In this document: positions 1 to 39,361 of the stretch, one piece after another
How the letters are laid out: each line of letters begins with the position of its first letter
Numbering within the stretch: position 1 is the stretch's first letter
DNA from: Deltaproteobacteria bacterium
Lineage (GTDB): Bacteria; Desulfobacterota; Desulfarculia; Adiutricales; Adiutricaceae
DNA length: 39,361 nucleotides
Reading direction: 5' to 3'
Assembly (NCBI GenBank): GCA_031263525.1
Contig: JAISFP010000001.1
Span: forward strand, 1-39,361
Made by a program: the position numbers and the translations under genes
The notes under the pieces: generated by a model
Databases searched by the model: none
What the model was told of the DNA's origin: nothing
Seen by the model: the letters and a program-made list of their open reading frames with translations, nothing else

Positions 1-299
1 TCATGTCTCAGGTGTATGTAAGACTGTCTCTCGCTGATTTAGGACCTGCACGTTCTGTTCAAGCAGGTATTTAGTTACAATTACGATGTAGGCTACATCG
101 TTTGAGCTTGAAATGTATGATCTATTCATTTGGAATAGCAGGCTCTATCTTTGGTTGCGGCAGATGCCTGGTCAGAATGGTCATGCATAGTGTTCCGTCG
201 ACTTTGTTCGTGAAGGAGCAGTTCGCAGGCGATAGCTGGCTGACTATATTAGGGCTCAGCTCAGCCTTTTTCGGTGCGAAGTAAACTCCTCCGTTCATG

Positions 300-530
300 T
301 CCCCATCCTCCATGGACATGGCCCCCTTCATCCATGGGCATGGCCCTCTTCATCCTTGTGCATAGCCCCCTTCATCCATGGACATGGCCCCCTTCATCCA
401 TGGACATGGCCCCCTGCATCCATGGACATGGCCCCCTTCATCCTTGGACATGGCCCCCTTCCTCCTTGGACATGGCCCCCATCATCCTTGAAGATGGCCC
501 CCCATCATCCTTGGGCATAGCCCCTTCGTA
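300..530. repeat. Tandem repeat, ~24 bp unit (ccccttcatccatggacatggcc), about 9-10 degenerate copies
   Basis: Direct reading: repeated 'cccccttcatccatggacatggc' with single-base variants across 300-530. Confidence 0.9.
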
Positions 531-539
531 CCTATTTGT

Positions 540-801
540 TACAACGCCGCCATAGAACTCTTTCTTATAGAAATCATTAACAAGCGTTGTCATTGAATCA
601 TCCTTTTTGAAGTAAGCATCAATGAGTTTGGCCGTGGTAGCGCCTGACTTTTGGGCCGCGTCTATCTATTGCCCATCCGGGCCAGGACTTGTGGAAATTG
701 CGGGCTATGCCTCGGAACGTCTCACCGCCGCTGTCAGCCGGATTGTTAGCCCAGCCGCCTTCCATCTCCTCAACGTGTTTCATTGTGTCTTCAAATGACA
801 T
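540..801 (-). pseudogene. GH108-type phage lysozyme/endolysin N-terminal region, frameshifted
   Basis: Minus-strand MSFEDTMKHVEEMEGGWANNPADSGGETFRGIARNFHKSWPGWAID resembles the glycosyl hydrolase 108 start (HEGGYVNNPADPGGxTxxGI). It continues in another frame as AKLIDAYFKKDDSMTTLVNDFYKKEFYGG. Confidence 0.6.
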
Positions 802-1609
802 TTAAGCCTCCATCTGAAATTTCTTCTTAGGGAAACCAGTGAAAAACAAGCTCCATTCCTTTTGTTCCAAAGCTTTGCCGATTCTCCGGGCCACTATGTG
901 ATAATAATCCCTCTCTTTCTCAAAAGCAACCCAGTTCCGGTCCAGGTTAACTGCTGCTACTGCGGTAGTCCCGGACCCTGCCGTGATGTCCAGGACAGTT
1001 TCACCGGGGTCAGTGTAAGTCTTGATAAGATACTCGCATAAATCAACGGGTTTTTGAGTGGGATGTTCGGGGTAATTAATTCCTGACATAATTAATACGT
1101 TATCCGGATGCCTGGTGTCTTTGTGGAAGGTATCTCTGTTAAACGTGTCAGAAAAATGTTTGCCATATAAAGATGAAAACCTGGCCTTTTGTTTTCTCTT
1201 GCTATATGGCTTGCCTTTAGATAATTGTGGATTGTATTAAGACAGACAATTAAAAAGACCAAAATATTTTCAGTCTTTTCAGAGACTTCTTGTTGGCCCA
1301 TAAAGAACCAGTAGCCCTGCTTTTAATCCATACCCATTCATATTTAAGCATCTTAAGGTTAGATGTTCCTAAAATTATGCTGAACGGGCACTGGTTAAAC
1401 ATTAGGATAGCCGCTCTTGGCTTGCATACTCGCTTAAGCTGATCCCATATTTCAGGTAACGGTAAGGGTATGTCCCACGCGCATTCTGTCGTCCCATACG
1501 GCGAATCAGCGAGTACCATGTCAATTGATTTATCCGGGATACGGTCCATGCCCTTGATACAGTCTTCGTTAAACAGCCTGGAGGCTATTTCGGGTCTGAT
1601 ATCGGTCAT
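802..1609 (-). pseudogene. N4/N6 DNA methyltransferase (DNA_methylase N6_N4 type), frameshifted
   Basis: N-terminal ORF has DxxxxxPYGTT (ADSPYGTTECAWD). C-terminal ORF has HPTQKPVDLCEYLIKTYTDPGETVLDITAGSGTTAVAA. The intervening YNPQ..GKPY-like segment is readable only across a frameshift near 1250. Confidence 0.8.
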
Positions 1610-1775
1610 TTTGGCTCCTAAGTCAGATCTTAAGTTGACTTGTTTAATGCCAGCGTTGCGAGTTGAGTATATCAGAGTCGGCGCCGCTGCGAAAGTATTG
1701 ACCCCGGCAGGGACGGGTGGTAAAGTTTTGGTAACTTAAGGGGCCATTTTAAGCCCTAATGCCAGGCGGTGTCGA

Positions 1776-2472
1776 ATGTCAGAAACAACTCAATCGGCCC
1801 CAGCCATTGACTCAGCTGTCGCCGTAGCCAACTGGCTAATTGATTAGAATCAGAAGGACCCGAGCGACCTAACTCACCTCAAGCTCCAGAAGCTGTTGTA
1901 CTTCGCCCAGGGCCGGCGTTTTGCTTACAGCGGCTTTCCACTTTTCAATGACCCTATCGAGGCATGGCGGTACGGCCCGGTCATATTACGCTTCCGGATA
2001 AATATTAGAAAATGTTGAAAGCTTTTCCCACATTATGGGAGCAAGTCATGACAAAGAGATGCCAGATCTGGGGCCTTACACTGATTTCTCACCCCTGGAA
2101 CGATACCCAAAATTATAACATTTAACTGAACTCGTAATAAGGTCAATTTACAACGCCTTGTGCGGGAAAGGAAAATTTAACGATATAAAAGAGCCTATCA
2201 AGGGACTCATCATCGAGAACGGCGTTTCCGTTTGGGGAACTCCGATGATACAGTCGCCTGATGTCGTTGGTTTCATGGAGTCGTTTTGGTCTGTTTATGC
2301 AAAAAACTCTCCCTGGAGCCTTGTGGCTTCAAGCCATAAGAAGGGGAGCCCGTGGGACCAGATAATGTCTTCGGTCGAAAAAGACTCTTTGTGCGACAGT
2401 CAGATAATACCTGTTGAAATCATAAAAAGTTATTTCGAGGAGTGGCTGCAGAAAGCGAATCAAAATGCCTAG
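1776..2472 (+). pseudogene. Panacea-domain (DUF4065/SocA-like) antitoxin, copy 1; internal stop and MITE insertion
   Basis: MSETTQSAPAIDSAVAVANWLID*NQKDPSDLTHLKLQKLLYFAQGRRFAYSGFPLFNDPIEAWRYGPV is interrupted at 1984-2140. It resumes as YNALCGKGKFNDIKEPIKG...FMESFWSVYAKNSPWSLVASSHKKGSPWDQ. The LKLQKLLYFAQG motif is characteristic of Panacea. Confidence 0.8.
1984..2140. mobile_element. MITE-like element, subfamily A, copy 1 (157 bp)
   Basis: Ends TATTACGCTTCCGGATAAATATTA... / ...ATAACATTTAACTGAACTCGTAATAA form imperfect inverted repeats. Flanked by GGTCA on both sides. Reverse complement nearly identical to 25148-25304. Confidence 0.8.
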
Positions 2473-2800
2473 CATCACCCAAAACCCCCTTCCTCCAAAT
2501 ATTGACGATATATTGCGGATATATCAAGCGCTGTACAAATTGCTTCTGAAGAATACGAATACTTAGATATTCCTGTCCACGAAAGGGAATCATTCTCTCT
2601 ACGAAGGGAGAATAACAGGTTAAGAATGGAGATTTCGGAAGTTCGTCTAGACAATAAGGGCCTGAATTTACAAATGCAGGATCATAAGGCTTTGCAAAAC
2701 CAGGTCCATGACTATTTTTATAACTTTTTTTGGGGCACAATTCTTACAGCTGTCGGAGTATCATCTTTGCTTCGGATGGTAATTTGTTTCCTATAACCAT
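2465..2800 (+). pseudogene. Small coiled-coil plus transmembrane protein overlapping the Panacea gene; candidate cognate toxin, frameshifted
   Basis: ATG at 2465 overlaps the upstream TAG stop. Reads MPSITQNPLPPNIDDI, then after a frameshift DISSAVQIASEEYEYLDIPVHERESFSLRRENNRLRMEISEVRLDNKGLNLQMQDHKALQNQVHDYFYNFFWGTILTAVGVSSLLRMVICFL. Confidence 0.45.
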
Positions 2801-2961
2801 CGCCAAGGGTGCTGGGGCGGCGATTGTAATATCTTCCGCAAGTGTTTGTTATATAAGGCCGTTGATAACAAAGTTGCGTTGGGACAAAAAGCAGCAAATT
2901 GATAATAACGACAAAAAAAATAGAAAGGCCCGGTCAAGGGCCCTTGTACAGGAGGTTGCAG

Positions 2962-3400
2962 ATGCCGGAAACTGTAAGACCAATTCAATCAGCCATTGCC
3001 GTATCCAACTTGCTGATTGACAAGAATCAAACGGACCAGAGTGAGCTTACCCCCCTTAAGCTCCAGAAGATACTTTATTTCGCCCAGGGATGGCATCTTG
3101 CGTATTTTGATTATCCCCTATTTGAAGATCCTGTTGAGGTATGAAAATGCGGGTCGATGATTGTTTCAACATATTCCGGTCTCAGTCCATCCGACAAAAC
3201 AGATGTAATAACAAAAATGATAGAAGGGCCGATTGTTCAGGATGGCATATATTCAATAGGTATCCCTAAGATAAAATTCCCGGATAATAATATTTAAAAT
3301 TTCATGGAATCTGTCTGGAAAACTTATGCCAAAAAGTAAGAATGGGAACTTTTGTCAATCTATTACACGAAAGGATCGCCGTGGGAACAAATTACAAATT
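2962..3400 (+). pseudogene. Panacea-domain (DUF4065/SocA-like) antitoxin, copy 2; stop codons, truncated by IS66
   Basis: MPETVRPIQSAIAVSNLLIDKNQTDQSELTPLKLQKILYFAQGWHLAYFDYPLFEDPVEV*. After stops it continues MIEGPIVQDGIYSIGIPKIKF...FMESVWKTYAKK..LSIYYTKGSPWEQITNF up to the IS66 end at ~3403. RBS aggagg upstream of the ATG. Confidence 0.8.
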
Positions 3401-3402
3401 TC

Positions 3403-5984
3403 GTAATCCTTCAGGTGCTTTCATCAGCTTTCAGGTTCAAAAATCCACTTTAAGGTAAATCAAAACTTTATGTGAATTTTTAAAATAAATAATTATTCTG
3501 CCACCCATACAAACTAAAGGATTTCATGAATTATAATCAATTATTTAATTAATATATATGCCTTATAATCACTCGTTGGGTAATGAAAAATAGTCATTAA
3601 ATTATCATTGAGATTTGTTTGGACTCGTTTGATTGTCATTTGCTTGATACTGACGCTTGCTGACGATTGGGATATCACGTCACTCAAGAGATGGATTAGG
3701 TGTTCCTTGTCTTTCTTTTCCAGATAAACTTTTTTGATTTTACCTTGTACGCTCAAATGCATATGCCATACGATGTCTTGCCATCCAATATACTTTCAAT
3801 ACATCGCTAGGCAGCCTCAGAAATTGTCTTGTCTTCAGCCAACATGTCCAGCCATTCGCGGATGAAAAGTGGAGTTTCTCCCTTCACAAGCATTTCAACA
3901 GCATCATAGTCACTTATCCCGTGTTGCCTGCAGGTCATGATGTAACTCATCAAGTGGCAATGGCCCTGGCCAGTCTCCATGCATCTGAAGCATCCAGAAA
4001 TTTTTTGATGGAGTTTTACCCAGCGGATTGCACGTTCGGCACGATTATTGGTGAAGGGCACTTCCTTGTCGGTTGTAAACCTCAGCATGTCGTCTTTGCG
4101 CTCGTCAAGCCTTATTAGCAGGTTCATCGTAGGCGACTTAGGAGGCCTCCCCACGGTTGTCTTACCGTGCTTGTTAAGCTTCGAAGTCTTCTCCCTGGGC
4201 ATGGTCTCGGCATAAGCCTGGGTAATGATTTCTTTGTACTTATTCCTGGCATTATTCTGCATGCGCGGCCTAAGAACTCCACCGTTATCGTTAACTTTCT
4301 TGACCAGACATACAAGAAGTGCGCTCATTTTGACAGCCCACTCGTAGCCGCATTGTGCGGAGGTCAATAGCTCCCTCAGTATATGGACACCGCAGACGGC
4401 ATGGACAAAATCGTAAACCCAAAATGAAGCCAGACAGTCGGTGACGGCAATATTTTTAAAGTTGTTCAAAATCCCCCCCGCATCCATTGCTTATTTTCCC
4501 CTCTTGGGATGAAGAAAGATACAGGTTGCCATTTTGTTCACGGCTACGTGGTAATAGACAAGATCACCACGTACATTGCCGCCGCTCTCCTCAAAGCAGA
4601 CGCACTTGGACTTCGTAAAGATATGGCACACCCCCCTGTCGAAATCCTCAAGCACTTTTGAGTTATACACTTCTTTGAGAAAGTTGCACAGCGTTCCAGT
4701 TGAAATATTGAATCCGTGCATGTCAGGCATGGTCTTCTTCATTCGCTCGAATGGCAAGAGCTATACTCCCCTGTGAAGTATCGCACTCACTTTCACGCTG
4801 ACGTCGTACTTGAAAGGAGCGTTGGCTTCGGACGGGGCTTTGGCTACAACAATCTCGCCGGTCCTGACATTTTCGAAACGTCTCTTCCGATATTCGGTAT
4901 TCCACACCAGCCTGACAATTTTCTAGATCTGGTACCTTTTGGGTGGAAGCTCGCGCCATTCCGGATTGCCTTCATAAAGCCCTTTGTCCGGAAACTCGAC
5001 ATATACAATCTCGTCAGGCTTATCAACCAGTACATGGGTCGTATCCGTTCACGGGAGGCAAGGTTGTGGCGCTGGACCCTTCCATCGGCGCAGGCCCAAA
5101 ACTCTCTCGCCCTCATACAATTCGGCCCTCAGGGCCCCTCAGTTCACCCCGGGTCTCCAGTCCCCCCGGCGTCCAGGGGGGCCTGCAGGGATTTCGGCTC
5201 CACGGCCATTTTAGGCTGTAGCCCCAGCACTCCAGCCCATAGGCCGACAGCCTCGCCTCCCAATGAACAGATACACCTGAGAATCCTAAGATTCCACCCC
5301 CCCTCGTGAACAGATACCATGGGTCTTACCCACACTCCCAGGCTGTCCGCCCAGTTTCCGCTTGGGACGTTTCTCGAACTGCCTGTCCTGTTTCAATTTC
5401 AGTCTTTCCGCCTGACTGGCTACCCTCTCCTGGTCCTCCTTCGCCAGGGCCGCATTCTGCAGGGCCTCCTTTTCACGGATCGCCTTCCCCAGTTGCTTTC
5501 CCCCCAGGGACCTTTTCCCTGGTTCATTCACCCCAAGAGCGTCGTCCGTCCGGTCCTCACTGCGAAGCTCCTCCTGCATCGCGGCGGCCGTCTTCGCAAT
5601 GGCCTTTAGGACATGTTCCGGATCTTTCGTCATGACCGGCAACAACTCCGTGACATCCTGGACCCTTGTCTCGGCCGACACGGAGTTCAAGCCAATGCTG
5701 GCAGGGCCCCCTACATCATCAATTACGGGTTGGAGCCCAACCGAATCCTTCGGCAACTGGTCAGCCGTTACGGCCGTGGCATTCTCCAGAAACTCGTAAC
5801 CATTCAGGGACCTTCCTAATGGGGGACCCAATAGGGGGATCTTGACCAACCTAAACACCCTCGATTAATACTATCTACCCCCACATGAAGTATCAATAGG
5901 TGACTCTTCAACTTCAAAGGTTCCTCATCATGGCTCTCTTCCCCCTAAAAGTGTCTTCAATAGAGGGCTACCTGAATGGTTACA
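3403..5984 (-). mobile_element. Decayed IS66-family element with end motifs; transposase in several fragments
   Basis: Fragments at 5286-5858 (N-terminal coiled-coil/basic region), 4491-4757 and 3807-4487 (VPFTNNRAERAIRWVKLHQKISGCFRCMETGQGHCHLMSYIMTCRQHG, IS66 C-terminal signature). Outer ends gtaatccttcaggtgc (3403) and tacctgaatggttac (~5984) are inverted repeats. Confidence 0.8.
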
Positions 5985-5985
5985 A

Positions 5986-7025
5986 AAATTCAAATAACGT
6001 TTTAATTTTCCTTAAAATTGATTTTTTAACCTTAAAGCTGAGTAAAGTACCTGAATGGTTACAAATATTTAGTTAAATTTAATAAGTCACAAAATTATCC
6101 AATTGAGAGATTACCCTAGGAATTTTCCAGAACCCCCTGCAGGAACTACTCCTCCACAGGTTTAACTTCAGCCACTCGATATTGAAATAGGCCTTCTTGC
6201 CAGTCGAGAATGCCATGATGGTCTCGCGATATGACATCCAGTTCTGACGTCAGGTGACCTCATACCCCAAAATTTTGACGAGCTTCTACGCTGTCACAAA
6301 ATTCTTTTCTGTTGCAGATATCTTGTTGCAATTTTTGTTAGGACGAATGCTGGACTCGCTATCAAATCCGGAATTTCGTATTAGCTACCGAATGCCATTC
6401 CGCTTGGTAAAACTGCATCAGAAAATTTCTGGATGTTTCAGGAGCGCGGTGACTGTCCATGGCCATAGCCGCCTGATGAGTAACATCATGACCTGCAGGC
6501 AACACGGGACAAATGACCATGATGCTGTTGAAATGTATGTGAAGGACGCCACTCCTCTTTTGATCCGCGAATGCCTGGACATGTTGGCCTAAGACGATAC
6601 TGTTGCCGAGGCTGGCTGCAGATGTTTTGAAAGGCTCCTGGATGCCAAGACATTGTCAGGCATATGCGTTCGGTCATGCACTGAAAAATCAAGTTAGTTT
6701 AACTGCAAAGAAGGACGAGGAACGCCTAATTCATCACTTGAATGACGTTATATCCCAATCGTCTGTGAGCGTCAGTTTCAAGCAGAAGGCAATGAAGCGT
6801 GTCCAAACTAGTTTCAAGGATAATTCAATGACTCTTGTTCATTACCAAACGAGAGATTATGAGCGATATAAATCATTTGAATATTTAGATACTTATTCAT
6901 AATAATCTTTAGCATATGTGATATAGAAATAATTTTTAACATATAATATTTCACATATAGTTTTGATTTGCCTTAAAATTGATTGTTGTCCCTGAAAGCT
7001 GAAGAAAGCACCTGAATGGTTGCCA
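5986..7025. mobile_element. Mosaic of IS66-family end and C-terminal fragments
   Basis: RLVKLHQKISGCFRSAVTVHGHSRLMSNIMTCRQHGTNDHDAVEM (+, 6400-6592). 6700-7021 repeats the 3' tail of the 3403-5984 element in inverted orientation. CCTGAATGGTTA end motif recurs at ~6050 and ~7010. 6080-6300 is an inverted copy of 19830-20060. Confidence 0.7.
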
Positions 7026-7278
7026 TTATCCGCATTAGTCTGACAGACCGCATCGGCCGGACTGCTGTCATGCTGGCTTGCTCAAGGGGTAACTCGCCGC
7101 ATGATAGATTTGCAATATTCCCGAAACGTGCATATAATTTCCTCTGTTCCCGCAAGTCTCACCTGTTCCGCTGCCAGACGCTGTCCCGCGGCATTTCCAT
7201 GCCCCGGCAGTCTGTCAGTGCCGGCTGCGATTCGCATTCGAATCGCACCGCCAGCAGGCAACACCAAAACGAGAGACC

Positions 7279-9420
7279 ATGCCCGCTCCCCTTCCCGAAG
7301 ACATCCTGATCCCGATCCTGGTCCTTGCCGGCCGGGGACCAGTCAGACCCGGCACGCTGGAGGAAGCGGTCCTGCGCCTGGCCGGCGACCCGGGAAGCCC
7401 GCTTCCCGCATCAAGCTTCCAGACGGAATTCCACGATCTCCCAGGCCTCATCAGCTCATCATGCGAGGGCCTGGCCATGTCCGGGCTCCTCGACCGCCTC
7501 TCCGGAGGACGCTACGGGATAACCCCCCGCGGACAGCGGAGCCTCCAAATGGCCATCGAGAGGATGGACTCGTCTCTCCTCGAAAGATGCCCGGGCTTCC
7601 GGGAACTCGCACCCAGGGCCCCGAGCCCGCACGGCAACGCGGACTTCAGCCCTGCTCTGCCGCCTCCGGGCACAGCCTCGCCGCCCGGCCCAGCTGCTTC
7701 TCCTCGCGCCTCCACGCCGCCCCCCGGCACCGTTCCGCCGCGCGTACCCGCCTCCCACCCCGGAGCAGTCCCGCCTCCCCGCGCCTTCATGTCGACAGGC
7801 ACCGCTCCGCCGAGAGCACCCGTTCCTCTGCCCGGAGCTACCACGACTCCTCGCGCCTTCATGCTGCCTCCAGGAACCGCTCATCAGCCCGGAGCAGCCC
7901 CGCCTCCTCGCGCCGCTGCTCTTCCCCACGTCCAAGCCCCTCAGCCCGGAACCGCGATACCTCCTTGCGCCCTTTCTCCACCGCCCGGCTCCGCTCCCCC
8001 GCACTTCCCCGCCCCTCTGCCAGGTGCTGCCCCGCCTTCTCGCGCCTTCACGCCACCGCCCGGCTCCGCTCCCCCGCACTTCCCCGCCCCTCAGCCAGGT
8101 GCTGCCCCGCCTTCTCGCGCCTTCACGCCGCCGCCCGGCTCCGCTCCCCCTCACGTCCCCGCCCCTCAGCCAGGAGCTGCCCCGCCTTCTCGCGCCTTCC
8201 CGCCGCCCGGCTCCGCTCCCCCTCACGTCCCCGCCCCTCAGCCAGGTGCTGCCCCGCCTTCTCGCGCCTTCATGCCGCCGCCCGGCTCCGCTTTTCCCCA
8301 CGTCCAAGCCCCCCAGCCCGGAACCGCGATGCCGGCTCGCGGCCTGATTTCGCCACCAGGCTCCGCTCCTCCAACCGCCTCCGTTCTTCAGCCCTTCCCC
8401 GCCTCTCAGCCCGGTGCTGCCCCGCCGCCACGCCCCTTTACGGCGCAGCCTGGCTCCGCTCCGCCGGCCGCCTCCGTTCCACATCGCATCCCCGCCCCTC
8501 TGCCCGGAACTGCACCGCCGCCCGGCACCGCTCCCCCGAGCATCCCCGCCCCTCAGCCCGGTACAGTTTCGCCGCCCGGCTCCGCACCCCCGAGAATCCT
8601 CGTCCCCCAGCCCGGTACTGCTCCGCCGCCTCGCGCCTCCACTGCGCCTGGATACCTTTCGCATAAGAATGCTGCCGGACAGGCCTCCCCGGCTTTCACT
8701 GATGGCTCCATTATCCGCGAGCCGCCCCGGGCGACCTTCGCCGCCCGGCTTCCCGAGCCGCCCCGGCAGCCGGGTGCCCTGCAGTCTGACGGAGGCAGGC
8801 TTCCGGAAGCACCCGTGAACCCGAGCACGGCCCCTCCTTCGGAGGTCCTCCATGAACAGCCACCGCGGTCTCCAGCTTCTGGCAGTTCAGTAACCATTGC
8901 ACAAAATATTCAGCGTCCGACGCCGGAGCCGTCCCCGCCTGACGTGCCGGAGAGAGGAAAGGCCCCCTGGATGGCCGGGGCCATCGTCACGCCCGAGGAT
9001 CCCCGCAGGTCGGAGGACGCCAGGAGGGCCGAGGCGGACTTCAGGGCCAGGACGGGCGGGAACCAGCAGGAGATTCTGAGGGCGATCCGCCGGGAGGCCA
9101 GGAATGCCAGGAAGGCCAAACTGCTAAGGAAGTACGGGCATCTGGACCCGAGCCGTGAGGAGGAGGCATTCCTGGCAAGGATGGCGCTGGCCGAGGAGGC
9201 GGAACGTGCGGAGGGTGACCGCCGCGCACTGGATGCCGGGTGCGAGGAGTGTCTCATGCGTGACGAGGAGGTCACGATTGAGGAGAGGGCCCTGCAGTTT
9301 GCCACCGACCGACTCGAGGCGGAGGCCATCTGGGAGGAAGAGGCCCTGCGGGAGGAGACCGACCGCGCCCAGGACGCGCCCCCTCCCCCCGCCAGCCGCG
9401 TCCGTCCACCCTCTCGGTGA
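7279..9420 (+). CDS. Mrr_N-like winged-helix protein with long Pro/Ala repeat region and charged helical C-terminus; no recognisable nuclease domain
   Basis: N-terminus LPEDILIPILVLAGRGPVRPGTLEEAVLRL...LISSSCEGLAMSGLLDRLSGGRYGITPRGQRSLQMAIERMDSSLLERCPGFREL matches the wH module of the other array genes. ~75 bp in-frame repeats (PPGSAPPHFPAPQPGAAPPSRAFTP). Confidence 0.7.
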   Translation: MPAPLPEDILIPILVLAGRGPVRPGTLEEAVLRLAGDPGSPLPASSFQTEFHDLPGLISSSCEGLAMSGLLDRLSGGRYGITPRGQRSLQMAIERMDSSLLERCPGFRELAPRAPSPHGNADFSPALPPPGTASPPGPAASPRASTPPPGTVPPRVPASHPGAVPPPRAFMSTGTAPPRAPVPLPGATTTPRAFMLPPGTAHQPGAAPPPRAAALPHVQAPQPGTAIPPCALSPPPGSAPPHFPAPLPGAAPPSRAFTPPPGSAPPHFPAPQPGAAPPSRAFTPPPGSAPPHVPAPQPGAAPPSRAFPPPGSAPPHVPAPQPGAAPPSRAFMPPPGSAFPHVQAPQPGTAMPARGLISPPGSAPPTASVLQPFPASQPGAAPPPRPFTAQPGSAPPAASVPHRIPAPLPGTAPPPGTAPPSIPAPQPGTVSPPGSAPPRILVPQPGTAPPPRASTAPGYLSHKNAAGQASPAFTDGSIIREPPRATFAARLPEPPRQPGALQSDGGRLPEAPVNPSTAPPSEVLHEQPPRSPASGSSVTIAQNIQRPTPEPSPPDVPERGKAPWMAGAIVTPEDPRRSEDARRAEADFRARTGGNQQEILRAIRREARNARKAKLLRKYGHLDPSREEEAFLARMALAEEAERAEGDRRALDAGCEECLMRDEEVTIEERALQFATDRLEAEAIWEEEALREETDRAQDAPPPPASRVRPPSR

Positions 9421-9622
9421 CCCCCTCCCTGTGCCCCGCTAACGTCGAACCTCTCGCCCGCCCGCTCAGAAGCACATGGATCCAGGCCGGACCGGGCTGG
9501 GCTCCGCGCCTCAGTAACCGGGCCGGCCCCCGCCGCCGTATTGCGAGGGAGCTCCGTAGCCTGCGGAGGCCTGCATGACGGAACCCACCGGAAGGTTTGC
9601 CCCGAGCGGGCGGACAACATAT

Positions 9623-9773
9623 AATATTACCCGTTTAATTAAATGTCGGAATCTTCTCCCATGTTTTGAGAGCGAATCATGGCGAGGAGATACCAGGAAT
9701 GGGTGGTTTCCCGATCTCCCCCCCCCATAGGCTGATAGCTAAAATTCCGACATTTAATTAAACGGGTAATATT
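9623..9773. mobile_element. MITE-like element, subfamily B, copy 1 (151 bp, perfect 30-bp terminal inverted repeats)
   Basis: AATATTACCCGTTTAATTAAATGTCGGAAT (9623-9652) is the exact reverse complement of 9744-9773. Core ..CCCATGTTTTGAGAGCGAATCATGGCGAGGAGATACCA.. is shared with subfamily A. Confidence 0.9.
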
Positions 9774-9947
9774 TAGTGTCTCAGTTGCCTTTTCGGCTCT
9801 CTCGACCGAGTCTGAACCGCCTCCGTATCACGGCGGACCGCCGTAAGACCTTAGCGGAGTGACCGCACTCCCCCGAACCGGGGGCCGCCCCTCCCCCCTG
9901 AGCTTCGGTACTGCCAGGCCTCCCGACACTGCGTGGATGTCCTGCCC

Positions 9948-10105
9948 GGAACCTGAGAGACCGCCCTGCCCCCTAACCTTGAGAGACCGTCCAGCCCCCG
10001 GAACCTGAGAGACCGCCCTGCCGCCTAACCTTGAGAGACCGTCCAGCTCCCGGAACCTGAGAGACCGTCCAGCCCCCGGAACCTGAGACACCGCCCTGCC
10101 CCCGC
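9948..10105. repeat. Intergenic tandem repeat (~32-34 bp; ccggaacctgagagaccgtccagccc / taaccttgagagaccgtccag)
   Basis: Repeated 'cctgagagaccg(c/t)cc(c/a)..' blocks upstream of the 10303 ORF. Confidence 0.8.
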
Positions 10106-10302
10106 CTAAGGCAACACCGGGGCCGGCCCTTCTTCCTCGCCCCCCTCCTGGCCCCTCCCAGCGTTCCGGCGCAGGGCCGGGCACCCGACAGCACTCCCCT
10201 CCCGACCTGCCTGCCAGGTCGGGCTGCCGACCGCGCTCCCATCCCTTCCTGCCGGGCCGGGAGCCACCCACCCCTCCGACATCCTGGCAGTGCCGTAACG
10301 CC

Positions 10303-12945
10303 ATGACCGACGCCCCTTTCGCGGAAATACTCGTTCCAGTGCTGGCCATGCACGCCCTGCACAACAGTCCCGATCCCGCTGCCCTGGAGGGCCACGTCCT
10401 GGGTCTAACGGCCGGGGAGCCGGACGGGACAGGCTGCCCCCCGCAGGACCCCTTCGGGCCCGGCATGGAGGGGGGCGACCCGGGAGGGATGTTCTGCCGG
10501 ATCCTCTGGGCAGTGCGCCGCCTGGAGGACATGGGCCACCTGACCCGCTCGCCCGTCCCCGGGCTCCACGCCATCACCCCCGAGGCCAGGATGGTGCTGG
10601 CCACGGTCCTCCGCATCGCCGGCCCGGAAGGCTCGCTCGTGAGGAGGTACCCGGGCCTGGGCCGCCTCGTCCCCTCCCGGCGTGAGCCGGAACCCTGGGA
10701 GACGACCGGCGGGCTCGGGTCCGGGGACCTGGAGGCCGTGGCCCCCTGGGAGGGGGCAAGCCCACTGACCCATTCCGGGCTAGCCATGCCGCTCATGGCG
10801 GCCGCGCTGGATCTCTCGTGGGACCCTCGGTCCGGGCCCCGCGAGCTCCTGGCCATGGCCCTGAGGCTGGCGGGCGCGGCAAGGCACCTCTCCGGGCTCC
10901 GCCCCCCGGACCCGAGCTGCCCGGATCTTGACCGCGTCTTCGAGGAGACTGCCGGCACGCTGGCCAGTGCCGGGCTCCTGCACCGAGCCGGCAGCGACAC
11001 CGTGCCCTTCAGGATAACCGACGCGGGCAGGCCCGTCGCCCTGGGCCTGGACCCGCTCAGGCGCCTCCTGGCCTGCTCCGCCGCCTGTTCTGGCTTGCGG
11101 CCCGGTTCAGGGCCCACCGGCATGGGCGCGGACGACCTCCTGAACCTGGAGCGGGCCGCCCTCGAGCTCAGGGCCGGGGATCTTGCCCCCATCGCCAGGG
11201 GGATCCTCGCCACCGGCCGCGCAGCCTTCAGGCGGCTCGGGACGGAGGTCTCCGCAGCAGCGGCGGCGCGCGTGCCGGGCCGCAGGTCCCTCATCCCCTT
11301 CCAGGACGTCCGGGCCGGGGACGGCTCCGCAGCCGCGAGGAAAGTCGACGCCCTGCGGGGACGCATGGAGCGCAGGGGCACAGGCTGCTGGGCCCTCCTC
11401 GCGGCGGGGAATCTCCACCCCAAGGTCCAGGACGCCGTTACGGCGGCCTCGCCCAGGTTCAAGGCCGCGGACGAGACCCGCCTGGCGGAGCTCATGTGCG
11501 CGCTGGGATGCGGGGTGACGCCCCTCCCCCGTCTGGAGTTCCGGATGCCGGACCGGGCCTTCTTCGATTCCCTGACCGCCCCCCGCCCGGCCGACACGGG
11601 CCGGAAACGACCGGGGAGGAAGCCGCGGATTGTGGGGAACGGCGTCTGGGAAACCCCCGCCGGACAGATGGTCGACTGCGAATGGCCGCTGGCCTTTTCC
11701 TGGCAGCCGACGCCGGCTGCCTCTGCCGGCGCGACCGGGAACGCCCAGCCGTACCCTGCGGACCAGGCCGGCACGTCCGGTGCCGCCTCGTCGAATCCAG
11801 CGGACCGGGGCGACGCGGCCGGGTCCCCATCGCCGAACTCCCCTGACCAGACCGGCGCTGACCCCGGAGCCAAGCGCCGGAAGGCCATGGCCCGCAAGGA
11901 GACGGCCCCGGAATGGACCCACGCCTCCCTTTTCAGCCATGAGGACGGCACCCGGAAGCCGGCCGACGGTACCGCGGATGCCGGGGCCGACCCCGAAAGC
12001 CCAGCTCCTGCGACATCATCTGCTGAAGACACTGCTTCTGCCTCCGCAGATACCGAATGCCCGGCTCCCGCCTCGGCCTCCTCCCCGGAAGCCGCCGGAA
12101 CCTCGGCAGGCGCCCCCGAAGATGGCACCCCGTCAGCGACCGCCGCCGAAACTTCCCCTGAAATGGCCGCCTCCGGGCCCGGAGCCCAGGAGGCCGCCGC
12201 CGGGAGCGAGGAGAGCGCCGCAGCTCAGGCCCCTGAGGCCGGAGCCCAGGAGGCCGCCGCCGGGAGCGAAGATGGCGCCGCAACTCCGGACCCGAATGCC
12301 GGGTCCCAGAAGGCCGCCGCCGGGAGCGAAGATGGCGCCGCGGCTCCTGACCCGAAGGCAGGGTCCCAGAAGGCCGCCGCCGGGCACGAGGCTCACGACG
12401 ACGATCCTCGCCCGCAGCCCAGGCCCTGCGACAATCCGGAGGAGTTCCTGAGGGAGTGGTCATGCCGCATGGACGAGATTGCGGAAAGGGAGCTTGAGGA
12501 GAACGTCCTCGCGCTCGGGGAGGAGCCGCTCCTTAAGCTGGGCCGCATCATCGCGGACGCGGCCAGGCGGACCTCGCCGGAACTGAGGGTCTCCGGTCTC
12601 GGGGACTGGGGCGTGAGCTTACCGGGCATCTTTCCCGAGACCTGCCCGAACCAGCACGTGCTCCCCGTCAGGGCCAGGGCCTCCGGACTGGCGGAGGCGG
12701 GCGATCTGGAACGCATTGTCCAGGACATGGAGACCGCACGGGTCTCGAGGGCCGTCCTGTTCGCCCCCCTCGGTCTGGACGGCGGGGCTGCGGCCCGCGC
12801 GGAAGCCCTCTCAGGAAGGATCCGCTGCCTGGAAGCGAAGGATACTGCCCGGCTCATGCTGAGGCTCGGGGTGGGCACGAAGGTCTTCCTCTCGGTCGAG
12901 CGCTCCTTGGCGGACATGGACTACCTGGCCGCCCTGGAGGAGTAG
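10303..12945 (+). CDS. Mrr-like protein, fused architecture: wH - wH - class A degenerate Mrr domain - repeat linker - class B degenerate Mrr domain
   Basis: Class A: WALLAAGNLHPKVQDAVTAASPRFKAADETRLAELMCALGCGV..MPDRAFFDSL. Class B at C-terminus: SRAVLFAPLGLDGGAAARAEALSGRIRCLEAKDTARLMLRLGVGT. 20-aa in-frame linker repeats (GAQEAAAGSEDGAATPDPNA). Confidence 0.75.
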   Translation: MTDAPFAEILVPVLAMHALHNSPDPAALEGHVLGLTAGEPDGTGCPPQDPFGPGMEGGDPGGMFCRILWAVRRLEDMGHLTRSPVPGLHAITPEARMVLATVLRIAGPEGSLVRRYPGLGRLVPSRREPEPWETTGGLGSGDLEAVAPWEGASPLTHSGLAMPLMAAALDLSWDPRSGPRELLAMALRLAGAARHLSGLRPPDPSCPDLDRVFEETAGTLASAGLLHRAGSDTVPFRITDAGRPVALGLDPLRRLLACSAACSGLRPGSGPTGMGADDLLNLERAALELRAGDLAPIARGILATGRAAFRRLGTEVSAAAAARVPGRRSLIPFQDVRAGDGSAAARKVDALRGRMERRGTGCWALLAAGNLHPKVQDAVTAASPRFKAADETRLAELMCALGCGVTPLPRLEFRMPDRAFFDSLTAPRPADTGRKRPGRKPRIVGNGVWETPAGQMVDCEWPLAFSWQPTPAASAGATGNAQPYPADQAGTSGAASSNPADRGDAAGSPSPNSPDQTGADPGAKRRKAMARKETAPEWTHASLFSHEDGTRKPADGTADAGADPESPAPATSSAEDTASASADTECPAPASASSPEAAGTSAGAPEDGTPSATAAETSPEMAASGPGAQEAAAGSEESAAAQAPEAGAQEAAAGSEDGAATPDPNAGSQKAAAGSEDGAAAPDPKAGSQKAAAGHEAHDDDPRPQPRPCDNPEEFLREWSCRMDEIAERELEENVLALGEEPLLKLGRIIADAARRTSPELRVSGLGDWGVSLPGIFPETCPNQHVLPVRARASGLAEAGDLERIVQDMETARVSRAVLFAPLGLDGGAAARAEALSGRIRCLEAKDTARLMLRLGVGTKVFLSVERSLADMDYLAALEE

Positions 12946-13355
12946 CGCCCAGCCCCCGCCCGGGCCCGCCTGCGGACGGACGGCCCTGCGGGCGCCCGCC
13001 GTTCATGCGGAAGGCTGGACACGCCACGCCATGCCGCGCCCTGAAACATCAGGCAGGCGGACAGTCCGGGTCGCGCCCTGTTCGCACTCATCTTAGTACA
13101 GCCATGCCATGCCATGACGGGCCGTGAGGTCATGCCCGCCGGACGGCCCTGAAGGGGGCGAACAGTTTACAGAAACGGCGAGATACGCTATATTGAGTTC
13201 AAAAGTGTTGTCCGGCGGACGACCGTCTGCGGCCCGGCCTAATTCCATGCCGCCCGGCCAGGGCTTCCCCTGGTCCCCGGCCCCGGTCCGCCCCCGGCCA
13301 GACCCCAGTCCTTCACCCAGTCCCGTGCCCGTCTCGGCACCCCGTGCGGTTGACC

Positions 13356-14903
13356 ATGCCCCTGCCTCCCGTCGACATCTTCTATCCTGCCGTGCTCGAG
13401 TTCTCTTTCACCTTCAGGACGGTGTCCGTGGACTCGCTCAGGGGTCCCGTGGGCCGGCGGCTGAAGATCTTGGACGGCCAGCCCGACGCCCCGGCCCCTT
13501 CCGGAAACGAGACCGGGATCGACTACTCCATACGCAGGGCCCTGGACGACCTGGAACGGGCAGGGCTCATGGCCCGTACGGATTTCAGGACATTCGAGAT
13601 TACCGAGAAGGGCATGGGCCTGTTCCCGTCCATCACGTATGAGCGGCCCCTCGCCGTCATCCTGAACGAAATCATGGCCGGGAAGGCCGGGGGCAACCCG
13701 CGGACTGCCAGTCCCCGCCCGGAAGAGCGGCGGTTCCCCGCAGGTCCCGCCGCCCGGGACCACAGCGGCCCGCTCTCCGCCGCCGGGTGCCGCCTGCCGG
13801 CGCTCGCGGCCCTGGCCCGCCTCGGCCATGCCTCCTGCACGGACATCAGGACCGAATCGCTGAACATGCTCACGGCCCAGGCAGCGGCCAGCGGCATCAG
13901 GCATTTTGATCCGGACAGCCCGGATCTGCTCGTCAAAATCCGTCAGGCCGTCACGTCCCTGATAAGCTCCGGTCGCGCGGAACGCGTCAGCAGAGGCATA
14001 TACAAAATCACGCCTTTCGGCCTGGAGACCCTCACAAGGCACTTCCCGGATTTCGAGGGCGCCGCCGGGCCGCGCCGGGCCGCGCCGGCACCGCCCGCCA
14101 GAAATCTCGCCTCCCCGAACGATGCCGCCAAGCTCCGCGAAGCGCTCGGCCGCTGGGCGGCGGCTCTCGGCCCGAAAATGAAGGAGGGGCTCGCGGCAGC
14201 CGTCTCCCGCAGGGAGGCGGACTATGACGGACTGAAGAATGGGGCGCCATCCGACGCGGCCCGCGCCTCCCGGCACGAGGCAGGCGCTTCGCAGGACATG
14301 TCCTCCATCGTCCGGCTCCATGAGGAAGCCATGGCGGCGACGACGGAGGCCCGGGCCATCCGGGCCCAGATCGATGCCGAAAATGCAAGGCTTATGGACC
14401 CCATCGCCTTCGGCACGGGCCCCTTCCGGTCGGGAAGTCCCCTCCCCCGCGACCACTACAGCGCCGTCGCGGACGCCGTCAGGGAATACGAGGCCGACGT
14501 CATAGGGACCCTCAAGAGGCTCATCCTGGAGCTGGACCCCGAGAGCTTCGCCAGGCTCGCGGAAGCCGCCGCCCCCGGCATCTGGGAGGGCATGGACCCC
14601 GGAGGCGCCCCGGCCCCCAGCGAGGTGAGGGCCGTCACCGAGTCCGAGGCCCGCGACGGGCTCGACTGGCTCAGGATCTTCGCCATGGACATGCTGTCCA
14701 GATCCGCCGGTCCCTGGGCCCTCTTCATCTCCGGCGAGCTCCCCCCTGAGGCGGCGGAGATCGTCGCAAGGCTCCCCGGCCACGCTAAGGTCGCCGACGC
14801 CTCCCGCATGGCGGCGCTCATGTACCGCTACGGAGTGGGTGTCCGGACGGTCGGCGTCCTTGCGGCGAAGGAGGCCGACCCCAAGGTCTTCGGATGGAGG
14901 TAG
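13356..14903 (+). CDS. Mrr-like protein, wH - wH - class A degenerate Mrr domain
   Basis: wH: IDYSIRRALDDLERAGLMARTDFRTFEITEKGMGLFPSITYE and VTSLISSGRAERVSRGIYKITPFGLETLTRHFPDFE. C-terminus: WALFISGELPPEAAEIVARLPGHAKVADASRMAALMYRYGVGV. Confidence 0.7.
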   Translation: MPLPPVDIFYPAVLEFSFTFRTVSVDSLRGPVGRRLKILDGQPDAPAPSGNETGIDYSIRRALDDLERAGLMARTDFRTFEITEKGMGLFPSITYERPLAVILNEIMAGKAGGNPRTASPRPEERRFPAGPAARDHSGPLSAAGCRLPALAALARLGHASCTDIRTESLNMLTAQAAASGIRHFDPDSPDLLVKIRQAVTSLISSGRAERVSRGIYKITPFGLETLTRHFPDFEGAAGPRRAAPAPPARNLASPNDAAKLREALGRWAAALGPKMKEGLAAAVSRREADYDGLKNGAPSDAARASRHEAGASQDMSSIVRLHEEAMAATTEARAIRAQIDAENARLMDPIAFGTGPFRSGSPLPRDHYSAVADAVREYEADVIGTLKRLILELDPESFARLAEAAAPGIWEGMDPGGAPAPSEVRAVTESEARDGLDWLRIFAMDMLSRSAGPWALFISGELPPEAAEIVARLPGHAKVADASRMAALMYRYGVGVRTVGVLAAKEADPKVFGWR

Positions 14904-14924
14904 CCTGAAGGTCTTGGGGACGGG

Positions 14925-15182
14925 GCAGCCCGAAGGCCGGAGAAGGAGGGCTACTCAAAGACCCGAGGAAGGAGGCAACCCGAAGGCCGAAGTAACGATG
15001 GTTGCCCGAAGACCGGAGAAGGAGGGTTGCCCTAAGGCCGGAAAAGGAGGGTTGCCCTAAGGCCGGAGAAGGAGGGTTGCCCTAAGGCCGGAGGAAGGGG
15101 GCGGCCAAGGCCGGAGGAAGGGGGCGGCCCGAAGCTCGGAGGAAGGTGGCGGCCCGAAGCTCGGAGGAAGGTGGCAGGCCCC
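14925..15182. repeat. Intergenic minisatellite, ~25 bp unit (aggccggagaaggagggttgcccta)
   Basis: About ten degenerate copies read directly between two array genes. Confidence 0.9.
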
Positions 15183-15367
15183 GTCCCCAACCATGACTCC
15201 AGTTTCATGCCCCGTTAACGGTGGCGTTCCCCCACCGGGCCTGAACCGGAAGCCGACATGCCGCTCCGGCAACCCCATCCCCCGCGACCTGACCGCAGCC
15301 TTTGACAGATTTCCCCCGCCTGCAGCCTCCGCCGCTCACTGCGCAACTACCACCCCAGAAGGACAGC

Positions 15368-16795
15368 ATGCACGTCCCCAGCCTCGAAGCCTTTCTCCTG
15401 CCCGTCCTGATCCTCGTCTGCGAGGGCCAGAGGACGACCGCCAGGATCCTCCGCCGGATGGCCCGCCGCCTGGAGCTGCCCGCCGGCGCCGAAAAATGTG
15501 CGACGCCCGAGCCGGCCCCGCCAGCCGGCGAGGGGGAAGCCAAGCCTCCCGAGACTGACCTGTCCTCCGGTGAGCGAAAAACAACGCCTCCCGAGACGGA
15601 ACAGACCTCGGGGGAGGGTGAAGCAACGTCTCGCGAGACGGACCGTGCCTCCGGGAAGCGGGACGACGCGCCACTCGGGACGGACCAGACCTCTGGGGAG
15701 GGGGAAGCAACGCATCCCGAGACGGACCAGACCTCGGGTGTGGGGGAAGATACGCCTCGCGAGACGGACCAGACCTCGGGGGAGGGGGAAGACGCGCCTC
15801 GCGAGACCGAAAGTGCCGCCGGTGAGTGGAAGGACGTGCCCCGCGAGACGGACCGGGCCGCCGGAGAAGAGAAAGACATTCCTCCCGAAATGCTCCTGGC
15901 GGAGACCAGGATCATGAAGGCGACAAGACACCTCATGGCCGCCAGGTTAATCAAGATGACCAGGAAGGGCAGGCTCCTGGCCACTGACAGGGGCCGCGCG
16001 GCGGTGGCGCTGGGGACGGACCGGATAGACTTCGCGTTCCTGAGGCTCATGCCCGGCTACGAGGAGAGGCTGACCCGCGCCCGCGACCTCAGACTCGCGA
16101 TGGCCACGTCCGCAACTCCCTCCCTGTCCGCCGAGGCCGCACGTGTTGCCGAGGCCCTACGTCCGTCCGAGCCCGCAGGACCCTCCGAGGCCGCAGATCA
16201 GGTCAAGGCCGCAGATCAGGCCGAGGACCAGACACCTGCCGCCCCGCAGCAGGTGCCGCCCCCGCCCCTCCTGAAGAGGGTCGAAGAAGCCTTCAAGTCA
16301 CTGGAGTCGGCCGCCGCAGACGACCTTGCCGAGAAGGTCCGGCGCCTCGTTCCCGAAAGCCTGCACCAGCTCGCCATACGGGTCCTGACCGCCATGTCCC
16401 AGGTCCCCCCGGAGCTCTACACGGACGCGCAGGCCGCCTCCGCAGGCATGGTGCCCACCCTCTTCGGCGAGGAGGCGCTGGAACAGGACTCCACTCTTCT
16501 GGGCCTCAGGTCATTCTCGGACGGCCCGGTGAGCCGCAATGACATGGAGACTCTGGAGGATGAGAGGGAGCGGCGCGGGGCGACAAGGTGCATCATGGTG
16601 TCTACGGCACCGTTTACCCGCGAGGCGACGGAATTCGCTGGAAAAAATCCCCGACGCATCGCCATGGTGGGCCTGAAAGAGCTGGCCCAGCTCATGCTCA
16701 CGTATGACATAGGCGTCATATCCGTCAAACAGCTCGAGCTCAAAGCCGTTGACCACGCGTTCTTCGAGGAGGCCAGAGGCGTCAAGGGAAAGTGA
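15368..16795 (+). CDS. Mrr-like protein, wH split by acidic repeat insertion - class B degenerate Mrr domain
   Basis: SLEAFLLPVLILVCEGQRTTARILRRMARRLELP | repeats (TDQTSGEGEATHPE)n | ETRIMKATRHLMAARLIKMTRKGRLLATDRGRAAVALGTDRIDFAFLRLMPGYEE. C-terminus: CIMVSTAPFTREATEFAGKNPRRIAMVGLKELAQLMLTYDIGVISVKQLELKAVDHAFFEE, close to canonical Mrr C-termini. Start at 15368 (aaggacagcATG). Confidence 0.75.
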   Translation: MHVPSLEAFLLPVLILVCEGQRTTARILRRMARRLELPAGAEKCATPEPAPPAGEGEAKPPETDLSSGERKTTPPETEQTSGEGEATSRETDRASGKRDDAPLGTDQTSGEGEATHPETDQTSGVGEDTPRETDQTSGEGEDAPRETESAAGEWKDVPRETDRAAGEEKDIPPEMLLAETRIMKATRHLMAARLIKMTRKGRLLATDRGRAAVALGTDRIDFAFLRLMPGYEERLTRARDLRLAMATSATPSLSAEAARVAEALRPSEPAGPSEAADQVKAADQAEDQTPAAPQQVPPPPLLKRVEEAFKSLESAAADDLAEKVRRLVPESLHQLAIRVLTAMSQVPPELYTDAQAASAGMVPTLFGEEALEQDSTLLGLRSFSDGPVSRNDMETLEDERERRGATRCIMVSTAPFTREATEFAGKNPRRIAMVGLKELAQLMLTYDIGVISVKQLELKAVDHAFFEEARGVKGK

Positions 16796-17285
16796 CATGC
16801 CGCGTACATGAACCGTTGACATATCTAAAATGGCAATCAGATATCGCGGTTTGCGCCTGTCACAGATATTATCTCTAGTCACAGATATTTGTGCTTGTCC
16901 TAAATTTTTTACCAAAACATTCTAATAATTTAAATGACTAATCATGTGTATCAAGAAAAGCAATTCAAAAATGAATCTCTGTATAATTAATATTATTATA
17001 TAAAGATTTTCCCAATCGAAACGATGTTAATTGATCAGGATGGTCGCAATAACAATCTATTAAGGGGGCACCTGAATAGTTATGCACATCAGAGAAAACT
17101 GTGAACAGCCTCAGAGATGAGGAGAGGAGGACTACGAGGGATGGCGAGTGAACGATAATCCTTATAGCGGTCGGAGTCAGTCCCAGACCACAGACATCCT
17201 GTCAGTCAATTCCGGATCCGGAGGAGGAAGGACGAAGGGAAAGTGACATGGGGCAGGATAACGGTACAGAAACGTTAAGGCTATC

Positions 17286-19202
17286 TCAACTGCGGTACCG
17301 CCGCTTCCCTCTCCCGGCCCAGACGACCTTCTTGAACCTCACCTTTACATCTGAAGTGCCGTAGACAGCCACGGCTACCGCATATACATCGACACCCTCG
17401 GAAAGAAATTTCTTGGCATAATTTTTGTTGATTATCTGAACAAAGGCTGCAGATATCATTTTTTCAAGCCGTCCGTTCACGTACTTGCTAGGCTTCCTGA
17501 TAACAAGTGTCTCGCCGGCAAAGGACACGTCCGAGCCCTTGTGGGCCGGATCAGCCTTCTCATGCTTTATTTCGATGGCTACCCACCCGTTTCCGGGAAC
17601 CTGTACTGCCAGATCGGACCTGCCAACGTCCGAAGGCGATTCAGGCGTAACCACCTTGTTGCCGAGTTCCAGAAGAAGCTGAATTATGGTCCTGAAGAAA
17701 AACTCGGTATGGCTAAACAAGTCGATCTGCTTGACAGTGCTGCCGCTGCTGACAGCTCCGTAACTGTTGCCAGGACTGTCAAGGCTGTCAGGACAGCCAG
17801 GACCGTTCTGTACGATGCCGGCTAAAATGGTAGACAGGTAAAATTCGCATTTAGCTTCGTCACGGGTTGCGAAGGCATACAGAAGATTCAAATATTTTTC
17901 ATTCAAATATTCTTTTGCTTCTGAAGGCGGCTTGTCAGGAGCGAGCAGGTTCGCCAGGAGCTCGAGCCTGACAGAATCCCTGATTTCGTTATTGGGAATT
18001 TTCAGGTGATACTTCGTATCGATGCCTGATCCAGTGATACCGTTGACAGTGAGGTAGCCTGCCTGCATAAGGAGCACGGTATCGTTCAGACTGTTAATGT
18101 GCATTTCTGGCAAGGACTCTTTGAATGAAAGATCCTTGGCGAACACCTTGAAGTAGTCAGTGCCATTATGTGCAATACGGCTCGTGAGAAGAGATGAACC
18201 TGTTTGATACCAATAGTTGTTGAATGATTTTTCTTGAAAAAAACGCAACACAGATAGAGGGTTGAGAACCTCCGTCTCGGCATCCCAGGTGTATCCGTTG
18301 TACCAATATTCCATAGTTTTAAGCAGATCGTCAATGGACGCATCCTTGTCAAGCTGTCCCTTTTTTTTGAGGATCGAAAGGGTCGGAGCAAGATATTTAG
18401 AAAATGATTTTTTTATTTCATCTATCGTGAAACCGCAAATGCCGGCAAAAGTTGGGTCAAGAGTAATGTCCCGAACAGTGTTCATAGCAGAGAACAGGGA
18501 AAGCTCCCTGAACTTAGTGATACCGGTTATGAACACGAATCGAAGGTACTTCGAACACCCTGTTATAGTTGAATAAAAGTCGTGCAACGTGAGTCTTATA
18601 TCTTTACATCTATCCTGATTTCCAATATTGGCAATAAGAGGGAAATCGTACTCGTCGATGAGCACCACGACGTTTCTGGAACCAAATTTGGACGGAGCTT
18701 TTCTTCTCTTGAGGCAGTGTTCCTTGTGGCTATTTGACAGCATTGTGATGAGATCGGCCATGGCACTGGGGGAATTTTTGCTGTCAAGGACCATTTTATA
18801 ATTGGAGGCTACCCTTTTGATTGAGGAGAGCAGGCTAGCCTCCAATTCCTCCGGAGGGTTCGTCTTGAATCCGGTGTTAAACGAGATTCGGATCACGGGA
18901 AAGACGTCCCACCTCTTTCCAATGAGTTTCTCTATCGCCAGGCCTGAAAAAAGGTCCCGCCTTCCCTCGAATACATTTTGCATGGTGTCAAGCAACAGAG
19001 TCTTGCCGAACCTCCTCGGCCGCGAAAGAAAGCATGGCGCGTTAGACCAGGTACCGGGAGATATGAGCTTGTGGATCAGCTCAGTCTTATCAACATACAC
19101 GTAATCATTGTCAATAATCCAATCGAAGGTATCCACGCCTACGCCAAACGGATCCTTTTCGGTTTTCTTCTCGCTCACGCCAGATACCTCCTTTCTCAAC
19201 AT
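17286..19202 (-). CDS. AAA-ATPase-like protein with C-terminal PD-(D/E)XK nuclease domain (AAA-ATPase_like / DUF1703 type)
   Basis: DPFGVGVDTFDWIIDNDYVYVDKTELIHKLI...CFLSRPRRFGKTLLLDTMQNVFEG and C-terminal GRSDLAVQVPGNGWVAIEIK (intact D..ExK). Start placed at MLRKEVSGVSEKK. Confidence 0.85.
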   Translation of the reverse strand: MLRKEVSGVSEKKTEKDPFGVGVDTFDWIIDNDYVYVDKTELIHKLISPGTWSNAPCFLSRPRRFGKTLLLDTMQNVFEGRRDLFSGLAIEKLIGKRWDVFPVIRISFNTGFKTNPPEELEASLLSSIKRVASNYKMVLDSKNSPSAMADLITMLSNSHKEHCLKRRKAPSKFGSRNVVVLIDEYDFPLIANIGNQDRCKDIRLTLHDFYSTITGCSKYLRFVFITGITKFRELSLFSAMNTVRDITLDPTFAGICGFTIDEIKKSFSKYLAPTLSILKKKGQLDKDASIDDLLKTMEYWYNGYTWDAETEVLNPLSVLRFFQEKSFNNYWYQTGSSLLTSRIAHNGTDYFKVFAKDLSFKESLPEMHINSLNDTVLLMQAGYLTVNGITGSGIDTKYHLKIPNNEIRDSVRLELLANLLAPDKPPSEAKEYLNEKYLNLLYAFATRDEAKCEFYLSTILAGIVQNGPGCPDSLDSPGNSYGAVSSGSTVKQIDLFSHTEFFFRTIIQLLLELGNKVVTPESPSDVGRSDLAVQVPGNGWVAIEIKHEKADPAHKGSDVSFAGETLVIRKPSKYVNGRLEKMISAAFVQIINKNYAKKFLSEGVDVYAVAVAVYGTSDVKVRFKKVVWAGRGKRRYRS

Positions 19203-19579
19203 TAACCGATCGTGCCTATTCAAGGCAATACCGAAGCATATTTTGTATAATACCACATGAATGCGGCAGAAAGCAACCCTTCCGCCAAGCCATACTGGCA
19301 AGATACTGTTAAGGAGACGGCAACTTCCCAAAAGCCCAGCCGTCTCTTACGACCGATCAAAACATCGTCATTACTGGCAAGCCAATGCAATTCTATCCGA
19401 ATGAGGGCGACAACCGAGCCGGCAGAGCCAGGAAAATCGAGCCGTCCGATGACCGGCCGTTTCTAATGAAGCAACAGTGCCGTATTGGCATGGATATTGC
19501 CTGGCCAACCTCTCTGGTCATGTCAAAATTTTTGCGTGCGCCATGAAAACTGACATATTGCTAATTTTTTGGCAAACAT

Positions 19580-20062
19580 TCAGGTATCCCCAAGCGGGAC
19601 TCAACAGAGGGATCTTAATCAACCCAAAGACCGTCTACAGAAACTATTTACCCCCACATGAAGTATTAAAAATTGACTGTGCAACTTAAATGTTTGCTCA
19701 TCATGGCTCTGTCCCCCGAAAAAGCTTCTCAATGGAGGGGTTCCTGAATAGTTATAAAATTTTACATACCTCGCCGAATCTAACATTCCTCCTTACCAAA
19801 ATTATGACTAGATATCTGGCACCACCAAGATTTTTGTGACAGCGCAGAATCACGGCAACATTATGGGGCATGAGGCCACCAGCCGCCTGAACTCGATGTC
19901 ATCTCGCGAGGCCATCACGGCACTCTTGACTGGCAAGACTCCCGATTTCATCCTCGAGTGGTTGAATTTGCCTCCAGTGGAAGAGTAATCCCTGTTGGAT
20001 GTCTGGATACACTCCGAGGTGAATCTCTCTATTGGATAATTTTGTGACTCATAAAATAACAT
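19580..20062 (+). mobile_element. IS66-family remnants: 5'-end fragment plus C-terminal fragment
   Basis: 19586-19757 resembles 5812-5984 (..cccccacatgaagtat..catcatggctct..cctgaatagtta). 19850-19988 reads MSSREAITALLTGKTPDFILEWLNLPPVEE*, and is duplicated inverted at 6120-6300. Confidence 0.65.
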
Positions 20063-20604
20063 TAAATATCATATGTAATGCTTGTATTACAAACAATTAT
20101 TATTGAAAATAATATTTAAATAAATAAATTTTATCATCACCATATTAAATATTGTCTATATTAAACATAAATACGTATCATTAATTTTTTCAATATTTTG
20201 TAATATTAAATAGTAAACATTGTAAATAATCATTAAATTTTTCCATAGATTATTCTATTGATGATAACATTAATCAAATTAATTTTAAATTAATTATATC
20301 ACATTTAATTTTATCTTTCAAAAATGATGAAAATACAACTGAATGTGTACGCAAATCAAAATTTTTATATTCTGAAAATTTTTACAAATAATTATGTGCT
20401 TAAATATAATTAAAAAATTCTTACATTTGAATTATTTAAATTATCAAAATTTTGTCCAATCGAAACTGCGTAAGTTGACTTGGATAGTAGCGACAATTTT
20501 TTTTTTGCACGTAAACACACATGACTTTCCTTGACCAGTGATACTTCTGAATCCGGCGGACAGAGAACCACAGGTATGGTACCAGTTGACGTCATGACTG
20601 GAAG

Positions 20605-20644
20605 GGGCACCCTTCCGGCAGGAAAGCCTGGAGGGTGCCCTTTT
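20605..20644 (+). terminator. Rho-independent-type hairpin followed by T tract
   Basis: GGGCACCCTTCC..GGAGGGTGCCC followed by TTTT; no confident upstream + strand gene. Confidence 0.6.
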
Positions 20645-20694
20645 GCCGAATACCTATGAAGCCAGGTTAATCTGGAATTATCAGATTATCAAAG

Positions 20695-20740
20695 TTATTA
20701 GAGTCATTCAGGTCATTAGAGTCATTCAGGTCATTCGGGG
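20695..20740. repeat. Short tandem repeat, 18-bp unit (attagagtcattcaggtc)
   Basis: Two full and one partial copy read directly. Confidence 0.8.
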
Positions 20741-20973
20741 ATAAATTGCAGGAATTAAGCTAACTCCACTTGGCGTGGAAGCCGGACGTAAAATCCATTG
20801 CTGACAGCCAAAGTGAAATTGCTCAGAGACGCACATCACTGCCGGAAACATCGGCCTGCCTCACGAACCGGTGCAGGGAATGACCGACGATTCTCTCACA
20901 GCCGTCATTTCTGCCAGCCTGAGCATCTCACGGGGCCAATCTCGCCAAAGGCTGGACAGACGTCTCCCCGCGA

Positions 20974-23055
20974 CTAGAAGTCCATCTGCATCGTGAGGTG
21001 GACTGTGGTGGGAGGGACGGCCCAGTAGAGGAAGTGACCCTGGGCATTGGGAACGCCCTGCCTCGGACGGTCATTGGTGGCGTTCAGGACATCAAGGGAC
21101 AGCTTGTACTTCTCGCTGAACCTGTAGCTTGCCTGAAGATCCAGACGCCCGTAGTTCTCGCCTCGGTAGACCGGGTTCACCGCAGCCGTCGGATCGTCCC
21201 GGAGCATCATGTCGGCGTTCCAGTTGAATCTGGCCCTTGCCCCGAACCCGTCCGGCGGCGAGTAGTCGACCTCGGCGTTGAAGATGTGGCGCGGCACGCT
21301 TGTCAGCCTCCTGCCTTCGAGATGACGGGACGCTATGTTGACGACGGTCCTCGCGTCCTGGTATGCATAGTCGGCATACATGGTCAGATGCTTCTCCGGC
21401 GTCATCCTCACGTAAGTCTCGAAGCCTTTGCGTCTGGTGCTTCCCGCATTCTCCGGATCGTTGGTGTCGGGGTTTGTCTGGATGTCGTCGGAAGTCTCGG
21501 CCAGATAGACTGCGGAACCCAGCTCGAGCCAGTCGAGAGGCACGGCGCGGAATCCGACCTCGTACTGTTCCCTTATGGTCGGCTTCAGCTGGTTCTGGGT
21601 GAAATACTGGATGTTGCCGAGCCCGGGAATGTTGAACCCCTTGCCGTAGTTGGCATAGAATGACACTTTCTCGAACGGCTCGAAGAGCAGGCCGACCTTC
21701 GGGCTGAATATCTCGAGCGTCTTCCCGGACGCCCTAAGGTTCGGCGCCGCGGCATGTTCCGGCCCGGTCTCCACGGTCCCCCAGATACGGTCATAGCGCC
21801 AGCCCAGGCGCGTCTTGAGACTCTCGGTCATCCGGTAGTTCACCTCGCCAAAGAGCGACCAGGTGTCAAGTTTAGACCGCGTGTCTGTGTAATGCTCGAA
21901 ATGCCTGTTGCCGTAAGGGTAGCGGGTGCGCCACTGGTCCCTCTTCTGATCCTCCCGGAGGTAGTCGGTGCCGATCGTGAATGATAGGTCGTGCCAGCCG
22001 AGCACTGTGGACCGCTGGCTGTACGAGAGCCCGGTCCCGTAGGCCGTCCTCTTGCCCGTCTGATCGTTTCCCGTCAATGTCCCGTCGGCTATGGGCGTGA
22101 CGTAAGGCCAGCCGGCAGGCCATCCGAAGTACGCCATGTTGTTCTCGAGCTTTGTCGCGAAGAAATAGAAGCTCACCTGCGAGTTTCTGTCCAGGAAATA
22201 GTTCGCGAAAAGTCTCGCGTCGTAGCGGTCCCGGTGCCCGCCGTTGAGGTTGCCTTCCCCCGATCCGTCGTCCCACGCGAGCTTCGGGTCCAGCCAGCTC
22301 GCCGACCGGTTGCCTTCGTCCCACTTGCCCGAGGAGGCCCTTAGGTTCAGGCTCACCTCGAACTCTGGCGAGACGTCGTACGTCCATCTCCCGGAGACGT
22401 TGAAACGGTCGATCTTCGTGTTGTTCTGCCATCCGTCGTCGTGGTAGGCCTGGAACGCGTAGACGTGATGAAGTTGCCCGTCGTCCCTCGCGACGATGCC
22501 CTGAGCGTCCATCGAGCTGAACGACCCGTAGCGCAGCAGGAACCTCGTGATGTCCCCCCTCTTGATGCCCTGGAAGGCGGCAGTGCCAGCTCCGTTTCCC
22601 CTGCCGTAGAGGGCTGAGACAGGACCCTTTATGATCTCCACAGACTCGATCTCAATGGGGATGAGCACTGTGGGATCGGCGTAGTTGTCGGCATGCCCCC
22701 CGTCGTTTAACGGAATGCCGTCGTAGTAGAACCCGACGTCTCCGCCGTGCCCGCCGGAAAATCCCCTTATCATTATCGAGCCTACCGTTCCCTGCTGACC
22801 GTATTCCGAGAAGCTCACGCCCGGGGACTGCATCAGGATGTGCTGCATGGTGTGGTAGACCCTTTCGACGATATTCCTGTTTTCTAGAACCACGGCGCTG
22901 GTGCTCTGCAGCTCCTCCCGCCTGAAGGAGCTTCTTACCTCTATCGTGTCCATGTCAGACGATCCTGTCTGGGCCTGCACAACAGCCTCCGGAAAGACCG
23001 CTGCCAGCGCAACGATGACGAAGCACATGTGTAAATTTCTACTCTGAAAGCTCAT
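20974..23055 (-). CDS. TonB-dependent outer-membrane receptor
   Basis: Signal peptide MSFQSRNLHMCFVIVALAAVFPEAVVQAQ. Plug: SPGVSFSEYGQQGTVGSIMIRGFSGGHGGDVGFYYDGIPLNDGGHADNYADPTVLIPIEIESVEIIKGPVSALYGRGNGAG. Barrel ends in an aromatic residue (..TVHLTMQMDF). Start at 23055 supported by AAGGAG upstream. Confidence 0.9.
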   Translation of the reverse strand: MSFQSRNLHMCFVIVALAAVFPEAVVQAQTGSSDMDTIEVRSSFRREELQSTSAVVLENRNIVERVYHTMQHILMQSPGVSFSEYGQQGTVGSIMIRGFSGGHGGDVGFYYDGIPLNDGGHADNYADPTVLIPIEIESVEIIKGPVSALYGRGNGAGTAAFQGIKRGDITRFLLRYGSFSSMDAQGIVARDDGQLHHVYAFQAYHDDGWQNNTKIDRFNVSGRWTYDVSPEFEVSLNLRASSGKWDEGNRSASWLDPKLAWDDGSGEGNLNGGHRDRYDARLFANYFLDRNSQVSFYFFATKLENNMAYFGWPAGWPYVTPIADGTLTGNDQTGKRTAYGTGLSYSQRSTVLGWHDLSFTIGTDYLREDQKRDQWRTRYPYGNRHFEHYTDTRSKLDTWSLFGEVNYRMTESLKTRLGWRYDRIWGTVETGPEHAAAPNLRASGKTLEIFSPKVGLLFEPFEKVSFYANYGKGFNIPGLGNIQYFTQNQLKPTIREQYEVGFRAVPLDWLELGSAVYLAETSDDIQTNPDTNDPENAGSTRRKGFETYVRMTPEKHLTMYADYAYQDARTVVNIASRHLEGRRLTSVPRHIFNAEVDYSPPDGFGARARFNWNADMMLRDDPTAAVNPVYRGENYGRLDLQASYRFSEKYKLSLDVLNATNDRPRQGVPNAQGHFLYWAVPPTTVHLTMQMDF

Positions 23056-23086
23056 AACATTTCTCCTTGCTGAAAAAGTTCGCATA

Positions 23087-23164
23087 GCCTTGACGTCTGC
23101 AGGCAAACCTGCAACGCCTTGACTGTCGCAAGGCAAACCTGCCGCGCCTTGACTGTCGCAAGGC
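23087..23164 (-). promoter_or_regulatory. Three tandem hairpin-forming repeats in the leader of the TonB receptor gene
   Basis: GCCTTG-ACTGTCG-CAAGGC at 23116-23134 and 23146-23164, and related GCCTTGACGTCTGCAGGC at 23087-23104, on a ~30-bp period. Confidence 0.55.
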
Positions 23165-24144
23165 AAACCTGTCACGTCAGGGCCAGCAAGCCCTTGAAAG
23201 TTCTTGTCTTCTGACAATTCTTCGGTCAATCGTCAAACAAAATTTAATTTCCCGGAAAATTTATCAGGTTATGCATAATTTTCCGGAAATAATTTTCCTT
23301 GATGATCCGGCGGCTCCGGGATCATTCTCCGCCCGGCAGGAACTTCTTCCTGTCGCCCGCCCGTGTCCCAGCCACGCTCGTATCGCTGAACCTGGACACT
23401 ATCCTTCCAGTTTTGACAAGACTGGACAGTCCCGTCCTCAACTTCGCATACGCAGACCGGTTTCGGCGGGCTGGACTTTCCCGCTTTCTTCGGAGCCAGA
23501 CCTTCTAAGGAGCTCTCGCAGTCGGCAGTTTTTCATACATTTTGATCTTCTTCAGTTTGCACCCCCTGTACAGGAGCACAGGCCCCTGGCAGAAATACGT
23601 GATTTTGTCAGAAACACATGAGCATGGAAAAAATTATGTGCTTCTGGCAAAAAAAAAGACCACCCGAAGGACACATGGGTCCTTCCTGGCGGTCTTCATG
23701 GGCCGTGGCTTCCGGATACGTTCTGGAGCCTGCGCTGTCAGAAGGCTAGAGAGCCGGCTTAAGCGCGAAAAAAGACAGATTCTCCTCAACCCCGACGTCC
23801 TTTATGAGGCTACCGCCTCGGACAGGCGGAATGCACTCATGCAGACGGACGCACAGACAGGACAAGACAAGACAAGACATCCTGCCGATAACGCCGCCAA
23901 GACACGGGCGGAAACGGAATCGGATATGGCTGGCCTTCGAGGCCTACTTCCATTTGCGGTCATTCTACTGCGGCCCCGTCGCCGTGTCAAGCTGAATTTT
24001 GATCCGGTTGAAAGAACTTACCCGCTCTCTCCCCTCAGATCTTGCCTGGCAGTTCCTCTAGATAAGTGCCTTCACAACAATGCACGTCTTGCATATGTCC
24101 TGCAGCCTCGATTTTGACATGTAGAGTAACCATATTATTATGAT

Positions 24145-24602
24145 ATGATTCAAAATTATCATGAGGACCCTTTTGTGACAGTTCACCTGTTGAACAATAT
24201 CTTGAATTGCAGGGAGTTCGTTCCATTGCCCGAGATCTCCCATGTGAGGGGACTCTTGACAATTAGGATTAACCAGCAACAGAAACTCATCAAGTGCTCT
24301 CTCTGCGGCTCGCACGGCGTGATTCTCAAAGGAGGGAAGACCTGGGTTTTCAGATCGTTCAATGTCTATGAAGACAGACCTGTGAAACTTGAAGTTTTCA
24401 TTCCGATTTTTTGCTGCCCCCGGTGCAAGGTTCAGTGACAGATCGACATCGGCATGGCTGATCCCAAGAAGCATTACACCAAGGCATTCTCTCAGGAGGT
24501 GATCAGAAAGGTGAAGAAGATGACGGTCTCTGACGTTGCCGACGCTTACGCTCTGTCATGGGGAACGATCGACTCCATTCAAAAGGAGTGTCAGAAAAAG
24601 TA
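24145..24602 (+). pseudogene. ISL3-family transposase N-terminal fragment with internal stop
   Basis: IKCSLCGSHGVILKGGKTWVFRSFNVYEDRPVKLEVFIPIFCCPRCKVQ* then QIDIGMADPKKHYTKAFSQEVIRKVKKMTVSDVADAYALSWGTIDSIQKE; zinc-ribbon plus HTH order typical of ISL3. Confidence 0.65.
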
Positions 24603-25021
24603 AGCTGGGTAGACAGCAGCCACGAGTTTGTACAGATTCACCTGGATGCGCCGGATGTGACGGATGTGACTGGTCAGGCATAACGCGCATACCGGTCGAC
24701 CGTGAGACGCTAACGCTGGGAGAACCCGTTTCTTCAGCAGGGCGGCAAACGCCTGAAAACTCACAGGACATGCCATGATCTTTTAACATGTTGCACTCTC
24801 CCCATCCCCCTCTCTCTCCTCGTCTTCTGACATTAGCCAGGCGACCGCCCAACTAGCCAGTGACCTGGCTTGCACCCCTGTTTGCATGCAACTACCGGAT
24901 CCCCTATACTGTCGAGTAGTTAAAATGGTTTTCTCTCCTCCGGACCAGTTTCCTCCCGCCAGACTGGACCGTCCTGGTCCTGACGGAACTGTCCGGATCT
25001 CCTGTCCGGCGGCAAACGCTC

Positions 25022-25068
25022 TCCTCTCTCCCTTATCTCTCTCCCTTATCTCTCTCCCTTATCACTCG
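25022..25068. repeat. Short tandem repeat (ctctctcccttat)x3
   Basis: Direct reading of 'ctctctcccttatctctctcccttatctctctcccttatc'. Confidence 0.85.
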
Positions 25069-25147
25069 CCACCTTCCTGAACTCTCGATTACAGTCTCTC
25101 TATCTTTCATCGGCCTCAGATATTCTTAATCTTAATATCTTAAACCT

Positions 25148-25304
25148 TTATTACAAGTTCGGTTAAATGTTATAATTCTGGCTATCGTTCCAGGGGTGAG
25201 AAATCAGTGCAAGACCCCAGATCTGGTATCTCTTTGCCATGATTCGCTCCCATAATGTAGGAAAAGATTTCAACATTTTCTAATATTTATCCGGAAGCGT
25301 AATA
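25148..25304. mobile_element. MITE-like element, subfamily A, copy 2 (157 bp, inverted relative to copy 1)
   Basis: ttattacaagttcggttaaatgttataattctggctatcgttccaggggtgagaaatcagtg...ctaatatttatccggaagcgtaata matches the reverse complement of 1984-2140. Confidence 0.85.
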
Positions 25305-26070
25305 AGTTCTTTCTTAATTCTTAATTATGATAGCGTTGTTTTTAAATGGATTTGTAATTCTTATATCCAATATCCTTGTTTTTAATTTACCTTTTAAATT
25401 CCAAACTTAAAACAACGTTATCATTCAATCATTCAGTTTCTTTCATTATTAATATATTTATTATGTTTAATTATAATTGTCAATTACTGCAAACATAATT
25501 CCAGTTAATCCCTTATCTTTCTCTACATTTCATAATTCTTGTTTAAAATTCTACTACTTAAATTTCCACTATTTAAAGTGACTTCTGATAATATATCTCT
25601 TGAAACCTTCTGCTTAACACCATTTATAATCCTCATATTAATAAAATATTAATTTCTAAATCTTAACATAATTTTAATTTTCAACTCTGCTAAACATTAT
25701 ATTTTTAAGTCCTTTGCTTTACACTATCTCTCATTATCAATATTTCCTACGCCTATCTTATAACAACTTTTAACAAAATGCATCAACAAATCTTTGTGCC
25801 ACACATCCTTTCATTATTTTTCTTATAAATATCCTAACTTTTTCAAAAATATTCAGCATTTTCTAAAATTATCTAAAATAATGATTCAAATATCCTTACC
25901 CCTCATACACTTTAAACACTTTGATTTAATCATCCAAAAATTTTACCGGCTTCCGCATATCCAGAACATGCCATCTCTATCTTGGCATTTTACTGGCATC
26001 TTTATTTCCTCTGTCTCGTACTGAAGCTCTCTCGTCCTGAACCCCTTCTGTATCAGGAATTCTGTACAAC

Positions 26071-27444
26071 ATGACTGCCAAGGTACCCTTCCAAGATTTC
26101 CTGCTCCCGGTGCTCACCCTCGCCTCCAGAGAGGAGCAGGTGTCCCAGAAATCCATCAAGAAGCCTCTCCTGGATTTCATGAGGCTCCCGGACGGCTTCG
26201 AGAGGGAGCTCCTGCCCAAAGGCGGGACCGTGCTGTCCTCCCGGATCAGCTGGGCGTTCACCTGGCTCTATCATTCGGGCCTCCTGAAGCGAGTCGCCCT
26301 CGGGAACTACTCCGTCACCGCCGAGGGCCTCCGGGTCCTCTCCCTCGGACTGGAGAGGCTCGACAGGAAGTTCCTTATGCAGTACCCGGGCTTCCGGAAG
26401 GCGTGGACAAAAATCGACACTAGCGACGGCCCTGCCAGGCGGGGCCGCCCTGCAGGAAACGCCCCACCTGCCGGACCTCCCCCGCCTTCCGAGCCGGGCC
26501 CCCGCACCCAGCCACGGGCCGCAACTCTGTCCAGGCCCCCGAAGCCGACCGGCGAGAAGGTCCCCAAGACCCCCTCCCCCCATGGGCCCGGCGGTCAGGA
26601 CGGCGCACGTCCCGTCTCCTCCACCGAGCTCCTGCTCCCGGTCCTGAAGGCAGCGGAAGACCTTAGGGGCCGTGAGGCAGCCAACATCAAGGCTCTCATT
26701 CCCCCGGCCATGGCCTACCTGGCCGAGCACAGGGCGAAGACCGGAGGTCCTCCCCCCGGCACGGCTGACCCGGCTGACCCCGAGCTCATCGAGAGGGTCC
26801 GAAGCGCCTGCTTCCGGCTCGAGTCCGCAGGACTCATGAGGAAGAAGGCCGCGAGCCCCATGGACAGGGTCACGGACGACGGCAGAGCGCTCCTCGCCGA
26901 AAACCGCGAGAGCATCGACTACCAAGTCCTGAAGCGCTACCCCGCCTATAACTGGGCCATGGCCAGGGGGGAAGCCCGCCAGATCCTGGCCGATGCCGAG
27001 GCCGACTCGAGGGACAGGACGGTGTCCGAGATGGCCGGCCTGGTGCTCGGCCTGGGGAGGGAGGGCTTCCGCAGGCTCGGCCGGGAGATAGCCCGCGTCT
27101 CGGGTCCCGGAGCCGGCGGCCCGCCCTTCGGGAGCAGAGAGATGCCCTCCTTCACCATCGACGCGGAGGACGGTGCGGCAGCCGCGGCCAGCCTCGCGAC
27201 CTTCGCCTCCGAAATGGGTGAGGACAGGGCCTGGGTCCTTCTCGCCCGCGGGGACTTCCCCCGCGACACTGACCGACTCCTGCTCAGGCTCACCCCCAGG
27301 GTCAAGGCTACCAACGCAAGAGCGATCGCGGCGATCATGCACGATCTTGGCCTGGGCGTCACCGGCCCTCCTGCCCTGGACGGGCTCTCCGTCCTGGAGC
27401 TGAATAAGCTCTCCCCCGGCTTCTTCAAGAATCTCGGAAGCTGA
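26071..27444 (+). CDS. Mrr-like protein, wH - wH - class A degenerate Mrr domain
   Basis: VPFQDFLLPVLTLASREEQVSQKSIKKPLLDFMRLPDGFERELLPKGGTVLSSRISWAFTWLYHSGLLKRVALGNYSVTAEGLRVLSLGLERLDRKFLMQYPGFRKAW is a clear Mrr_N pattern. C-terminus: WVLLARGDFPRDTDRLLLRLTPRVKATNARAIAAIMHDLGLGV. Confidence 0.8.
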   Translation: MTAKVPFQDFLLPVLTLASREEQVSQKSIKKPLLDFMRLPDGFERELLPKGGTVLSSRISWAFTWLYHSGLLKRVALGNYSVTAEGLRVLSLGLERLDRKFLMQYPGFRKAWTKIDTSDGPARRGRPAGNAPPAGPPPPSEPGPRTQPRAATLSRPPKPTGEKVPKTPSPHGPGGQDGARPVSSTELLLPVLKAAEDLRGREAANIKALIPPAMAYLAEHRAKTGGPPPGTADPADPELIERVRSACFRLESAGLMRKKAASPMDRVTDDGRALLAENRESIDYQVLKRYPAYNWAMARGEARQILADAEADSRDRTVSEMAGLVLGLGREGFRRLGREIARVSGPGAGGPPFGSREMPSFTIDAEDGAAAAASLATFASEMGEDRAWVLLARGDFPRDTDRLLLRLTPRVKATNARAIAAIMHDLGLGVTGPPALDGLSVLELNKLSPGFFKNLGS

Positions 27445-27454
27445 CCGCGTACTT

Positions 27455-27545
27455 CTAAAGTTGCCCGAAGGCTGACCGTGACACGACAGTAGCCCGGAGG
27501 TTGACCGTGTCATAGGAGTTGTCCGGAGGCTGACCGTGTCACGAG
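27455..27545. repeat. Intergenic tandem repeat (~32 bp; cccgaaggctgaccgtgtcacgac)
   Basis: Three degenerate copies of 'gcccgg/aaggctgaccgtg(t)ca..'. Confidence 0.75.
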
Positions 27546-27798
27546 ACCTCCCATCCGTCGGTCCGGCCTGGGGCTATGAGGCGACCGCCAGCATCGGGAG
27601 CACCATGCGAAGATTCCCGGCCGACCCATGAGAACCCAAGGAGCACCAGAGAGAGCCCAAGAAATCCAGGCGACCCATGAGTTCCCAAGAGAAATCAAGA
27701 GAACCATTGATTTCCCGGTGAAAACGGCAAGAATCGAAGAACTTCCTAAAAACGCAAAGAGAACTCAGACACATCTCAAAACCCAGGATGCACTCAAA

Positions 27799-29541
27799 AT
27801 GAACATCATCGACAGGCTGCTCCCGCAGCTCATCAGACTCGCAGACTCGGACACGGGCATCTCCCCGGAATCGGCCCTTCAGGAGCTCGGCTCCATGCCG
27901 GGCTTCCTGGAGGAGCCCGCCGGGATCCCCGGAACCGGAGACAGTATCGCGGCCTTGTCCGGAGCCCTCGTCGCGGAGGGTTTCGGCCACCTGGAGGACG
28001 CGGCACTCGTCGGCCTCCTCCCGTCCGGGTTGTACATAACCACCACGAAGGGCCGGGGCCTGGTGAATTTCCTGGACGGCAGGGTGGACCGCAAGTTCCT
28101 GGAAAGTCGCTACCCGGAGTACGTGGCCAACCGGACCAGGCGCGAGGCCGAGAAGGTCCCGGACAACGGCGGGGTGAAGGCTCCTCCCGGCGGCACGGGC
28201 ACCCCCGAGACGGGCACCGGCGCTGCCGATGAGCCGGCCGGCACCGGGTCTCCGGAGCAGTCTCCCCCCGAGTCCGAGACCGGCGATCCATGGGATGCCC
28301 CCTGGCCCCCCCGCCCCGGCTGGCCCTTCAGGCGCGAGGCGATCCTTTCCGGCCTGCCGCTCAGGTCCTCTAGCACGGCGGCGGTCCTTGCAGTCATGGG
28401 GGAAAAGGGCGAGGCCAGCGTGAAAGATGTCCGCAAGGCGGTCTTCGGCCTCCTGCGCGACGCGAGAAGGCCTACTCGCACGAGCAGGAAGAACAGGGAG
28501 ATCGGTCCGTGGCTGAAAGACGACATCTACGACTGCATAAGGGATCTTGCCAGTGCAAACATTCTAGACAATGTCTTCACGGGGACCTACAAGATCACTG
28601 AACCCGGCAAGCTCCTCTTCCGAGAAAGGCGCGAGGAGATCACGCGTGAGTTCCTTCGCTCGATCGACATCAAACCATCGCCTGCCAACCCCCCGAATAG
28701 CGGCACAGAGCTCCCACCCCTTTCGGAGCCGCAGCCGGTGCCAGATCCCTGCGACATAACCTGGGATCCGCCGGCTCCCGAGCCGGAGCCGGAGCCCCGG
28801 CCCGGCGACATGACCGAGGGTCCGACGGCACCCGAGCCGCATCCGCGGCCCGGCAACATAACCGGGGATCCGCCTCTGCCCGAGACGAAGCCGGAGCCCG
28901 GCGACATGCCCGGAGGTCCGCCGCTGCCCAAGCCCCAACCGGGGGCGGACCCAGTCGACATATTCGGGGGTCCGCCGGCTCCCGTGCCGGGGCGGAAGAG
29001 GGGCCCCACCCCGCCGGCCGGCGCCGGGAGCCCCGCTGACGTCATTCGGGAGTACGCGGGGATCCTCAGGGATGACGTCGTCGGGAGGCTCGGCGAGAAA
29101 ATCCTGAAACTCCCCGTGAAGAAGCTGGACGACCTCGCCCGCCGGCTTGCCGAGGCGCTCAGGCTGGCCTCGACCGACCCCGCCAGCCCTCCGGCGGGGA
29201 AATGGGGCGGCCCCGTCAGGGGGCTGTTCGACTCGCCGCTCCCGGGCGAGGACAAGCTCATGATCCGGGTGAAGGCGGGCGCCGTGGCGACCGCCTCCGA
29301 CCTGGAGTCCCTCGTGGCCGACATGAACGGGGCGGACGTCACGCGGGGCGTCCTCTTCGCCCCCCTCGGCCTGGACGGCGGGGCCACGGACCGCCTGGGC
29401 AACTACGCCGGGATCCTGTGCGCCCTGGACGCCGGGCAGATGGCCAGGCTCATGCACGACCACGGCGTGGGCGTGGAGCTCTTCCGGAGGGTCGTCTGCA
29501 GAGTGCCCGACCCCGCCTTCTTCGCCAGGCTGGACGGATAG
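27799..29541 (+). CDS. Mrr-like protein, wH - wH - Pro-rich repeat linker - class B degenerate Mrr domain
   Basis: wH2: DDIYDCIRDLASANILDNVFTGTYKITEPGKLLFRERREEITREFL. C-terminus: WGGPVRGLFDSPLPGEDKLMIRVKAGAVATASDLESLVADMNGADVTRGVLFAPLGLDGGATDRLGNYAGILCALDAGQMARLMHDHGVGV. Start MNIIDRLLPQL preferred over the ORF-track start at 27628. Confidence 0.75.
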   Translation: MNIIDRLLPQLIRLADSDTGISPESALQELGSMPGFLEEPAGIPGTGDSIAALSGALVAEGFGHLEDAALVGLLPSGLYITTTKGRGLVNFLDGRVDRKFLESRYPEYVANRTRREAEKVPDNGGVKAPPGGTGTPETGTGAADEPAGTGSPEQSPPESETGDPWDAPWPPRPGWPFRREAILSGLPLRSSSTAAVLAVMGEKGEASVKDVRKAVFGLLRDARRPTRTSRKNREIGPWLKDDIYDCIRDLASANILDNVFTGTYKITEPGKLLFRERREEITREFLRSIDIKPSPANPPNSGTELPPLSEPQPVPDPCDITWDPPAPEPEPEPRPGDMTEGPTAPEPHPRPGNITGDPPLPETKPEPGDMPGGPPLPKPQPGADPVDIFGGPPAPVPGRKRGPTPPAGAGSPADVIREYAGILRDDVVGRLGEKILKLPVKKLDDLARRLAEALRLASTDPASPPAGKWGGPVRGLFDSPLPGEDKLMIRVKAGAVATASDLESLVADMNGADVTRGVLFAPLGLDGGATDRLGNYAGILCALDAGQMARLMHDHGVGVELFRRVVCRVPDPAFFARLDG

Positions 29542-29584
29542 TTCCCAGGCCGCCGCCTGGCACCGCGCCTTCAAGGAGTCCCGC

Positions 29585-30613
29585 ATGCCCTTTCCCAAAT
29601 ACGAGGATCTCACGCTCCCGGCGCTGAGGTTCCTGGCCGGCGTCCCCTCAGCCTCCCCGGCTGACATGGAGGGGGCGATGGCCGGTCTCTTCCTTCTGTC
29701 GGACGACGACAGGAGGGAGCGTACCTCAAAGAGCCAGCAGCCCAGGCTCGTGGCCAACATCAACTGGGCCTGCAGGTACATGTGGCACGCGGGCCTGCTC
29801 ATTCGCCCGGACCCGGACAGAAAGAGCGTGTACGGGGTCAGCGGCGAAGGCTTGAGAGTTCTGGCACTCGGACTGGACAGGATAGACTTCGAGTTCCTTG
29901 TGCTCTACCCCTCCTTCCGTGAATACATCGCCAAGAGCCGGGAGTCGGCCAAAGCCAGGAAAAAGGCCAAGGATCTGGCGGCGTCAGAGGCGGCAGATGC
30001 AGAAAAGGCAGCCGGGACCAAGAGCGGCACCATACCTGGCGGAACCCCCGCCCCCGAGGCCTCCCGGCCAGGAAGGGACCGGACGGTGCCCGCGCCGCCT
30101 GCGGCAGGCCGGGAAGCGGAAGCGGCGCTGGACGCGGCCGAGGCCTCGCTCCGCGCAGAAGCCGTCCGCGAGCTCGCGGCCCTCGCTGGCGGGCTGGGAC
30201 GCCTTGGCTTCGTCCGGCTTGTGACGGATGCCATGCTCGCCCGTGGCTACAGCCCGGAGGGGTCAGCCGCTCGGGACGACGTTGCCGCCAGTGGCGCGGT
30301 CATGAAGAGCCCGCTCAGGCCCGGGCTCCTGTACGTCCTGGCGCTTCCCGCCTCCGCCGGCCCTTCCTCCGAGAGCTCGGTCCGGGCATTCGAACGGCAG
30401 GCGGCGGCGAGCGGCGCTGCCGACTGGCTTCTGGTCACCGCCTGCACGCTTGGGAAGACGGACGAGGGGACGGGCCGGACGAGGATCATGGACATTTCCG
30501 AGCTGGCCGGGCTCATGCTCGACAGCGGCGTGGGCACCAGGGATCTGGCTGTCCTGGAACTGAAGAAGGAGAAGCGGGGCTTCTTCTCCGGCCTTGGGAG
30601 GCGTCAGAGCTAA
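29585..30613 (+). CDS. Mrr-like protein, single wH - degenerate Mrr domain; least diverged member
   Basis: FPKYEDLTLPALRFLAG...RLVANINWACRYMWHAGLLIRPDPDRKSVYGVSGEGLRVLALGLDRIDFEFLVLYPSFREY. C-terminus: GRLGFVRLVTDAMLARGYSPEG...ASGAVMKSPLRPGLLYVLALPASAGP...DISELAGLMLDSGVGT. Confidence 0.8.
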   Translation: MPFPKYEDLTLPALRFLAGVPSASPADMEGAMAGLFLLSDDDRRERTSKSQQPRLVANINWACRYMWHAGLLIRPDPDRKSVYGVSGEGLRVLALGLDRIDFEFLVLYPSFREYIAKSRESAKARKKAKDLAASEAADAEKAAGTKSGTIPGGTPAPEASRPGRDRTVPAPPAAGREAEAALDAAEASLRAEAVRELAALAGGLGRLGFVRLVTDAMLARGYSPEGSAARDDVAASGAVMKSPLRPGLLYVLALPASAGPSSESSVRAFERQAAASGAADWLLVTACTLGKTDEGTGRTRIMDISELAGLMLDSGVGTRDLAVLELKKEKRGFFSGLGRRQS

Positions 30614-31568
30614 AAGACACACGCCGCCAGGGCACCGGTTCTCACGAACTTGGATCTTCATGGCCCCCATGGCCCGAAGGCTCCCGGCCATCTGGGCCTC
30701 AGGCATCCAGGCTTCCGGCCCCATGGACACTGGCCTTCGGAGCCGCTGTCCTCCTGGCCTTCCTGGCGACCGCGGCCCCGCCTCCCCTCCGGACTGTCTC
30801 ACGGCTCTCCGATGGATTATCTTATTGAAGAAATAAATGTTTAATCAAAGGTACTGTCCATATGATAATATTGAAATAGTTTCATTCATTAAATTTACAC
30901 ACATCTGTAATTTCTCTTGCTATGCTTGCCATGTCATATCATCTTAATTTATCACTTAAATAATATTTTTTTAATAATTGCTAAATCACTAAGAATTATA
31001 AACATATTTGACTTAATATATTATACAGATAATATAGACATACCATCAATAATATTGTCCTACACACATTCAGCGCTGAACAGACACTTCAAATACGATG
31101 CCAATTAATTCAAATTGCCGTGTCTGTCAGGCGGCACGACCGAAATTGTCATGTTTTCTAACGCGAAATGTCTGTCTCTGACCGCCTCCGCAGCCGTCTG
31201 ACCCTCTCTCCGGCTGATTCTCCCTCCGCTCCGAATTGTCCGCAGCGTCAGGGCTCAGCGGCTCCGGAGGGTCCGGGGTGCAGGGTGAACGATGCCGGAA
31301 GTCCCCGCCAGGGCTGGGCCTGCCCGTGCCGCAGCCGCACCGCAGTTTTCCGGAACGGACATCCCGGCTTTCCGGCTCTCGGGCGGAACCTGACCAGCGT
31401 CCAACGCCAAAATTTGCAAACCTCAAGTGAATCGGCTATAAACTCTCAAAACGGCAACGCCGCTCCCCCCCCCCCTCCAGCCCAGACCCCGGCACGTCCT
31501 CCTGCCAGACGCCGTGCCTCGCCCCGCCGACACGCGGGCTCCCTTTTCGGTGCCCGGCGGAAGGATCC

Positions 31569-32849
31569 ATGTCCAACGTCCCCTTCAACAAGTTCCTGCA
31601 GCCCGTGCTGAAGCTGGCCGGAGAGTCGGATCGGATCACCTGCGAGACCGCAAAGGCTCCCGTCATGAGGCTCCTGGAACTCCCTCCCGAGTTCGCGGAG
31701 GAGCGCACCCCTTCCGGCAGCATCACGAAAATATCGAACAGGATCTCGTGGGCGTTCACCTACCTGAAGGCCGCCGGGCTGCTGGACCGGGTCGCCAGGG
31801 GGACCTACTCCATTACAGAGGAGGGCCGCAGCGTCCTGGACATGGGGCCCAGGATTCTGGACCGGGAGTTCCTCCTCCGCTACCCAAGCTTCAGGGAGTT
31901 CCTCCTCAGGAGCCGGGCGAGCTCCCGAAGCGGGGGCGCTCCCTCGCCGTCCGGCGCCGTGGACTCCGCCCCCACGTACCTGAGGACCACCCTGCTCTCG
32001 GAGATAGCCGAGGAGACCGCCCCTCCCGTACGCGGCGAGGGGAAGCCCGGCACGGGAGGGTTCTCCTCCGGAGAGCTGCTGCTCCCCGTACTGAAGGCCC
32101 TGGAGACGCTGGGCGAGGCGACCCTCGAGTCCGTCATGGCCTCCGCCCTCGAGCTTCTCTCCGCCCGAAGGGAGCTCTCGGGAGGGGACCCGCCGGATCC
32201 CGCCCACCCGAGGGCAGCCGAGAGGTTCGAGACCTCCGCCTACTACCTCAGGGTGGCGGGATATCTCAGAAGAAACGACAGGGGCCTGTACTCGGTGACC
32301 GAGGAGGGCCGCGAGACCCTGGCCAGGGACTTGGACGAGCTCAGGCTGACCGACCTCGGCGACTCCCCCTCCTACCGGGCGGTCCGCATCGTCGCGGAAG
32401 AGAAGAAACGGGTGGACGCGGCCTACGAGGAGCTCATGGAACAGAGCCACTCCGAGACCGTAGCCAGGCTCAGGACCATGAAGAAGGACGGGTTCAAGGC
32501 CCTGGCCCGCAGGATCGCCTGCGGCCTCGCCGTCCGGAACGGCGAGCCGGAGGCCGGCGCGACCTTCAGGGTCCTGGCCGCCGAGGACAGCCACTGGGAG
32601 GCCGAGGACATCGAGAGCTTCGCCGGGCACATGAAGACCAGAAGAGACGGAGAGTGGACCCTCTTCACCAGAGGCGAGCTCTGCCCCAAGTACCAGGCCA
32701 TCGTCCGCAGCCTCCCCATGAACGTGAAGATCTGCGACGAGTCCGCCGCCGCGGCGCTCATGTTCGAGCTCGGGGTCGGCGTAACGGTCCGGAAGACCTG
32801 GAAGATCAGGGCGATCGACCAGAAATACTTCGACATCATCACCATCTAG
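31569..32849 (+). CDS. Mrr-like protein, wH - wH - class A degenerate Mrr domain
   Basis: VPFNKFLQPVLKLAGESDRITCETAKAPVMRLLELPPEFAEERTPSGSITKISNRISWAFTYLKAAGLLDRVARGTYSITEEGRSVLDMGPRILDREFLLRYPSFREFLL. C-terminus: WTLFTRGELCPKYQAIVRSLPMNVKICDESAAAALMFELGVGVTVRKTWKIRAIDQKYFD. Confidence 0.85.
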   Translation: MSNVPFNKFLQPVLKLAGESDRITCETAKAPVMRLLELPPEFAEERTPSGSITKISNRISWAFTYLKAAGLLDRVARGTYSITEEGRSVLDMGPRILDREFLLRYPSFREFLLRSRASSRSGGAPSPSGAVDSAPTYLRTTLLSEIAEETAPPVRGEGKPGTGGFSSGELLLPVLKALETLGEATLESVMASALELLSARRELSGGDPPDPAHPRAAERFETSAYYLRVAGYLRRNDRGLYSVTEEGRETLARDLDELRLTDLGDSPSYRAVRIVAEEKKRVDAAYEELMEQSHSETVARLRTMKKDGFKALARRIACGLAVRNGEPEAGATFRVLAAEDSHWEAEDIESFAGHMKTRRDGEWTLFTRGELCPKYQAIVRSLPMNVKICDESAAAALMFELGVGVTVRKTWKIRAIDQKYFDIITI

Positions 32850-32887
32850 CCGCAGGCAGCGTAGCTGCCCCGGCATGAAGATCCCTC

Positions 32888-35029
32888 ATGAGCATCCCCC
32901 CGCCTGACGACTTCCTGCTTCCCGTCCTAAAGCTCTCCGGCGAGGCGTTCGGGACCTCCATTGGCTCCGTCCTGAAGGCGGTTCCGGATCTCATGGGCCT
33001 CTCCCCCGCCGAGATGGAGGCCCAGGCCCGCGGCAGGGACAGGACCGTCGTCGAGGGCCACGTGGGCGAGGCCTTCACCGTCCTGGAGGCGGCAGGCCTG
33101 GTTGACCGCCTCGAGAACGGGATCTTCAGCGCCACCGAAAACGGCCACGACGTCCTCTCGCTGGAGACGCGCTGGCTGGCCAGGGGCTTCCTGGAGAGCC
33201 TGCCCTCATTCGAAGACAACCTCGAACGGATTCGGGAGAGGAGACGGCAGAGGAGACACCGGAGGACCCTCGCCGGACCGGCTGCGGACCTGCCCCCCGG
33301 ACCGGGGGAGGCCCCGGCGCCGGAACATCCCTCCGGATCGCCCGGCCCCGCCCGGCCGGCGGTCCCGCCCCCCTCCGGCGAAGCGACGACCGAAGGCCCC
33401 GGAGGCCGGTCCGGCGCGCCTTCCGTCACGACCCCCGGTGCCGGGGCGGGGACTGTGGCACCTCCCGCAGAACCCGGAACTCCGCCCGGCCCGCCGGAGC
33501 GGCACCCCGGATGGCCTTTCTCCCGCGAGAAGGCCGCCAGGGGCCTCGTCCCGAATCCGTCCGCGATCAGGGCCGGGGTCCTCGCGATCCTGGGAGAGTC
33601 GAACAAGTTCGTCCACAAGGACAAGGTCTGCAGGCGCGTCACCGAACTCTACCGCGAGGCCATGCGGCCCGCGCGGAAGAGAATCTCCGAGCCGGACAGG
33701 GCGAATCTCGAGAAAAGGACCGGCAGGGCCCTGAGCGACCTCTGCGGGACGGGCCTTCTTGAGCACCCGTCCAAGACCATGATCAGGGGGCGCCCGTCCA
33801 AGACCACGATCAAGGGAAAGTACGGAATCAGCGCCGCCGGGAGAAAGCTCTTCTCCGAGAGCCCGACCGAGATCAGCAACTCCTTTCTGAGGAAGCTCCA
33901 GGCCGATCGGCTGGCCCCCGGCACGCCAGCCCGTTCCACCGCCGCACGACCGTCCTGGTCCCTGCTGCAAGACCTTGAGGACCTGCTCAAGGCCCACCCG
34001 CCAACCTCTCCACACCCGCCGGTGCCGGAGGTGAAGCCCCGGGGCCCGGAGGTTCCGACCGCACCTGTTCCCCCGCCCGTAGGTCCGGCCCCCTCCGGCG
34101 GAAAGCCGGTGCCTGCTCCCGCCCCGCCCGCAGGTCCGGCCCCCTCCGGCGAAGAGCCGGGGACCGCTACTGCTCCGCCCGAAGGTCCGGCCCCCTCCGT
34201 CGGGCAGCCGGTGCCTGCTCCCGCCCCGCCCGCAGGTCCGGCCCCCTCCGGCGCACAGCCGGGGACCGCTACTGCTCCACCCGCAGATCCGGCCCCCTCC
34301 GGCGCACGGCCGGGGACCGCTACTGCCCCTCCCGCAGGTCCGGCCCCCTCCGGCGGGCAGCCTGGGACCGTTCCCGCCCCGCCCGCAGGGCCGGCCTCCG
34401 TGCTGGATCTGCCGGGAACTGCGGCCCCCCCGCCTGACGAACCGGCCCCGTGGCCCCCGTCCCTGGAGCCGCCGCAGACGTCTTACGGCCCGGATGCCAG
34501 CCCCGCCGACAGGCTTCTCAGGTCCATCCAAAAAATCGAGAACGCCCACAAGGCCGTGTTCCGGGACAAGATCTTCCGGCTCCGGAAGAACGGTCTCCGC
34601 GATCTCGGACTCCAGCTCGCGGAAGCGGTCCGCAAGGCTTCGGAGAAGGACTTCCCGGACGACGCCGGGAAATGGGGCGGCAGGGTCAGGGGACTCTTCG
34701 ACGAGGAGGACCCCGGCGCGGACGGGATCATCGTCCGCGCGAGGCCCTTCCAGGACGGGCCCGCCGGCCCGTCCGAGATGGAAGCGCTCGACGAGGAAAT
34801 GACGGCCGCCGGCATCCGGAGAGGGATCATCTTCGCCGCGGCCGGCTTCACGACCGAGGCCCTGGCCTGCGGCCCCGCCCTTTCCGGAAGAATCCGGGCC
34901 ATGGACGCGGAAGCCACGGCTGAACTCATGTACAGGCACGGCGAGGGCACCGTCGCCGACCTGGAGGTCGAGTACAAGGTCCCCGACAGGACCTTCCTGG
35001 ACAGCCTCGACGCCGGCTGGGAAAGCTGA
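32888..35029 (+). CDS. Mrr-like protein, wH - wH - Pro-rich repeat linker - class B degenerate Mrr domain
   Basis: DDFLLPVLKLSGEAFGTSIGSVLKAVPDLMGLSPAEMEAQ...VGEAFTVLEAAGLVDRLENGIFSATENGHDVLSLETRWLARGFLESLPSFEDNL. C-terminus: WGGRVRGLFDEEDPGADGIIVRARPFQDGPAGPSEMEALDEEMTAAGIRRGIIFAAAGFTTEALA...MDAEATAELMYRHGEGT. Confidence 0.8.
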   Translation: MSIPPPDDFLLPVLKLSGEAFGTSIGSVLKAVPDLMGLSPAEMEAQARGRDRTVVEGHVGEAFTVLEAAGLVDRLENGIFSATENGHDVLSLETRWLARGFLESLPSFEDNLERIRERRRQRRHRRTLAGPAADLPPGPGEAPAPEHPSGSPGPARPAVPPPSGEATTEGPGGRSGAPSVTTPGAGAGTVAPPAEPGTPPGPPERHPGWPFSREKAARGLVPNPSAIRAGVLAILGESNKFVHKDKVCRRVTELYREAMRPARKRISEPDRANLEKRTGRALSDLCGTGLLEHPSKTMIRGRPSKTTIKGKYGISAAGRKLFSESPTEISNSFLRKLQADRLAPGTPARSTAARPSWSLLQDLEDLLKAHPPTSPHPPVPEVKPRGPEVPTAPVPPPVGPAPSGGKPVPAPAPPAGPAPSGEEPGTATAPPEGPAPSVGQPVPAPAPPAGPAPSGAQPGTATAPPADPAPSGARPGTATAPPAGPAPSGGQPGTVPAPPAGPASVLDLPGTAAPPPDEPAPWPPSLEPPQTSYGPDASPADRLLRSIQKIENAHKAVFRDKIFRLRKNGLRDLGLQLAEAVRKASEKDFPDDAGKWGGRVRGLFDEEDPGADGIIVRARPFQDGPAGPSEMEALDEEMTAAGIRRGIIFAAAGFTTEALACGPALSGRIRAMDAEATAELMYRHGEGTVADLEVEYKVPDRTFLDSLDAGWES

Positions 35030-35056
35030 CGGGGGCCGAGCCCTGCGGGAGAAGAC

Positions 35057-36247
35057 ATGAAACAGATTTCGGTGTACGATTTCATGCACCCCATCATGAC
35101 CCTGGCAGGCAAGGCCGGGCGGGTCTCCCCGGACACCCTCGAGGACCCGGTCATCCAGATCATGGAGCTGCCCCGGAGGCTCAAGAAGAAGATGGTCCCC
35201 TCCGGCCGCTTCTCCGTCATCGGCGCGAGCCTCTACGGGGCCTGCCACTTCCTCTCGGTCCTGGGCTTCCTGGACCCCGTCCAGGGAGGGTCCTACTCGG
35301 TATCCTCCCGTGGCCGCGACTATCTCAACTCCGAGCTCCAGGCCATTGACGAGGTGCTCCTCTCGCACCTATGCAATTTTAAGGTGGCGAGGGAGAGCCT
35401 GAAGGCCCTGCGTCTGTGGGATGAACCCGGTGCCGCCGCCGGGGAAGACAGGCGCGTGAAGGCCGCCGAGGCGGGCGAGCTTCACGCCGACGAGCTCCTG
35501 CTCCCGATCCTCCAGGTCACGAACGGGCTGGGGACGGCCACCCTCGAGTCCCTGGAGGGCCAGGTCATGAAGATAGTGGCGGACCGGAGGAGGGCTGCCG
35601 GCGGCTACTCGCCGGTTCTCCCCTCCGCGACCGTCGCGGGCATGCTCGCTGCCGCCTCCGAAAGCCTGAAGGCCGCCGGCCTCCTGAGGGGGCCGGCCGA
35701 CGGCCCTTTCCGGGTGACCGCCGAGGGACTGAAGCTCCTGGCCGGGGACCCAGCCGGGCTGGAACTGTCCGATCTGGAGTCCTACCCCACCTACCGTGCC
35801 AGGGAGATCGTTTCCGCCGAGACGGTGAAGCTCCAGGCGGCCTGCCATGACCTGAACGCCGACTCCGCAAGAAAGGCGGCGGAGCTCATCCGCAGGATGC
35901 GGCGGAAGGATCTCGACCGCCTGGCCAGGGACCTTTCCCGGGCCCTCGCCGCGGCCAGGGAGCCTGGTGGAGGAGCCTGCGCCGTCCTGGACGCCGCGGA
36001 CAGCCCGGAAGAGCTGGCGCGGCTCGGGAGCCTGACCGCCGCCGGCGCCGGCGGCGGGCTTCTGCTCGTACGGGGGAAGCTCCCCCCCGAACTCGCTGCG
36101 CTCATGCGCCAGCTCCCGCCCGGCACCACGATCGTCGACGAGGACTCCGCGGCCAGGCTCATGCTCCGGCACCGCGTGGGGACCGTCCGGAGCATCGCCA
36201 TAGTAAGGACGTTCGACGCTGACGCCTTCGACGCGTTCCTGGACTAG
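35057..36247 (+). CDS. Mrr-like protein, wH - wH - class A degenerate Mrr domain
   Basis: SVYDFMHPIMTLAGKAGRVSPDTLEDPVIQIMELPRRLKKKMVPSGRFSVIGASLYGACHFLSVLGFLDPVQGGSYSVSSRGRDYL. C-terminus: GLLLVRGKLPPELAALMRQLPPGTTIVDEDSAARLMLRHRVGT. Confidence 0.8.
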   Translation: MKQISVYDFMHPIMTLAGKAGRVSPDTLEDPVIQIMELPRRLKKKMVPSGRFSVIGASLYGACHFLSVLGFLDPVQGGSYSVSSRGRDYLNSELQAIDEVLLSHLCNFKVARESLKALRLWDEPGAAAGEDRRVKAAEAGELHADELLLPILQVTNGLGTATLESLEGQVMKIVADRRRAAGGYSPVLPSATVAGMLAAASESLKAAGLLRGPADGPFRVTAEGLKLLAGDPAGLELSDLESYPTYRAREIVSAETVKLQAACHDLNADSARKAAELIRRMRRKDLDRLARDLSRALAAAREPGGGACAVLDAADSPEELARLGSLTAAGAGGGLLLVRGKLPPELAALMRQLPPGTTIVDEDSAARLMLRHRVGTVRSIAIVRTFDADAFDAFLD

Positions 36248-36306
36248 GCCACCCGCCCCGGCACGGGGCGGCCGTCCTCGGCGGGTTCCCCGCCGGGGAC
36301 GGGAAC

Positions 36307-37485
36307 TTGCAAGGGAAAGCCAGCATGATCCCCAAAGTAGACGACTTCCTGCTCCCTGTCCTGCGGCTCTCCTCGGAGGGGGCCGGCACCTCGCTCAGGG
36401 CAGCGGCGGACTGCCTGCCGGGCGTCATGGAGTCCAAGTTCTCCGCGAGGGAGCTCGCCCGTGCCGGCGAGCGCATCGGGAGCGCCTTCAAGAGCCTGGA
36501 GGCGGCGGGCCTGGTCGAGCGTACGGGGTCCAGCCTCCGCCTCTTCGTCGCCACGGACAAGGGCCGCAAGGTCGTGAGGCTCCGCCCGGGATGGCTCGTC
36601 ATGAAGTTTCTCGAGAGCTTCCCGTCCTACCGGGAGAACTTCGCGCGGATCGAGGAGCAGTGGGAGCCCCTGCCGGAACAGGACGGGGAGACCCGGGGAA
36701 CCGGCGGGTCGGGCAAGCCTCCGGTTGCCGGCGGTCAGAAGGAGCCCAGCGGAACCGGTGGGACGGGGGAACCCGCGGTTGCCGGCGGTCAGAAGGAGCC
36801 CCGCGGAACCGATGGGACGGGGGAGCCCGCGGCTGCCGACGGTCAGAAGGAGCCCAGCGGAACCGGCGGGACGGGCAAGCCCGCAGTTGCCGGCGGTCAG
36901 AAGGAGCCCAGCGAAACCGGTGGGACGGGGGAGCACGGGACCGACGAGCCGGGTAAGGACGCGGGTGCCGGAGGGCCGGACGGACACGCCCCCGCACCCG
37001 CCGGGGAGAGCGGCACACGGGAGCCTGTCAAGGAAACCCCCGCAAGGGAGAGGCGAGCCGAGGCCCTGGTCAACATCAAGAATGCCGTCACCGGGGCTAT
37101 CGAGCACAGTCTCCGCCAGCTCGGCCAGGAGGCTCTGGGCACCCTCGCGAGGCAGCTCTTCGAGAAGCCGACCCCCGACCCCTCGCGTGACCCCGTGCCC
37201 CAGGACCAGAGGTTCCTGACAGTGGGCGTGAAGGCCTTCTCTGACGGGCCCGCCGAGCCAAACGACCTGGAGACCCTTGTCCCGGGGACCGGGGGACGCG
37301 TCTTCGTCGCCCCTGCCGGCTTCACTCAGGAAGCCCTGGACTACTCCAAGGGCCTCCGCATCAACACGTTCGGCGCTGACTTCGTAGCGCGTTTCATGTT
37401 CGACAACTCCAGATTCGTGAAGAACGTCGCCACCTTCGAGATCTTCACCCCCGACCCCGCCTACTTCGGCGAGGACCCTGACTAA
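36307..37485 (+). CDS. Mrr-like protein, wH - Gly-rich repeat linker - class B degenerate Mrr domain
   Basis: KVDDFLLPVLRLSSEGAGTSLRAAADCLPGVMESKFSARE...IGSAFKSLEAAGLVERTGSSLRLFVATDKGRKVVRLRPGWLVMKFLESFPSYRENFARI. C-terminus: RFLTVGVKAFSDGPAEPNDLETL...GRVFVAPAGFTQEALDYS...FGADFVARFMFDNSRFVKNVATFEIFTPDPAYFGE. 18-aa repeats. Confidence 0.8.
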   Translation: MQGKASMIPKVDDFLLPVLRLSSEGAGTSLRAAADCLPGVMESKFSARELARAGERIGSAFKSLEAAGLVERTGSSLRLFVATDKGRKVVRLRPGWLVMKFLESFPSYRENFARIEEQWEPLPEQDGETRGTGGSGKPPVAGGQKEPSGTGGTGEPAVAGGQKEPRGTDGTGEPAAADGQKEPSGTGGTGKPAVAGGQKEPSETGGTGEHGTDEPGKDAGAGGPDGHAPAPAGESGTREPVKETPARERRAEALVNIKNAVTGAIEHSLRQLGQEALGTLARQLFEKPTPDPSRDPVPQDQRFLTVGVKAFSDGPAEPNDLETLVPGTGGRVFVAPAGFTQEALDYSKGLRINTFGADFVARFMFDNSRFVKNVATFEIFTPDPAYFGEDPD

Positions 37486-37944
37486 GACTGCCCCCTGCCG
37501 GGTCCTGCCCCATAACCTGATGCTTCTGCCATGATGCTCATTCCGCAAGCCGGATTGGGCACCCCCTCCGGACGGCCATTCCTCGACAGACATGCTGGCA
37601 GTTGCCAGCCAGTTGCCTCCAGACATTTGTCCTACACCCTCATGCGGCCCAGCGGCACCCCGGCCAATAAAAGCCGTGTCATGTAGCACAGCTACATGTC
37701 GTGGAGTCCCCGTCACCGTGACCCCGGAAACCCATTCATGATAAGCAAATAAATTGAACTGCCTCCCCCTTACCTGATAACCTTTCTCTGACTGTTTTTC
37801 TGCAGATCTACCTACTGGTTTATTTTATCCATCCTCTAATTCATAAGAATAAAGTCAAAAATTAGTACCTCATCTCCACCACTGGACGTCCTCAACAATC
37901 CCTGCATTACGGTCTATCCCTTTATCAGAAAGAAAAATCTGAAG

Positions 37945-38060
37945 AAAGGATTTGAAGAGAAGGTAAAGGAGGAGGAGAAGGAAACAGAGGAGGAGAAGGA
38001 GACTGAGGAGACGGAGGAGGAGAAGGAGACTGAGGAGACAGAGGAGGAGAAGGATAAAGA
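37945..38060. repeat. Purine-rich GAG/GAA/GAC minisatellite (gaggagaaggagactgaggagac units)
   Basis: Direct reading; open on + as E/K/T-rich and on - as Leu/Ser-rich. Confidence 0.85.
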
Positions 38061-38668
38061 AATACGCGGGGCCGCCCGGAGCCGGAGGGATCCCCCGGCC
38101 CTCTCGCAACTCATGTCTGCGGGGAAAGACTGTCAGTTCCCCATCTCGGAGGGCTTTTTCGCCCTCAACCTCCTCGTGGTACCCAGGTCGGTGCAATTGA
38201 AGGAAATAATATCTTCATCTGTCCCGACAAAAGTTGCCTGGAACCTATGCACTTCCCCCGGTCTGAAACCCGCCAGGAGTTTTCGTCCGCGAGGATCTCC
38301 GGCACCTGCCTGCACGAGACAGCGCACATACGGCGTTCTATACCCCTGTCTCCTACGTCCTTGCAGATGTTAGCTTCTGGCTCAGCAATGAAGACCTCGT
38401 ATCGGTCTCCTGCCCGTTCTCCCACACCCACCACCGCGGCCTCCGAGATGACATACGTGGCGTTCCTGTTTACGAACTTGTTTATGGGAGAAAATAGACA
38501 CGTTTCGTTTTCATCCCATTCACACGACGTTATCACCTCGGAAATTAAATCTGGCCCTCAGGAAGGGGTAAGATGCGAGAGTGCTTTGGGCAGGAGCGAG
38601 TACTGAATGGGTGAGAGTTTTGGGGGAATAGTTAGGGACGGAGGGGAGGGCAGGGCCAGATTCACAGC

Positions 38669-38854
38669 CTATCTCACAGTGAAGAGGTCCCATAGGGCCA
38701 GATGTAATTTCCGGTGTAATATTATCTCATCCGCGGTGGCCTGAACGGTGCTCCCGGACCGTGAGGGCTGGGTGGCCCTCTGGGCCTGGACGGAGGAGGT
38801 GAAGACGAAGGTCAAGGCGAGAGCCGCGAACGCGGCAAGTCGCAGGCGGAACAT
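38669..38854 (-). CDS. Small putative secreted/periplasmic peptide (61 aa) with signal peptide
   Basis: MFRLRLAAFAALALTFVFTSSVQAQRATQPSRSGSTVQATADEIILHRKLHLALWDLFTVR*. RBS-like AAAGGAATCTCC before the ATG; AQA-type cleavage site. Confidence 0.5.
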   Translation of the reverse strand: MFRLRLAAFAALALTFVFTSSVQAQRATQPSRSGSTVQATADEIILHRKLHLALWDLFTVR

Positions 38855-39243
38855 GGAGATTCCTTTCTGAGGAGAGGTGATGTGGCCGGAAGGGCAGAAA
38901 ACGTCGCGAGTGGACGTTTTCAGCCTTCGAAAGGGTCTCGTGAAGCACTTCTTCCGAGAGATTACGAACAAGCGGTCTTGATAGATCGGGGCTTCCAGCC
39001 AATACATTCTTGGGCCGCCCCCCCGGCATGCATTAACGGTAAGACCAGATTTGGTTCATGATAAAGATGGCGTGATGCGACATGGCAACATCTTAGGCAG
39101 ATGGTGCCGGCAAACTTTGGCTACCATAAAGGTTCCGTGTGGCGACCGGCATAACAAGCGGCCAGGCGGCTACGTTTGGCCCGAATGTCTACAGGGCTTA
39201 AAGCGGCAAATTCTACGAAAGGAAGTGACCGTCAAGGCGAACA

Positions 39244-39361
39244 AATATTACCCGTTTAATTAAATGTCGGAATTTTGGCTGTCAGCCTATGGGTGGAAAG
39301 ACTGGGAAACAGCCCAGCCCTGCTATCTCCTCGTCATGGTTCGCTCAAAAACGTGGAAGAA
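39244..39361. mobile_element. MITE-like element, subfamily B, copy 2 (runs off the window end)
   Basis: AATATTACCCGTTTAATTAAATGTCGGAATTTTGGCTGTCAGCCTATGGG.. matches the reverse complement of 9623-9773. Confidence 0.9.

Follow-up and report, generated by a model that had tools for sequence, protein, structure and literature searches.

A natural fusion of two Mrr-derived domains that lack a complete catalytic site, otherwise encoded as adjacent gene pairs in a genus of Adiutricaceae

In a deltaproteobacterial genome, a single open frame encodes two winged helices (wH), a C-terminal domain of class A, a linker and a C-terminal domain of class B. To judge from their sequences, both classes derive from the nuclease domain of Mrr, a type IV restriction enzyme, as catalytically dead paralogs. 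The fusion is natural and, as its occurrence in a second species indicates, no younger than the divergence of the two species. Elsewhere in the genus A and B are encoded by neighboring genes. From this pairing and from the fusion, both read directly in the sequences, we infer a physical complex and its function: the somewhat favored explanation is that A and B form a pseudo-nuclease heterodimer devoid of cleavage activity. A broader and more tentative proposal is that the genus possesses heterodimeric pseudo-restriction enzymes of its own, up to eight pairs per genome, which would serve as non-cutting DNA scaffolds with varying numbers of winged helices, one pair being fused. Restriction enzymes are textbook DNA cutters, and the conversion of one of them by a genus into many paired non-cutters would, if true, be a rare and testable case of a defense enzyme remade as a module for DNA binding or regulation. 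The fusion indicates which domain would mediate pairing and provides a single-chain protein for a direct test of the proposed dimer.

The fusion gene and its counterpart in a second species

The window, i.e., the whole stretch of 39,361 nucleotides that was analyzed, corresponds to contig C295 of a genome that is 74% complete and comprises 6.7 Mb in 541 contigs. Its fusion gene (Table 1) had been described in a first-pass annotation as a single 880-aa frame of the wH-wH-A-linker-B type, with the A-then-B order of the separate gene pairs. Both points hold, as the frame is open, the order agrees, and family HMMs locate every domain, with E = 1.5e-37 and 4.7e-39 for the two C-terminal domains. 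These domains are found by the family HMMs only; a Pfam scan of the ORF detected zero domains, including the winged helices, which are of the Mrr_N type. The GC content at position 3 is approximately 0.84-0.93 in the wH, A and B parts of the gene and lower, 0.65-0.85, in the linker. Initially taken for a repeat linker, the latter does contain a clear tandem repeat (60 bp, 3.4 copies), but this is confined to one segment and the rest is merely low-complexity. In the class B part, the B C-terminal domain is present, but the B winged helices are missing. In the wH tree, both winged helices of the fusion group with those of A proteins and neither with those of B proteins. The B half is the B C-terminal domain alone, the winged helices of B being gone in both species that carry the fusion.

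Table 1. Features of the fusion gene and of the surrounding gene cluster in the window
Feature	Coordinates	Strand	Basis
Solo-wH gene: wH, Pro-rich repeat linker, charged C-terminus	7279..9420	+	HMM, wH tree
A-B fusion gene, 880 aa, wH-wH-catA-linker-catB	10303..12945	+	Open frame of 880 codons, family HMMs, orthologous fusion in G002
Fusion wH1, A-wH1 type	10318..10659	+	HMM E=3e-15; sister of G002 fusion wH1, 100/100
Fusion wH2, A-wH2 type	10774..11088	+	HMM E=3e-13; sister of G002 fusion wH2, 99/97
Class A Mrr C-terminal domain, predicted dead, DGGIDG segment deleted	11152..11577	+	Family HMM, C-domain tree, site inspection
Fusion linker, low-complexity, 292 aa, 60-bp tandem repeat at 12179-12384	11578..12453	+	G002 counterpart, 145 aa
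Class B Mrr C-terminal domain, predicted dead, zero B winged helices	12454..12939	+	HMM, trees; AlphaFold2 pLDDT 85
A gene (wH-wH-catA)	13344..14903	+	Pfam, family HMMs
B gene, basal B subgroup	15302..16795	+	Family HMM, tree; 181 bits with the B profile vs 42.5 with the A profile
A gene (wH-wH-catA)	26071..27444	+	Pfam, family HMMs
B gene (wH-linker-wH-linker-catB)	27628..29541	+	Pfam, family HMMs
Class C gene with a single wH and a further Mrr domain, predicted dead	29585..30613	+	HMM, tree, site inspection
A gene (wH-wH-catA)	31569..32849	+	Pfam, family HMMs
B gene (wH-linker-wH-linker-catB)	32888..35029	+	Pfam, family HMMs
A gene (wH-wH-catA)	35057..36247	+	Pfam, family HMMs
B gene (wH-linker-catB); probable start ATG at 36325	36307..37485	+	Family HMMs

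An orthologous fusion with the same order is found in a second species of the genus, the termite-gut MAG G002 (Deltaproteobacteria isolate Gx485_bin203; C383:6330-8933). A sister bin whose name starts with Gx485 originates from a Glyptotermes termite (PMC11707648), and the genome of the window presumably comes from a termite gut as well. In the C-domain tree, the A halves of the two fusions are sisters (100/98), and so are their B halves (100/100), which upholds the initial claim of a natural fusion. Identities between the two proteins amount to 57% for wH1, 43% for wH2, 48% for A and 51% for B, while the linker has 292 residues in the window and 145 in G002, and its sequence is not conserved between the species. 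Contig C96 of a third species, G003, carries, as judged by eye, the start of the same fusion gene behind the same solo-wH gene, and then ends. The fusions of the window and of G002 are the only two-domain ORFs among the 37 C-terminal domains found with iterative HMMs over the loci of the window's genome and its sister species. When neutral evolution is simulated with 0.35 to 0.7 substitutions per site, several stops are expected per segment, with at most 7% of the runs stop-free; for the wH-wH-catA part 4 to 7 stops are expected, and the frames of the window and of G002 are both open.

That an assembly error joined two genes, a concern already voiced in the first-pass annotation, might be suspected from the fragmentation of the source MAG into 541 contigs and from the repeat in the linker. 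Nevertheless, the probability of misassembly is negligible, because the fusion recurs, A before B, in the independently assembled G002, where the linker is of another length, and two independent misassemblies of such a kind are not credible. This possibility was therefore rejected.

Descent from Mrr and loss of the catalytic site

The intact Mrr of the genus consists of two winged helices and a nuclease domain with DGGIDG...QAK, and profile comparisons align A, B and this Mrr with one another at E ~1e-22 to 2e-23. The likeness to modification-dependent restriction enzymes (Mrr_N + Mrr_cat) extends to the arrangement of a winged helix before a PD-(D/E)XK domain, and Mrr_N matches across the family. 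In the window, Pfam detects Mrr_N winged helices in the neighbors of the fusion, together with weakly matching Mrr_cat domains, and the genome has 16 Mrr_N matches. LAGLIDADG_3, a first guess, gave zero matches in the genome. The D..QxK site is complete in the three intact Mrr genes, all of them from sister species of the genus, but in none of the 15 A domains or the 17 B domains. Class A is devoid of the entire DGGIDG segment, and most B domains have kept a remnant of it from which the D is gone. A and B are putative pseudo-nucleases of the PD-(D/E)XK fold: their site is lost and their homology to Mrr is clear, while fold matches of the models (see below) are weak for B and not clear for A. 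Since the site is lost, cleavage of modified DNA by A or B appears unlikely.

A and B also differ from Mrr in being two paralogous lines encoded as pairs, in the number of winged helices of the B proteins, and in having given rise to a two-domain fusion. Two winged helices are present in A proteins whose N-terminus is complete, and 1 to 8 in B proteins; a G001 B protein (L036:12172-16485, -) has eight in a row. The wH tree groups them by position, as A-wH1, A-wH2, B-wH1 and B-wH2. In the C-domain tree the A clade is supported at 82/98 and the B clade less well; the subgroup of the gene at 15302 is not resolved in this tree and is placed in B by its profile scores. The ratio pN/pS, a rough estimate in GC-rich DNA, is 0.6-1.0 for A and B vs 0.23 for Mrr, and such fast change of dead domains fits a role in conflict or relaxed constraint alike.

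Dead restriction-endonuclease domains also make up the Pfam family NA-iREase1 (NACHT-associated inactive restriction endonucleases). With a limit of E = 0.1, this model weakly matches 2 of the 17 B domains (best E=0.0055) and neither the A nor the B domain of the fusion, and the NACHT domain is absent from the window proteins scanned, including the neighbors of the fusion. The match reflects Mrr ancestry, as the intact Mrr of the genus scores better than the B domains. Catalytically inactive PD-(D/E)XK folds, in the N-terminal domain of RPB5 and the nuclease-like domain of RecC, have been retained for protein or DNA contacts, protein-protein contacts being the role considered for RPB5 (PMC1185551). 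In the fusion, the B domain was modeled by AlphaFold2 with a pLDDT of 85, and its PDB fold matches, RPB5, EcoT38I, AspBHI, MspJI and AF1548, are all weak (E 0.007 or worse); RPB5 chains are among the best of them. No sequence relation was seen between the B domain and RPB5 or RecC, which in addition are single subunits of large machines, unlike the A-B pair. The A half yielded a poorer model than the B half and no clear PDB fold match, and a PDB sequence search returned nothing relevant. The halves were modeled apart because none of the row mixes tried for a joint A+B alignment on the fusion put all A and B rows correctly.

Pairing of A and B, and how it may be explained

In profile searches, A and B were found in numbers of 8:8 in G000, 4:4 in G002, 4:5 in G003 and 1:1 in G001, which are lower bounds, each genome of the genus being an incomplete MAG. 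For 12 of the unfused A genes, out of 14 with a readable downstream neighbor, this neighbor is a B gene on the same strand; some gene orders were read off ORF tables by eye. Two A genes depart from this pattern: G002 15282, where B precedes A and an intact Mrr comes after A, and G003 C373, where A has no B behind it. Distances among A domains (n=14) and among their partner B domains correlate (r=0.59; 0/20,000 permutations). As linked duplication alone suffices to produce it, this correlation supports the pair as a unit of inheritance rather than binding; block duplication of neighboring genes would likewise be expected to yield co-inheritance and near 1:1 numbers.

Outside the genus, the A profile recognized no A in 31 further genomes from the family or in an even draw of ~400 genomes from the phylum, and the B profile no B in 58 further genomes from the class. 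The best match to A, at 66 bits, is an Mrr with an intact site, and the genomes sampled have ordinary single Mrr-like matches only. Searched for named relatives in GTDB genomes, A retrieved nothing and the intact Mrr the G002 contig only. Plasmid records matched the first wH alone, the genes concerned often bearing a restriction endonuclease annotation, and phage records gave zero matches.

In the proposed scenario, an ancestral Mrr of the wH-wH-nuclease type would have given rise, within the genus, to two catalytically dead lines, which then multiplied as adjacent A-B pairs. The two dead nuclease domains would bind each other as a heterodimer that replaces the active, dimeric form of Mrr; the Mrr of E. 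coli is inactive as a tetramer and acts as a dimer (PMC12707154, PMC11279042). Held together by its C-terminal domains, the pair would sit on DNA as a non-cutting scaffold, with several winged helices on flexible linkers. The scaffold role taken alone is more doubtful than an A-B heterodimer devoid of cleavage. DNA binding by the winged helices is deduced from the Mrr_N family only. Masking or silencing of foreign or modified DNA, or else tempering of Mrr, would be a guess at what the pair does once bound.

The fusion might also be incidental, if adjacent A and B genes separated by repeat-bearing spacers lost a stop, their products taking part in one process without binding. The separate genes are indeed adjacent, some of them 39 bp apart or overlapping, tandem repeats occur in some spacers, and the linker sequence differs between the species. 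Such an accident is unlikely, however, given that two species have retained the fusion, its halves both open and alignable, and that the B winged helices were lost in each of them. Somewhat less likely still is the idea that A and B do not pair but each join intact Mrr subunits, forming mixed inactive oligomers that temper restriction. It would agree with the presence of an intact Mrr within the A/B cluster of G002 and also in G003, and with the switching of E. coli Mrr by its oligomeric state (PMC12707154). On the other hand, an intact Mrr was not detected in G000 and G001, neither of which is complete, profile searches detected Mrr without A or B in G005, and the near 1:1 numbers of A and B would be left unexplained. 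Finally, the many diverged adjacent pairs are reminiscent of cognate toxin-antidote or immunity pairs whose members neutralize each other, but this is highly improbable, as the active site is absent from both partners and the permanent fusion of a toxin to its antidote would be unusual.

The non-cutting A-B heterodimer is supported by the fusion shared with G002, the near 1:1 numbers, the A-then-B order, the correlation of partner distances, the lost D..QxK site and the frames that stayed open despite the stops expected. One gene joining the two in both species is, in particular, good evidence for A and B functioning as a pair, whose members would touch only in the proposed complex. The presence of RPB5 among the best fold matches of the modeled B domain may be counted on the same side. 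As the fusion keeps the B C-terminal domain alone, this domain may well be the part that matters in the pair, and its retention while the B winged helices were dropped fits the role of a partner for the A C-domain. Against the heterodimer count the linked duplication that would explain the correlation and the 1:1 numbers, the rapid change of A and B relative to Mrr, the A gene of G003 C373 without B, and the single B-A order in G002.

Other genes and repeats of the cluster

The solo-wH gene directly precedes the fusion in two genomes (7279-9420 and L028:5080-6318), whose copies the wH tree shows to be orthologs (99/96), and, as far as inspection goes, also precedes the truncated start of the fusion in G003 (L081:1999-3549, -). 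It was considered as a displaced B winged helix, but its wH joins, weakly, the A-wH1 group. The third class with a presumably dead domain, C, follows a B gene in two genomes, in the window and at L033:1732-3114 (-), which suggests A-B-C triples. Between two stretches of the cluster, at 17286-23229, lie an AAA-ATPase_like/PDDEXK_9 gene and a TonB receptor gene, and the window contains an IS66 transposase fragment (3807-4487). A type ISP restriction-modification enzyme is encoded elsewhere in the genome (L019:7192-12123, -).

Several of the paralogs have, in the linker, a tandem repeat of their own that differs from the others (7924-8413, 12179-12384, 15530-15854, 34071-34449 and 36681-36934), and linkers therefore seem to evolve by repeat expansion. 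A short patch of the fusion linker at 11872-11961, with basic residues followed by ..LF...RKP, appears by eye to be common to the G002 linker; outside it, the two linkers are unlike each other.

Follow-up and report, generated by a model that had tools for sequence, protein, structure and literature searches.

Degenerate Mrr-type restriction enzyme paralogs form a gene array in one genus of Adiutricaceae

The locus described here raises the question of what a row of genes related to the type IV restriction enzyme Mrr may do if none of its nuclease-like domains can cut DNA. The window analysed (39,361 nt) is the whole of contig G000:C295 from a Deltaproteobacteria bacterium MAG (6.68 Mb, 74% complete). 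It contains 11 closely spaced array ORFs on the + strand between positions 7279 and 37485, labelled by their start coordinates (e.g., 29585 for 29585-30613). Ten of these carry a total of 11 Mrr-fold C-terminal domains, all of them apparently dead (Table 1). The preliminary description had given ten such domains, which is the number of ORFs that carry them; 10303 has two and 7279 none. Codon-position GC content (~0.70/0.55/0.84) indicates that the + strand array frames are coding, while the long antisense frames lack such a pattern. The domains were assigned to class A (13344, 26071, 31569, 35057 and the extra internal domain of 10303) or class B, with 29585 as an outlier.

Table 1. Array ORFs of the window and their counterparts in G005 and on G000:C223. 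Domains listed as inactive are predicted to be so from the residues at the catalytic positions; E/D/Q/K denotes these positions.
Feature	Position	Strand	Content	Ortholog or second copy
7279	7279..9420	+	Mrr_N-like winged-helix N-terminus, Pro-rich repeat linker, no nuclease-like domain	ortholog G005:C383:5083-6321
10303	10303..12945	+	two inactive Mrr-fold domains: A-type 11146-11574, B-type 12493-12939 (E/D/Q/K to L/P/P/R)	ortholog G005:C383:6501-8936 (pair at 100/100 in tree)
13344	13344..14903	+	Mrr_N (6e-11), inactive class A domain, hairpin deleted	ortholog G005:C383:9544-11040
15302	15302..16795	+	inactive class B domain; E/D/Q/K to H/P/G/R	ortholog G005:C383:11311-12498 (has DVK)
26071	26071..27444	+	two winged-helix units, inactive class A domain 27043-27432	
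27628	27628..29541	+	winged-helix unit(s), inactive class B domain 29089-29538; D to R (GGPVRGLF), QxK to RVK or MIR by gap placement	
29585	29585..30613	+	Mrr_N (5e-11), divergent inactive domain 30182-30598; D to S, QxK to LxL	
31569	31569..32849	+	two winged-helix units (Mrr_N 1e-28), inactive class A domain 32550-32834	second copy G000:C223:18416-19792 (45% identical)
32888	32888..35029	+	winged-helix unit(s), Pro/Ala-rich 51-nt repeat linker, inactive class B domain 34565-35011	second copy G000:C223:16088-18223
32888 ex-hairpin	34688..34744	+	R78 at catalytic-D codon 34688-34690; R94 (34736-34738) and R96 (34742-34744) at Q and K codons	
35057	35057..36247	+	Mrr_N (5e-10), inactive class A domain 35990-36205	second copy G000:C223:14222-16039
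36307	36307..37485	+	winged-helix-like N-terminus (N part of PADLOC mREase_IV, 2e-4), inactive class B domain 37099-37479; hairpin deleted, GVK kept	second copy G000:C223:11951-14191

Several array proteins contain linkers encoded by in-frame tandem repeats, located at 7700-8650 (75 nt), 12119-12418 (60 nt), 15458-15877 (42 nt), 34022-34500 (51 nt) and 36687-36956 (54 nt). The array is broken, relative to that of sister species G005, by a region of lower GC content (17286-26000, ~40-56%), which includes an AAA-ATPase_like/PDDEXK_9 gene (17286-19331, -) and a TonB receptor gene (20974-23229, -). A functional tie between the array and the ATPase gene was considered and dropped: the family has 121 copies in G000 (153 in G001), so its closeness to the array is uninformative. 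The window also contains an IS66 transposase remnant (3807-4487, -) within 3539-6886, between inverted arms (3539-4030 and 6396-6886, 80% complementary), a 54-nt inverted repeat pair (9721-9774 and 39243-39296, 94% complementary) with one arm at the contig end, and a tandem repeat at 279-542 with ~9-11 units of 22 nt (CCCCTTCATCCATGGACATGG-like).

The Pfam Mrr_N domain (PF14338) scored above the cut-off in 13344, 26071, 29585, 31569, 32888 and 35057, and more weakly in 15302 and 27628; Pfam did not find it in 7279, 10303 or 36307. Mrr_cat (PF04471) exceeded the cut-off only in 15302, the best match in the window (3.7e-6, profile positions 39-115), and was weak in 32888 and 29585 (E = 0.095 for the latter). 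When a profile of intact Mrr proteins was compared with the dead-domain profiles using hhalign, E-values of 2.8e-23 (class B) and 3.3e-19 (class A) were obtained, so homology of the C-terminal domains to the Mrr nuclease fold, as judged from sequence, is secure and not a product of chance. NA-iREase1 (PF22722) gave no significant match, with only 15302 detected (E = 0.1, below the curated cut-off), and a search of PDB sequences with the dead-domain profile returned nothing significant.

The catalytic positions were compared in an alignment of seven intact Mrr proteins from relatives and 31 array domains; the residue-by-residue check covered the array copies other than those of G002 on C44, C96 and C672. 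The catalytic motif of EcoKMrr-type enzymes is (D/E)..(D/E/Q)xK (PMC3874153). The intact proteins do not vary at the helix-A glutamate, at the GIDG aspartate or at QxK, and all seven score E/D/D/Q/K in the shared alignment. Among 19 Mrr_cat-type domains of relatives, 18 show a D...xK signature that can be recognised by eye. None of the 11 window domains has the motif. Their D column is occupied by P, R, R, S or P, or is deleted, with no D or E in any domain, and the Q column by M, G, R, L, P, A or F, with no D, E or Q. The helix-A glutamate is replaced in every domain (by D in 27628 and 35057), and the five class A domains lack the active-site hairpin. The catalytic lysine survives in 36307, and also in 27628 if a 2-residue gap is placed after K.

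These results agree with most of what the preliminary description had read from the window. In 29585-30613 it aligned ...DDVAASGAVMKSPLRPGLLYVLALPA with the intact signature (SKDGGIDGIITEDALGLDSIYLQAKRY in intact Mrr), so that S stands for the catalytic D and LxL for QxK; 29585 is the most divergent copy, with the longest branch in the tree, and its column assignments are therefore the least secure. Arginine at the D position was likewise recovered in 32888-35029 (GGRVRGLF...IIVRARPF) and in 27628-29541 (GGPVRGLF...LMIRVKAG), the start previously given for the latter (27799) being an internal ATG. The reported absence of the hairpin segment from class A was borne out for every member. Of QxK, Q is gone everywhere, and K is kept in 36307 and arguably in 27628. 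The central claim, that the Mrr-like domains of the window are catalytically dead throughout, is well supported as a prediction: no copy keeps the catalytic D, Q or helix-A E, and all seven intact controls do. Loss of the cutting site with apparent retention of the PD-(D/E)XK fold, the iREase-type pattern, was found in all window copies.

Several observations indicate that the domains have nonetheless been under constraint. In a neutral simulation that was rough (12 pairs, 11 dead and one live, alignable segments only, tuned to third-position divergence), amino acid identity fell to 0.15-0.23, compared to 0.33-0.51 in the actual dead pairs, and 1.2-2.8 stops were expected per dead pair with 0 seen; no stops occur in any array ORF. 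The NG86 estimates of dN/dS, which are dS-limited, lay at 0.53-0.92 among dead pairs, and the live pairs gave 0.35 and 0.48. As these ratios are high and dS is probably biased by GC3, the constraint is best described as real, though loose. In the live proteins no segment is better conserved than the hairpin (76%); in the dead ones it is the least conserved (12-14%), and the highest values are those of the C-terminal helix and tail (23-30%). Judged from these values, constraint has shifted away from the active-site hairpin and towards these C-terminal elements.

An AlphaFold2 model of the 32888 domain (pLDDT 83; input limited to window and L056 sequences) retains helix A, the QxK strand (residues 91-96, IIVRAR), helix B and two more strands plus helices, with the first strands of the hairpin reduced to isolated bridges. 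A Foldseek search with this model gave weak matches to the Rpb5 N-terminal domain (top), MspJI, AspBHI and EcoT38I (best E = 2e-3, TM ≤0.45), which may serve as leads and not as proof. The 31569 model (pTM 0.44) yielded no useful match in a fold search of this type.

A search of G000 with the dead-domain profile identified 17 domains: the 11 of the window, four on C223 and two on C63. The C223 block repeats the gene order 31569-32888-35057-36307. No intact full-length Mrr was found in this 74% complete MAG; a 1645-aa ORF on C79 gave one further Mrr_cat match, which is partial. Within the order, arrays are limited to one genus, where they occur in G000 and in three of the five sampled sister species (G001, G002 and G005). 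Contig C383 of G005 (for this genome, JAISEQ010000211.1 is a contig of Deltaproteobacteria bacterium isolate Gx485_bin203) is collinear with G000 C63 and the window: orthologs of 7279, 10303, 13344, 15302 and 27628 are followed, as the final gene, by an intact Mrr with DGGIDGIITEDALGLDSIYLQAKRY. G002 has array fragments and one intact Mrr, no intact Mrr was found in array-bearing G001, and in G003 and G014 an intact Mrr occurs on its own. Loss in every copy, as stated before, therefore holds for the window and fails for the locus family, because sister species retain a single intact Mrr, either next to the array or in its place.

Intact and dead genes also share neighbours. An outer-membrane gene (79% identical) is convergent with both the intact Mrr of G002 (C643) and the dead block on G000:C223, and a sigma-54 regulator gene (73-85% identical) is divergent from the dead array in G001 and likewise from the intact Mrr in G003. 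In G004, which has neither array nor intact Mrr, these two genes are neighbours, ~2.6 kb apart. The idea of one fixed insertion site for all arrays, examined with these two flanking genes, holds only in part: in G000 and G002 the regulator gene lies elsewhere, abutting a response regulator gene, with no array there, which argues for shared addresses and not for one fixed locus. Solitary degenerate Mrr genes were observed in other genera of the family, namely in G006, G007 and G009 (L055:4500-5519, L032:814-1815 and L018:1039-1929); their catalytic residues are lost (in G006, D to R and QxK to RxV), with flanking motifs such as DPLGLES kept. G001 also encodes a 1403-aa protein (L054:2170-6378) consisting of a string of winged-helix repeats, each after a PGWPF motif, with a dead domain at the end; the same motif is present in 27628 and 32888.

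In the tree, support was 84/88 for class A, 97/95 for class B without 29585 and 95/95 for the intact group, and orthologs paired across species. The dead domains together with the intact Mrr of the family split from the Mrr of other orders at 100/100, and descent of all dead domains from the genus' own Mrr was not rejected (p-AU 0.128). The two clades with their outlier and the between-species ortholog pairs suggest that inactivation mostly predates species divergence. As the copies appear to descend from dead ancestors, two or three early loss events with amplification afterwards are most likely. Decay is less advanced in some orthologs: those of 10303 and 27628 have E in the D column, and that of 15302 in G005 has DVK, which argues for stepwise decay. 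This history bears on the earlier argument that loss in all copies implies selection: it is weaker than it looks, since copies of already dead ancestors are not independent losses. The proposed selected, non-cleaving role nevertheless gains support from the collinear orthologs in a sister species, the lack of stops and the above-neutral identity.

We consider it reasonably probable that the array proteins are Mrr paralogs that have been retained, bind DNA through winged helices and do not cleave it. A typical protein would comprise at least one Mrr_N winged-helix domain, joined through a low-complexity linker to an Mrr-type PD-(D/E)XK fold without the catalytic E, D and Q. Given their family assignment, the winged helices would bind DNA; winged-helix domains fused to nucleases can read methylated adenine (PMC11037411). 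The ex-nuclease fold may bind sibling array proteins or partners, and in 32888 the arginines at all three catalytic positions could grip the DNA backbone without metal. The proteins would then act by occupancy and assembly, in sensing, regulation or competition, with no cutting. A role as sensors or decoys has been suggested for inactive REase domains (PMC12839542). Partnership with an intact Mrr is suggested by G005, although the data do not require it. The dead paralogs might be subunits or modulators that hetero-oligomerise with Mrr via the shared fold and either direct it to additional DNA marks or hold it back, a reading we hold tentatively: an intact Mrr closes the G005 array and coexists with array fragments in G002, intact genes and arrays adjoin the same neighbours across genomes, and the C-terminal part of the fold is the portion preserved, but G003 has an intact Mrr without an array, and G000 and G001 have arrays without a detected Mrr (here MAG gaps at contig ends broken within arrays could be the explanation). 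A further reading, which seems unlikely, is that a dozen dead paralogs with winged-helix specificities of their own constitute a combinatorial reader array that recruits or licenses a single intact Mrr such as that of G005; one cutter would thereby gain many recognition subunits.

That the family has left defence, its members now being transcription factors or DNA-binding proteins of a chromatin-like kind that assemble through the ex-nuclease fold, is somewhat doubtful. Proteins with several winged-helix units, such as the 1403-aa protein of G001, and the top weak fold match to Rpb5 would suit this, as would a resemblance between the winged helix and Sso10a chromatin proteins (E = 8.5e-4); the latter is far below the match cut-off and is also given by intact Mrr, and no regulated gene or operator was identified. 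Decoys absorbing phage-encoded inhibitors of Mrr, an idea put forward for inactive REase domains beside active nucleases in BREX-related systems (PMC12839542), would fit the diverse paralogs adjoining the intact Mrr of G005; they are improbable here, as decoys are expected to stay close to their target, and the class A hairpin deletion and an identity of only 12-30% to the live domain would spoil active-site mimicry. It is more improbable still that the array is a functionless amplification in decay: the lost catalytic residues, low identity, repetitive linkers and high dN/dS could be read in this way, but stop-free ORFs, collinear G005 orthologs, identity well above neutral, a consistent coding GC pattern and tight same-strand spacing all argue against it. 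We find it hardly credible that some copies still cut by means of relocated residues. The lysine of 36307, and perhaps of 27628, and the DVK and glutamate of the less-decayed orthologs are what this reading can draw on, against the absence, in every window copy, of an acid from the D column and of an acid or Q from the Q column, the loss of the helix-A glutamate and the missing class A hairpins.

The non-cleaving paralogs proposed here can be set beside several known systems. EcoKMrr-type proteins (Mrr_N PF14338 plus Mrr_cat PF04471) share the winged-helix N-terminus and a C-terminal fold with an LM..GVG...D..FF tail, whereas the array proteins have lost (D/E)..(D/E/Q)xK and have extra winged-helix units, long repeat linkers and many copies in an array. 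MspJI and AspBHI, which gave weak structural matches, share the Mrr_cat nuclease fold, but are modification-dependent, catalytically active and equipped with an SRA-like reader domain. The N-terminal domain of Rpb5, a eukaryotic RNA polymerase II subunit, has a restriction-enzyme-like fold without catalysis; it is similar to the array domains in fold only and has no winged helix. The iREase domains of conflict systems (NA-iREase1 PF22722, BrxHII, BREX-related helicases; PMC12839542) likewise combine a degenerate PD-(D/E)XK fold with nucleic-acid-binding or active nuclease partners. Those domains come fused to NTPases or helicases or are encoded alongside them, whereas here they belong to winged-helix proteins of a paralog array with no evident NTPase partner. 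An intact Mrr is adjacent to the array in G005, and none was found in G000.

No earlier report of such an array was found in the open-access literature, and the array is a fresh variation on the known theme of inactive REases. It also calls for caution in annotation: the PADLOC type IV restriction model (mREase_IV) matches the window proteins, so array proteins could be miscounted as active defences. Inactive nuclease folds have been known singly, inside larger defence proteins; here they form an ordered, species-spanning array beside or replacing the intact enzyme, a natural set of cases in which to study the role of a restriction fold after cutting stops.
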